Shown piece after piece: positions 1 through 42,563 of a stretch of DNA of 42,563 nucleotides. A model generated the notes under the pieces. The model saw nothing but the letters and a program-made list of their open reading frames with translations, was not told where the DNA came from and ran no database searches. The stretch is from IMG/VR virus record IMGVR_UViG_3300023478_000062, positions 1-42,563 of that record; one strand, given 5' to 3'. Origin of the DNA: a virus. The translations under genes were made by a program, and so were the position numbers. Position 1 is the first letter of the stretch, and each line of letters begins with the position of its first letter.

Positions 1-139
1 AAGATATATCTAAACTTATATATTTTATGATAATATAATTTACAAATATTATCTAATACTAGATGCTTATATAAAAACTCAAAATATACCAACAGATTTA
101 AAACTGAATTATACATAATAAATTAAAAATAAAAAATGA
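1..139. other. Left edge, no assignable gene
   Basis: No complete gene is seen here. The + strand has a short open stretch from about 14 to a TAA at 116-118 that could be the 3' end of an upstream gene, but an in-frame TAA at 11-13 closes it on the left. The rest is A/T-rich, with an A-rich run just before the first start codon, which is usual in Bacteroidota where Shine-Dalgarno pairing is weak. Confidence 0.4.
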
Positions 140-751
140 ATGGAATATAACATAGGTGATTTAAGAAACGGAACACCAGTATTACCTAAAGATAAACGAA
201 AAACTATATTACTACTCAGCGATGATTTAAGAATAAGTAGTGGAATAGCAACGGCTTCAAAAGAATTAGCAGTTGGTATAATACACAGATTTAATATTAT
301 ACAATTAGGAGCTGCGGTTAATCATCCCGAACGAGGTAAGGTATTGAATTTAGATGCTGATGTTAGTACACACACTGGTGTTAAGGATGCATTTTTACGA
401 ATTATTCCATGGGCCGGATATGGTGACCCAACTATACTTCGTCAATTAATAATGAATTACAACCCATCTGCAATATTGCATTTTACCGACCCGCGGTATT
501 GGCGCTGGCTTTATGATATGGCATCAGAAATACGTGAAACTATACCAATCATGTATTATACTATATGGGATAATGTAGGCGCGCCCGAAGATAGATTTGC
601 AGGAGATCCAAAATATAATGCAGAATATTATGCAAGTTGTGATTCATTATTTTGCATTAGTAAACAAACATACGGAATGACAACTAGAGTGGTAACAGAT
701 AAATTTGGTGATGAATTAAAAATTATTCATCCAACAAATAATTCAAAATAA
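140..751 (+). CDS. Glycosyltransferase, GT-B fold, N-terminal half (split gene)
   Basis: This 203-residue ORF reads like the acceptor-binding Rossmann domain of a family 4 type glycosyltransferase: LLLSDDLRISSGIATASKEL near the N-terminus, then HFTDPRYWRWLYDM and a CISKQTYG segment that normally lies just before the interdomain linker. It ends with TAA at 749-751. The next ORF is in the same reading frame (621 bases, 207 codons, start to start) and carries the nucleotide-sugar-binding half, beginning with YVPHGI, the segment that usually follows the linker. Together they look like one enzyme broken in its linker by two in-frame TAA codons (749 and 758). It could work as two polypeptides or be inactive. 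The target is unknown. Confidence 0.75.
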   Translation: MEYNIGDLRNGTPVLPKDKRKTILLLSDDLRISSGIATASKELAVGIIHRFNIIQLGAAVNHPERGKVLNLDADVSTHTGVKDAFLRIIPWAGYGDPTILRQLIMNYNPSAILHFTDPRYWRWLYDMASEIRETIPIMYYTIWDNVGAPEDRFAGDPKYNAEYYASCDSLFCISKQTYGMTTRVVTDKFGDELKIIHPTNNSK

Positions 752-760
752 TTTTTATAA

Positions 761-1690
761 ATGAAATCAATAGGAAACAATAAAAAACATCCAATAATAA
801 TAACATATGTACCGCACGGAATTAATTCCGATATATTCAAACCAGTTACAGTACCTAGCGAATTTAGAAAACAAGCTTTTGGTGATAAAAAATATAAATT
901 TGTATTATTTTGGATGAGTCGAAATATAAAAAGAAAACAACCATCCGATGTAATTTGGGCATATTCTAAATTTGTAGATGAATTACCAGAAAAAGATAGA
1001 GATTCAGTATGTTTAATAATGCATACAAATCCTATCGATAACAATGGAACTAATTTAATAAAAGTTAAAGAATCTATTTGTCCTAATTACAATATATTAT
1101 TTTCAACCGAACGAGTTGAACAAACAAAATTAAATTATATCTATAATTTAGCTGATGTAACAATAAATATTGCAGGTAATGAAGGATTTGGATTAACAAC
1201 TGCAGAAAGTTTAATGGCAGGTGTACCAATCATAGTAAACGTTACCGGCGGATTACAAGACCAATGCGGGTTTAAACGAGATATTGACACAGCAGGTAAA
1301 ACTGTTACCGAAACGAACGTGGAATTTACAGCTGATGATTATGTTGATATTGGGTCACTTCATAATTACAGAAAGTGGCAAAATAAAGTAAAACACGGTG
1401 AATGGGTAAAGCCCGTATGGCCAAAAGTTCAAACAATGATAGGTTCAGTACCAACTCCATACATAATCGATGATAAAGTTGACGTACACGATGTAGCTGA
1501 TGCAATTAGGTATTGGTATGATAAAACACTCGAAGAAAGAACAAAAGCTGGTGAGAACGGTAGAAAATGGATGCTTAATAACGGTGGATTAAATAGTGAG
1601 AATATGTGTAAACAACTAGTTAACGGTATTGATTTTACTTTAAAAAATTGGAAACCAAAGAAACGATACGAGCTATATCGAATTGCTTAA
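761..1690 (+). CDS. Glycosyltransferase, GT-B fold, C-terminal half (split gene)
   Basis: This 309-residue ORF holds the donor-binding half of a GT4-type enzyme. After YVPHGINSDIFKP come a WMSRNIKRKQP segment, the characteristic GNEGFGLTTAESLMAGVP motif (EGFG/E-x7-E type) that contacts the sugar nucleotide, and a C-terminal helix-rich tail. The first 15 or so residues are lysine- and asparagine-rich and do not look like enzyme sequence. It is in frame with the ORF ending at 751, with only two stop codons between them. The MetK gene follows after 58 bases. The donor and acceptor cannot be read from the sequence. Confidence 0.8.
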   Translation: MKSIGNNKKHPIIITYVPHGINSDIFKPVTVPSEFRKQAFGDKKYKFVLFWMSRNIKRKQPSDVIWAYSKFVDELPEKDRDSVCLIMHTNPIDNNGTNLIKVKESICPNYNILFSTERVEQTKLNYIYNLADVTINIAGNEGFGLTTAESLMAGVPIIVNVTGGLQDQCGFKRDIDTAGKTVTETNVEFTADDYVDIGSLHNYRKWQNKVKHGEWVKPVWPKVQTMIGSVPTPYIIDDKVDVHDVADAIRYWYDKTLEERTKAGENGRKWMLNNGGLNSENMCKQLVNGIDFTLKNWKPKKRYELYRIA

Positions 1691-1748
1691 AGATGATATA
1701 TATCAGCAATGTAAGAAACTAATCAAAAATAAAAAATAAAAAAAATAT

Positions 1749-2723
1749 ATGTATAGAACAGCAGAATTTGTTTCACCGTCTCATCCAGACAAACTATGTG
1801 ATATAATTTCAGATACGCTTGTTGATTTATATTTACAAGGAGATAAAAACTCTCGTTGTGCAATAGAAACAGTAGGAGGTCATGGTAAAATATTTATTAC
1901 AGGCGAAGTATCGTCAAATACAAAAGTTACTGAAACTGATATAAAAAATATTGTAGCAAAACTAACAGGTATACAAGATGTAACTATCAATTTAGTTGCG
2001 CAATCAAATGAAATAGCAAATGGAGTTGATATAGGTGGTGCAGGTGATCAAGGTATTATGATTGGATATGCGTGTAGAGATAACGAAGAATTAGTGCCAC
2101 AAGAATATTACTTAGCAAGGAAATTAAACAAATATATTTATGAAGAATATCCATTCGATGGTAAAACCCAAGTAACCATTATGGATAACAACAATTTAAA
2201 TATAGTATGTTCATTTCAACACGTATCAATTAAAAAACTTGAAACAAAAGTTACTAGATTTTTTAATGAAAACTATCCTAAATATAAAATTAATTCATTA
2301 TATTGTAATCCAGCTGGAGTTTGGAATCAAGGAGGATTTGATTCAGATGCAGGATTGACTGGTAGGAAATTAGTAGTAGATAATTATGGGCCACGTATTC
2401 CTATTGGTGGTGGAGCATTTAGTGGCAAGGATGCTAGTAAAGTTGATAGAAGTGCAGCATATATGGCTAGAAGAATAGCGGTGGATTATTTGAAAAGATT
2501 TACAGCTGCAAATGAGGTTCAAGTCCAATTAAGTTATGCGATAGGCTATACTCAACCATTACAAGCTACGGCTGTAATAGATAATAATTCATTATTAGAA
2601 ATTCAAATAACAGAATATGATTTAAGTCCGCAAGGAATAATTAAATTTCTTGATTTAACGAAACCTATATACGCTAAAACTGCAATGTGGGGACATATGG
2701 GAAACGGATTTAATTGGAAATAA
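1749..2723 (+). CDS. metK: S-adenosylmethionine synthetase
   Basis: This enzyme makes S-adenosylmethionine from methionine and ATP. The 324-residue protein begins with FVSPSHPDKLCD (the HPDK loop), carries GGAGDQGIMIGYA (GAGDQG methionine/ATP loop) near residue 100 and GGGAFSGKDASKVDRSAAY (phosphate-binding loop) near 220-240. Bacterial MetK is usually about 380-400 residues, so this is a shortened version, with losses between the signature loops and at the C-terminus. All three catalytic loops remain, so activity is plausible. It sits between a glycosyltransferase and dUTPase and may supply methyl donor for the methyltransferase array at 24019-32253. Phage-borne MetK is uncommon. Confidence 0.9.
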   Translation: MYRTAEFVSPSHPDKLCDIISDTLVDLYLQGDKNSRCAIETVGGHGKIFITGEVSSNTKVTETDIKNIVAKLTGIQDVTINLVAQSNEIANGVDIGGAGDQGIMIGYACRDNEELVPQEYYLARKLNKYIYEEYPFDGKTQVTIMDNNNLNIVCSFQHVSIKKLETKVTRFFNENYPKYKINSLYCNPAGVWNQGGFDSDAGLTGRKLVVDNYGPRIPIGGGAFSGKDASKVDRSAAYMARRIAVDYLKRFTAANEVQVQLSYAIGYTQPLQATAVIDNNSLLEIQITEYDLSPQGIIKFLDLTKPIYAKTAMWGHMGNGFNWK

Positions 2724-2727
2724 TAAT

Positions 2728-3147
2728 ATGAAAGTAAATATAAAAAAATTATCACCAAAGGCAATAATACCAAAATATGCAAATAACGGTGATGCTGGGT
2801 TAGATATAACCGCAACAAGTATAATTTCTATAACAAACCAACAAATTATTTATGGTACTGATATTGCATTAGAGATACCAGAGGGGTACGTTGGATTAAT
2901 ATATCCACGTAGTTCAATTAGAAAATATGGTTTACAATTAGCAAACTCCGTTGGCGTAATAGATAGTGGATATCGCGGCGAAATTCAATTTACGTTTAAC
3001 AAGATATCACAATCAAACCTATATAATATTGGTGATAGAATTGGCCAAATAATAATAGTGCCGTATCCTCAAATTCAATTTAATGAAGTTTTAGAATTTA
3101 GTAAATCAAATCGAGGTACAAATGGTCATGGTTCAACCGGAAAATAA
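2728..3147 (+). CDS. dut: dUTP diphosphatase (trimeric dUTPase)
   Basis: It hydrolyses dUTP to dUMP and pyrophosphate, keeping uracil out of DNA and feeding dTMP synthesis. All five motifs of the homotrimeric family are visible in 139 residues: NGDAGLDI near 21, PRSSIRK near 56, NSVGVIDSGYRGEI near 71-84, IGQIIIVP near 106, and the glycine-rich C-terminal RGTNGHGSTGK that closes over the active site. The length is normal. It starts 4 bases after metK and is probably cotranscribed with it. The 140 bases after it hold only a 28-codon ORF (3191-3277) with no recognisable features. Confidence 0.95.
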   Translation: MKVNIKKLSPKAIIPKYANNGDAGLDITATSIISITNQQIIYGTDIALEIPEGYVGLIYPRSSIRKYGLQLANSVGVIDSGYRGEIQFTFNKISQSNLYNIGDRIGQIIIVPYPQIQFNEVLEFSKSNRGTNGHGSTGK

Positions 3148-3287
3148 AAACAATTATGCTAACACAAACTAATGCGCGTACTAAAAAAATATGAGAAATG
3201 CGTTAGTAACCCCACATAAAGACGAGGAAAACGCACCGTTTACTCTAAATAGTATTGCAGATAAAAAAACTTTATAAAGATAAAATT

Positions 3288-4553
3288 ATGAATAAACCAT
3301 TACTTGTTTTTCAAGGACCTATAGCTTGCAGGGCAGGCTACGGAGATCATTCTCGCGATTTATTAAAATCACTTTTTGAAATTGATAAATATAATGTAAA
3401 AATAATTCCTACACAATGGGGAACAACTCCACAAAACCAGATTAATCCACAAACTGAATTTGGCAAACGAACTATTGCTAGTATTATAACAAAACTAGAT
3501 GTACAACCTGATATATTCATACAGGTAACAGTAGCTAATGAATTTAAACCAATCGGTAAATATAATATTGGTATAACTGCAGGAGTAGAAACAACAGTTG
3601 TCCCACGTGAATTTATAGAGGGTTGCAACAAAATGGATTTAATATTAACACCATCTACTTTTACAAAAAATGTATTATTAAAAACTGCGTATAACCAAGT
3701 AGATAAACGAACTAACACTATTGTAAATGTACTTAAAATACAAAAACCTATATTAACCCTGTTTGAAGGAGTTGATTTAACGGTATATAATGGTAAATCA
3801 ATTGATAGCACATTTTTGGATAGTTCAGAGGTTGTTCCATTTTGTTACTTATTTGTTGGACATTGGTTGCCAGGAAGATTAGGAGAAGATAGAAAAGATG
3901 TTGGAATGCTGATTAAAACGTTTTGTACTGTATTCAAAAATACTCCATCAGAAAAACAGCCTGGTTTAATATTAAAAACATCATCTGCTGGATTTTCAAT
4001 AATAGATAGAGAAGTCATAGTTAAAAAGATAAAAGATGTACGAAACTCAATCGGTAAAAAATGTCCGCCAATATATTTATTATTTGGTGATTTAAAAGAA
4101 TCTGAGCTAAACGAGTTATATAATCATCCAAAGGTAAAATCAATGGTATCTTTTACTAAAGGAGAAGGGTATGGTAGACCATTAGCAGAATTTGCAACAA
4201 CAGGTAAACCAATTATAGTTTCAGAATGGAGTGGTCAACTTGATTTTCTTCCAAAAGATAATACAGTTTATTTAAAAGGTAAAGAAACTCCAGTACATGA
4301 AAGTGCACAAAATAAATTTATTTTAAAAGAAAGTAAATGGTTTACTGTAGATTATTCAATGGCAGCACAACAAATATTTAAAGTGTATAATAAATACAAA
4401 CAATATTTATTAGAATCAAACGGATTACAAACAAATATCCGTAGCAATTTTTCATTGAAAAAAATGACAGAAAAATTTGCTGAAATTCTCGATAAAAATA
4501 TACCAAAGGTAGAGCATATAGCTCTGGAATTACCAACCATTAAAAAACTATAA
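3288..4553 (+). CDS. Glycosyltransferase, GT4-like
   Basis: A 421-residue GT-B glycosyltransferase. The N-terminus MNKPLLVFQGPIACRAGYGD is a typical first strand and glycine loop. The C-terminal half has FTKGEGYGRPLAEFATTGKP, equivalent to the E-x7-E donor-binding region, followed by SEWSGQLDFL. I chose the ATG at 3288; an upstream TTG at 3255 would add 11 lysine-rich residues before the conserved first strand. Its stop overlaps the next start (TAATG). Similarity in plan to the split enzyme at 140-1690 suggests related acceptors, but neither substrate is known. Confidence 0.85.
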   Translation: MNKPLLVFQGPIACRAGYGDHSRDLLKSLFEIDKYNVKIIPTQWGTTPQNQINPQTEFGKRTIASIITKLDVQPDIFIQVTVANEFKPIGKYNIGITAGVETTVVPREFIEGCNKMDLILTPSTFTKNVLLKTAYNQVDKRTNTIVNVLKIQKPILTLFEGVDLTVYNGKSIDSTFLDSSEVVPFCYLFVGHWLPGRLGEDRKDVGMLIKTFCTVFKNTPSEKQPGLILKTSSAGFSIIDREVIVKKIKDVRNSIGKKCPPIYLLFGDLKESELNELYNHPKVKSMVSFTKGEGYGRPLAEFATTGKPIIVSEWSGQLDFLPKDNTVYLKGKETPVHESAQNKFILKESKWFTVDYSMAAQQIFKVYNKYKQYLLESNGLQTNIRSNFSLKKMTEKFAEILDKNIPKVEHIALELPTIKKL

Positions 4554-5107
4554 TGACAAATTACACACGAAAATACAAGCAAATAATGCAACCTGAAAAA
4601 CGGATTAGCAGAGGTGAAATAAAAGCGAGAAATATTTATCGAATTAGCACTTATAAAGATGGTGATCCACCAACTAAAACAGGAGAAAATACTCGTTATG
4701 TATTTGTTATAGGTAGAATTGGTAATAAAATTCATACAATTAAATTAAATGAAATTACGCCTATAAATTTTACTAACTTATTATTTAAACTTAGAGATAT
4801 ACGAGTACCAATAGGTGTTACTCAACAATTAAGTATTTTATTAAAAACATTTTCTCGTGATGGAAGTGTATTGTTTGAACAATATATTAAAGCCTCACCT
4901 AAAATTTATGGTCATGGTAAAAGTAATTATAGAATTTATAAAATAGATAAAATTCAGAATGTATGGGAAATTAGATTTGATACTTTCTTTTTAAAAAAAT
5001 TGTTTAAAGAAGATTCAACACCAGCAACTCGTGAACCAATAATAAAAAAACAAGTAGATAAACAGAAAGCAGATGATAGTGGCGATACTATTAGTGCTCC
5101 AAAATAA
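4553..5107 (+). CDS. Hypothetical protein
   Basis: A 184-residue basic protein I do not recognise. The N-terminus is rich in Arg, Lys and Tyr; the middle holds alternating strands (RYVFVIGRIGNKIHTI, then a YGHGKSNYRIYKI stretch); the last 30 residues are a lysine/aspartate-rich tail that looks disordered. There is no membrane segment or Cys pair. It overlaps the preceding glycosyltransferase by one base and lies 7 bases before a GT2 gene, so it is surely in the same transcript. The basic, compact character would fit nucleic-acid or virion binding, but that is a guess. Confidence 0.6.
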   Translation: MTNYTRKYKQIMQPEKRISRGEIKARNIYRISTYKDGDPPTKTGENTRYVFVIGRIGNKIHTIKLNEITPINFTNLLFKLRDIRVPIGVTQQLSILLKTFSRDGSVLFEQYIKASPKIYGHGKSNYRIYKIDKIQNVWEIRFDTFFLKKLFKEDSTPATREPIIKKQVDKQKADDSGDTISAPK

Positions 5108-5114
5108 ATAAATA

Positions 5115-5861
5115 ATGAACGAAAACACAACTATTAGTTATTGTATAACAGTAAAGGATGAATTAATAGAATTAACAACTTTACTAAATTTTCTGCAGTT
5201 ACATATCAGAAATGAAGATGAACTTGTAATACAATATGATCAAAATGGAGTTACTCCAGAAGTATTAGATTACTTAAATATATTGAAAAATATACATAAA
5301 AATTGTATTGTAACGGGGTTTCCATTGAATGATGATTTTGCAACATTTAAAAATAATTTAAAAAAGTATTGTACTAAAGATTATATAGTATCTTTGGATG
5401 CTGACGAAATTCCTCACGAAAACTTAATATTGAATTTACCAACTGTTTTAGAACGAAACCCAGTAGATATAATTTTCATACCAAGAATAAACATAGTTAA
5501 TGGACTTACTGAATTATATGCTAATAAATACGGTTGGAAAATTACTAAAATGGAATCACAAATTGGTGAGAAAATAATTGATACCGAAAGTGAAGAATAT
5601 AAATATCTAAAAAAACTAGGATATATTATAGAAGAAACTAATGATAAAATTAAATATTACAAACCCATAAACGCATGGCCCGATTATCAAACCCGGATAT
5701 ATCGTAGAACAGATGCTGTAGAATGGAGGAACAAAGTACATGAACGTATTACAGGTTACAGTACATTTGCTAATTTTCCAGCGCAAGAGGAATGGTCGTT
5801 ATATCATATAAAAAGTTTAAAAAAACAAATTAAACAAAATAATTATTACGAAAAATTATGA
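5115..5861 (+). CDS. Glycosyltransferase family 2
   Basis: This 248-residue protein has the GT-A plan: an N-terminal strand ISYCITVKDE, the metal- and nucleotide-binding motif DYIVSLDADEIPHE (DAD, equivalent to DxD) near residue 95-100, and a later RIYRRTDAVEWRNKVHERI segment of the kind seen in bacterial GT2 proteins that read tetrasaccharide or protein acceptors. It has no membrane segment, so it is probably cytosolic. It ends in an ATGA overlap with the interrupted ORF at 5858. Cotranscription with the upstream glycosyltransferases is likely. Donor sugar unknown. Confidence 0.85.
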   Translation: MNENTTISYCITVKDELIELTTLLNFLQLHIRNEDELVIQYDQNGVTPEVLDYLNILKNIHKNCIVTGFPLNDDFATFKNNLKKYCTKDYIVSLDADEIPHENLILNLPTVLERNPVDIIFIPRINIVNGLTELYANKYGWKITKMESQIGEKIIDTESEEYKYLKKLGYIIEETNDKIKYYKPINAWPDYQTRIYRRTDAVEWRNKVHERITGYSTFANFPAQEEWSLYHIKSLKKQIKQNNYYEKL

Positions 5862-6199
5862 AATTCACAAAATATTTAAGTAGTTTAATTAATGTACGGT
5901 TAGACAATTTAGAGCCAAAGATGAAGAAGCAATTTATAGTAGATGCTGGAAAACCATAGAATATAAAACCATTTGTAATTTCACGCATAAAGTTTAGTAC
6001 AGTTAGTATATTAGATGTCGTTGGGATACTAGTTTCAAAAATTCAATATAAAGATCAATTTTCTAATTTTTATTTTGGTACTTTAGACTGGGATGCTGAT
6101 TCTGCAAAAACAATAACTGACCTATTTAAGGTGGACGATGCAAACAGATTACCAATTAAAAAAAATAAGAATGAAACATTACAGAATAGAACTATTTGA
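5858..6199 (+). pseudogene. Small hypothetical ORF interrupted by TAG
   Basis: Starting at the ATGA overlap with the GT2 gene, this frame reads 33 codons (MKFTKYLSSLINVRLDNLEP...), meets a TAG at 5957-5959, then stays open for 79 more codons to TGA 6197-6199. The second part looks protein-like (DVVGILVSKIQYKD, FYFGTLDWDADSAKTITDLF). A coupled start and long open continuation suggest one 113-codon gene with a single nonsense codon. TAG ends other genes here (for example at 13974), so a wholesale amber recoding is not supported. It may be decay, a sequencing error or readthrough. Function unknown. Confidence 0.5.
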
Positions 6200-6539
6200 T
6201 GACGACTCAGATAAAAAAATTATAGGCGAAGTTAGTGAACAACAAATTATTGATATAAACGATAAATTTGGCATTGATGCAATATCGATATTAATTAGTA
6301 AATTACAAGAGGACTATTCAAAACTAAAACCCAGTTCTACCTCATTAAATGATACTAAACCAGATAATATAATGAATCCTATTAAATTAACAACTCATAA
6401 AAAATATATGGTATGGGATGATTTATTTGCTATACTTGCTTGGAAATTTACACCCACCAAAAACGGAGATATGATGTTAGATGGTGAAACAGTATACAAT
6501 GAATTAAAGGATAAATTCACACTAACTAGAAAAAAATAA
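6171..6539 (+). CDS. Hypothetical protein
   Basis: A 122-residue protein that I do not recognise. I prefer the ATG at 6171 (MKHYRIELFDDDSDKK); an in-frame ATG at 6138 would add 11 residues that overlap the end of the interrupted ORF. Residues 15-60 look like a helical, acidic segment (EQQIIDINDKFGIDAISILI), then a Ser/Thr/Pro linker, then MVWDDLFAILAWKF and a basic end. No membrane segment or catalytic motif is evident. It lies 12 bases before the deoxyribosyltransferase-like gene. Confidence 0.55.
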   Translation: MKHYRIELFDDDSDKKIIGEVSEQQIIDINDKFGIDAISILISKLQEDYSKLKPSSTSLNDTKPDNIMNPIKLTTHKKYMVWDDLFAILAWKFTPTKNGDMMLDGETVYNELKDKFTLTRKK

Positions 6540-6551
6540 AAATAAATAAAT

Positions 6552-7034
6552 ATGAAGTTAAAAACGCTAATAGAACGAGAAGAAAATGAAGTAACGGTAA
6601 TTAAAGCACCAGATAGTATTGTTGGTGTATATAATGGAGTATTTCTTGCGGGCTCAATAGAAATGGGTAAAGCAATCGATTGGCAAACCGAACTTACTAA
6701 TAAATGCAAAGGATTAAATATAACAATTTTAAATCCGCGAAGAGATGATTGGAATAGTTCATGGAAACAAACAATAAAAAATGATAAGTTTAGAACCCAG
6801 GTAGAATGGGAATTAAATGCGTTGGAATCTGCTGAAAAAATAGTGGTTTATTTTGATCCAAAAACTCAATCACCTATAACTCTAATGGAACTTGGTTTAT
6901 TTGCTAAAACAGGTAAAGTATGTGTTTGTTGCCCAGACGGATATTTTAGACGTGGTAATGTAGAAATTGTATGTAAAAAATATGGAGTTCCTATGGTAAA
7001 TAATATTGATGGATTAGTTAAATTTATAAAATAA
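6552..7034 (+). CDS. Nucleoside 2-deoxyribosyltransferase-like protein
   Basis: A 160-residue protein with the plan of the nucleoside 2-deoxyribosyltransferase-like family common in phages: GVFLAGSIEMGKAIDWQ (nucleotide-loop strand), ILNPRRDDWNSSW, a QVEWELNALESAEKIVVYFD segment and PITLMELGLF, where the glutamate fits the catalytic nucleophile position. Members move or cleave bases from deoxynucleosides or related substrates. The first residues, MKLKTLIERE, form the recurrent N-terminal motif discussed in the findings and precede the enzyme fold by about 20 residues. The substrate is uncertain; with dUTPase nearby, a role in nucleotide handling is plausible. Confidence 0.75.
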   Translation: MKLKTLIEREENEVTVIKAPDSIVGVYNGVFLAGSIEMGKAIDWQTELTNKCKGLNITILNPRRDDWNSSWKQTIKNDKFRTQVEWELNALESAEKIVVYFDPKTQSPITLMELGLFAKTGKVCVCCPDGYFRRGNVEIVCKKYGVPMVNNIDGLVKFIK

Positions 7035-7129
7035 TGAATATGTTTGATTTAGTGTTAGCGATAACTTGGTGTTTGCTTATCTATTTTTTATTTAGAATGT
7101 GCACGAATAATAATGATCCATTTAATTAA
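7034..7129 (+). CDS. Small single-pass membrane peptide
   Basis: A 31-residue ORF that begins on the last base of the previous stop codon. MNMFDLVLAITWCLLIYFLF is a single hydrophobic segment, followed by a short polar tail RMCTNNNDPFN. It lies between two recognisable genes with no spare space, and a second tiny membrane ORF of the same plan occurs at 8014, which supports both being real. Function unknown. Confidence 0.5.
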   Translation: MNMFDLVLAITWCLLIYFLFRMCTNNNDPFN

Positions 7130-7135
7130 TATAGT

Positions 7136-8044
7136 ATGAAATTTACAGCAATTTTTGCAAATGATGAAAACGATGAATGGTCAACTCCATTAGCTATTAT
7201 CAAAGAATTTGAATTTAGAGGATGGGAAACTGAAATAATAAGTATAGGTTCAAATAAAATCGGTATTTATCATGATTCAAACTTAAAAACATTTATACAA
7301 CAAAATAAACCAACTGATATAATAATGTTATTTGATTGGGGACGATTTGATTCAAAATGGTTAGATAAACGCTTAAATTCAAACGCGTTTTGGATACAAG
7401 AGAGCGGAGATGACCCACAAAATTTTGATAGAAATTTTAAAAAATCTCATAAATTTGATATGATTTTAACTCCAGACTACGATTCATATTTGGAATATAA
7501 AAAACGAGACAGACCAGCATATTGGCAAACTCATTTTGCTGATACTCGAACTCAATTTAATATTCAGCATCAAAAACCAGAATTTGTAGCGGTAACAACT
7601 AGAGGTATTGGCAATTCAAACTTTTTAGATACAATTACTGCTCATTCGAACGGAGCAGTAGGAAATAAGAATGGAATGAATTCGGTAAAACATACTACAT
7701 TTCTAAATAAAGGACTCATGGTTCTTCAAAATAGCAGATGGGGTGAAATAACACGTAGAATATTTGAAGGAATGGCATGTGGTAAAATGGTACTTACCGA
7801 TAGATTAAATGATTCAAAGAAATTACAAGAATTATTTACAGATAAAAAAGATATTGTGCTTTATGATGATATGGTAGATTGCATAAATAAAATGAATTAT
7901 TATAAGGAACATAATAAAGAACGAGATTTAATAATGAAAGCAGGATTTAGTAACGTAGTAAAATATCATACAGAAAGAAATAGAACAGATTTTATAATTA
8001 AAAAATTTAAAGAATGGAAGTTGGATACACCTCAGAAAACATAG
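7136..8044 (+). CDS. Glycosyltransferase, CgeB-like (GT-B)
   Basis: A 302-residue protein resembling CgeB/family 1-like glycosyltransferases. Its first half has WIQESGDDPQNFDRNF and ILTPDYDSYLEY, the usual order of strands in the acceptor domain. The second half contains KHTTFLNKGLMVLQNSRWGE and TRRIFEGMACGKMVLTDRL, the donor-binding E-GM-CG motif of this family. Length is at the short end, so the N-terminal domain is compact. It follows the membrane peptide by 6 bases, and its 3' end overlaps a second membrane peptide in another frame. Confidence 0.78.
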   Translation: MKFTAIFANDENDEWSTPLAIIKEFEFRGWETEIISIGSNKIGIYHDSNLKTFIQQNKPTDIIMLFDWGRFDSKWLDKRLNSNAFWIQESGDDPQNFDRNFKKSHKFDMILTPDYDSYLEYKKRDRPAYWQTHFADTRTQFNIQHQKPEFVAVTTRGIGNSNFLDTITAHSNGAVGNKNGMNSVKHTTFLNKGLMVLQNSRWGEITRRIFEGMACGKMVLTDRLNDSKKLQELFTDKKDIVLYDDMVDCINKMNYYKEHNKERDLIMKAGFSNVVKYHTERNRTDFIIKKFKEWKLDTPQKT

Positions 8045-8112
8045 TACCAGCAATAATTATATTTGTAATTGGAGTTGTATTATTACTAATATCTAAACGA
8101 ATGAAAAAATAA
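8014..8112 (+). CDS. Small single-pass membrane peptide (overlaps preceding gene)
   Basis: A 32-residue ORF in a different frame from the CgeB-like gene, overlapping it by 31 bases. It has a short polar N-terminus (MEVGYTSENI), one strong membrane segment (VPAIIIFVIGVVLLLIS) and a basic end (KRMKK), the topology of a positive-inside peptide with its C-terminus in the cytoplasm. Its TAA overlaps the next ATG (TAATG). Function unknown. Confidence 0.5.
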   Translation: MEVGYTSENIVPAIIIFVIGVVLLLISKRMKK

Positions 8113-8855
8113 TGGAAAAAAAACTAAATCTATCAATCGGAATTTTAGCTTGGAAATCGGGCCCAACTTTGATAAATACTTTGAATAGTTATTTTGTAAA
8201 TAGTTGGATACATCAAGTTAATGATGTATGTATTTTATTCCAAGAATTTTCAGAAGAAGATAAAAAAATCGCAGAACATTTTAATATACCATATATTGCT
8301 CATGATACAAATATCGGAATAGGAAATGCATTTATTGAGTTAACAAAACAAGCAAAAACTGAAAATGTATTAATACTAGAACACGATTGGAAACTAATCG
8401 AACCAACCGATGTTACGTTATCAAGATTAAAAAGTGGTATCGAGTTATTAAATAATGGATATAGTTGTGTACGATACCGTCATAGAAAACATCCAGGCAA
8501 TCCACACTTTTCATTTCAGTATAAAGGTAGAGAACTTACATACTATGATAAATTATTTGAAACTACCTCACCACATTTATTAGATTCTTTACATTGGCTA
8601 GACCCAGCAAAAGAATTTCCTGATAAAATCCAAAAAAACGGTGAATATTTTGTAACAACCTCACGATATGGAAATTGGACTAATAATCCGTGTATGTATA
8701 AAAAACAGTTTTATTTAGATATCGTAACTCCGTTTACTGGCGGTGGTATAGACTTAGAAGGTAATATTTCAAAATGGTGGTGTGAACAAACATATAAAGT
8801 TGCGCATGGTGAAGGTCTTTTTTCTCACGCCGATATTCAAAAATATGGAAAATAA
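8112..8855 (+). CDS. Glycosyltransferase-like protein (GT-A)
   Basis: This 247-residue protein begins with LSIGILAWKSGPTLINTLNS, a GT2-type first strand and loop, then NVLILEHDWKLIEP near residue 90, where HDW sits where the DxD metal motif is expected. The C-terminal half has NPCMYKKQFYLD and GGGIDLEGNISKWW, similar to the acceptor lid of small GT-A enzymes in phage and capsule clusters. It has no membrane segment. It overlaps the preceding membrane peptide, so translation is likely coupled. A transferase role is likely; the substrates are unknown. Confidence 0.7.
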   Translation: MEKKLNLSIGILAWKSGPTLINTLNSYFVNSWIHQVNDVCILFQEFSEEDKKIAEHFNIPYIAHDTNIGIGNAFIELTKQAKTENVLILEHDWKLIEPTDVTLSRLKSGIELLNNGYSCVRYRHRKHPGNPHFSFQYKGRELTYYDKLFETTSPHLLDSLHWLDPAKEFPDKIQKNGEYFVTTSRYGNWTNNPCMYKKQFYLDIVTPFTGGGIDLEGNISKWWCEQTYKVAHGEGLFSHADIQKYGK

Positions 8856-8856
8856 C

Positions 8857-8887
8857 TTTATAACTCCAATATTTATTCGTATATTTA
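8857..8887 (+). promoter_or_regulatory. Bacteroidota-type promoter
   Basis: TTTA (8857-8860), a 19-base spacer and TATATTTA (8880-8887) fit the Bacteroidota pattern TTTG-N19-TAnnTTTG with one change per box. Bases 8862-8886 are identical to 38423-38447, upstream of the MoxR-type gene. The start codon at 8894 is only 6 bases past the -7 box, so the mRNA for that gene would be almost leaderless or the start lies further in. Confidence 0.6.
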
Positions 8888-8893
8888 GTAATC

Positions 8894-9241
8894 ATGACAA
8901 ATAAAAATATAGAACGACTAATACTTAAATACACTAAGTTACCGTTAGAATGCGATGGACTTACTAAAGTAATTTCATACATATTAACTAAACATAACAT
9001 TAAGCATATAGTTTGCATTGGCAATTTAATAATAGATAATAAATCTATTTTACATTATTGGATAGAATTACCAAATAAAGATATTATAGATTACAGAGCT
9101 CGTATGTGGTTCGGTAATAATAACACAATTCCTAACGGTATATTTAATCCTACTAAATATAAGAATGCTAAATATGTTGCAAATAAAAAACTAAATTTAA
9201 AGGTTAGTGAATTTATATTTAAAATATTAACTAATGAATAG
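8894..9241 (+). CDS. Hypothetical protein
   Basis: A 115-residue protein I cannot assign. The central part (YWIELPNKDIIDYRARMWFG) recalls phage proteins with a transglutaminase-like core, because a His/Tyr-Trp-Ile-Glu strand is followed by an IDYRARMW strand. No catalytic Cys-His-Asp set can be confirmed: the Cys residues (20 and 41) are upstream of that strand. It begins just after a promoter-like site and its stop is overlapped by 8 bases by the next gene, so it is the first gene of a unit running into the nucleotidyltransferase fusion. Confidence 0.6.
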   Translation: MTNKNIERLILKYTKLPLECDGLTKVISYILTKHNIKHIVCIGNLIIDNKSILHYWIELPNKDIIDYRARMWFGNNNTIPNGIFNPTKYKNAKYVANKKLNLKVSEFIFKILTNE

Positions 9242-10610
9242 TAACCACTTACGATTAATTATTTTTGATTTGGATGGGGTGCTTGTATCGGCAAAGAATA
9301 TTCATTACGAAGCGTTAAATGAAGCTCTTGGTGATAAATACGCAATCAGTTGGAATGAACATTTATCTACATATGATGGTCTAAAGACTGTTCAGAAATT
9401 AGATATGTTAACAAAAGAAAAAGGATTACCTATAAGTAAACATCAAGCTATTTGGGAGCAAAAACAAATTCTTACTTTACAAAAATTATCTAAAGTAAAA
9501 CCAAATAAAGAAATTATTTTAATGTTGGGAGCTCTATCATCTGCAGGATATAAGATAGTAGTTGCGTCAAACAGCATAAGAAAGACAGTACTTACTGTTT
9601 TATCAAAAATGAAAATAATGGAGTATATGGATTTTGTAATATCTAATGAAGATGTACAAAATTCAAAGCCGCATCCAGAAATGTATTGGAAATCCATGTC
9701 AGTTATGGGATGCTTACCTGAAGAAACGTTAATAGTTGAAGATTCTCCATACGGATTATTAGCTGCATCACGAAGCAATTCGCATATATTACGAGTAAAA
9801 AATCCAAAAGATCTTACATATAAATTAATACTTGCTAAATTAAAAAAAATAAATATGGGTGAAACACAGAAAATACCAAAATGGACTGATGAAAAACTTA
9901 ATGTATTAATACCAATGGCAGGAGTTGGTTCTCGTTTTGAAAAAGTAGGTTATAAAACCCCAAAACCGTTAATTTCTGTTAACAATACGCCAATGATACA
10001 GTTGGTAGTTGAAAACTTAAATATAGATGCTAACTTTATATATGTCGTACAAAAATCACATAGAAAAAAATACAATTTAGATACGTTACTAAATTTAATA
10101 ACACCAAATTGTAAAATAATCGAAGTTGACGGAATAACAGAAGGTGCTGCTTGTACCACATTATTGGCGAAAAAACATATAGATAATGAAAATCCATTAT
10201 TCCTTGCAAATTCAGATCAATTTGTTGAATGGAATTCCAACGAATTTATGTATAAAATGAATGAAACAAATTGTGATGGCGGTATTGTAACCTTTAAATC
10301 CACACATCCAAAATGGTCTTTTGTAAAAATAAACGGTAAAGGATACATAACGGAAGTAGCTGAAAAAAAACCAATATCTGATAATGCGACCGTAGGATTT
10401 TATTATTGGAAACACGGTTCATCTTTCGTAAAATATGCAGAAGAAATGATAGAAAAAAATATACGAGTAAACGGTGAATATTATGTCTGTCCAGTATTTA
10501 ATCAAGCATTATTACATGGAGAAAAAATACGAACATGGAATGCAGATAAAATGTGGGGAATCGGTGACCCATCTTCATTAGATTATTTTTTAAAAAATTA
10601 TAAAATATAG
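9234..10610 (+). CDS. HAD phosphatase / sugar nucleotidyltransferase fusion
   Basis: Two enzymes are joined in 458 residues. Residues 1 to about 200 are a HAD phosphatase of the beta-phosphoglucomutase type: IIFDLDGVLVSAK (nucleophile Asp), VASNSIRKTV (motif II), NSKPHPEMYW (motif III Lys) and VEDSPYGLLAA (motif IV). From about residue 222 a nucleotidyltransferase follows: LNVLIPMAGVGSRF (G-x-G-x-R loop), TPKPLISVNNTPM and LANSDQFVEW. The second domain would activate a sugar phosphate as an NDP-sugar; the first may remove or check a phosphorylated sugar. It probably feeds the aminotransferase, acetyltransferase and glycosyltransferases downstream. Confidence 0.85.
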   Translation: MNSNHLRLIIFDLDGVLVSAKNIHYEALNEALGDKYAISWNEHLSTYDGLKTVQKLDMLTKEKGLPISKHQAIWEQKQILTLQKLSKVKPNKEIILMLGALSSAGYKIVVASNSIRKTVLTVLSKMKIMEYMDFVISNEDVQNSKPHPEMYWKSMSVMGCLPEETLIVEDSPYGLLAASRSNSHILRVKNPKDLTYKLILAKLKKINMGETQKIPKWTDEKLNVLIPMAGVGSRFEKVGYKTPKPLISVNNTPMIQLVVENLNIDANFIYVVQKSHRKKYNLDTLLNLITPNCKIIEVDGITEGAACTTLLAKKHIDNENPLFLANSDQFVEWNSNEFMYKMNETNCDGGIVTFKSTHPKWSFVKINGKGYITEVAEKKPISDNATVGFYYWKHGSSFVKYAEEMIEKNIRVNGEYYVCPVFNQALLHGEKIRTWNADKMWGIGDPSSLDYFLKNYKI

Positions 10611-10655
10611 TACGTTCGTATTTTTTCTTCATATTTATATGTAGAAAGTAATACT

Positions 10656-10846
10656 ATGATTATTTGCAAAATTGATAATACTAAGCATATTCATAACCGT
10701 GTATTTTCGGCGTATTTAAAACGATTTATAATATAACTGTACGGGAATATTATAATAAATATATACCAATGGATGCAAAAGATGTAGCAAAAAATGTAAT
10801 TTTAAAACTATAAATGAATTACTAAAAAACAATGGCGTCACATAAA
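10656..10846 (+). pseudogene. Small hypothetical gene with a frameshift
   Basis: An ATG at 10656 opens 26 codons (MIICKIDNTKHIHNRVFSAY...) to TAA at 10734-10736. In the -1 frame, from 10727, reading continues as YNITVREYYNKYIPMDAKDV and on to TAA 10844-10846, overlapping the next start at 10833. One extra T in the TTT run at 10725-10727 would restore one 64-codon gene. A promoter-like ATATTTATAT lies at 10631-10640. This, with the next entry, fills most of the 364-base gap between annotated genes. Function unknown. Confidence 0.45.
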
Positions 10847-10978
10847 ACAAAAAATAAAAAATTAGTATCGTATAGTATTGATAAAAATATTATCAAAGTA
10901 TTTAACGAATATTGTAAAAATAATAGTATAAATAAATCGTTATTAATTGAAAACTACATTAAATCTTTTATAAAATGA
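10833..10978 (+). pseudogene. Ribbon-helix-helix-like small protein with a frameshift
   Basis: The ATG at 10833 reads MASHKTKNKN and stops at TAG 10863. In the next frame the sequence runs KLVSYSIDKNIIKVFNEYCK and on to TGA 10976-10978, which forms an ATGA overlap with the following gene. A strand (LVSYSI) followed by two helices (DKNIIKVFNEYCKNN, then NKSLLIENYIKSFI) is the ribbon-helix-helix plan of small DNA-binding regulators. One more A in the run at 10857-10861 would give a single 48-residue protein. Either a decayed regulator or a sequencing slip. Confidence 0.5.
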
Positions 10979-11430
10979 ACAAATTTTTAATAGCGCACAG
11001 AGGCAACACAAACGGCAGACTTGAATCTCACGAGAACGAACCAACTTATATAGATTTAACTATTAAACTAGGATACGATGTAGAAACAGATGTTTGGTAT
11101 AAAAATAGCATATTATGGTTAGGACATGATAATCCACAGTATGAAGTTAATTTTAGGTGGCTTAGAGATAGGATTACAAAATTATGGATACATTGTAAAG
11201 ATATAAAAACAATTGAGTTTATATCGAATTTAGGATATAATTTTAATTACTTTTACCATACAGACGAAGATGTAGTATTAACTTCCAAAGGATATTTATG
11301 GGTATATCCAGGAAAACAACCGATTAAAAATAGTATATCTGTACTTCCTGAATTACATAATGACGATTATAGTGAATGTATAGGAATATGTTCTGATGAA
11401 ATAGAAAAATATAAAATTAAAAATGAATAA
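10975..11430 (+). CDS. Glycerophosphodiester phosphodiesterase-like protein
   Basis: A 151-residue protein with the opening signature of the GDPD/PLC-like TIM-barrel family: FLIAHRGN (His-Arg-Gly), then ENEP, then GYDVETDVWY (the E-x-D metal site) and LWLGHDNP (second His). GDPDs are usually 230-300 residues, so only about half of the barrel is present; WIHCKDIKTIEF and YFYHTDEDVV continue the strand-helix order. Small GDPD-like proteins of this sort occur in capsule and phage loci beside glycosyltransferases. It may act on a phosphodiester-linked glycan or lipid, but the short barrel leaves activity uncertain. Confidence 0.7.
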   Translation: MNKFLIAHRGNTNGRLESHENEPTYIDLTIKLGYDVETDVWYKNSILWLGHDNPQYEVNFRWLRDRITKLWIHCKDIKTIEFISNLGYNFNYFYHTDEDVVLTSKGYLWVYPGKQPIKNSISVLPELHNDDYSECIGICSDEIEKYKIKNE

Positions 11431-11644
11431 AGTACTAAATTTAAAATCAAGTGTAAACAGTATGGGCAAATATGTTACTCAAATTATTCATGGCATTAAT
11501 GGAACTAAACATACTATTCATGGTGTTGATACTGAAACTATTAAACAAGGACAGCTGACCAAGTTTAGAACTAAAGATGGTAGAATGATTATGATAAATG
11601 ATAAAAATGTAATTCTTGTAGAAATATTTAATGAGTTAGAATGA
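11423..11644 (+). CDS. Small conserved-looking hypothetical protein
   Basis: A 73-residue protein overlapping the GDPD-like gene by 8 bases and the next gene by 4. After a short basic start, MGKYVTQIIHGINGTKHTIH gives paired beta strands, continuing with LTKFRTKDGRMIMINDKNVI. It looks like a small beta-barrel (SH3- or Sm-like) phage protein. The internal ATG at 11462 could be the real start. No enzyme motif is visible. Confidence 0.6.
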   Translation: MNKVLNLKSSVNSMGKYVTQIIHGINGTKHTIHGVDTETIKQGQLTKFRTKDGRMIMINDKNVILVEIFNELE

Positions 11645-12303
11645 AAGTAGCATTATTATTATCAGGATTACCAAGAAAAGTAAAAGAAGGATATAACCAA
11701 TATTTTAAACACATTATAGATAACTATAATACTGATGTATATTTACATTATTGGGAAGATAGAGAATATAATGAAGTTTTAAAATATTACAATCCTAAAA
11801 AATATATTTGTGAACCACCTAAATATTTTGGGGATGACATTAAAGGTATAGATACCCTTCATGATAAAAAAACAAGGCCTGATTTGAGATTTGGGGTTGC
11901 TGGTAATTATTATATGTATCTTATTGTTTGGGGATGGCAACAATCGTTTAATTTAATTGAGAGAGATTATGATTGTATTGTAAAGAGTAGATATGATATT
12001 GGTTGGAAAACTCCAATAGATTTAAGAAAATTGGATTTAACAAAATTAAATATATCTAATATGCATTGGTCTAATAGCTTAATTCCAGATGATAATTTAC
12101 TAATAACCAACCATGAAATGGCTAAGCAATTATATGGTGGTATTTATGATTTTTGGAAATATATAGCAAAAGAGCGTGGATATATAGAATTTCCAGAAAA
12201 GAATTTAAAATATTTACTAGAACAAAAAGGAATGTATAATTATATTTGTAAATCTCCATATTTACTATTTAATTTATTAAGAGAAAACAAAATCTGGTAT
12301 TAA
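11641..12303 (+). CDS. Glycosyltransferase-like protein of capsule type
   Basis: A 220-residue protein starting MKVALLLSGLPRKVKEGYNQ, the opening of a family of capsule/LPS-linked putative glycosyltransferases that begin with LSG-x-R followed by a lattice of Tyr/Trp strands. YDCIVKSRYDIGW near residue 115-127 is the diagnostic KxR-D segment of that family, possibly the donor site. It has no classic DxD motif. Overlap of 4 bases with the preceding gene and a short gap to the aminotransferase put it in the glycan operon. A transferase role is inferred from family resemblance and context. Confidence 0.68.
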   Translation: MKVALLLSGLPRKVKEGYNQYFKHIIDNYNTDVYLHYWEDREYNEVLKYYNPKKYICEPPKYFGDDIKGIDTLHDKKTRPDLRFGVAGNYYMYLIVWGWQQSFNLIERDYDCIVKSRYDIGWKTPIDLRKLDLTKLNISNMHWSNSLIPDDNLLITNHEMAKQLYGGIYDFWKYIAKERGYIEFPEKNLKYLLEQKGMYNYICKSPYLLFNLLRENKIWY

Positions 12304-12314
12304 AATTTAAAAAT

Positions 12315-13502
12315 ATGAAAACAACAAAAAAAATGATTCCGTTATTTAAAGTATTTATGAGTCCAACTGCAAAATATGAAGTTGGTAAAGTACTAGATAG
12401 TGGATATATAGGTCAAGGCCCGAAGGTTGAACAGTTTGAAAGAGAATTACAACAGTATTTTGGTCATGACAAAATATTAACTTTAAACTCTGGCACCTCT
12501 GCATTACATTTAGCAATTCATCTATTAAAACGTAAACAGTCATATTTAAAGGATGAATTTAACGGAGTAGCATTTACAACAAATAAATGGCCTGGATTAG
12601 AACCTGATGACGAAGTGTTAGCTACTTCGTTAACGTGCACTGCATCTAATTTTCCAATCTTAGCGAATGGATTAAAAATAAAATGGGTGGATATTGATCC
12701 TAAAACACTTAATATGGATTTGGGTGATTTAGCTAGAAAAATAACTAAGAAAACAAAAATAATTATGGGTGTGCACTGGGGTGGATATCCATTAGATTTA
12801 GATAAAATAAAAAAAATTCAAGAAGAAGCTGAAAACCGAGTTGGATTTAGACCGAGATTAATCGAAGATGGAGCACATGCATTTGGAACTACATATAAAG
12901 GTAGACAAATGGGAGCATCAGGTAATATTTTTATGAATTCATTACAAGCAATAAAACATATAACTTCGGTTGATGGCGGATTATTACACTTACCAACAAA
13001 TGAATTATATGAAAGAGCTAAATTAGCACGCTGGTATGGTATAGATAGAAGTCCAAAAGGCCGAAGCGATTTTAGATGTGAAGCTAATATTACAGAATGG
13101 GGATTTAAATTTCATATGAATGATGTTAATGCAACCGTTGGTATTGAAAATTTAAAATTTGCTGATGATATTATTAGTAAACATAAAAATAATGCTAAAT
13201 ATTACGATGAACATTTAAAAAATACAAAAGGAGTAACATTATTAGAACGCGAACCTGGATTTGATTCTTCATTTTGGATATATTCTATACTTGTAGATAA
13301 TAGACCGGCATTTTATGAACACATGAAAAAATGCAATATAATGGTTTCACAAGTACATGAACGAAACGATAAACACACATGCGTTTCAGAATATAAAACT
13401 GAATTGCCTAATTTGGATAAAACAATTGGAAAAGTCGTGAATATACCCGTGGGCTGGTGGATAACACGTGAAGAATGTGAATATATAATAAATTTTATTT
13501 AA
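12315..13502 (+). CDS. DegT/DnrJ/EryC1/StrS-type sugar aminotransferase
   Basis: A PLP-dependent aminotransferase that adds an amino group to an NDP-keto-sugar. The 395-residue protein has GYIGQGPKVEQFERELQQYF, LNSGTSALHLAI (PLP phosphate loop), IIMGVHWGGYP, LIEDGAHAFG (Asp for the PLP ring) and SLQAIKHITSVDGG, in which Lys near residue 218 is the expected Schiff-base lysine. Length is normal. The GNAT gene downstream would acylate the new amine, a pairing seen in Qui4NAc, Fuc4NAc and perosamine pathways. The needed keto-sugar would come from a dehydratase; the only candidate in the window is the epimerase-like gene at 41153. Confidence 0.9.
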   Translation: MKTTKKMIPLFKVFMSPTAKYEVGKVLDSGYIGQGPKVEQFERELQQYFGHDKILTLNSGTSALHLAIHLLKRKQSYLKDEFNGVAFTTNKWPGLEPDDEVLATSLTCTASNFPILANGLKIKWVDIDPKTLNMDLGDLARKITKKTKIIMGVHWGGYPLDLDKIKKIQEEAENRVGFRPRLIEDGAHAFGTTYKGRQMGASGNIFMNSLQAIKHITSVDGGLLHLPTNELYERAKLARWYGIDRSPKGRSDFRCEANITEWGFKFHMNDVNATVGIENLKFADDIISKHKNNAKYYDEHLKNTKGVTLLEREPGFDSSFWIYSILVDNRPAFYEHMKKCNIMVSQVHERNDKHTCVSEYKTELPNLDKTIGKVVNIPVGWWITREECEYIINFI

Positions 13503-13548
13503 CAAAAATAGGTTATTAATACAATCAAGAAATAAATTTAAATAAACA

Positions 13549-13974
13549 ATGGTAACATTACGATTATTAACAGAAGATGATTTAGAATTTTTATTGGAAA
13601 TTAGAAATCATACTTCAACACGACAATTTTTATTAAATACTTCATTATTCACATTAACAGAGTGTAAAGAATGGTACAGTAATTTATTGTATCCCTACTA
13701 TATTATAGAAAACAAACTTGGCGAGCGAGTTGGTTATTTTAGAACAAATGGTAACATTATTGGCTGCGATATTCATATGGATTATAGACGTAAGGGATAT
13801 GCAAAAGAAGCATACATTGAATATTTAAAAGATAAAAATTACGCTAGATTATACGTATTAGATACAAACTTTGCAAAAAAACTGTATGAACAACTTGAAT
13901 TTAAATATACAGGTATAACAAAAAAGTTTAAGACGAATAATAATTGGTTAGAAATGGAATGGAAACGAAAATAG
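13549..13974 (+). CDS. GNAT acetyltransferase (RimJ/RimL-like)
   Basis: A 141-residue GNAT-fold acyltransferase: VTLRLLTEDDLEFLLEIRN at the start, GYFRTNGNIIGCDI as the central strands and DYRRKGYAKEAY, the R-x-x-G-x-A acetyl-CoA loop, near residue 80. YVLDTNFAKKLYEQLEFKYT is the usual final helix-strand. Placed directly after the DegT aminotransferase, it most likely acylates the sugar amine; protein or antibiotic substrates cannot be ruled out. It ends with TAG and overlaps the next gene by 16 bases. Confidence 0.82.
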   Translation: MVTLRLLTEDDLEFLLEIRNHTSTRQFLLNTSLFTLTECKEWYSNLLYPYYIIENKLGERVGYFRTNGNIIGCDIHMDYRRKGYAKEAYIEYLKDKNYARLYVLDTNFAKKLYEQLEFKYTGITKKFKTNNNWLEMEWKRK

Positions 13975-14717
13975 GATACACAATAGCTGCATATTTTGGT
14001 AAGCGAAATTATTCACATTATCAATATAAAAATGATATGCTTTTTTATGTAAGAATTCAATTAGCAAAGATTGATAATTCTAATATTATTCCTTACAAAA
14101 TTTATATTATATGTACCTTTGATACCATAGTAGATAAAGAAAAAATACTATCAGAATTATATAAATTAAAAAATAATAGAACTAATATAGTTATAGTTAC
14201 GCGAGGAAACACTGGTGGATCATATTGTAGTTGGCATTCTGTGTTGCAACTAGATAATAATCAATGTGATTACATGATATTAACAGAAGATGATTATGTA
14301 ATATATAATTCTGATGCTATATCGGAGTTATTAAAATATTTTAATAAATATTCTGAATTATTTTATATTACTATGTACTGGACACATAAACCATATAAAA
14401 CACTATCCAATTTAATTGTACAATGCCATGCAGCTATTTCGCCTGGTATGATAAATGTTAAAATGTATCAAAAACTAAAACAAGATTATAATCTTGATTT
14501 TCAATTAGTATATAATCCTGCAGAAAATTATATTAGTATGTGGGAAAATCAAGCATTATTTTTAGAACCATATAGAAAAAATGGAGTTTTAATAATGGAT
14601 ATTACACAAGAACATAGTGTTATTTTTAGTAGTGATACAAACGGTACAATAGAATATGGAAATCCAAACGGAACACTAGTATTTTTACCGATAATGAATA
14701 AATACTTTAAAGCATGA
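13959..14717 (+). CDS. Glycosyltransferase-like protein (GT-A)
   Basis: A 252-residue protein starting at ATG 13959 (METKIGYTIAAYFGKRNYSH); a TTG at 13944 in the same frame is less likely. CDYMILTEDDYVIYNSD near residue 105-115 gives the acidic metal-binding motif (EDD) of GT-A enzymes, preceded by NTGGSYCSWHSVL, a common donor-contact segment. The C-terminal third is less conserved. It overlaps the GNAT gene by 16 bases and the next gene by 4 (ATGA). It belongs to a run of four GT-A-like genes with similar EDD/DTD motifs. Confidence 0.7.
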   Translation: METKIGYTIAAYFGKRNYSHYQYKNDMLFYVRIQLAKIDNSNIIPYKIYIICTFDTIVDKEKILSELYKLKNNRTNIVIVTRGNTGGSYCSWHSVLQLDNNQCDYMILTEDDYVIYNSDAISELLKYFNKYSELFYITMYWTHKPYKTLSNLIVQCHAAISPGMINVKMYQKLKQDYNLDFQLVYNPAENYISMWENQALFLEPYRKNGVLIMDITQEHSVIFSSDTNGTIEYGNPNGTLVFLPIMNKYFKA

Positions 14718-15475
14718 ATAAATTAATAAGTGGGTATCTATGGGCATTTAAAAATTATAAAGCTGGAAGAACATCTGTAAAAACATTACGTAAATTTTAT
14801 CCCGATTCTGATTTATTTATCAATGTAGATTTTGATGGAAATCATTCAGAATATAAAGTAGTATCGCAAGAACTAAATACATCTTATAGTAAAAATAAGT
14901 TCCAACTAGGATATTGTGGAGATTTTGGCAATGTAAAGACTGGCAGAAAATGCTGGTCAAGAGAAGCTACGTTTGAATGGGTACGAGGAATTTATGACGC
15001 ATGTAAAAAAACAGATTCTAAATATATGATATTACTAGAGGAAGACGATTATATTTTAAATTATATCTCAATATTATCAACAAATTTTTCAATGGCTATT
15101 CATCCAACTGACCCATCACCAACCGGCAGAAAACGACCAAATGGAATCCCGTCATACTTCCAAGACTATATTAAAAAATATGGTGGCAACCCATCTTCGC
15201 CAGGATATGCAGCAGGTGGCGGAACAATTTTTAATAGATTAGAATTTATAGAAGCATGGGAAACACATAAAGATAATTTGTGGGATTCCTACGATGATTT
15301 AATGTCAAACAATAAAATAATAGGTTGGGCAGATTATATACTACAATTTATAATGCAATTGAATGGATACGAGATAATCCAAAATAATCAGTTATGTGAA
15401 GAATGGGAAGTACCAGCATGGAAAGAATATGAAATAGTTACTGGATTAAAAAATTATAAATTAATAAACTTATGA
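14714..15475 (+). CDS. Glycosyltransferase-like protein (GT-A)
   Basis: A 253-residue protein with SKYMILLEEDDYILNYISIL near residue 108-120 as the acidic GT-A motif and AAGGGTIFNRLEFIEAW later, where a Gly-rich turn precedes an acceptor helix. It shares the plan MILxEDDY with the preceding gene, so the two may be old duplicates that diverged. ATGA overlaps join it to both neighbours. It has no membrane segment. The role is inferred from fold motifs and context. Confidence 0.68.
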   Translation: MNKLISGYLWAFKNYKAGRTSVKTLRKFYPDSDLFINVDFDGNHSEYKVVSQELNTSYSKNKFQLGYCGDFGNVKTGRKCWSREATFEWVRGIYDACKKTDSKYMILLEEDDYILNYISILSTNFSMAIHPTDPSPTGRKRPNGIPSYFQDYIKKYGGNPSSPGYAAGGGTIFNRLEFIEAWETHKDNLWDSYDDLMSNNKIIGWADYILQFIMQLNGYEIIQNNQLCEEWEVPAWKEYEIVTGLKNYKLINL

Positions 15476-16269
15476 AATATACAATAATAGGGTGCATAAC
15501 TAAATATACAGTTAATGATATTAAACCGTATGTTGAATCGATAGAACAATCAGGGTTTACTGGAAAAAAATTGATGTTAGTTTATGATGTAACAAACCAA
15601 GTTGTAGAATATCTTAAAATAAAAGGTTGGGAAATATATAGTTCAGTTTTAAAAGAGCACATTATAATACAACGTTTTAGAGATGTTTATTCACTTTTGG
15701 ATAACTATATTGATGACATAATTATATGGACAGACGTAAAGGATGTGGTGTTCCAGCGAAATCCTATTTCATGGATTGAAACTCATAAAACAAAAGAAAT
15801 AATGTCATTTTCAGAATGTGTTGTATTTAAAGATGATGATTGGGCTTGTACTAATGCAGGAACTTCATTTCCTATTGAATGGAAATGGTTACAAAACAAA
15901 ACTTCTTATTGTGCAGGTACAATAATAGCAGATGCAAAAGCATTAAAAGATTTATTTATTGAAATATATCATTGGAGTAAAACGACTTCAAATCCAAATC
16001 AATTGTCTGATCAAGCAGCATATAATATATTAATAAATTTAAATCATTTTAAAGAAAATGTACAATTTGTAAAACAGGAAGAAGGCGGGGTAACCCAACT
16101 TGGAACGGTTTTTATTAAAAAAAATGTGTTTGGTAATAAATTATTAGAACCAACACCAAAATATAAGGATGGAATATTTACAACACAAACCGATGAACCG
16201 TTTGCAATAGTTCATCAATACGATAGAGATACACGAATAAAATTATCTATAATAAATAAATATAGATGA
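15472..16269 (+). CDS. Glycosyltransferase-like protein
   Basis: A 265-residue protein with IIIWTDVKDVVFQRNPISWI near residue 83-100, the DxKDVVFQ form of the metal motif seen in galactosyltransferase-like and nucleotide-diphospho-sugar transferase proteins. TSYCAGTIIADAKALKDLF follows, where an invariant A/N-GTI segment contacts the donor, then SDQAAYNILIN (DQ-hxN), typical of those families. Overlaps of 4 bases on both sides indicate a coupled operon. Donor and acceptor unknown. Confidence 0.75.
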   Translation: MKYTIIGCITKYTVNDIKPYVESIEQSGFTGKKLMLVYDVTNQVVEYLKIKGWEIYSSVLKEHIIIQRFRDVYSLLDNYIDDIIIWTDVKDVVFQRNPISWIETHKTKEIMSFSECVVFKDDDWACTNAGTSFPIEWKWLQNKTSYCAGTIIADAKALKDLFIEIYHWSKTTSNPNQLSDQAAYNILINLNHFKENVQFVKQEEGGVTQLGTVFIKKNVFGNKLLEPTPKYKDGIFTTQTDEPFAIVHQYDRDTRIKLSIINKYR

Positions 16270-17159
16270 AAATAGTAATATCGATATTTTGTCTAGCACG
16301 TGAAATCGATGAGTTAGAAAGAACCGTTACACAATTACGTAATAATATTCCATATTTAGAAAATCCAGATGAGTGGTATTTAGATGTAAAATTAAACGTA
16401 AGTGATGATATGGTTATTTGGAATGAATCTAGTTTACCAAAAGAATATTTTATAGAAAAATTTAAAACAATTGGTAAACATTGCGGATTTAAAAATGCAG
16501 TATTTAAAATTACAGATAAAATTAAAGGATGCGTATCACAACGTGCTGATACATTAAAAATATATAACACAGCAGATTATTTTATCTGGCTAGATACAGA
16601 TATAATTTTTTGTGATAGAACATTAGCATATTTTAAAACCGCTATTCAACAAACTATGGAAAAATATCCATACTCAATTATAACTCCTGAAATAGTTAGA
16701 GTTTGGGATTCTACTTGGGATTGTTTAGTGCATGATGATTTTATTAATAAACCATTAGATTATCAAAAAACTAATAATCCGTACATAGATAGTGGAATAA
16801 AAGGTAATATAACAATAGAAACCGTACATAATACTATTAAAAATCAACCTACATTTAAATTTGCAGGGGGGTGGTTCACTTGTATATCTGGTAAATTATT
16901 ACGTAGGATTGGAGTGCCAACCTCGCTTGGACATTATGGATTGGAGGATACTTTTATAATGTATGGTGCTGAAAAACTAGCACGGTTAAATCGAATAAAT
17001 CCCTATCAGTTTAAACTTAAAGGGTTAATTGTTTGTGAAAACTATCTATATCGCGATAGTAAATATATAACAAATAATCTAAAAAGTATTGATAGACGAG
17101 ATGAATTTAAAAAAATAGCGTATCAGCATTTTCAACAAGAATTAAATAATCTAAATTAA
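16266..17159 (+). CDS. Glycosyltransferase-like protein (GT-A, GT2/GT27-like)
   Basis: A 297-residue protein beginning MKIVISIFCLAREIDELERT. DYFIWLDTDIIFCDRTLAYF near residue 105-120 is a clear DTD motif, and FAGGWFTCISGKLLRRIGVP with GHYGLEDTFIMYG near 200-235 is the (G)W-G-ED acceptor-side motif of GT2/GT27-like enzymes. This is the strongest GT-A candidate of the run. It closes the glycan operon: its stop codon lies inside the terminator at 17148. Confidence 0.8.
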   Translation: MKIVISIFCLAREIDELERTVTQLRNNIPYLENPDEWYLDVKLNVSDDMVIWNESSLPKEYFIEKFKTIGKHCGFKNAVFKITDKIKGCVSQRADTLKIYNTADYFIWLDTDIIFCDRTLAYFKTAIQQTMEKYPYSIITPEIVRVWDSTWDCLVHDDFINKPLDYQKTNNPYIDSGIKGNITIETVHNTIKNQPTFKFAGGWFTCISGKLLRRIGVPTSLGHYGLEDTFIMYGAEKLARLNRINPYQFKLKGLIVCENYLYRDSKYITNNLKSIDRRDEFKKIAYQHFQQELNNLN

Positions 17160-17177
17160 ACATTTAGATTTTTTTTA
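17148..17177 (+). terminator. Intrinsic terminator of the glycan operon
   Basis: A 9-base stem (17148-17156 with 17162-17170), a 5-base loop and a T-rich run of more than 6 bases. The stem starts inside the last codons of the preceding gene, so the stop codon is at the loop. Confidence 0.8.
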
Positions 17178-17217
17178 TTTAATTAATTAAAATAATATAG
17201 TTATATTTACAAATTTT

Positions 17218-17225
17218 TATATTTA
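17218..17225 (+). promoter_or_regulatory. Promoter-like -7 box TATATTTA
   Basis: TATATTTA followed by TATGTAAC lies 22 bases before the start at 17248 and just after the operon terminator. It is one of at least eight copies of (T/A)ATATTTA upstream of short units in this window. A good -33 TTTG box is not visible here. Confidence 0.45.
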
Positions 17226-17247
17226 TATGTAACATAAAGCAATTAAA

Positions 17248-17514
17248 ATGAAATTTAATAATGTATATTTAACTGAAGCAATAAATGAACCACAGATTAT
17301 AAAGGATTTGAGATGGATTGTTAAACATAAACAAGCTAAACAAATAAAAGATCCCATTAGTAAAAAATCCGTTCGTGTTAATTTACTTACAGCAATTGCG
17401 ATAACAAACATATATGATAAAATTAGTAAACGAAATCAAAAGCAATATGTAACGGTTGGAATACCAAAAATGAAAAAAGTAGCAAATGATATAATAAAAG
17501 ACCAAAAATCATGA
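17248..17514 (+). CDS. Small hypothetical protein with capsid-targeting-like N-terminus
   Basis: An 88-residue basic protein (about a quarter Lys/Arg) that I do not recognise. MKFNNVYLTEAINEPQIIKD starts with the recurrent motif ending in L-T-E-A. The rest is helical: DLRWIVKHKQAKQIKD and NLLTAIAITNIYDKISKRN. A small basic protein with a removable leader would fit a DNA-associated internal head protein, but that is inference. It is alone behind its own promoter-like box. Confidence 0.6.
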   Translation: MKFNNVYLTEAINEPQIIKDLRWIVKHKQAKQIKDPISKKSVRVNLLTAIAITNIYDKISKRNQKQYVTVGIPKMKKVANDIIKDQKS

Positions 17515-17665
17515 AAACATAATATATAGTAAAAACTAACATAAAATTGGATAATTTGTGCGATTCCAATGGGACACCAACTCTTTAAATTTATTCAATG
17601 CACATTATAAAAATAAACTAAACTCACTAAATTAGAGTTGATAAAAAAAAGAAAGTTTTTTAAAT

Positions 17666-18340
17666 ATGAATACAGAAATTATAGTAGCCTTAATATCCGC
17701 TACTGCGGTTATTATTTCCGCCATTATTGCATACCGCGCTAATGTTAAAGTAAAAGCATTAATGTTACAACATCAAGTGTTATCTGATGAATCTTTAAAA
17801 CAAAAAAGTATAATACAAGACCGAGAATTTAAAATAGCAACATTAGATAAAATATTAAATTTACAATCATTTAACGAAATACAAGATAGCGTAAATAGGA
17901 TATTCGCAAAGACAAAAGCAGATAGATTTTTGATATTAATAGGAGTTAACGGAACAACTGACTTCAGATTAGTATCAGTAATATTTGAACAGCATAAAAA
18001 CACACAATATAAAGTTAATGCGTTAATACGATACCGTGATGTTGAAATAGATAATAATTATCGAAAATTGTTACGAGATACAGAACGTGAAGGTACAATA
18101 GATTTAAATATAAAGAAAATGCCAAATCAATTATTAAAAAACTTTTATACACTTGAAAATGTTAAATATTCAAAAATGAGATTTTTAAATAGAGAGCATT
18201 TAGATAAAAAAAATGATATTGTAATATTCAGTTCAGTTGCAACTCATATAGATGAAGATTGGACAGAACTAGAAAACACAATTATTAAAACTGAATACGA
18301 AGGTAGTATTATACATACAATAAAAACTTTTAGCTCTTAA
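17666..18340 (+). CDS. Membrane-anchored hypothetical protein with GAF-like region
   Basis: A 224-residue protein. Residues 3-22 (TEIIVALISATAVIISAIIA) form one membrane segment, followed by a helical, probably coiled region (to about 65) and a soluble domain. In that domain, RFLILIGVNGTTDFRLVSVI has the look of the first strands of a GAF-like ligand-binding fold, but no family can be assigned with certainty. The C-terminal part would face the cytoplasm if residue 1 is outside. The 151-base gap before it holds an inverted repeat AACTC...GAGTT (about 17624-17640) and nothing else that I recognise. Confidence 0.55.
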   Translation: MNTEIIVALISATAVIISAIIAYRANVKVKALMLQHQVLSDESLKQKSIIQDREFKIATLDKILNLQSFNEIQDSVNRIFAKTKADRFLILIGVNGTTDFRLVSVIFEQHKNTQYKVNALIRYRDVEIDNNYRKLLRDTEREGTIDLNIKKMPNQLLKNFYTLENVKYSKMRFLNREHLDKKNDIVIFSSVATHIDEDWTELENTIIKTEYEGSIIHTIKTFSS

Positions 18341-18345
18341 TATTT

Positions 18346-18555
18346 ATGGATAAATATAAAATCGAACATTTAAGTAATATTTATTTTAATAAAATTACTA
18401 AATGGTATGGTAGTTCTAAGCATCATGTATCTACACCTTATGTATTAATTGAAGATTCTCCGTATTCAGATGCAGATGATCCAGAATTGATTGCAGAATA
18501 TAAATTTTCAGAAAATGAAATTATTATATATTGGAAAAATTTTTACGAAAAATAA
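18346..18555 (+). CDS. Small hypothetical protein
   Basis: A 69-residue acidic protein, 5 bases after the membrane protein and probably coexpressed with it. A short core (STPYVLIEDSPYSDADDPEL) is flanked by aromatic segments (IYFNKITKWYG and IIIYWKNFYEK). No motif is recognised. Confidence 0.5.
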   Translation: MDKYKIEHLSNIYFNKITKWYGSSKHHVSTPYVLIEDSPYSDADDPELIAEYKFSENEIIIYWKNFYEK

Positions 18556-18562
18556 ATTTTTA

Positions 18563-18676
18563 TATATTTATATACAGTTAACTCACTCGAAGTTGGCATT
18601 GGGTATTAAAACACCGTAGAGAAATCATATTGGTTTCAAAAATGTTAGCCTCATTTTTATAAAAAAAGTTAAAATT
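18563..18676 (+). promoter_or_regulatory. Promoter-like box and long leader
   Basis: TATATTTA at 18563-18570 is followed by about 106 untranslated bases before the start at 18677. The leader contains ACTCACTC (about 18582), also present in the structured leader at 23870, followed by a GTTGGCATTGGGT stretch that can pair in part with the ACTC repeats. The leader may hold a regulatory RNA structure; this is weak evidence. Confidence 0.4.
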
Positions 18677-19513
18677 ATGCAAAATTATTCAAACAGCACT
18701 CAAACAGTGCAATTGCCTTCAGTAAATATCGCTGTTAACAACAACAGAAAAAAACGATATACCTCAACAAATTCAAAAACCCCAATTTACTATTTACACT
18801 CTGGCCAACAGTTTCAAATAGAACTATTTAATCCAACAACTGATATCATTAAAGCTATGATTTCTTTAAACGGTAAACCTATATCTGGCGGTGGACTTGT
18901 TTTAAAACCAGGTACACGTGTATTTTTAGATAGATACCTTGATTCGCCTAGAAAATTTAAATTTGAAACATATACCGTTAACGGTAATAATAAAACGGTT
19001 CAAAAGGCTATTGAAAATAATGGTAGTGTAACTGTAAAATTTTATAAACAATATATACCATTTAATAGTTATCCATGCATCACAACAAATTGTAATTCAA
19101 CGTGGACTACTAATTCTCCGTATTTATCAAGCCATATAACAAATTTTACTGGAAACTTAAATTATACTGATACTATTACTACAGATACAACTAATACTGT
19201 AAATTTTAGTTCAGTAAATAATATAAGTAATAGTAACCAATTATCAACTAAGTCTAGTAGCATTCTTTCGAAGAAAGCATCTAAAATAGAAACTGGAATG
19301 ATTGGTAAAGGTAGTGAATCAAACCAAAAATTTACAAATGTTCAATATGAATTTGAATATTTTCCATTTCATACAGTTAATTATAAAATATTACCAATTT
19401 CACAACAACAAATAACATCAGAAACTCTTAACATAACTAGATATTGCACTCAATGTGGAAGTAAAATTAAAAAACAATATAGATTTTGTCCAAAATGTGG
19501 TACTAAATGTTAA
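18677..19513 (+). CDS. Virion-like beta domain with C-terminal zinc ribbon
   Basis: A 278-residue protein with three parts. Residues about 35-105 (YYLHSGQQFQIELFNPTTDI, then LVLKPGTRVFLDRYLDSPRK) resemble a beta-sandwich domain found in large DNA virus and phage virion proteins. A Ser/Thr/Asn-rich low-complexity region (about 120-215) follows. The C-terminus is a zinc ribbon: YCTQCGSKIKKQYRFCPKCG with a final TKC, giving two CxxC pairs. The surface-like beta domain joined to an intracellular-type zinc ribbon is unusual. I infer a structural or host-takeover protein. Confidence 0.6.
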   Translation: MQNYSNSTQTVQLPSVNIAVNNNRKKRYTSTNSKTPIYYLHSGQQFQIELFNPTTDIIKAMISLNGKPISGGGLVLKPGTRVFLDRYLDSPRKFKFETYTVNGNNKTVQKAIENNGSVTVKFYKQYIPFNSYPCITTNCNSTWTTNSPYLSSHITNFTGNLNYTDTITTDTTNTVNFSSVNNISNSNQLSTKSSSILSKKASKIETGMIGKGSESNQKFTNVQYEFEYFPFHTVNYKILPISQQQITSETLNITRYCTQCGSKIKKQYRFCPKCGTKC

Positions 19514-19544
19514 AAAAATAAAATAGTAACAAACGAGTTAACTA

Positions 19545-19575
19545 ATAAAGAGGGAGCTCCCTCTTTATATTTTTT
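19545..19575 (+). terminator. Intrinsic terminator (perfect palindrome)
   Basis: A 24-base perfect palindrome, 19545-19568, centred on AGCT with GC-rich arms (GAGGGAG/CTCCCTC), followed by ATTTTTTA. Because of the palindrome it can work on both strands. It ends the preceding single-gene unit. Confidence 0.85.
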
Positions 19576-19576
19576 A

Positions 19577-19584
19577 TATATTTA
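19577..19584 (+). promoter_or_regulatory. Promoter-like -7 box TATATTTA
   Basis: This box directly follows the terminator, 23 bases before the start at 19608. The -33 region would lie within the terminator arm, so terminator and promoter overlap; no TTTG is present at the expected place. Confidence 0.45.
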
Positions 19585-19607
19585 TAAATGCTGACTAAAT
19601 TAAGAAT

Positions 19608-20135
19608 ATGATATCAAGAAGTTTATTTGTAAAAAACAAAAAATTAAGAATGCTTGAGTTTAACAATAATTTATTCAAGTCGCTTTCATACATTTATATA
19701 ACTCATAGTAACGGACCACGATTAAAATTAACTTTAGGCAAATATATAATGTACAAACCAACCTCAGATGATACAGTTGATTATTCAGTTATTCAAGATA
19801 TAAACGAATTAGTAAAATTAAAAAAAGTTACTAAAGTGCTTCGTAAATTATTACAATCTAGTGGAATAAATCCTATTTATATATTAGTAGTTCAATCTAC
19901 ACAACGATTAATACAACAATATTTAAAAGATATTGGTATCAATTCTAACAAAATAGTTCTAGCAGTATTAAATTCAACAACAGCAAAAGATGAAACAAAA
20001 TGGATCGAAACAATGATAGATGATAATGGTTATAATGAAATATATTTTGTTGATAATGATGATAAAAAGGTGAAAGCAATAAAACGAATATTACAAAATA
20101 AAGATGTTCGTTGGAAAATTCAACTTATAAAGTAG
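19608..20135 (+). CDS. HAD-family phosphatase fold with lost catalytic motif
   Basis: This 175-residue protein follows, strand by strand, the small HAD phosphatase common in large phages: first strand and catalytic loop, a conserved YxTHxNG-like turn (YITHSNGPRLKL), VTKVLRKLLQSSG, a motif II strand, then NEIYFVDNDDKKVKAIKRIL as motif IV. The catalytic loop, normally D-x-D-x-T-L, reads LEFNNNL here, so both Asp residues are gone; motif II, normally ILTAR-like, reads ILVVQST. Motif IV Asp residues remain. I infer a non-catalytic descendant kept for binding or structure. The N-terminus (MISRSLFVKNKK) lacks the targeting-like motif. Confidence 0.6.
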   Translation: MISRSLFVKNKKLRMLEFNNNLFKSLSYIYITHSNGPRLKLTLGKYIMYKPTSDDTVDYSVIQDINELVKLKKVTKVLRKLLQSSGINPIYILVVQSTQRLIQQYLKDIGINSNKIVLAVLNSTTAKDETKWIETMIDDNGYNEIYFVDNDDKKVKAIKRILQNKDVRWKIQLIK

Positions 20136-20151
20136 GTAAAGATTAATTTTA

Positions 20152-20159
20152 TATATTTA
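20152..20159 (+). promoter_or_regulatory. Promoter-like -7 box TATATTTA
   Basis: The box lies 5 bases before ATG 20165 and 8 before ATG 20168. If transcription starts about 7 bases downstream, the mRNA would be leaderless or begin at the second ATG. It probably drives the run of small genes to 21672. Confidence 0.45.
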
Positions 20160-20164
20160 TACGT

Positions 20165-20575
20165 ATGATGATAGGACTAAAACATTTAATAAGAGAAGCT
20201 ATGTTTGATAATACCCGTATTATTAAAATTGCTAAATCAACAAATAAAAGTGAGATTGCTAAAATTAGACAAGTTCTTAAAAATGCTGAATGGCCTGATA
20301 ATGAAATTAACGATGCAGTTAAACAAGCAAAAGAAAATATTAAAAAAGCTAAAGAATCATCACAAAAGAAATCTACTACAAAATGGAATAATAGAAGTTA
20401 TAATAAATGGATAAAAGACGTAGCATCAAACGGTGGTTCGAAGCACGCGGATGAAATGGCTAATAATGCCAAAAGTGAAAATGGATTAATAGATTATGGT
20501 AAGAAACAAATAAAGCAACAAGGCGGCACTGAAACCCCCTTAGAAAGAATACAATGGGATATAGAAACAATATGA
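20165..20575 (+). CDS. Small basic hypothetical protein with capsid-targeting-like N-terminus
   Basis: A 136-residue, Lys-rich helical protein. From the second ATG it reads MIGLKHLIREAMFDNTRIIK, matching the recurrent motif with I-R-E-A at residues 8-11. The middle is a charged helix (AVKQAKENIKKAKESSQKKS), then a KWNNRSYNKWIKDVASNGGS segment. There is no membrane segment and no enzyme motif. Its stop forms an ATGA overlap with the next gene. If the motif is a cleaved leader, cleavage after Glu would leave a basic DNA-binding protein; this is inference. Confidence 0.6.
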   Translation: MMIGLKHLIREAMFDNTRIIKIAKSTNKSEIAKIRQVLKNAEWPDNEINDAVKQAKENIKKAKESSQKKSTTKWNNRSYNKWIKDVASNGGSKHADEMANNAKSENGLIDYGKKQIKQQGGTETPLERIQWDIETI

Positions 20576-20796
20576 TACAATTAAAAAATTTAATATTAGA
20601 AGGCAGTAAAAATATAAAAGTTCTTATTAAAGGAAATAAAGATATACCAATATTATTTTCTGTATATGAATATAATGGAATTTTTACATTTTTACCAAAA
20701 ACAATGACAGAAACTGAAAAACTTGCAAAATATGATACTCATAATATTGTTCAATCTATTTTAAATTTATCAAAAATCTTAAAAAAATTGAAATAA
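20572..20796 (+). CDS. Small hypothetical protein with capsid-targeting-like N-terminus
   Basis: A 74-residue protein beginning MIQLKNLILEGSKNIKVLIK: the motif is complete with I-L-E-G at residues 8-11. The rest has short strands (IPILFSVYEYNGIFTFLPKT) and a C-terminal helix. I chose the ATG of the ATGA overlap at 20572 over an in-frame ATG at 20554, because that start reproduces the motif of its neighbours. Function unknown. Confidence 0.6.
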   Translation: MIQLKNLILEGSKNIKVLIKGNKDIPILFSVYEYNGIFTFLPKTMTETEKLAKYDTHNIVQSILNLSKILKKLK

Positions 20797-20798
20797 TT

Positions 20799-21089
20799 AT
20801 GATACATTTAAAAGATTTATTAAACGAAGCTCACGGCCCAAATCAAGCTAAATTGCATAAAATTATGAAAAATATACGTAAATATGAATCACCATATTCA
20901 GTTATTGTATTACAGAACAACAGGGTTATTAAACAAGAGATTGATATAAAAGATTGAGGATTAATCCCTGCGTATTATAGAGAATTAGCTAAAAAATATC
21001 CTAATTCTGAAATTAGAGGTGAAGATAATCAAGGTTTAGGCGTAATTAATAATAATTACATGATACCACCAAATATAAGAAAAAAATGA
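20799..21089 (+). pseudogene. Small gene with capsid-targeting-like N-terminus, interrupted by TGA
   Basis: The ATG at 20799 gives MIHLKDLLNEAHGPNQAKLH (motif L-N-E-A), open for 52 codons to TGA 20955-20957, then open 43 more codons to TGA 21087. Across the stop it reads DIKD-stop-GLIPAYYRELAKKY; a Trp there (TGG) would look natural. TGA is the normal stop of many genes in this window, so general TGA-to-Trp recoding is not supported. The second half is well formed (YPNSEIRGEDNQGLGVINNN), so the break is recent, an error or a readthrough site. It overlaps the next ATG (ATGA at 21086). Confidence 0.55.
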
Positions 21090-21159
21090 TAAAATTAAAA
21101 AAATTAGATTTTGAATATAAAAGTACTATGAATATTTTAAATTATTAGAAAGACCCATT

Positions 21160-21672
21160 ATGCCAAGTAAAAGTAAAGCGCAACAAAAGTTTTTTGGAAT
21201 TGTACACGGTGTACAAAAAGGTGAAATAAATCCAAACAAAGTATCAAAAAAAGTAAAAGATACTGCTAAAGAAATGAAACCAAAAGATGTGAAAGATTTT
21301 GCATCTACTAAACGCGCAAAACTACCAAACCGAATTAAACGAGAAATAATACAAAGATTAAAAGAATATCCTACAATAGATGGTCGTGATACAGCATTAC
21401 ATTCGCCTACCACTGCCTTATATAAAAAAGATTTTGGAGATAAAGTAAATTTTGATGTTAACGATTCAGGTCAGCCAGATTTAGACGAATACCTAGAAGA
21501 TTTTGGCAACGCGCGATATTCTGATAAGCATAGTATAAATCATATTATCCCTAAAAATTATGATGATGATGATGTAAACTTTAATCCCGATGGATCCGGC
21601 CAACCAGATTTAGATGAAAATAAAATTAAATTGTATAATATTAGTTTAGTAAATTTGATTCCTAAATTTTAA
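21160..21672 (+). CDS. DUF3008-like phage protein, probably with a frameshifted 5' end
   Basis: A 170-residue protein with MPSKSKAQQKFFGIVHGVQK and DVKDFASTKRAKLP, the signature of small DUF3008-like proteins found in phages. The C-terminal half has two copies of a VNF-(N/D)-x-(N/D)-GSGQPDLDE-like unit (21445-21489 and 21574-21618). Upstream, ATG 21086 gives MIKLKKLDFEYKSTMNILNY and stops at 21146. One extra A in the AAAA run near 21131 would join it as MIKLKKLDFEYKKYYEYF, then KLLERPI, to this ORF, making another member with a targeting-like start. Function unknown. Confidence 0.65.
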   Translation: MPSKSKAQQKFFGIVHGVQKGEINPNKVSKKVKDTAKEMKPKDVKDFASTKRAKLPNRIKREIIQRLKEYPTIDGRDTALHSPTTALYKKDFGDKVNFDVNDSGQPDLDEYLEDFGNARYSDKHSINHIIPKNYDDDDVNFNPDGSGQPDLDENKIKLYNISLVNLIPKF

Positions 21673-21706
21673 AATAATATTTAATTAGCAGAAACTAGGT
21701 ATATAT

Positions 21707-22189
21707 ATGACTAGAAGTGAAATTGAACACAATCTTAGACAATATTTTGAATATTTTGAATTAGTTGATAAACAAACATATGATAAATTTGGTGAAACAT
21801 CATGGCAATTTTTTGATACTGATACTTTACATTCATTATTAATACTTAGGAAAGGTATAGGTAAACCTTTTACTATTAATGATTGGTATTGGAATGGCAT
21901 GTATGATGAGCGCGGATTACGAACTAATACCAATGATATTTTATACACAAAAACTATAAACCACATATTATATTTATCAGGTCATGTACTTGGAAAAGCT
22001 TTTGATTTTAAAGTTAAAGGAATGAGTTCAGATGATGTAAGAGCATGGGCAGTTAAACATGCTGATTTATTTCCATGTAAATTACGATTTGAAAATATAA
22101 ATACTGCAACTGGAAAGACTATAACATGGGTGCACTTCGATACAAAATATGTAGAATCACACCCAACAGTTTATCTTTTTAATATTTAG
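21707..22189 (+). CDS. Endolysin, M15 family peptidase
   Basis: This protein probably cleaves peptidoglycan cross-links (D-Ala-D-Ala carboxypeptidase/endopeptidase type) at the end of infection. In 160 residues it has YLSGHVLGKAFDFKVKGMSS near 88-107, the S-x-H-x(2)-G-x-A-x-D zinc motif, and TITWVHFDTKYVE near 143, supplying the last His of the H-D-H set. No signal peptide is visible, so it depends on the holin-like protein next to it for export. Length is typical for a single-domain phage lysin. The 105-base gap that follows holds a promoter and palindrome. Confidence 0.85.
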   Translation: MTRSEIEHNLRQYFEYFELVDKQTYDKFGETSWQFFDTDTLHSLLILRKGIGKPFTINDWYWNGMYDERGLRTNTNDILYTKTINHILYLSGHVLGKAFDFKVKGMSSDDVRAWAVKHADLFPCKLRFENINTATGKTITWVHFDTKYVESHPTVYLFNI

Positions 22190-22224
22190 GAGTACATTTT
22201 TTGCACTAACATTTAATTTTTAAT

Positions 22225-22265
22225 AATATTTATAAAAAAGAATACAAGTATCATTCATGAATGAT
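22225..22265 (+). promoter_or_regulatory. Promoter-like box and 16-base palindrome
   Basis: AATATTTA (22225-22232) resembles the -7 box used elsewhere in the window. A perfect 16-base palindrome, ATCATTCATGAATGAT, lies at 22250-22265, about 10 bases after the expected transcription start. It could be an operator or a small hairpin upstream of the holin-like gene. Two-fold symmetry with no T-tract argues against a terminator. Confidence 0.45.
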
Positions 22266-22321
22266 TACTTTATAATAAAAATAGTTACACAATTATGAAA
22301 TTTAAAATTAAGGAGAATTTT

Positions 22322-22657
22322 ATGACATTTTGGGATATCTTTAAAGATACTAATACTATTAATGAAAAATCAGTAGTTGGCTTTATTTCTTTCGCAATAA
22401 TGGTAATTTATGCAATTATATCTATAATAAGTAGTATTCTTGGATATAATATACCTGTAAATAATACAATTTATAGTTCATTTGTAACAATAACACTAGG
22501 CAGTTTTGGTATATCAATGATAGGAAGTGCTGCTTCTAGCTACAAAAAATATCAACAACCTACAGATGCTACACCAACAATAAATTCCCCTAAAAAATAC
22601 AAAACAGATGAAGAAAAAGAATATGATGAATACAAAAAAGCTATAAATAGAGAATAA
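22322..22657 (+). CDS. Holin-like membrane protein
   Basis: A 111-residue protein with two membrane segments, VVGFISFAIMVIYAIISIIS (about 20-40) and YSSFVTITLGSFGISMIGSA (about 53-74), and a charged, disordered C-terminal tail. This is the topology of class II holin-like phage proteins, and it follows the M15 endolysin. The start at 22322 has AAGGAG 6 bases upstream, rare here; ATG 22295 in frame would add MKFKIKENF. The stop abuts the next start. A holin role is inferred from topology and position. Confidence 0.65.
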   Translation: MTFWDIFKDTNTINEKSVVGFISFAIMVIYAIISIISSILGYNIPVNNTIYSSFVTITLGSFGISMIGSAASSYKKYQQPTDATPTINSPKKYKTDEEKEYDEYKKAINRE

Positions 22658-23149
22658 ATGAAAGAAAAACAACTAGGCAGAGTTTTTTGGTTTATAGGAC
22701 AACCTACAACGGGAAAAACCACATTAGCTATAAAATTATATAATTTTTTAAGAACAGAAAAACGAAATTGGCGAAGAGATGTATTTCATATCGAAAGTGA
22801 TACTTTACGAGAGCTATATCAAAATAAAGATTATACTCAGCAAGGCCAAATAACTAATATTACCAACGCGCAAGCACTAACAGAATATTTGTATAGTAAC
22901 GGTTGCGATGTTGTCGTTTCATTAGTTACCCCTTATTTAGATTTAAGAGAAAAATTTAAAGAAAAACTTGGTGACAATATAGTTGAAATACTTATACACA
23001 GTTCAGAAAAACAAGATTGCGGTGAATATTTCGTTAAAAATTTTGAACATCCCGAATCTAATTTTATTGATATCGATATTACTAAAGGTTCTCCTACTGT
23101 TTCGTTTTCAAAATTAATAAATAATTTAATAAAAATAAATAAGATATAG
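22658..23149 (+). CDS. APS-kinase-like P-loop protein
   Basis: A 163-residue protein of the adenylylsulfate kinase-like P-loop group: RVFWFIGQPTTGKTTLAIKL gives the Walker A loop (GQPTTGKTT), FHIESDTLRELY replaces the LDGD-x-R substrate loop, and DVVVSLVTPYLDLREKF fits the V-S-x-x-x-P-Y-x-x-x-R segment. IHSSEKQDCGEYFVKNFEHP resembles the lid region of phage polynucleotide/nucleotide kinases. The substrate could be a nucleotide, sugar or phosphosulfate. It starts right after the holin-like gene but a lysis role is not implied. Confidence 0.7.
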   Translation: MKEKQLGRVFWFIGQPTTGKTTLAIKLYNFLRTEKRNWRRDVFHIESDTLRELYQNKDYTQQGQITNITNAQALTEYLYSNGCDVVVSLVTPYLDLREKFKEKLGDNIVEILIHSSEKQDCGEYFVKNFEHPESNFIDIDITKGSPTVSFSKLINNLIKINKI

Positions 23150-23157
23150 TAACGTAC

Positions 23158-23198
23158 ATTATGATTTAATAAATCTATATTAAAAAAATCATAATTTT
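23158..23198 (+). terminator. Possible A/T-rich terminator
   Basis: A 10-base stem (23158-23167 with 23186-23195) with an 18-base loop and three to four T residues after it. It has only two G-C pairs, so it would be weak. It separates the kinase gene from the HNH-like gene. Confidence 0.35.
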
Positions 23199-23245
23199 AT
23201 ACTCAAAAATTTATTATGACATACTTATAGTAAACTAATAGTACT

Positions 23246-23815
23246 ATGGAAAATAAAAAATGTGAAAATAAATCGTTTCCAAATTTTGATCCAACTAAGG
23301 ATTTATCATTAGCTCCTGGCTATCGTAGAATGAAACGAGGATTGGGTTCAAAACCATTACTAGAATCAGAAATATTATCAGTTCAAACCCGTGCACGTTC
23401 CGCAATGGAAGCTGCAAGAATACTAGGAGTATCATACAATACGTATAAAAAATATGCTAGAAAATATGGTATGTTTGAAAACTTAAAAAATCCAACAGGC
23501 GTTGGAATAAAAAAAGGATATAATATCAGACGAGGCGTATATTCATTAAAAGATCTTCTTGAAGGAAAATATCCTAATTATCCCGTATGGAAACTAAAAC
23601 GCAGAATCTTACTAAACGGATACATGCTAGAGAAATGCAATAACTGCGGATTTGAAGAACGAAGAATTACTGATAATCGAGTTCCATTAGTATTAGATTT
23701 TTTAGATGGCGATAGAAAAAATCATAAATACGAAAATCTAAGAATGCTATGTCTGAATTGTTCTTATTTACTCAACGGAAATCTTACAGGGCCAAAGCGA
23801 GATTATTCATATTAA
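23246..23815 (+). CDS. HNH-like protein with degenerate catalytic motif
   Basis: A 189-residue protein. Residues about 40-75 (SVQTRARSAMEAARILGVSY, then NTYKKYARKYG) form a helix-turn-helix. The C-terminus has two CxxC pairs, CNNCGFEERR and LRMLCLNCSYLL, around LVLDFLDGDRKNHKYENLRM, which is the backbone of a zinc-bound HNH domain. In active HNH enzymes the segment reads h-x-HH-x-D-G and the second pair is followed by His. Here the paired His residues are replaced (LDFLDGD) and the last His is Tyr/Leu. I infer DNA binding, with nuclease activity doubtful. Confidence 0.7.
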   Translation: MENKKCENKSFPNFDPTKDLSLAPGYRRMKRGLGSKPLLESEILSVQTRARSAMEAARILGVSYNTYKKYARKYGMFENLKNPTGVGIKKGYNIRRGVYSLKDLLEGKYPNYPVWKLKRRILLNGYMLEKCNNCGFEERRITDNRVPLVLDFLDGDRKNHKYENLRMLCLNCSYLLNGNLTGPKRDYSY

Positions 23816-23846
23816 AGTTTGTTTAACCAAAAAATATTATTTTTTT

Positions 23847-23983
23847 AATATTTATAAATTGAGCATAAAACTCACTCATCGCTTTTGCGTGGGTGGGTAG
23901 TTCACTGATTGAATAAAAATCGTTCTCGTAGTAACGGATGTGGGGAAGATTAGGACGCATTAATAAACTAAATTTTATAAATT
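23847..23983 (+). promoter_or_regulatory. Promoter-like box and structured leader
   Basis: AATATTTA at 23847-23854 precedes a leader of about 120 bases. It contains a strong hairpin: ACTCACTCA, bulge, CGC pairs with GCGTGGGTGGGT across a four-T loop (about 23871-23900). Further down, GTTCTCGTAGTAACGGATGT is free to pair elsewhere. There is no T-tract after the hairpin. This may be a cis-acting RNA in front of the methyltransferase array. Unknown family. Confidence 0.45.
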
Positions 23984-24022
23984 ATGAATACAATTAAATT
24001 ATTAGAAGAAATAAGAATATGA
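23984..24022 (+). CDS. Twelve-codon leader ORF before the methyltransferase
   Basis: MNTIKLLEEIRI ends with a TGA that overlaps the next ATG (ATGA at 24019). The peptide resembles the targeting-like N-terminal motif, so it may be a coupled leader peptide or the displaced start of the methyltransferase gene in another frame. It is too short for firm support. Confidence 0.35.
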   Translation: MNTIKLLEEIRI

Positions 24023-24582
24023 GAGAATATAAAAAAGCGGAAAGAATTGCAGGATTTGCTGATAAAAGCAAAAGACCCAAAGGAGATTTTTACCCAACAC
24101 CAAATTTTGTACTGTTCCCTATTTTAGAAAAAGAAAGTTTCAATGGGTCTATTTTAGAACCTTGTTGTGGCGAGGGGCATATATCTATTGAGTTAATAAA
24201 AAAAGGTTTTAATGTAACAAGCAGAGATTTATTCGATAGAGGCTATGGAGAGACAGGAATTGATTTTTTATTTATGCCACAAGCGGATATGTTTGATAAT
24301 GTGATTACAAACCCACCGTATAATTTAGCTCTTGAGTTTGCTCAAGCAGCACTTATTGTAGCGAGGAAAAAAGTAGCATTTTTGATGAAAATTAATTTTT
24401 TAGAGGGTGTGAAAAGAAAACCATTTTTAGAAAATTCACCATTAAAATACGTTTATGTTTTTAGCAAGAGACAGACATTAACTCGACCAGATTGGGAAGG
24501 TAAAAATAAAGGTTTTATAACGTATGCTTGGTATATATGGGAAATAGGGTATAAGGGAGAGCCAATTATCAAATGGCTTTGA
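24019..24582 (+). CDS. DNA methyltransferase, class I, NPPY type
   Basis: A 187-residue SAM-dependent methyltransferase. GSILEPCCGEGHISIELIKK near residue 45-60 is motif I (SAM binding, E-P-x-x-G-x-G), and MFDNVITNPPYNLALEFAQA near 95-110 is catalytic motif IV, NPPY, of amino-methyltransferases. DFYPTPNFV precedes motif I as in phage and plasmid adenine methyltransferases. There is no separate target recognition domain, so it probably modifies a short site or structured nucleic acid. It is the first gene of the array and lies 15 bases before the next methyltransferase. Confidence 0.82.
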   Translation: MREYKKAERIAGFADKSKRPKGDFYPTPNFVLFPILEKESFNGSILEPCCGEGHISIELIKKGFNVTSRDLFDRGYGETGIDFLFMPQADMFDNVITNPPYNLALEFAQAALIVARKKVAFLMKINFLEGVKRKPFLENSPLKYVYVFSKRQTLTRPDWEGKNKGFITYAWYIWEIGYKGEPIIKWL

Positions 24583-24597
24583 AAAAGATAAAGTGCG

Positions 24598-25125
24598 ATG
24601 ACAAATCACGAATTTAAACAAGATAAGTTAAATAAATCAGATGAATTTTATACACTTGAATATGCTATAAAACCATTATTAAAATATATACCAAGTGATA
24701 AAACTATATGGTGCCCATTTGATAAAGCAGAAAGTAATTTTGTTAAGTTACTACGAGAAAATGGGAATACAGTTATTTACGGACACATTGAAGACGGTAA
24801 AAATTTCTTTGAGTATGAGCCACAAAATTACGATATGATAATTTCAACACCACCATATAGCTTAAGAACACCAATTTTAGAAAGATTGTTTTTTATTGGT
24901 AAACCATTTGCATTATTAATAAATGAAAGTGGCTTATTTGACACTAAAAAACGATATGAACTGCTTAAAAACAATCCTTTTGAAATAATGATTTTTGATA
25001 AGAGGATTAACTACATAAAAGACGGAGAAATAAAAAGAGGTGCAACTTTTAAGAGTGTATACTTTTGTAGTAAAATTTTACCTAAACAATTTGTATTTGA
25101 AGCGTTGGCAAAAAAAATATTTTAA
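24598..25125 (+). CDS. Methyltransferase-like protein, TPPY type
   Basis: A 175-residue methyltransferase fold. It opens with KSDEFYTLEYAIKPLLKYIP, like EcoRI-type adenine methyltransferases (compare the gene at 30037). The motif I strand is IWCPFDKAESNFVKLL, which lacks the Gly-rich loop, and motif IV is DMIISTPPYSLR near residue 80-95. Motif I with DKAES instead of G-x-G means SAM binding is not assured. The C-terminus includes FKSVYFCSKILP. It may methylate RNA or DNA or be a structural relative. Confidence 0.7.
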   Translation: MTNHEFKQDKLNKSDEFYTLEYAIKPLLKYIPSDKTIWCPFDKAESNFVKLLRENGNTVIYGHIEDGKNFFEYEPQNYDMIISTPPYSLRTPILERLFFIGKPFALLINESGLFDTKKRYELLKNNPFEIMIFDKRINYIKDGEIKRGATFKSVYFCSKILPKQFVFEALAKKIF

Positions 25126-25127
25126 TT

Positions 25128-25555
25128 ATGGGTAAACAGAACATTGAATTTAAAACGAAACTTGACTATACATTTTATACTGTGTTACCAAATCGTTTTT
25201 AATGTTTGGTAACGGAACACGTACTACCGTATTTACAGATACGGAAACTAAAACAAGGCTTGGTAATGTTTGGGAAATATCTTTCTTAAACTCACAAGCT
25301 AAAGAACGTATTGGTTACGCAACTCAAAAACCAAAAGCATTAATTGAACGAATAATAAAAGCAAGTAGTAATGAGGGTGATTTGGTTGCAGACTTTTATA
25401 GTGGTTCTTTTACAACAGCAGAAGTTTGTGTTGATTTAAAACGTAATTTTATTGGTTGTGATATAAATTTAAAAGGAGTTGAAATTGGAAAAAAAAGGGT
25501 GGCGGAAAAAGAAAAAGAATTGAATACTAAAACATTGTTTAACCAAGAATTATAA
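25128..25555 (+). pseudogene. Remnant of a beta-class DNA methyltransferase
   Basis: The ORF 25202-25555 (117 residues) is the C-terminal third of a beta-class enzyme: RIGYATQKPKALIERII, then LVADFYSGSFTTAEVCVDLK, which stands for the F-x-G-x-G SAM motif, and a helix ending KEKELNTKTLFNQEL. The catalytic DPPY half is missing. A 24-codon ORF (25128-25202, MGKQNIEFKTKLDYTFYTVL...) sits just before it in another frame with a TAATG overlap and may be a damaged N-terminus. The last 60 coding bases and 16 bases after the stop are nearly identical to 28008-28084, so this tail was shared by recombination. Confidence 0.65.
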
Positions 25556-25801
25556 CATAAGCTATATTTGGAGTTTGTATTAGTTTTAGGTAATTTAGAT
25601 TAGAACATAACAAAAAGAAAACCAACAATGTAAAGAAAACAATTAGCGAGGACACCTACGTAATATGCTAAAATTAATTTAAACGGACGAGTGTATGAAA
25701 AGTAGCCCATACACGGACGTTCGGAATTATTACAAAACTTAATTAGGCTATTTTTTATACACCGTGTTGTAAATTGTAATTTTATAAAGAAACACAAAAC
25801 A
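25556..25801. other. Gene-free spacer with short inverted repeats
   Basis: This 246-base stretch holds no convincing gene. After the shared methyltransferase tail, it contains GTGTATG...CATACAC (about 25691-25715) inside ACGGACG...GGACGTTCGGA, and a CACCGTGTTGTAAATTG stretch (about 25760) like the spacer ends at 28241 and 29411. It looks like a cassette boundary, not random spacer. Confidence 0.4.
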
Positions 25802-26023
25802 ATGGATAGAGAAGAAATTTTAAAACAAGCACAATCCAAATTACCTGATGCAAATCAATGGGGAATGCCAATAGTTGCAATACACATAATAAAAGATTTA
25901 CCATTAGTTGTAAATGATGAAATAATGCCAAAATCAAGCTCTTACTATGAGGTTAGGTATGAAAAAAGAATTGATTTAAATTATCATGGAATTTGGAGAC
26001 TTATAGGTATTTACGAATATTAA
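25802..26023 (+). CDS. Small hypothetical cassette protein
   Basis: A 73-residue protein that I do not recognise. MDREEILKQAQSKLPDANQW is a helix, followed by strands (GMPIVAIHIIKDLPLVVND, YYEVRYEKRIDL, GIWRLIGIYEY). It lies between two spacers with inverted repeats, as the sole non-methyltransferase gene in a cassette-like unit. Small single-gene cassettes of unknown function are typical of integron-like arrays. No catalytic motif is visible. Confidence 0.5.
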   Translation: MDREEILKQAQSKLPDANQWGMPIVAIHIIKDLPLVVNDEIMPKSSSYYEVRYEKRIDLNYHGIWRLIGIYEY

Positions 26024-26044
26024 AAAATTATTGTTTACAACGGT

Positions 26045-26099
26045 GTTAAGCGCAGTATTTGCCCTTTGCAACCAATTGATGCAAATATTACGGCTTAAC
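26045..26099. repeat. attC-like imperfect inverted repeat
   Basis: GTTAAGC (26045-26051) and GCTTAAC (26093-26099) are perfect complements that match the GTTRRRY/RYYYAAC core boxes of integron recombination sites. An inner pair, GTATTTGC (26055-26062) and GCAAATAT (26081-26088), gives a second box, with mismatched bases between. The order is GTTRRRY first, then RYYYAAC, the reverse of a canonical attC. An integrase gene is not present in this window. It may be a cassette spacer or a fold of unrelated origin. Confidence 0.4.
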
Positions 26100-26105
26100 G
26101 TAACA

Positions 26106-26216
26106 AAATATGGCTTGTGTGGAATGAATAACGAATTATTAAATATTAACGAATGCTCTTTTTCTTGAGCGCAAAGGCAAAGAATTATGATTAAATTACT
26201 AAAAGGCGATTGTTTA
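26106..26216 (+). repeat. Direct repeat copy 1, promoter-proximal to a methyltransferase
   Basis: About 111 bases are nearly the same as 27001-27111. Both include AATATGGCTTGTGTGGAA, an A/T stretch, GCTCTTTTTCTTGAGC (a small hairpin) and the first 30 bases of the next methyltransferase gene. The shared 5' region means both genes carry the same leader, and the two enzymes start with MIKLLKG. Confidence 0.85.
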
Positions 26217-26948
26217 GAATTAATGAAAGATATACCTGATAAAAGTATAGATGCTATTATTACAGACCCTCCTTACGGTACAACAGCCTGTAAATGGGAT
26301 AGTGTAATAGATTTTGATTTGATGTGGAATGAATTACATAGAATTATAAAGCCAAATGGTGCTATTGTGTTATTTGGAAGCGAACCCTTTAGTAGTGCTT
26401 TACGAATGAGTAATATTAAGAATTATAAGTATGACTGGGTGTGGAATAAAAGACTTGCAGGAAACGTATTTTTAGCGAAACAACAGCCTATGAAAATACA
26501 CGAAAATATTTTAATTTTTAATAGTACTAAGGAAACATTTTACCCTATTAAAACCGATTTAGACAAAATTAGAAATTATAAAGATAAATATGGTGGAGGT
26601 GAAAGTTTTGGGAAAAAAGGTACTGGAGATAAAGTACATACAACTAAAGGGAAAAACCCTAAAAGTATAATTGATATATCTAACGCAAACAGAAAAGGAA
26701 ATAAACACCCAACACAAAAACCAGTTGAATTGTTGGAATATTTAATTAAAACCTACACAAACGAAGGCGAAACTGTTTTAGATTTTACTATGGGAGTAGG
26801 TAGTACTTTAGTAGCTTGTAAAAGCACTAATAGAAACGGAATAGGTATTGAAATGGACGAGAATTATTTTAATATTGCGAGTCAAAGGGTGGAAAAAAAT
26901 AAAAGAAAAGGTTTGGAAGAATTAAATTTTAATGATAGTAGAATTTAA
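26187..26948 (+). CDS. Beta-class DNA methyltransferase
   Basis: A 253-residue DNA amino-methyltransferase of the beta group, in which the catalytic motif comes before the SAM-binding motif. ITDPPYGTTACKWDSVIDFD near residue 25-45 is motif IV; then IVLFGSEPFSSALR; PTQKPVELLEYLIKTY; and LDFTMGVGSTLVACKS near 210 is the F-x-G-x-G SAM motif. Between them lies a short, lysine- and glycine-rich loop (about 125-175) where a target domain would be. It makes N6-adenine or N4-cytosine changes; the base cannot be told from the sequence. There is no restriction partner. Confidence 0.88.
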   Translation: MIKLLKGDCLELMKDIPDKSIDAIITDPPYGTTACKWDSVIDFDLMWNELHRIIKPNGAIVLFGSEPFSSALRMSNIKNYKYDWVWNKRLAGNVFLAKQQPMKIHENILIFNSTKETFYPIKTDLDKIRNYKDKYGGGESFGKKGTGDKVHTTKGKNPKSIIDISNANRKGNKHPTQKPVELLEYLIKTYTNEGETVLDFTMGVGSTLVACKSTNRNGIGIEMDENYFNIASQRVEKNKRKGLEELNFNDSRI

Positions 26949-27000
26949 GCATAAACTATATATGCTGTTGTAATTTCGTTTTAATGTGTGCCAACGGATT

Positions 27001-27111
27001 AAATATGGCTTGTGTGGAATTATTAACGAATTATTAAATATTAACAAATGCTCTTTTTCTTGAGCGCAAAGGCAAAGAATTATGATTAAATTATTAAAAG
27101 GTTATTGTTTA
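27001..27111 (+). repeat. Direct repeat copy 2, promoter-proximal to a methyltransferase
   Basis: The partner of 26106-26216. The two copies differ at only a few positions in the non-coding part and diverge about 30 bases into the coding region. This points to duplication of a 5' module with a different methyltransferase body attached. Confidence 0.85.
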
Positions 27112-28068
27112 GTAGAACACGAAAAAATAGAAAGTGGTAGTGTTGATTTAATATTGACTGATTTACCTTATGGCATTATGAAAGGTATAAATGAAGAGTT
27201 TGTTGGTTATGGAAGAAAAAACCACGATGGGCATTTATGGGATAATGTAATTAATACCAATAAAATAATGCAGATTTCTGATAGAATTTTGAGAAAGGAT
27301 GGAAAAATGGTTTTGTTTGCACAAGACCCATTTAGTACTGAATTAAAAAACGCACAAGTACAAAATATACCCTATAATTATTCTATGATTTGGGAAAAGA
27401 ATGACTTTGCAAACGCTTTGTTAAGTAAAAAAGCACCTGTTAATTACTATGAGGATATATTGGTTTTTAGTAAAGATTATGAAAAAGGAAAAGACGTAAA
27501 ACCAACAAACCCCATTTATAATTATTTAAAAAAATGTAAAATAGAAAGTGGTATAACCACTACTGAGTTTAATTATAGATATTGTGAATATTCGGGTAAA
27601 GAAAAAAATAAGCATAGAAGTTTAGTTGCAAGATATTGGGAAACATCACAATTTTTAGTACCTACAAAAGAAATATATGAAAACGTTTTACAACCTACTG
27701 GTTATTTTAAAATGCCTTACGATGAGTTGATAAAAATGAATACTTACAAAGGTTCTGTTTTTAATCTATGGGAAGGTAAAAAATACAAATCAAATATTCT
27801 AAAATATAAAAAAGATTATAACGGATACCACCCGACACAGAAACCTATATTATTGTTGGAAGATTTGATAAAGACTTTTAGTAATGAAAATGATTTAGTA
27901 GTAGATTTAACAATGGGTTCTGGAAGTACTTTAGTAGCCTGTAAAAACACTAATAGAAACGGAATTGGTATTGAAATGGACGAGAATTATTTTGAAATTG
28001 CGAGTAAAAGGGTGGCAGAAAAAGAAAAAGAATTGAATACTAAAACATTGTTTAACCAAGAATTATAA
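27082..28068 (+). CDS. Beta-class DNA methyltransferase with target domain
   Basis: A 328-residue enzyme. ILTDLPYGIMKG near residue 27-38 is motif IV (DLPY for DPPY), PTQKPILLLEDLIKTF precedes LTMGSGSTLVACKNTNRNGI, the SAM motif near 285. Residues about 140-245 form an insertion (VKPTNPIYNYLKKCKIESGI...LVPTKEIYENVLQ) of the kind that recognises the target sequence in Bacteroidota enzymes. Its start shares 30 bases with the gene at 26187, and its last 20 codons match the remnant ending at 25555. It is therefore a mosaic. TDLPYG suggests N4-C or N6-A specificity. Confidence 0.85.
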   Translation: MIKLLKGYCLVEHEKIESGSVDLILTDLPYGIMKGINEEFVGYGRKNHDGHLWDNVINTNKIMQISDRILRKDGKMVLFAQDPFSTELKNAQVQNIPYNYSMIWEKNDFANALLSKKAPVNYYEDILVFSKDYEKGKDVKPTNPIYNYLKKCKIESGITTTEFNYRYCEYSGKEKNKHRSLVARYWETSQFLVPTKEIYENVLQPTGYFKMPYDELIKMNTYKGSVFNLWEGKKYKSNILKYKKDYNGYHPTQKPILLLEDLIKTFSNENDLVVDLTMGSGSTLVACKNTNRNGIGIEMDENYFEIASKRVAEKEKELNTKTLFNQEL

Positions 28069-28084
28069 CATAAGCTATATTTGG
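28008..28084 (+). repeat. Shared methyltransferase 3' end (copy of 25495-25571)
   Basis: Seventy-odd bases spanning the last 20 codons and 16 bases beyond the stop codon match 25495-25571 with a single or few changes. Identity continues past the stop into the spacer, then ends in both copies, so this was a DNA exchange, not protein-level conservation. Confidence 0.85.
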
Positions 28085-28095
28085 TGTTTGACGAC

Positions 28096-28197
28096 GTTTG
28101 CGTGTGGCAGAAAGAAACAAATAGTCAATTATCTGCAAATGACGTGTATGGTGGTAACAAAGTAAGTACCGAACGCTTATTTATTTATTGTGGGTAA
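28096..28197 (+). pseudogene. 3' remnant of a D12-class adenine methyltransferase
   Basis: These 102 bases translate as VCVWQKETNSQLSANDVYGG and NKVSTERLFIYCG, matching the end of the intact D12-class gene at 32152-32253 with a handful of changes. No start codon or upstream part remains. It lies between two beta-class genes in a spacer, so a second D12 copy once stood here. Confidence 0.85.
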
Positions 28198-28254
28198 CGG
28201 ATAAGAATATGATTGCGTTGGCTTTTTTGCCAATGAATTATATGCGGTGTTACC
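28193..28254. repeat. Inverted-repeat spacer, cassette-end-like
   Basis: GGTAAC (28193-28198) pairs with GTTACC (28249-28254). Inside are a TTGGC/GCCAA pair separated by six T residues. It starts at the last bases of the D12 remnant, so the stop codon sits in the stem. A similar element is at 29370-29424. Confidence 0.5.
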
Positions 28255-28290
28255 AATTGGTGCGACTAAATAAACTAAAAACTTAAATAT

Positions 28291-29325
28291 ATGACAGAAC
28301 ATAGTAATAATATTTTTTTGAGCGATGGCAAAATGGTTGACGATAGGAAGACAAATAACTTATTATGGTTTGGTGATTGCTTGGAAGAAATGAAAAGAAT
28401 ACCAAATAAAAGCATTGACCTTATTTGCTGTGATTTGCCTTATGGGACAACTGCTTGTAGTTGGGATGTAATAATACCATTTGAAAAACTATGGAAAGAA
28501 TATAAACGAGTTATAAAAGACAAAGGTGTTATAGTATTGTTTGGCTCTGAACCTTTTTCTACACTTTTAAGAGCAAGTAATTTAGATTGGTATAAGTATG
28601 ATTGGATTTGGGAAAAGAATAACGCAGGGAACTTTCAATTAGTGAACTACCAACCATTAAAAGTACACGAAAATATTTCTGTATTTTATAATGAAACACC
28701 TAATATGCAATTTTCTGAAATTATGAAAAGCAATATGGAACGACTTAACTTAAAACACATTGATATTTCAAGGCTACAATTATCTAAAAATGGAAATATA
28801 ACTGGATGGGTTACAAATAAATTAAATGGTTCACAATTACCGACAAGAGAACAATGGTTTAAAATATGTAACTTATTTGGTATTGAAGATAAATATGACG
28901 AGATATTAAACAATGTAAAAAGTGTTACTTACAATTTGGATTTACAAGATACAGACATTAAATGTAGCAATAAGGGTAAAGCAGGAAGTTTAGGGCATTT
29001 ATCTTCTGAGAGTAAAAGAGAAACTTACACTCAAACAAAAACTGGTTATCCAAAAAGTGTACTAAAATACAATAGAGAAAATGATTATCATACAACACAA
29101 AAACCATTAGGATTGATAAAGTTTTTTATTGAAACATACTCTAATAAAAGCGAATGGGTTTTAGACAACACTTGCGGAAGCGATACAACAGGAATTGCAA
29201 GTTTTGAACTTGGTAGAAATAGTATAAGTATTGAAAATGATATTGATATTTATAATATTGCTAAAAAAAGAAGGGGAGAAGAAAGATTTTTGCACGTGCA
29301 AGAGTGCAAACCTGTATTTTGGTAA
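28291..29325 (+). CDS. Beta-class DNA methyltransferase with helix-turn-helix-like target domain
   Basis: A 344-residue enzyme. CCDLPYGTTACSWDVIIPFE near residue 48-67 is motif IV (DLPY), GVIVLFGSEPFSTLLR follows, and TTQKPLGLIKFFIETY precedes WVLDNTCGSDTTGIASFELG near 290-310, the SAM motif, in which the usual second Gly is Asp (C-G-S-D). Residues about 130-215 (NMERLNLKHIDISRLQLSKN, then LPTREQWFKICNLFG) form an insertion like the target domains of phage and plasmid methyltransferases. The changed SAM motif may reduce activity. The operon spacing is about 220 bases from the previous gene. Confidence 0.82.
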   Translation: MTEHSNNIFLSDGKMVDDRKTNNLLWFGDCLEEMKRIPNKSIDLICCDLPYGTTACSWDVIIPFEKLWKEYKRVIKDKGVIVLFGSEPFSTLLRASNLDWYKYDWIWEKNNAGNFQLVNYQPLKVHENISVFYNETPNMQFSEIMKSNMERLNLKHIDISRLQLSKNGNITGWVTNKLNGSQLPTREQWFKICNLFGIEDKYDEILNNVKSVTYNLDLQDTDIKCSNKGKAGSLGHLSSESKRETYTQTKTGYPKSVLKYNRENDYHTTQKPLGLIKFFIETYSNKSEWVLDNTCGSDTTGIASFELGRNSISIENDIDIYNIAKKRRGEERFLHVQECKPVFW

Positions 29326-29369
29326 TGCGGAAAGGATATCGAGGAAGCACAGAGTTTATCAATTATTGT

Positions 29370-29424
29370 GGGTAACGGATTGCGTATAAAATTTCGTTTT
29401 AATGAATTTTATGCGGTGTTACCC
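29370..29424. repeat. Inverted-repeat spacer, cassette-end-like
   Basis: GGGTAAC (29370-29376) and GTTACCC (29418-29424) are perfect complements; inside, GCGTATAAAATT (29382-29393) pairs with AATTTTATGC (29405-29414) around an 11-base loop. Two paired boxes separated by unpaired bases is the geometry of integron attC sites, but the GTTRRRY/RYYYAAC letters do not fit well. AATTTCGTTTTAATG inside this element also occurs in the spacer at 26972. Confidence 0.5.
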
Positions 29425-29437
29425 TTAGTTTTAAAAA

Positions 29438-29971
29438 ATGATAGATATGTACAGAAGTAAAATAGAATTATATAATGTTGATTGCGTGCCGTTTATGAAG
29501 CAATGCGAGGATAAACAATTTGATTTGGCTATTGTTGACCCACCTTATGGATTAGGTATTGATGAGCAGAAAGAAAGCAAATGTAAAAACCCTAAACACA
29601 ACAGGAAAGCACACGATTTTAAAAATTGGGATAATGCAATACCTACACAAGAGTATTTTGATGAACTTGAACGAATAAGTAAAAATCAAATTGTTTGGGG
29701 TGCGAATTATTTTGTTGCTCATTTGCAAAAAGGAACTAAAGGGTGGATAGTTTGGGATAAAGGGCAACACGGCTTAACAATGAGTGATTGCGAACTTGCT
29801 TATAGTAGCTTTAATAAGCCTACAAGGGTGTTCACATTTAACAGGGGGTTGATAGCACAAAAAGGTGGTAGCATACACCCAACACAGAAGCCCGTTGAAC
29901 TTTATAGAAATTTGTTAAATGAATATGCAAAAGAACACAATATTAATTTAGAGCATCGAACCCTTTATTAA
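29438..29971 (+). CDS. Beta-class DNA methyltransferase, C-terminally truncated
   Basis: A 177-residue ORF with VDPPYGLGIDEQ near residue 32-43 as motif IV and GGSIHPTQKPVELYRNLLNE near 150, the segment just before the SAM motif in this family. It ends at EHNINLEHRTLY, where homologues continue with an ILD-x-x-x-GSG SAM loop. The F-x-G-x-G motif is missing, so the enzyme should be inactive on its own. The cut falls just before the cassette-like spacer (TATAGCACGTGTTGTAGGGC), consistent with loss at a recombination boundary. Confidence 0.75.
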   Translation: MIDMYRSKIELYNVDCVPFMKQCEDKQFDLAIVDPPYGLGIDEQKESKCKNPKHNRKAHDFKNWDNAIPTQEYFDELERISKNQIVWGANYFVAHLQKGTKGWIVWDKGQHGLTMSDCELAYSSFNKPTRVFTFNRGLIAQKGGSIHPTQKPVELYRNLLNEYAKEHNINLEHRTLY

Positions 29972-30036
29972 TTATAGCACGTGTTGTAGGGCATTTAAAG
30001 AAACCGAAAAAGAAAACAAACTTAAAAAGGAAATAA

Positions 30037-31178
30037 ATGGCTAAAAAAGATTTAACAAAAGCAAAAGTATCTAAAAATGATGAGTTTTACACACAACTTT
30101 CAGATATTGAAAAAGAAGTAAAACACTACAAAAGCCAATTCAAAGATAAAGTTGTTTATTGTAATGCTGACGACCCATTGAAAGCAATTTTTTTAAATAT
30201 TTTGCTTCTAACTTTAATATGCTCGGACTTAAAAAATTAATTGTAACAAGTTATGCAGGTTCGCCAATTGTTGGAAAACAATTATCTTTTTTTGACATTG
30301 AAGGTGTTAAAAATGAAAAGAAAAAAGAACATATGAAAATTGAAATTAATGAAGTAAAAGATTACAATAATGATGGTGCAATAAATATTTTAGATGTTGA
30401 ATACCTTTTAAAACACGATAAAAATTCTGCATCGCCACTTAAAGGAAGTGGCGATTTTAGAAGTAATGAGTGTGTTACAATTTTAAAAGAAGCAGATATT
30501 GTAGTTACAAATCCGCCTTTTTCATTATTTCGTGAATATGTTGCCTTATTGGAAGAGCATAGTAAAAAATATCTAATTATTGGCAATACAAATGCTATTA
30601 CTTACAAAGAGCTTTTCAAGTTAATTAAAGAAGATAAAATTAGAACAGGTTATACAAATTTTAATGTAGGTATGTTTTTCGTGGATCCAGACCATTGGGA
30701 AAAATATCATCACATAGATGAAAAAGGTAGAAAAATTGCTCGTGTTTCAACTTCTTGTTGGTTTACAAATCTTGAAGTAAAAAAGCATAAAGAAGATTTA
30801 ATACTTGTTAAAACATATAAAGGGAATGAAGATGAATATCCAGAATATGACAATTATAATGCAATTGAAGTATCCAAAGTAGCAAATATACCTATGGATT
30901 ATGAAGGTTTAATGGGTGTGCCAATTACATTTGTAGATAAATATAATCCAAGCCAATTTGAAATAGTAACACTTGGTATTGGTGAAGCAAATTTTACGCC
31001 TACAAAAAAATATAAAAAATTCAGAGACCCTATAACAAAAAAACCTATCTCTGATAAACGTGATTATTTATTATATGTAAAAGATAAAAACGGTAAATAC
31101 TTAACTTCTGAAAATTACAGATTGAATAAAGTATATGCACGAATTATTATAAAAAATAAAAAGCCAATAATCTTATGA
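30037..31178 (+). CDS. EcoRI-like adenine methyltransferase, split over two frames
   Basis: ORF 1 (30037-30240) reads SKNDEFYTQLSDIEKEVKHY and VVYCNADDP, the start of EcoRI-type adenine methyltransferases. At 30189-30195 the zero-frame codons spell T-TTT-TTA, a textbook -1 slippery heptamer. Reading on in the -1 frame gives KYFASNFNMLGLKKLIVTSY, the expected continuation, and then ORF 2 to 31178 with IVVTNPPFSLFREYVALLEE (motif IV, NPPF) and GMFFVDPDHWEK. An insertion with a dockerin-like NNDGAINILDVEYLLK segment precedes motif IV. Either programmed frameshifting or loss of one T produces the split. Confidence 0.72.
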
Positions 31179-31216
31179 AATTTGACCGATTTATTAAAAA
31201 CTAAAATAGTAAAAAT

Positions 31217-31489
31217 ATGAAAATGAATAAAGCCTCAAAAATGGCAATGATGCATGGTTTGTTTGCGACAATGGGAAATGATGTTTATGGTGATGCTGTG
31301 AATGAATTAACAGACGAAGGTATTAGACATAAAAAACGAAAGCAAATAAAACAGGTTAAAAAGGTAATACCTAAAGGACTAACGGAATTTTTTTATGGCG
31401 AAAAAGTGATACACGCTTTGAATAAGAAAAACGCTGATAGAAAAGCACGAAGTGAAGCATTAATTTTACCCGATGTTCCCCACCGTTAA
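31217..31489 (+). CDS. Small hypothetical protein
   Basis: A 90-residue basic protein, 38 bases after the EcoRI-like gene. It reads as helices: MNKASKMAMMHGLFATMGND, then a Lys-rich stretch (HKKRKQIKQVKKVIPKGLTE). No motif is recognised. The alternate ATG at 31223 is two codons downstream. It resembles the short accessory proteins that sit beside phage methyltransferases, but no role can be given. Confidence 0.5.
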   Translation: MKMNKASKMAMMHGLFATMGNDVYGDAVNELTDEGIRHKKRKQIKQVKKVIPKGLTEFFYGEKVIHALNKKNADRKARSEALILPDVPHR

Positions 31490-31515
31490 TAAATAAGATT
31501 TAAAAGAACAGAGCT

Positions 31516-32253
31516 ATGAAATATATGGGAAGCAAAAATAGATTTGCTAAAGAATTACTGCCAATTATATTAAAAGACAGAAAACCTAATCAATGGTACG
31601 TTGAGCCATTTGCTGGAGGTATGAATATGATTGATAAAGTAACAGGAAACCGAATAGCAAACGATATACACACTGAACTTATTGATATGTGGAAAGCCCT
31701 TGTTTACGACTTATGGCAACCACCACTTAATGTAAGCAAAGAACTTTATAATAATGTAAAAAGTAAAAAACAAAATTACAGCAAAAAGTTAGTTGGGTGG
31801 ATAGGTTTTTTATGTAGTTACTCTGGTAAGTATTTTGGTGGATACGCGGGCGATTACCCTGAAAGCAGAAGACTGAAAAACGGTAAACTACCAAATTACC
31901 AAACAGAAGCTATAAATAGTACTGATAAACAAATACCAAAATTAAAAGGTGTTAAGTTTACTAATTTTAAATATAATGAAATAGAGATACCTAAAAGCAG
32001 TATTATTTATTGCGACCCACCTTATGAGAATACAACCAAGTACGTTGATAGAACTGACTTTAATCATATTTTGTTTTGGGATTGGGTACGAACTAAAAGC
32101 AAACAAGGACATAAAGTGTACGTAAGTGAATATAATGCACCAAGTGATTTTGTTTGCGTGTGGCAGAAAGAAACTAAAAGCCAATTAAGTGCAAATGGCG
32201 TTGTTGGAGGAACTAAAGAAAGCACCGAACGCTTATTTATTTATTGTGGGTAA
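31516..32253 (+). CDS. D12-class DNA adenine methyltransferase (Dam-like)
   Basis: A 245-residue N6-adenine methyltransferase. MKYMGSKNRFAKELLPIILK and WYVEPFAGGMNMIDK (motif I, P-F-x-G-G) come first, followed by the target domain (about 65-150) with WIGFLCSYSGKYFGGYAG, then SSIIYCDPPYENTTKYVDRT near residue 165, motif IV (DPPY). KVYVSEYNAPSDFVCVW closes the fold. This order is the alpha class, as in Dam and DpnM. Length is close to normal. A 34-residue C-terminal copy survives at 28096. No restriction nuclease is seen beside it. Confidence 0.88.
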   Translation: MKYMGSKNRFAKELLPIILKDRKPNQWYVEPFAGGMNMIDKVTGNRIANDIHTELIDMWKALVYDLWQPPLNVSKELYNNVKSKKQNYSKKLVGWIGFLCSYSGKYFGGYAGDYPESRRLKNGKLPNYQTEAINSTDKQIPKLKGVKFTNFKYNEIEIPKSSIIYCDPPYENTTKYVDRTDFNHILFWDWVRTKSKQGHKVYVSEYNAPSDFVCVWQKETKSQLSANGVVGGTKESTERLFIYCG

Positions 32254-32255
32254 CT

Positions 32256-32729
32256 ATGAATATAATTAATAAACTTAAAGTAGGAATTGTATTATTAACA
32301 AATTTATTAGCTTTTTTATTGCCATTCATACTGTATTACTATACCAATAAATTTCAACCATCGCTGAGTGATTATTATTTCACATCAGCACGAACTATGT
32401 TATTCATGCTATTATTAATTATATCAATAGGATTTATGATAGGTAGAGATTCTTTCGTAATATCTGGCATTTTATTAATATTAATTGCATTTATAAATGT
32501 TCATCATCGCGAATTACATAATATACTTGCTGGAGCGTTTTTTACATACACCACGATTTTAATTATATGTGATAAACGATATTGGCAATGCGCATTGCCA
32601 ATCGTAATGAGTATACTATTTATTCCATTTCATTATTTATACGAGTTTGAAATAATTGCTATTTGGTCAATTGTTGGGTATAGCACTTTGCATACGTTAC
32701 GATATATGAAATTAACATCTGATAAATAA
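32256..32729 (+). CDS. Multi-pass membrane protein
   Basis: A 157-residue protein with about five membrane segments: VGIVLLTNLLAFLLPFILYY, MLFMLLLIISIGFMIG, FVISGILLILIAFINV, ILAGAFFTYTTILIIC and ALPIVMSILFIPFHYLYEF. The plan is like small DUF998-type membrane proteins, though a family cannot be assigned. I chose ATG 32256, 2 bases after the D12 gene stop; a GTG-type start overlapping that gene is unlikely. Function unknown. Confidence 0.6.
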   Translation: MNIINKLKVGIVLLTNLLAFLLPFILYYYTNKFQPSLSDYYFTSARTMLFMLLLIISIGFMIGRDSFVISGILLILIAFINVHHRELHNILAGAFFTYTTILIICDKRYWQCALPIVMSILFIPFHYLYEFEIIAIWSIVGYSTLHTLRYMKLTSDK

Positions 32730-32736
32730 ACAAACT

Positions 32737-32949
32737 ATGAATAAATTTTATGAAGTTACCGTAGCTATAGTTGTAGCTACTCTTAAAAATGGAAAAGACA
32801 AAGTTATAAAAGAATTGTATTTAGTAAATGCAATGTCTGTGACCGAAGCCGAAGCAAGACTAATTAAATACTTTGAAAAACTAGGTACTACTGTGGATTA
32901 TACTGTAAAAAGTGCTAAAGAAAGTAGAGTTATTCAAGTAGTAGAATAA
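32737..32949 (+). CDS. DUF4494-like small phage protein
   Basis: A 70-residue protein with VIKELYLVNAMSVTEAEARL near residue 24-43, the K-E-x-Y-L-V-x-A-x-S-x-T-E-A-E-A-R signature of a DUF4494-like family found in Bacteroidota and their phages. It is at the short end. The function of that family is not known to me. It lies 7 bases after the membrane protein gene. Confidence 0.7.
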   Translation: MNKFYEVTVAIVVATLKNGKDKVIKELYLVNAMSVTEAEARLIKYFEKLGTTVDYTVKSAKESRVIQVVE

Positions 32950-32954
32950 CTATA

Positions 32955-33218
32955 ATGACTTCAATAACTAAAGAAGTAAAAATCGCTGCTGCAATACGGC
33001 AAAAACCTGGCGATAATTGGAAATGTATTTTTAAAAATGCAAACAAATCAGTTATATTCAAGAGTCTTACTGAATGTTTAGAACATATTTATCAGAAAAC
33101 AGAAGTAACTCAATTTTTTTTGGATAGTAAACTTGGCGTTGTTTCCATAGTAGAAGAAAAAATTATAGAAAAAGAAGTTAAACAAGAAAAACGTTGGTCA
33201 CTTTATGGTGATACTTAA
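32955..33218 (+). CDS. Hypothetical protein
   Basis: An 87-residue protein starting 5 bases after the DUF4494-like gene. It contains WKCIFKNANKSVIFKSLTEC (strand-turn-strand) and a charged, Glu/Lys-rich C-terminus (EKIIEKEVKQEKRW). No motif is recognised. It is likely cotranscribed with its upstream neighbours. Confidence 0.5.
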   Translation: MTSITKEVKIAAAIRQKPGDNWKCIFKNANKSVIFKSLTECLEHIYQKTEVTQFFLDSKLGVVSIVEEKIIEKEVKQEKRWSLYGDT

Positions 33219-33308
33219 TAAAATATTTAGTTTTATCTGGTCAAAACCACTTACTTTACGTAATGGTAGTTCAAAACTAAATTATGTTTATCGTTATTCT
33301 AATATTCT

Positions 33309-33316
33309 TATATTTA
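33309..33316 (+). promoter_or_regulatory. Promoter-like -7 box TATATTTA
   Basis: TATATTTATAAAAAG is followed by ATG at 33328 (12 bases after the box) and ATG at 33343. With a transcription start about 7 bases after the box, the first ATG would lie too close to the 5' end, which favours the second. Confidence 0.45.
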
Positions 33317-33342
33317 TAAAAAGTATAATGACCCAACCAATT

Positions 33343-34218
33343 ATGAAAATAAAACGAATAATTACTGAAGCAGTAATAACCGATACTATAATAGAATTAG
33401 AAACTGAATTAAATTTAATTAAATCTGCATTAATTGAACACATGATATGTGAGGGAGTAGATGATCCTGGCATTCTTAAATGTGTATTTATGTCAGGGTC
33501 AGCTGGAAGTGGAAAAGGATTCGTATCTGCAGAAATATTTGGGATTGATCAACGTTTTAAAAATTCATTTTCTCAAACAGGACTCAAAGTAGTTAATTCA
33601 GATGCAATGTTTGAAAAACTTTTAAAGAAGAATGGTATTGATCCAAAAGATTTAGCTACAATTGAAAAAACTAATGCTGAATTATGGAATACTATCGCTG
33701 TTGGTAAAAACAGTATTAGGAGTACTGCAAAAAAGCTAACTCAAAAACAAAAATCATTTTATGAAGCAGGTAGACTTGGATTGATAATTGATGGTACAGG
33801 CCATGAATATTCTAAAATTAAAACTATGAAAGAACATGCAGAACTACTTGGATATGATACTTACATGGTATTTGTTAACACTTCATTAGAAGTTGCACAA
33901 GAACGTAACTTACAGAGAAGTCGAACCCTACCTGCTGATATTGTAGCAAAATCATGGAATGACGTACAAGCTAATCTTTCTAAGTTTCATTCATTATTTG
34001 GTGGTAGTTTTCAAGTAGTAGATAATACTTCAATTGAGAATAAAGAACATACGTTTAAATTTAAAGATACTAACAAAAAAATTGTAGTAAAACAACCAGT
34101 TGACCAACAAATTCATAAGGCAATAGCATCATTTTTACGTAGACCGGTACAAAATCCTATTGGAAAAGACTGGATAACTACAGCTAGAATTCTTAAAAAT
34201 TCTAAACTTATAAAATAA
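33343..34218 (+). CDS. Zeta-toxin/AAA_33-like P-loop kinase with capsid-targeting-like N-terminus
   Basis: A 291-residue protein. From ATG 33343 it begins MKIKRIITEAVITDTIIELE, the best copy of the recurrent motif (I-T-E-A at 7-10). FMSGSAGSGKGFVSAEIFGI near 50-60 is the Walker A loop, SDAMFEKLLKKNG the acceptor Asp region, LGLIIDGTGHEYSKIKTMKE a Walker B-like strand, and YDTYMVFVNTSLEVAQERNL with the Arg-rich NLQRSRTLPADIV the lid. This is the zeta-toxin/polynucleotide-kinase-like plan seen in phages. An in-frame ATG at 33328 adds MTQPI. Substrate unknown; a packaged kinase would reach the host at injection. Confidence 0.72.
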   Translation: MKIKRIITEAVITDTIIELETELNLIKSALIEHMICEGVDDPGILKCVFMSGSAGSGKGFVSAEIFGIDQRFKNSFSQTGLKVVNSDAMFEKLLKKNGIDPKDLATIEKTNAELWNTIAVGKNSIRSTAKKLTQKQKSFYEAGRLGLIIDGTGHEYSKIKTMKEHAELLGYDTYMVFVNTSLEVAQERNLQRSRTLPADIVAKSWNDVQANLSKFHSLFGGSFQVVDNTSIENKEHTFKFKDTNKKIVVKQPVDQQIHKAIASFLRRPVQNPIGKDWITTARILKNSKLIK

Positions 34219-34293
34219 ATATCAATTTTTTGAAACAAAAATAATTATTTTCTATATATAGCAATATTAATAATAAACTATTTATAAAAATAT

Positions 34294-34440
34294 ATGGAAA
34301 ATCTTACCGAAACTATAGGCGGATTATGTACTGCATTAGAAGATGCTATTGAAGAGCAAGATTGGGATTTAGTACAGGATGTATCAAATAAATTAAATGA
34401 TTTATACGAAGAACTAGATAAAAGTGAGTATACGTATTAA
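34294..34440 (+). CDS. Small acidic hypothetical protein
   Basis: A 48-residue, strongly acidic helical peptide (MENLTETIGGLCTALEDAIE and EEQDWDLVQDVSNKLNDLYE). It has no motif, and it lies in an otherwise gene-free 260-base interval between the kinase and PdxH genes. A small acidic helix can act as an inhibitor or DNA mimic, but nothing supports one here. Confidence 0.45.
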   Translation: MENLTETIGGLCTALEDAIEEQDWDLVQDVSNKLNDLYEELDKSEYTY

Positions 34441-34478
34441 TTAATTCATACAACATTATATAAAATATATTATAGCTA

Positions 34479-35183
34479 ATGAGCTACGTATCGTTGCATT
34501 TGCAATCCAAATCTAAATTAATAGAAGATCTTAGGTTAAATCCTAACCGCATTAATTATTATTCAAAATATGGAACATTTATAGGTAATACCGATTCCGT
34601 ACAATACATAGAAAAACAAATAAAAAACAATAAAATGAGCAAAGATTTAAAAGATTTAAGTAATTATAGAATGTCATATGAACAAGCAGAATTATTAGAA
34701 AAGGATGTATCAGATAATCCAATGCAACTTTTCCAAAAATGGTTTTATGAAGTAGATAATTCAGATGCAAATATTGAAACCAATGCTATGACTATTTCAT
34801 CAATCGGATTAGATGGATACCCTAAAAACAGAGTAGTACTATTGAAACGTTGGGATTGGGATGGCTTTATATTCTATACAAATTATAATAGTGAAAAGGG
34901 AAAAGCTCTCGAAGCTAATCCTAACATATGTGCATCGTTTTTCTGGCATACAGCAGAACGTCAAGTAGTACCAAACAGACAATACTTAATAGATAGACAA
35001 GCCGAATTTACTAAGAAATTTGAGGGAAAAGAAATTCCAAGACCAAACCATTGGGGAGGATATAAAATAGTACCTCATAGTATAGAATTTTGGCAAGGAA
35101 GAAAAAATAGATTGCATGATAGAATTAGGTTCACATTAGATAATAAAACATGGGATTGGAAAGTAGAAAGATTAGGAAGTTAA
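34479..35183 (+). CDS. Pyridoxamine 5'-phosphate oxidase-like, with N-terminal extension and internal deletion
   Basis: The 234-residue ORF contains PdxH from Met-53 (34635), where LSNYRMSYEQAELLEKDVSD is the usual start, then NPMQLFQKWF, NRVVLLKRWDWDGFIFYTNY (FMN loop) and FWQGRKNRLHDRI, the C-terminal signature. Two oddities: 52 in-frame residues precede it (RLNPNRINYYSKYGTFIGNT and so on) with no stop, and the segment normally following FWHTAERQV, including the ES-x-x-YF-x-x-RP and GAWAS-QS motifs, is absent, leaving VVPNRQYLIDRQ directly after ERQ. About 35 FMN-site and dimer residues are therefore missing. Confidence 0.75.
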   Translation: MSYVSLHLQSKSKLIEDLRLNPNRINYYSKYGTFIGNTDSVQYIEKQIKNNKMSKDLKDLSNYRMSYEQAELLEKDVSDNPMQLFQKWFYEVDNSDANIETNAMTISSIGLDGYPKNRVVLLKRWDWDGFIFYTNYNSEKGKALEANPNICASFFWHTAERQVVPNRQYLIDRQAEFTKKFEGKEIPRPNHWGGYKIVPHSIEFWQGRKNRLHDRIRFTLDNKTWDWKVERLGS

Positions 35184-35190
35184 AAAGCTG

Positions 35191-35358
35191 ATGAAAGGTA
35201 AACTAAAAATAGGTGATGATGTATCATTTATATTTGCCGGTTGTCCAGAACGCGGAATTGTTGTACGAATAGAAACACCACAATACATTGTTTATGATGG
35301 AAAATTTAATTATCCTATTCGTATCGAAGCAGTTACAAAAAAATATAAGAAAAAATGA
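35191..35358 (+). CDS. Small SH3/KOW-like hypothetical protein
   Basis: A 55-residue protein, 7 bases after PdxH. GKLKIGDDVSFIFAGCPERG and IVVRIETPQYIVYDGKFNYP alternate strands with a GD-x-V turn, like KOW/SH3-type small barrels. The C-terminus is basic (KKYKKK). Too short to assign. The terminator after it begins within its last codons. Confidence 0.5.
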   Translation: MKGKLKIGDDVSFIFAGCPERGIVVRIETPQYIVYDGKFNYPIRIEAVTKKYKKK

Positions 35359-35385
35359 ATTTTTAATAGGATTATTCATTTTTTC
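35350..35385 (+). terminator. Intrinsic terminator
   Basis: AAAAAATGAAT-type arm (35350-35360) pairs with ATTCATTTTTT (35374-35384) around a 13-base loop; the U-tract is part of the 3' arm. It overlaps the last codons of the preceding small gene. Confidence 0.65.
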
Positions 35386-35389
35386 TTAT

Positions 35390-35397
35390 TATATTAG
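35390..35397 (+). promoter_or_regulatory. Possible -7 box TATATTAG
   Basis: TATATTAG is one base from TAnnTTTG, placed directly after a terminator and 25 bases before the Nudix gene start. A -33 TTTG is not seen, because the region is occupied by the terminator. Confidence 0.35.
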
Positions 35398-35421
35398 CTA
35401 TGAATTAAAAACTTAAAAGCA

Positions 35422-35859
35422 ATGTTAAGAACGCATGGAATATTTTTAATAGATAATAAAAATAAAATATTACTAGTACATGCAACAAACGGAAACTGGA
35501 AGAATTGGTCAGTACCTAAAGGATTAGGTGAAACTGGCGAAACTTCATTAGCATCAGCCAAACGAGAACTAAAAGAAGAAACTAATATTGATTTAGATAC
35601 TTTGTTAGGTGTCCATACTTATGAATACGTATATTTAGGATCTCAACGATACAAACATATTAAGAAAACCGTAGAGGGTCATTTGTATAAAATTAATTCA
35701 AATTTAAGTGAAAGAGATTTAGATTTGAAATGTACAAGTTTAATTTGGGATGAAATTACTCCTGAATGTGATAAATTTGTATGGAAACCCTTAGAAGTTG
35801 GATTAAAATGGATGCATGAATCGCAAACAGAATTATTAAAACGTTACTTAAACAATTAA
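35422..35859 (+). CDS. Nudix hydrolase
   Basis: A 145-residue Nudix pyrophosphohydrolase. The box reads GLGETGETSLASAKRELKEE followed by TNID near residue 33-56, a good match to G-x5-E-x7-R-E-U-x-E-E-x-G-U apart from the position of the last Gly. VPKG just before the box and the WDEITPECDKF acidic end are like diadenosine polyphosphate or (d)NTP-cleaning types. Likely substrates are nucleoside diphosphates linked to another group; these cannot be told apart here. It is followed 12 bases later by the next small gene. Confidence 0.88.
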   Translation: MLRTHGIFLIDNKNKILLVHATNGNWKNWSVPKGLGETGETSLASAKRELKEETNIDLDTLLGVHTYEYVYLGSQRYKHIKKTVEGHLYKINSNLSERDLDLKCTSLIWDEITPECDKFVWKPLEVGLKWMHESQTELLKRYLNN

Positions 35860-35871
35860 AATTAATAAATT

Positions 35872-36093
35872 ATGGCAATACTTAAAAAGAAACCCAGAGA
35901 AGGTAAAATTATAATTGATTTAGCATCGCCTAAAGGTAATGCGTTTTGGTTACTTGGATACGCTAGTAAATTAGCTAAACAATTAAATCTTGACGCTGAT
36001 AAAATTATACATGAAATGAAATCAAGTAATTATGAAAACTTAATTCGTGTATTCGATTCATACTTCGGTGCTGTTATAGATTTAGAACGTTAA
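35872..36093 (+). CDS. Small conserved-looking phage protein
   Basis: A 73-residue protein: KIIIDLASPKGNAFWLLGYA (strand, Gly-Asn turn, helix), SKLAKQLNLDADKIIHEMKS and ENLIRVFDSYFGAVIDLER. The order ID-L-x-x-P-x-GNAF-x-L-x-x-YA is one I associate with small proteins near MoxR/VWA pairs in large phages, but no function is known to me. It lies just before the VWA unit. Confidence 0.6.
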   Translation: MAILKKKPREGKIIIDLASPKGNAFWLLGYASKLAKQLNLDADKIIHEMKSSNYENLIRVFDSYFGAVIDLER

Positions 36094-36109
36094 AAAAATA
36101 CTAAAATAA

Positions 36110-36181
36110 TTTGATTATTCCATTTTTTTTCGTATATTTACTATGTAATAAATAAATATTTAAACCTTAAAATAAACATAA
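36110..36181 (+). promoter_or_regulatory. Bacteroidota-type promoter and leader of the VWA gene
   Basis: TTTG (36110-36113), a 19-base spacer and TATATTTA (36133-36140) make a close match to TTTG-N19-TAnnTTTG. The bases from CGTATATTT (36131) through CTATGTAATAAATAAATATT and TAAACCTTAAA match those at 38439-38480, upstream of the MoxR-type gene, with a single change. Confidence 0.75.
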
Positions 36182-38179
36182 ATGAAAAAATTAAATAATT
36201 ACAAACCTCATTCATCATATTGGTTAAACGATTGGACACTTAACCCTGTTATAATTAATGGGATGACCCAATTACAAAAGCAAACCCATGATATTTATCA
36301 ATTAGCAGCTGCTAAAAGAGCTATTTCTAATTTTGTAAGTATTGTTACAAATAAAGTAATTCCTGTTATTTTTAGTACAGAGGGAAGTTCTTATACTACT
36401 GGGAAGAAAGTAGTTATTGGAGCGGATATCATCAAACCATTAGATTTTGATGTGGCTGTTGGTTTAGCTCTTCATGAAGGTTCTCATATTAAACTTTCTA
36501 ATTTTAATCTATTTAAACAGTTTGCAAATTTAATACCTGCTTCTGTATATGATGCTGCAATTGCAAAAGGAATCACAAATACAGATAACATAGTTAAAAA
36601 TATATGGAACTGGGTAGAAGATAGACGAATTGATAATTTTATTTATAATGAAGCACCAGGTTATAGAGGGTATTATACTGCTATGTATGATAAATATTTT
36701 AATTCACCTATTATTGATAAGGGGTTAACATCAACTTCATGCACAGACGAAACCGTTGACAGTTATATGTTTAGAATTATAGATTTACAAAATATTTCAA
36801 GATTAAAAAATACTAAAGCTACTTTAAATGTTGCAATCGAAATATTTAAAGTCATGTTAAAATATATTGATAACTCTTTACAAAGTAAAGAAAACAGTAA
36901 AAATAGTAAAGAAAGTAACAAAAAAGACGGAGAAGGTAACAAAAACGGTGAAGACGGTAGTCAAACTGGCGGAGAAGGTAGTCAAACTGGCGGAGAAGGT
37001 AATCAAAACGAAAAACCTAAAACTTTATCTGATGATGAATTTAATGATTTGCTAAATTCTACTGATTCTCCTAAATCTTTTAATAATAGCAAAGGAAATT
37101 CTACACCTATTAAACTTACACCATCTCAAGCTAAATTACTTGCTGAAAAAATCAAGGAGCAAAATAAATTTATCGATGGTAGTGTTGATAAAACACAAAT
37201 TTCATTTTCTCTTAATAAAGATATTAATAATGTCGAAACATCTGGTTCTGAAATGAAAGCAGTTGGTCAAGATCTATCTGCACACGGTAATACTGACGGT
37301 GTTAAATGTGTTGTAGTTAAAAAATTAACAACAAACCTATTAAATTCACGTGTATTTCCGTTATCAAAGACTAGAAATGCTCAAGTTATATCATATTATA
37401 AATCAGAAGTAGACAAAGGAATACAAATTGGAACTATGTTGGCTAAGAAACTTCAAGTAAGAAGTGAATCAAGAACAATAGTTTTTAATAGACAAAAAAT
37501 TGGTAAAATTGATAAAAGAATGATTGCTTCATTAGGGTTTGGAAACGAAAATGTTTTTGAATTTAAAGATGTTGATTCATATAATAAAGCAAATATTCAC
37601 GTTTCGATTGATGCAAGTGGTTCAATGGATGGTACAAAATGGAGAAAAACTATTACAAACATAGTTGCTATGTGTAAAGCTATTGATATGATACCTGGCT
37701 TAGATATTCAAGTTACTTTTAGAACTAGTACTAATTATAAACCATATATAGTTATGGCATATAACTCAAAGGTTGATAAATTTGCGAAAGTTGTACAAAT
37801 GTTTCCTTGTTTAGTTCCGTACGGAACTACACCTGAAGGATTATGTTATGAAGCAATTATGAAAGAATTTTTGGCTTCAACTGCTTCATTTGATTCATAT
37901 TTCATTAACATTTCAGATGGAGAACCATATTTTAATACTCCTAATCTTAAATATTCTGGCACAATGGCTGCAAATCATACAAAAAAAATGTTTAAGAAAA
38001 TTCAATCAATGGGTATTAAATCATTATCTTATTTTGTTCATTCATCACGTAGTAAAAAAGAACCCTCATACACGTTTAAAACTATGTATGGCAAAACTGC
38101 TAAATCTATTGCAATAACTAACGTTAGTGAAATTGCAAAGACTGTGAATAAATTATTTATGGAGAAACATAAAAAATAA
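36182..38179 (+). CDS. Metallopeptidase-like/VWA protein (DUF2201-like or CobT-like)
   Basis: A 665-residue protein with two domains. Residues 1-240 hold VAVGLALHEGSHIKLSNF with H-E-G-S-H at 98-102 (HExxH zinc motif) and WNWVEDRRIDNFIYN near 140-155, which could give the third ligand, as in VWA-linked metallopeptidase-like proteins. A linker (about 240-330) has Lys/Glu-rich and GSQTGGE repeats. The C-terminus holds NIHVSIDASGSMDGTKWRKT near 475-490 (D-x-S-x-S, MIDAS), then DSYFINISDGEPYF. Such proteins partner a MoxR ATPase in metal loading or protein remodelling. The target in this phage is unknown. Confidence 0.82.
   Translation: MKKLNNYKPHSSYWLNDWTLNPVIINGMTQLQKQTHDIYQLAAAKRAISNFVSIVTNKVIPVIFSTEGSSYTTGKKVVIGADIIKPLDFDVAVGLALHEGSHIKLSNFNLFKQFANLIPASVYDAAIAKGITNTDNIVKNIWNWVEDRRIDNFIYNEAPGYRGYYTAMYDKYFNSPIIDKGLTSTSCTDETVDSYMFRIIDLQNISRLKNTKATLNVAIEIFKVMLKYIDNSLQSKENSKNSKESNKKDGEGNKNGEDGSQTGGEGSQTGGEGNQNEKPKTLSDDEFNDLLNSTDSPKSFNNSKGNSTPIKLTPSQAKLLAEKIKEQNKFIDGSVDKTQISFSLNKDINNVETSGSEMKAVGQDLSAHGNTDGVKCVVVKKLTTNLLNSRVFPLSKTRNAQVISYYKSEVDKGIQIGTMLAKKLQVRSESRTIVFNRQKIGKIDKRMIASLGFGNENVFEFKDVDSYNKANIHVSIDASGSMDGTKWRKTITNIVAMCKAIDMIPGLDIQVTFRTSTNYKPYIVMAYNSKVDKFAKVVQMFPCLVPYGTTPEGLCYEAIMKEFLASTASFDSYFINISDGEPYFNTPNLKYSGTMAANHTKKMFKKIQSMGIKSLSYFVHSSRSKKEPSYTFKTMYGKTAKSIAITNVSEIAKTVNKLFMEKHKK
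36956..37009 (+). repeat. Tandem 21-base repeat in the VWA linker
   Basis: GGTAGTCAAACTGGCGGAGA followed by A occurs twice in tandem (36956-36976, 36977-36997), with a partial third copy to 37009. It encodes GSQTGGE, GSQTGGE, GNQNE, a flexible linker. Copy number may vary between isolates. Confidence 0.85.
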
Positions 38180-38188
38180 TTGGAAATA

Positions 38189-38222
38189 AATCGAGATATC
38201 CAATAATATCTCGATTATTTTT
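38189..38222 (+). terminator. Intrinsic terminator after the VWA gene
   Basis: ATCGAGATAT (38190-38199) pairs with ATATCTCGAT (38206-38215) around a 6-base loop, followed by TATTTTTCT. A strong stem with a U-tract, 10 bases after the stop codon. Confidence 0.85.
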
Positions 38223-38224
38223 CT

Positions 38225-38232
38225 TATATTTG
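38225..38232 (+). promoter_or_regulatory. -7 box TATATTTG
   Basis: TATATTTG matches TAnnTTTG exactly and is followed by TTATGTAATAAAG, like the leaders at 36141 and 38449. The spacing to the upstream terminator leaves no visible -33 TTTG. It lies 35 bases before the small ORF at 38267. Confidence 0.55.
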
Positions 38233-38266
38233 TTATGTAATAAAGAGATAATTAAACTTTAAAATT

Positions 38267-38401
38267 ATGAATTTTTTATTAAAGAAACTTAAAATGGATG
38301 CTAAGCAAAACCTATATAATCTTAAAAAAATAGGATTGGAAAAATCTAATTTGAACAAATCATTACTTAATGTATTGAATCAATTAAAAGATTATGAATA
38401 A
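38267..38401 (+). CDS. Small hypothetical protein between VWA and MoxR genes
   Basis: A 44-residue basic, helical peptide: MNFLLKKLKMDAKQNLYNLK and KIGLEKSNLNKSLLNVLNQL. It has its own promoter-like box and sits between the two partner genes of the MoxR/VWA system, so it may belong to it. No motif is recognised. Confidence 0.5.
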   Translation: MNFLLKKLKMDAKQNLYNLKKIGLEKSNLNKSLLNVLNQLKDYE

Positions 38402-38416
38402 AAAAATACGAAAATA

Positions 38417-38448
38417 ATTTGGAAACTCCAATATTTATTCGTATATTT
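38417..38448 (+). promoter_or_regulatory. Bacteroidota-type promoter of the MoxR gene
   Basis: TTTG (38417-38420), a 20-base spacer and TATATTTG (38441-38448) form the best match to the Bacteroidota consensus in the window. Positions 38423-38447 equal 8862-8886, and the leader after the box equals that of the VWA gene. Confidence 0.8.
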
Positions 38449-38493
38449 GCTATGTAATAAATAAATATTTAAACCTTAAACAATTAAAAAATT

Positions 38494-39711
38494 ATGACAA
38501 AATTAAAAATCCAAACAGGATATGTACCAAACGAAGTTTATCAAGTAAAAAAAGTTGGTAAATCTTACAGATTAATAGATATTAATAATAACGATGTAGG
38601 AGCATTAAATGCGACTTCATTAACTAGAAAATCAGCGTTAAACGAGGAAAAGGCGATTCAAGCTTTTATTATGAAAAACGGTAAAAAAATATTCAAAAAA
38701 GTAAGTATGGATATTTTTAACTCATTAGTATCACCGTTAAATACTGATGGTTCTTCTAAAAAAACTAGTACTCCAGAACATCAATCAGTATTAGATTTTA
38801 TTCACAAAAAATCGTTATCACTTAGACCAAAAACTTTGATAATGACTGATTTGAAATGGAAATACTTAATTAGGTCAGCAGTAAGAGCAAAAAATATTAT
38901 GATGACTGGCCCTGCTGGTTGTGGTAAAACATTAGCTGCTAAAACATTAACTAGTGTATTAAAAAGACCAGATTTCTATTTCAATTTAGGAGCAACACAA
39001 GACCCAAGAGCTACTTTGATAGGTAATACTCACTTTAAAAAAGAAGAAGGTACTTTCTTCGCTGAATCAGCGTTTGTGAAAGCAATTATGACACCAAATG
39101 CAGTTATTCTTTTGGATGAACTTTCAAGAGCTCACCCAGATGCTTGGAATATTTTAATGACCGTTCTTGATGAAGGCCAAAGATATTTAAGATTAGATGA
39201 AGCCGAGGGTTCTCCAATTATAAAAGTTGCGGATGGAGTTACATTTGTAGCAACAGCGAATATTGGTAATGAATATACATCAACCAGAGTATTGGATAGA
39301 GCAATTCTTGATAGATTTGTAACTATTGAAATGGACGTATTAACCGATAAAGAGGAATTTAAATTACTTAAATTAATGTTTCCAAAAGTAAAAAAAACTG
39401 ATTTACAAGCAGTAGCTGATATTGCTAATCATACTAGAATTATGGCAGCAATGGATGACGGAAAATTAAGTGAAATTGTATCAACAAGAGCTTCAGTTGA
39501 AATGGGCGGGTTATTATATGATGGGTTCTCATTATTTGAAGCAGCTGAAATCGCGATATTTCCTTTCTTTTCTCCAGATGGCGGAAGTGATTCTGAAAGA
39601 ACTTATATTAAACAATACGTTCAAAAATTCAAAAAAGATAATTCGAAAGAAAATATTTATGATACCACCAAAAGTGTAGACGATATTGAGGACACAGTAC
39701 CTCAATTTTAA
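38494..39711 (+). CDS. MoxR/CbbQ-type AAA+ ATPase
   Basis: A 405-residue AAA+ protein. NIMMTGPAGCGKTLAAKTLT near residue 135-150 is Walker A, AVILLDELSRAHPDAWNILM near 203-222 is Walker B, and FVATANIGNEYTSTRVLDRA, with DRFVTIEMDV after it, gives sensor 1 and the arginine-finger region. The order and the P-D-A-W-N segment are typical of the MoxR group, whose members drive VWA-protein-linked remodelling of other proteins or metal insertion. The first 100 residues (YQVKKVGKSYRLIDINNNDV) are a beta-rich extra domain. It is expressed from a promoter shared in sequence with its VWA partner. Confidence 0.9.
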   Translation: MTKLKIQTGYVPNEVYQVKKVGKSYRLIDINNNDVGALNATSLTRKSALNEEKAIQAFIMKNGKKIFKKVSMDIFNSLVSPLNTDGSSKKTSTPEHQSVLDFIHKKSLSLRPKTLIMTDLKWKYLIRSAVRAKNIMMTGPAGCGKTLAAKTLTSVLKRPDFYFNLGATQDPRATLIGNTHFKKEEGTFFAESAFVKAIMTPNAVILLDELSRAHPDAWNILMTVLDEGQRYLRLDEAEGSPIIKVADGVTFVATANIGNEYTSTRVLDRAILDRFVTIEMDVLTDKEEFKLLKLMFPKVKKTDLQAVADIANHTRIMAAMDDGKLSEIVSTRASVEMGGLLYDGFSLFEAAEIAIFPFFSPDGGSDSERTYIKQYVQKFKKDNSKENIYDTTKSVDDIEDTVPQF

Positions 39712-39727
39712 GGTTAATTATTTATAT

Positions 39728-39761
39728 AAAGTGAGGTGGGTATGATGTCCACCTCATTTTT
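39728..39761 (+). terminator. Intrinsic terminator after the MoxR gene
   Basis: TGAGGTGG (39732-39739) pairs with CCACCTCA (39749-39756) around a 9-base loop, followed by TTTTT, with A/U pairs extending the stem below. Confidence 0.9.
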
Positions 39762-39777
39762 AAACTATTAAATTAAT

Positions 39778-40056
39778 ATGAACACATCTTTTAACATAAC
39801 AAAATCTAAAACCTCACCAAACTCTCTAATAGTTAAAATGACTACTAATAGAATAAACTTGTTAAAAGAGATTATGGAATGGTTTTGGAGTTTTAATGAC
39901 CACACGAATATGATTCCAAGTTCAGATTTTGAATTTATGTATTCTCTTTGGAAACGAGGCGTTAGTTTTTATAATAAAGATACTCAAATTCGTTTAAATA
40001 AAATTAGAGACATTTATATAAAAAGTATAAAAAATAAACACCATGTTTATAAATAA
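39778..40056 (+). CDS. Hypothetical protein
   Basis: A 92-residue basic protein: MNTSFNITKSKTSPNSLIVK, INLLKEIMEWFWSFNDHTN and SDFEFMYSLWKRGVSFYNKD. Aromatic-rich helices without a recognised motif. It is the first gene after the MoxR terminator. Confidence 0.5.
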   Translation: MNTSFNITKSKTSPNSLIVKMTTNRINLLKEIMEWFWSFNDHTNMIPSSDFEFMYSLWKRGVSFYNKDTQIRLNKIRDIYIKSIKNKHHVYK

Positions 40057-40063
40057 TAATATT

Positions 40064-40192
40064 ATGAATAAAAAAGATTCATGGCTTGAACAATTAGTAG
40101 AGAATTATAAAATTCCAACAATTGATAAAACTAAAAAATCTAAATTATTAACTGACAAACAATTAAAAATAATTAAAGATGGAAAAAAATAA
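40064..40192 (+). CDS. Small hypothetical protein
   Basis: A 42-residue, Lys-rich peptide (MNKKDSWLEQLVENYKIPTI, ending LTDKQLKIIKDGKK). It begins 8 bases after the previous gene, and the next gene starts inside it at 40179 in another frame. No function visible. Confidence 0.45.
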   Translation: MNKKDSWLEQLVENYKIPTIDKTKKSKLLTDKQLKIIKDGKK

Positions 40193-40364
40193 AAAAAGCA
40201 GAAGAATAGAAGTTGCAGATTTAAGTACTTATTCATCAACTGATGTTAGAAATGCTGTTAATTATGCAAATCATAGTATCATGTTAGAACCAGAAGAAAT
40301 CGGTAAAAATGTATATGATACATTACATGAAGAAAAATTATTTGAATATTTAAATCATTCATAA
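40179..40364 (+). CDS. Small hypothetical protein
   Basis: A 61-residue protein with a basic N-terminus (MEKNKKSRRIEVADLSTYSS) and an acidic C-terminal half (MLEPEEIGKNVYDTLHEEKL). Overlaps the previous ORF by 14 bases. No motif recognised. Confidence 0.5.
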   Translation: MEKNKKSRRIEVADLSTYSSTDVRNAVNYANHSIMLEPEEIGKNVYDTLHEEKLFEYLNHS

Positions 40365-40365
40365 A

Positions 40366-40533
40366 ATGGATAATAAAACTAAAGCATATAATAAAGTAAT
40401 ACGTGTAATAAAATCGCAAGCTAGTTGGAAACAAACAGATGCTATAATACAATATATTAATTTATATTGTAATTTGTATGGATTTGCTGAATATGATTTT
40501 TTCAATACAATATTACATAAACATTGCTATTAA
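40366..40533 (+). CDS. Small hypothetical protein
   Basis: A 55-residue protein, one base after the previous stop codon. MDNKTKAYNKVIRVIKSQAS, then ASWKQTDAIIQYINLYCNLY and FAEYDFFNTILHKHCY: helical with three aromatic clusters. No motif recognised. Confidence 0.5.
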   Translation: MDNKTKAYNKVIRVIKSQASWKQTDAIIQYINLYCNLYGFAEYDFFNTILHKHCY

Positions 40534-40548
40534 GCATAATAAAACACC

Positions 40549-40872
40549 TTGAAAAAACTAAAAGATATTTTAACAGTATATATTGGAAACGAAGATGTAG
40601 AAAACTGGTCATCTGAACTAGGTCATGAAATAATTATTTCTGAATTGATACGAGGATACCAAACATTAATACGTGATTCAATTGATTCATTAGTTTTTCT
40701 AATAGTAAATAGTGATACTCGCAAGGGGAAACTAAAAACATATGATTTTATAATGTTTCCAGACCACATGACTAGTACATTAAATAAAATGTTAGAATGG
40801 GCAATTGAAAATGAAGAATATGAAAAATGTGCTCAGATTATCAAATTAAAAGAAATGAATAAATTAAAATAA
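40549..40872 (+). CDS. Hypothetical protein with TTG start
   Basis: A 107-residue protein for which the only good start is TTG at 40549 (MKKLKDILTVYIGNEDVENW). It reads ELGHEIIISELIRGYQTLIR, DSIDSLVFLIVNSDTRKGKL and a C-terminal helix (EWAIENEEYEKCAQIIKLKE). It looks like a small phage protein with a helix-strand-helix plan; the family is not recognised. Confidence 0.55.
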   Translation: MKKLKDILTVYIGNEDVENWSSELGHEIIISELIRGYQTLIRDSIDSLVFLIVNSDTRKGKLKTYDFIMFPDHMTSTLNKMLEWAIENEEYEKCAQIIKLKEMNKLK

Positions 40873-40926
40873 ACAAAATGGATACCAATAAAAAACTTAT
40901 ATTAGATAAGGTATAATGGTAGAATA

Positions 40927-41169
40927 TTGAAATGGAATAGTTGCGTAGGCAGCATTATTAAATTAAAAGGAAAAATAGATGATGATGCATATAACGAATT
41001 TGAACGAATAGCTAAATTAAATCACTATGATAAATTAATTGGAAACGGTGTAGAATATGACGGTATTAAATATACACTAGATGGATATAAACGTTCATTA
41101 ATGAAAGAGTGGGATGACAACGATAATTTATTAACAAACATAATATTTTCAGATGAAGAAAAAAAGTAA
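40927..41169 (+). CDS. Hypothetical protein with TTG start
   Basis: An 80-residue protein with TTG at 40927. KLKGKIDDDAYNEFERIAKL and DGIKYTLDGYKRSLMKEWDD are helical, acidic segments. Its last 17 bases are overlapped by the epimerase start at 41153. An ATG 12-codon ORF (40879-40917) precedes it. No motif recognised. Confidence 0.45.
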   Translation: MKWNSCVGSIIKLKGKIDDDAYNEFERIAKLNHYDKLIGNGVEYDGIKYTLDGYKRSLMKEWDDNDNLLTNIIFSDEEKK

Positions 41170-41980
41170 GAAAAAATTAAAATGTCTTGTCACGGGCGGA
41201 GCAGGGTTTATCGGCACCAACCTTATAACACGATTATTAAAAGAAGGTCACGAAGTTCACAGTTTAGATAATTATGATAGTGGATTACACTCAAACGAGG
41301 TTGACGATTGTAATTATATAACTGGCGATATTGACGAAATATATTTAATGGATTCAGATTTTGATGTAGTATTTCATTTAGCAGCATTAAGTAGAATACA
41401 ACCATCGTTTGAGTATCCAAACGAAACATTTCGAGTAAATACAATGGGAACAGAAGATGTATTAGAATGGGCAAGAAAACATAAAGTTAAAGTTATATAT
41501 GCAGGTTCATCTTCAAGACATCATAATCCCGCTGCATCACCATATGCTATGTACAAATATTTAGGTGAAGAAATTTGTAAATTGTATAGAACATCATTTG
41601 ACGTAGATGTACAAATAGCTAGATTTTATAATGTTTACGGGCCGCATGAAATTGTATATGGAGATTGGGCAGCAGTTTTAGGAATCTGGCGAAGTCAAAT
41701 AGAGAATGATTACCCTCTAACTATAACAGGAGATGGTGATCAACGGAGAGATTTTACACACGTTGATGACATTGTAGATGGATTATACCGAATTATGAAT
41801 ACAGATGAAAAAATTGATGATGCATGGGAACTTGGTAGTGGTCATAATCATTCTATAAACGAACTTTATGATATGTTTAAAAATCGGTTTCCTCACATTG
41901 AAAAACAATATACACCTGATCAACTAGGAAATTACAGAGAAACTTTACGTAAAAATAATATAGCATTAAATAAATTATGA
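41153..41980 (+). CDS. NAD-dependent sugar epimerase/dehydratase
   Basis: A 275-residue extended short-chain dehydrogenase. LKCLVTGGAGFIGTNLITRL near residue 9-20 is the NAD loop (G-x-x-G-x-x-G), DVVFHLAALSRIQPS follows, YAGSSSRHHNPAASPYAMYK holds the Ser and the Y-x3-K active site near 133-137, and ARFYNVYGPHEIVYGDWAAV and DGDQRRDFTHVDDIV are the substrate loop. Homologues are usually 300-330 residues, so its end is short. It would interconvert or dehydrate an NDP-sugar, perhaps for the amino sugar built by the DegT and GNAT genes. The first seven residues are Lys-rich. Confidence 0.88.
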   Translation: MKKKSKKKLKCLVTGGAGFIGTNLITRLLKEGHEVHSLDNYDSGLHSNEVDDCNYITGDIDEIYLMDSDFDVVFHLAALSRIQPSFEYPNETFRVNTMGTEDVLEWARKHKVKVIYAGSSSRHHNPAASPYAMYKYLGEEICKLYRTSFDVDVQIARFYNVYGPHEIVYGDWAAVLGIWRSQIENDYPLTITGDGDQRRDFTHVDDIVDGLYRIMNTDEKIDDAWELGSGHNHSINELYDMFKNRFPHIEKQYTPDQLGNYRETLRKNNIALNKL

Positions 41981-42525
41981 ATAAAAAACAAATTAAAACA
42001 TTATTAATAATACTAGGAATTATTATAATAACTTTTTTTATAACTAAACTTATAGTTTCTAATCCTAAACAGTATTTTGATAAAATAGAATTAAGTAAAA
42101 CTAATTTTGTGAGAAATGAAACTAGTATGAACTATATAGATACAATTGTTAAAGTTGGATTAAATAAACTTAATATATCGGGAACTGTAATATTTATTAA
42201 ACCACTAGTTAAAACACATATAGACGAATATGATTTAAGAGCATATATAGTTTCAGATGAACGTTCTCACTATATAATTTATCTTAATAATACCGACAGG
42301 AATTCAGAGTTGGTAAGTTTATCCCACGAGTTAATACACCTGAAACAATATTATACTCATGAATTAGTTGTAACAAAAAACTATGTAATTTGGAAAAACA
42401 AAAAAATAAATATTAATGAAATACCATCATACTTGCAAAGACCATGGGAACAAGATGCATTTAAAAATAGTAATTCATTATATCTAAAAATCAAAAATAC
42501 CTTATATAAATCAAAACAACATTAA
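41977..42525 (+). CDS. Membrane-anchored HExxH metallopeptidase-like protein
   Basis: A 182-residue protein. Residues 7-27 (KTLLIILGIIIITFFITKLI) are a membrane anchor with basic residues before it, so the rest is periplasmic or extracytoplasmic. NSELVSLSHELIHLKQYYTH near 108-125 gives H-E-L-I-H, and RPWEQDAF near 158 offers the third ligand in the E-x-x-A pattern of small zinc peptidases. It overlaps the epimerase by 4 bases (ATGA). A protease acting on the cell envelope or virion is possible; the substrate is unknown. Confidence 0.65.
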   Translation: MNKKQIKTLLIILGIIIITFFITKLIVSNPKQYFDKIELSKTNFVRNETSMNYIDTIVKVGLNKLNISGTVIFIKPLVKTHIDEYDLRAYIVSDERSHYIIYLNNTDRNSELVSLSHELIHLKQYYTHELVVTKNYVIWKNKKININEIPSYLQRPWEQDAFKNSNSLYLKIKNTLYKSKQH

Positions 42526-42534
42526 ATTAAAAAT

Positions 42535-42563
42535 ATGTTAATCACTAAAAATACAAAAGAATA
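42535..42563 (+). CDS. Start of a gene cut by the window edge
   Basis: An ATG at 42535 opens MLITKNTKE and runs off the right edge. It lies 9 bases after the preceding stop, in the usual spacing. Nothing more can be said. Confidence 0.4.

Follow-up and report, generated by a model that had tools for sequence, protein, structure and literature searches.

Why would a virus carry about ten families of glycosyltransferases (GTs) next to sugar-making enzymes, and on what would their product be placed? The question is raised by a locus in the 42,563-nucleotide stretch of viral DNA analyzed here (the window), in which positions 140-17159 form a conserved but part-swapping cassette of ~20 genes. A sequence-only reading of its right half (9234-17159)—encoding a HAD-nucleotidyltransferase (HAD-NTase) fusion, a short GDPD-like protein, a DegT aminotransferase, a GNAT acyltransferase and five GT-like proteins—had proposed that the phage builds its own sugar for decoration of virion, DNA or host surface. 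We interpret the cassette as a cytoplasmic glycan synthesis system of a T4-like phage and, with about an even chance of being right, favor soluble glycosylation of phage proteins.

Layout and conservation of the cassette

Each ORF named in the sequence-only reading is present at the coordinates it gave (Table 1), but 9234-17159 is a single-strand gene run rather than the uniform operon of 4-base overlaps that had been described. ATGA overlaps of 4 bases do occur at 11641/11644, 14714/14717, 15472/15475 and 16266/16269, and between a previously unlisted 48-aa ORF and the GDPD gene, while the remaining junctions are overlaps of 8 bases (9234/9241 and 11423/11430) and 16 bases, or gaps of 221 (10611-10831), 11 and 46 bases. 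The 48-aa ORF has no significant Pfam match (best DUF6364, 0.005, under cut-off). The single terminator proposed to end the run is borne out by a hairpin followed by T8 at ~17147-17176 (z -3.5; 0/200 shuffles fold as well), which a generic terminator scan did not call because it is A+T-rich. Within the window, no recognized virion genes adjoin the cassette flanks; the window is rich in DNA methyltransferases.

Table 1. Features of the cassette and of the distant epimerase gene, in window coordinates
Feature	Coordinates	Strand	Evidence
GT-B glycosyltransferase split in two ORFs	140..1690 (N half 140-751, C half 761-1690)	+	PF00534 3.7e-11 on C half
GT-B glycosyltransferase	3255..4553	+	phrog_2170 1.1e-10, Pfam just 0.054; conserved cassette position
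Cassette-conserved protein, function not assigned	4553..5107	+	Lies between 3255 and 5115 GT homologues
GT2-type glycosyltransferase	5115..5861	+	PF00535 3e-5, 24.4 bits vs cut-off 23.3
Glycosyltransferase (Glyco_trans_1_2)	7136..8044	+	PF13524 3.8e-20
Putative glycosyltransferase	8112..8855	+	Conserved position just before HAD-NTase
HAD phosphatase/mutase-like domain fused to nucleotidyltransferase (NDP-X synthesis)	9234..10610	+	HAD_2 1e-31, phrog_3980 2.8e-71
Unlisted 48-aa ORF	10832..10978	+	Overlaps GDPD start by ATGA; translation
Short GDPD-like phosphodiesterase, 151 aa	10975..11430	+	GDPD residues, AF2/Foldseek, pairing with HAD-NTase
Small protein, function not assigned	11423..11644	+	51-56% homologues beside DegT in L003, L127
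Putative glycosyltransferase	11641..12303	+	phrog_13607 1.3e-19 (function unknown); cassette position
DegT/DnrJ/EryC1/StrS PLP-dependent sugar aminotransferase	12315..13502	+	PF01041 4.7e-67
GNAT acyltransferase	13549..13974	+	PF00583 1.5e-4, above cut-off; PseH 9.3e-5, below cut-off
Putative glycosyltransferase	13959..14717	+	Homologous to N-terminal part of GT-GNAT fusions
GT-A glycosyltransferase (predicted)	14714..15475	+	AlphaFold2 model, Foldseek
Putative glycosyltransferase, WTDVKDVIF-type motif	15472..16269	+	Motif conservation
Putative glycosyltransferase, WLDTDIIF (DxD) and GHYGLEDT motifs	16266..17159	+	Motif conservation
A+T-rich hairpin then T8, intrinsic-terminator-like	17147..17176	+	Folding vs shuffles
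NDP-sugar epimerase, NAD-dependent	41153..41980	+	PF01370 1e-47; motif SSSRHH...YxxxK

In the left half, where four transferases had been counted, there are six GT ORFs representing five GT genes, since 140-751 and 761-1690 are the two parts of one GT, which 55 relatives encode in a single frame. The window shares the split with L029, a member of its own group on the HAD-NTase tree; because both halves are open in L029 too, the split resembles fission rather than decay. The most conserved cassette protein is encoded by 8112-8855 (57-77% in most relatives), for which a Pfam search gave no match, and the 4553-5107 product, also without a significant Pfam match, has 42-56% homologues in several relatives (L029, L104, L097, L099 and L105 among them).

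The cassette recurs in nearly the same order in ~25 distinct IMG/VR contigs. Among the 30 loci with at least seven cassette genes, the order of the window is perfect in 20 and has one gene displaced in 8, and for 28 of these loci no more than 4 out of 2000 random orders agree with the window equally well. Among phages there is no near match at the DNA level. A Gp23 capsid gene is found in 10/14 records carrying cassette genes, and the Gp23 genes of the larger cassette-bearing contigs are T4-like; the window itself, a fragment, has no recognized capsid genes. The source appears to be a marine phage related to T4, its hosts are probably Bacteroidota (flavobacterial), and its nearest cultured relative by DegT (57%) is Flavobacterium phage immuto.

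Sugar-making enzymes and glycosyltransferases

One of two conspicuous conserved modules pairs DegT with an acyltransferase. The PF01041 match of DegT covers residues 21-393, and its SLQAIKH segment, the region of the PLP lysine, aligns with SFQALKH of AtmS13. Its closest solved relatives are AtmS13 (4zwv/4xau, 1.7e-111) and CalS13 (4zas, 2.8e-95), the next being at 8.7e-34, and both share with it a C-terminal RND.H.CV...LP.LD...PVGWW motif. However, they act in actinobacterial antibiotic pathways (calicheamicin, AT2433), whereas the window DegT is a phage gene next to an acyltransferase. The PseC and PseH steps of the pseudaminic acid pathway, in which a sugar C-4 aminotransferase is likewise followed by a GNAT, are the top NCBIfam matches, but both score far under the equivalog cut-offs; PseC was rejected as an identity for DegT at 189.5 bits versus 423.5, and no PseB dehydratase, PseG or PseI was recognized in the window. 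The GNAT encoded by 13549-13974 likely N-acylates the DegT product. In the 70 loci having an ORF downstream of DegT, that slot is occupied by a member of the GNAT or GT-GNAT cluster in 38 (37 matched directly), by a formyltransferase in 6, by a hexapeptide transferase in 3 and by a methyltransferase in 8, so that one of the first three kinds directly follows DegT in 47/70. This alternation of three unrelated acylating folds, together with the fusion of GNAT to a GT-like domain in some relatives, supports an N-acylated or N-formylated amino sugar and strengthens the N-acylated product first suggested from the gene pair.

The epimerase, although distant, is counted with the cassette because relatives (L104, L110, L153, L133 and L248) hold 57-64% homologues inside theirs, which supports its original assignment to the same system. 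As UXS1 is among its best PDB matches, we considered UDP-xylose synthase or a 4,6-dehydratase, but the protein has SSSRHH where 4,6-dehydratases have an acidic pair, which rules against both. A search of the window recognized no 4,6-dehydratase, UDP-glucose dehydrogenase, UDP-GlcA decarboxylase or other maker of a 4-keto sugar, and this stretch thus does not bear out the idea of an entirely self-built sugar; the precursor is probably supplied by the host, or its gene lies outside the fragment. The cassettes of relatives also contain UDP-glucose-dehydrogenase-like, TagD-like, cupin and KAS III genes.

The second module pairs the HAD-NTase with the short GDPD-like protein. HAD and NTase motif residues are invariant in 16 diverse members; the best subfamily for the HAD domain is beta-phosphoglucomutase, with a score under the cut-off. 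At 151 aa versus ~240 aa for a full-size GDPD barrel, the GDPD-like protein has no Pfam match, PF03009 included, yet it retains HRGN, EN, VExD, GHD and K, with H8, R9, E20, E37, D39, H51 and K75 invariant in 20 members and D52 nearly so. A longer cellular relative matches PF03009 (3.4e-7), and the AlphaFold2 model (pLDDT 96) finds mostly GDPDs as its best Foldseek matches, which are weak (E about 0.01). The GDPD gene lies within 3.5 kb of HAD-NTase in 68/80 viral loci, and the two are immediately adjacent in 41/79 cellular loci. Virus and cell labels on the HAD-NTase tree need 5 changes, at least 3 of them forced by well-supported branches, and the gene has therefore crossed between viruses and cells more than once. 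A literature search found no paper on this pair.

The estimate of about ten transferases is upheld at the level of families, but the five GT-like genes of the right half are unevenly documented, none having a significant Pfam or PDB-sequence match. The predicted GT-A fold of the 14714 protein comes from a model (pLDDT 89) that retrieves UGGT, LgtC, TarP and glycogenin in Foldseek (probability 1.00, E 2e-8 to 3e-6), with UGGT on top (2.1e-8); a scan of viral contigs for this protein alone gave four loci, none of a new type. For 13959, a GNAT-fused relative shows a weak GT2 match (0.0058). Within the set of 11641, 13959, 15472 and 16266, DxD-like motifs are confined to the last two, for whose window members database searches gave no credible match. 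PDB profile searches with the 14714, 15472 and 16266 families returned nothing credible, and profile-profile comparison of all five with the other cassette families, mainly the GT2-type 5115, was negative. Motifs and cassette context thus make 11641, 15472 and 16266 putative GTs.

Proposed acceptor of the predicted glycan

The scheme that we infer, in all its substrates, reaction order and acceptor, is as follows. DegT, via PLP, would aminate an NDP-4-keto sugar (which may be a pentose), and GNAT would then N-acylate the product. HAD-NTase and the short GDPD would process a second building block and activate it with a nucleotide. Some ten different soluble GTs would join both units, along with common NDP-sugars of the host, into an oligosaccharide. 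Its assembly would most likely take place on the phage proteins themselves, within the cytoplasm (virion O-glycosylation). The cassette proteins have no convincing membrane segment, their sole hydrophobic stretch lying inside the HAD domain. Counting against this scheme are the lack of recognized virion genes beside the cassette within the window, the lack there of a recognized enzyme forming a keto sugar, and the assignment of three to four GTs by motifs and context.

The main rival, possible but less likely, is that during infection the soluble GTs lengthen or modify the lipooligosaccharide or capsule of the host, blocking superinfection or shifting recognition by other phages and grazers. 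GTs of the LPS core are likewise soluble, and those of the cassette could equally have lipid A/core as their acceptor, on the inner side of the host membrane. HAD-NTase and GDPD are moreover common to SAR11 and other cells, and HAD-NTase adjoins LicD in Legionella. GT and epimerase genes of T4-like cyanophages are customarily read in this way as well (PMC9602691). However, a polymerase was not found in the cassette, nor were a flippase, a lipid-carrier transferase or a membrane GT, the set used in Gtr-type serotype conversion, and a lytic phage has little time to alter the surface of its host.

We regard as improbable that the sugars are linked to modified bases in the phage genome as a shield against restriction, although this is an established function of phage GTs, the range of which is cited as having lately grown to include diverse DNA glycans (Pyle et al. 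2024, cited in PMC12619734). The window encodes many DNA methyltransferases, and two relatives (G001, G003) have a divergent thymidylate-synthase-like protein with Asp for Asn, as read by eye; no such divergent gene was recognized in the window, while immuto, G002 and G005 (a fragment) match only canonical thymidylate synthase and cyanophage S-CAM9 has none. A search for Tet/JBP gave no match, but control sequences were equally silent. In the cassette, Pfam at E<=1 yields no DNA-glucosyltransferase (AGT/BGT), and ten GT families are more than one base linkage requires. These two points, and the records with only canonical thymidylate synthase matches or none, make DNA masking alone unlikely, in line with the doubt already voiced on the number of transferases.

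Finally, the split GT and the varying gene content of relatives might suggest that auxiliary metabolic genes and decaying morons have merely gathered here and make nothing jointly, a reading that is very hard to reconcile with a gene order conserved far beyond random orders, with high identities across distinct contigs and with the apparent fission shared with L029.

Known systems and implications

Phage sugar gene sets are known in outline, and the window cassette is unusually complete. In immuto (NC_055915, gp181-gp169), which has a Gp23 capsid gene, a run of GT, DegT, methyltransferase and epimerase genes includes homologues of 140/761, 3255, 5115, DegT, 11423 and the epimerase. However, homologues of HAD-NTase, GDPD, GNAT and the 13959-16266 GTs were not found in the 31 kb examined, which have the methyltransferase and other sugar genes instead; a literature search found no paper on the sugar genes of immuto. 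The cyanophages S-CAM9, S-PRM1 and B23 have HAD-NTase (56% identical), a short GDPD homologue (47%) and several adjacent GTs—and, in S-CAM9 and S-PRM1, an epimerase—but the DegT-GNAT module was not found in them, their other GTs do not match those of the window at the search cut-off, and their hosts are cyanobacterial. The same HAD-NTase and GDPD genes occur as pairs in SAR11, SAR86 and marine archaea, which are cellular and in which no close DegT-GNAT module was found. As for virion glycosylation, the mycobacteriophage systems reportedly involve few GTs, whereas the window has ~ten plus sugar-making enzymes. Phage-encoded glycosylation there is cited as acting on capsid and tail proteins (Freeman et al. 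2023, cited in PMC12619734).

Since peripheral genes are swapped between phages, each phage probably has its own glycan type. Bacterial O-antigen loci likewise specify differing glycan types. We suggest, tentatively, that large T4-like marine phages may carry modular, serotype-like glycan loci giving each an individual virion coat. In that coat an amino sugar, N-acylated or N-formylated, would accompany a chemically novel unit activated through HAD-NTase and an unusually small GDPD-like enzyme (~140-165 aa), a route shared with SAR11 and other marine cells. The aminotransferase half is testable in cultured immuto, which bears part of the cassette. Should the coat proposal be correct, phages would resemble bacteria in showing diversified sugar coats on their particles, which would matter for adsorption, for anti-phage recognition and for how phages are classified. 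A new target would then be the nucleotide-activated product of the two-gene module that SAR11, SAR86, marine archaea and many phages share.

Gene content and order of the cassette

The main finding of this analysis is that the gene run at the left of the window is a real, conserved and modular phage glycan cassette, which supports the core idea of the sequence-only reading. When the window's proteins were used as queries against 80 virus loci with the HAD-nucleotidyltransferase fusion (HAD-NTase) and 80 with the aminotransferase DegT, the run recurred in the same order. Seven or more cassette genes are present in 30 loci (a few of them duplicates of one contig, so about 25 distinct contigs); order was perfect in 20 of these, and a single gene was displaced in eight. 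The epimerase gene, 24 kb downstream of the operon, was rightly linked to it, because homologues with 57-64% identity sit within the cassette in several relatives.

The operon genes lie where they had been placed, and a single terminator follows them (an A+T-rich hairpin with T8, z -3.5). The 4-base overlaps said to join them throughout occur at five junctions (ATGA), but elsewhere neighbouring genes overlap by 8 or 16 bases or stand 11, 46 or 221 bases apart. Likewise, there are glycosyltransferase (GT) genes upstream, but instead of the four proposed we find six ORFs representing five genes, because the first two together correspond to one GT-B gene, which 55 relatives carry as an unbroken frame. 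This looks like fission rather than sequencing error, since the same split, with both halves open, is present in locus L029 (435-1929), which is sister to the window in the tree of HAD-NTases (support 100/93). L029 also has its homologue of the 3255 GT in two pieces.

Cassette and other features of the window.
Feature	Position	Remark
Cassette	140-17159	
GT-B halves	140-751; 761-1690	N- and C-domain ORFs
S-adenosylmethionine synthetase gene	1749-2723	
Cassette protein	4553-5107	same two GT genes flank its homologues in relatives; may act as an acceptor or partner specific to the cassette
Operon	9234-17159	right half of cassette
HAD-NTase	9234-10610	
48-aa ORF	10832-10978	absent from the gene listing; party to one of the five ATGA overlaps
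Short GDPD	10975-11430	
DegT	12315-13502	
GNAT	13549-13974	
DNA methyltransferase-like genes	24019-32253	about eight in a run (N6_N4, EcoRI-type, Dam-type, others)
Pyridoxamine-phosphate-oxidase-like protein	34479-35183	both Pfam domains match; part of FMN-domain region apparently absent versus typical PdxH; would supply PLP, the DegT cofactor
665-aa protein and MoxR/CobS-type AAA ATPase	36182-39711	side by side; 665-aa protein VWA-like by eye, without Pfam match; nearest records Microcystis phage Mel-JY01 and a 484-kb uncultured phage
Epimerase gene	41153-41980	

About ten transferases had been counted; this is a fair count, but roughly half of them are inferred. By family, the genes starting at 761 (3.7e-11), 7136 (3.8e-20), 5115 (barely above cut-off) and 3255 (PHROG match, 1.1e-10) are clear or fair predicted GTs. 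The AF2 model of 14714 (pLDDT 89) suggests a GT by structure, with Foldseek matches to UGGT, LgtC, TarP and glycogenin (2e-8 to 3e-6). For 13959 the pointer is gene fusion: its homologues in relatives include the N-terminal portion of GT-GNAT fusion proteins, and one such fusion weakly matches GT2. The putative GTs 15472 and 16266 are named from motifs (WTDVKDVIF-type; WLDTDIIF and GHYGLEDT, respectively), and 8112 and 11641 from position. A scan of 47 members of these families gave five matches to GT2 (best 0.0016) and one to PLOD-GT (7.9e-5).

Two predicted biosynthetic modules

The first module pairs DegT with an acyltransferase. DegT groups with AtmS13 (1.7e-111) and CalS13 (2.8e-95), C-terminal motif included, the next match being at 8.7e-34. 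AtmS13 and CalS13 serve aminopentose pathways, and an aminopentose is a lead for the phage enzyme. An ORF follows DegT directly in 70 virus loci; among these ORFs, 38 belong to a GNAT/GT-GNAT cluster, 8 are methyltransferases, 6 formyltransferases and 3 hexapeptide transferases. That unrelated amine-acylating folds share one slot argues strongly for a primary-amine product that would then be N-acylated or N-formylated, in line with the N-acylated amino sugar originally proposed. Additional genes in locus L119, for KAS III and SDR proteins, hint that the acyl groups may be unusual. No 4-keto-sugar-making enzyme was recognised in the window, nor a UDP-glucose-dehydrogenase-like gene, which adjoins the epimerase in three relatives (L104, L110 and L248).

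The second module, whose product would be an activated compound, combines HAD-NTase, which retains both active-site signatures, with a GDPD-like partner of 138-167 aa (L211:8548-8994, for example) whose catalytic residues are conserved. Of 80 virus loci, 68 have both genes within 3.5 kb, and the two are direct neighbours in 41 of 79 cellular loci, mostly from SAR11, also SAR86, Poseidoniales, Methylophilaceae and others. In distant cellular relatives the GDPDs are longer and match Pfam, HAD and NTase are encoded by separate genes, and a cupin is present; in Legionella relatives, without GDPD, LicD adjoins HAD-NTase; and a TagD-like cytidylyltransferase is next to or near GDPD in L104, L110 and L248. 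Such neighbourhoods hint that the substituent may be phosphodiester-linked or a phospho-alcohol. The short GDPD looks like a GDPD-like domain reduced in size (model pLDDT 96), its best structural matches being mainly GDPDs, albeit weak (E ~0.01, TM up to 0.54). The family, much smaller than classical GDPDs, is a candidate minimal fold; a reference for size is the 184-residue de novo barrel sTIM11 (PMC13105402).

Target of the sugars

By hydropathy, the only membrane-segment signal in the cassette is a HAD-domain stretch barely over threshold (the window's control membrane proteins score 2.3-2.9), and no flippase, polymerase, lipid-carrier transferase or oligosaccharyltransferase was recognised. 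This favours either direct cytoplasmic protein glycosylation or activity on lipid A/core. Other phages are established examples of virion glycosylation and of DNA glycans (cited in PMC12619734). We give the virion about an even chance of being the target. Modification of the host surface, the change to the cell wall that published work on cyanophage sugar genes assumes (PMC9602691), is a less likely reading. DNA modification is improbable: although cassette-bearing records G001 and G003 encode a divergent thymidylate synthase-like protein (232 aa; L257:173-871, L258:462-1160), possibly a nucleotide hydroxymethylase, the cassette has no DNA-glucosyltransferase match, cassette-bearing immuto, G002 and G005 (a fragment) match canonical thymidylate synthase alone, and cyanophage S-CAM9 shows no match.

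Source phage and evolution of the cassette

The window, one IMG/VR virus record (42,563 bases, 28% G+C), is classed as linear, without end repeats. Its 9000-17500 region has no near DNA match among 50,697 phage records. In protein comparisons, the nearest relatives are found in Synechococcus T4-like phages for HAD-NTase (56%) and in Flavobacterium phage immuto for DegT (57%). T4-type Gp23 capsid genes occur in 10 of 14 larger contigs with cassette genes, and in L104 and L248 secreted-looking proteins with Bacteroidota-style signal peptides (by eye) come after the cassette. The source is therefore likely a T4-like phage of Bacteroidota; no capsid gene was recognised within the window. By eye, otherwise unrelated proteins share an LK.LI.EA/LTEA-like stretch at N termini or an internal start (6552, 17248, 20165, 20554 and 33205), resembling cleavable head-targeting peptides of T4-like phages. 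A GroES-like co-chaperonin gene (by eye) lies in or next to the cassette in L104 (2153-2452), L097 (4750-5055) and L248 (190-492).

A tree of 86 HAD-NTases places most virus proteins, that of the window among them, in a single well-supported group of 50 virus and 3 cell sequences. Because virus and cell labels need five changes, at least three of them forced by well-supported branches, the tree indicates repeated exchange of these genes between viruses and cells. In combining a stable gene order with exchangeable acyl, methyl and accessory genes, the cassette resembles bacterial surface-polysaccharide loci.
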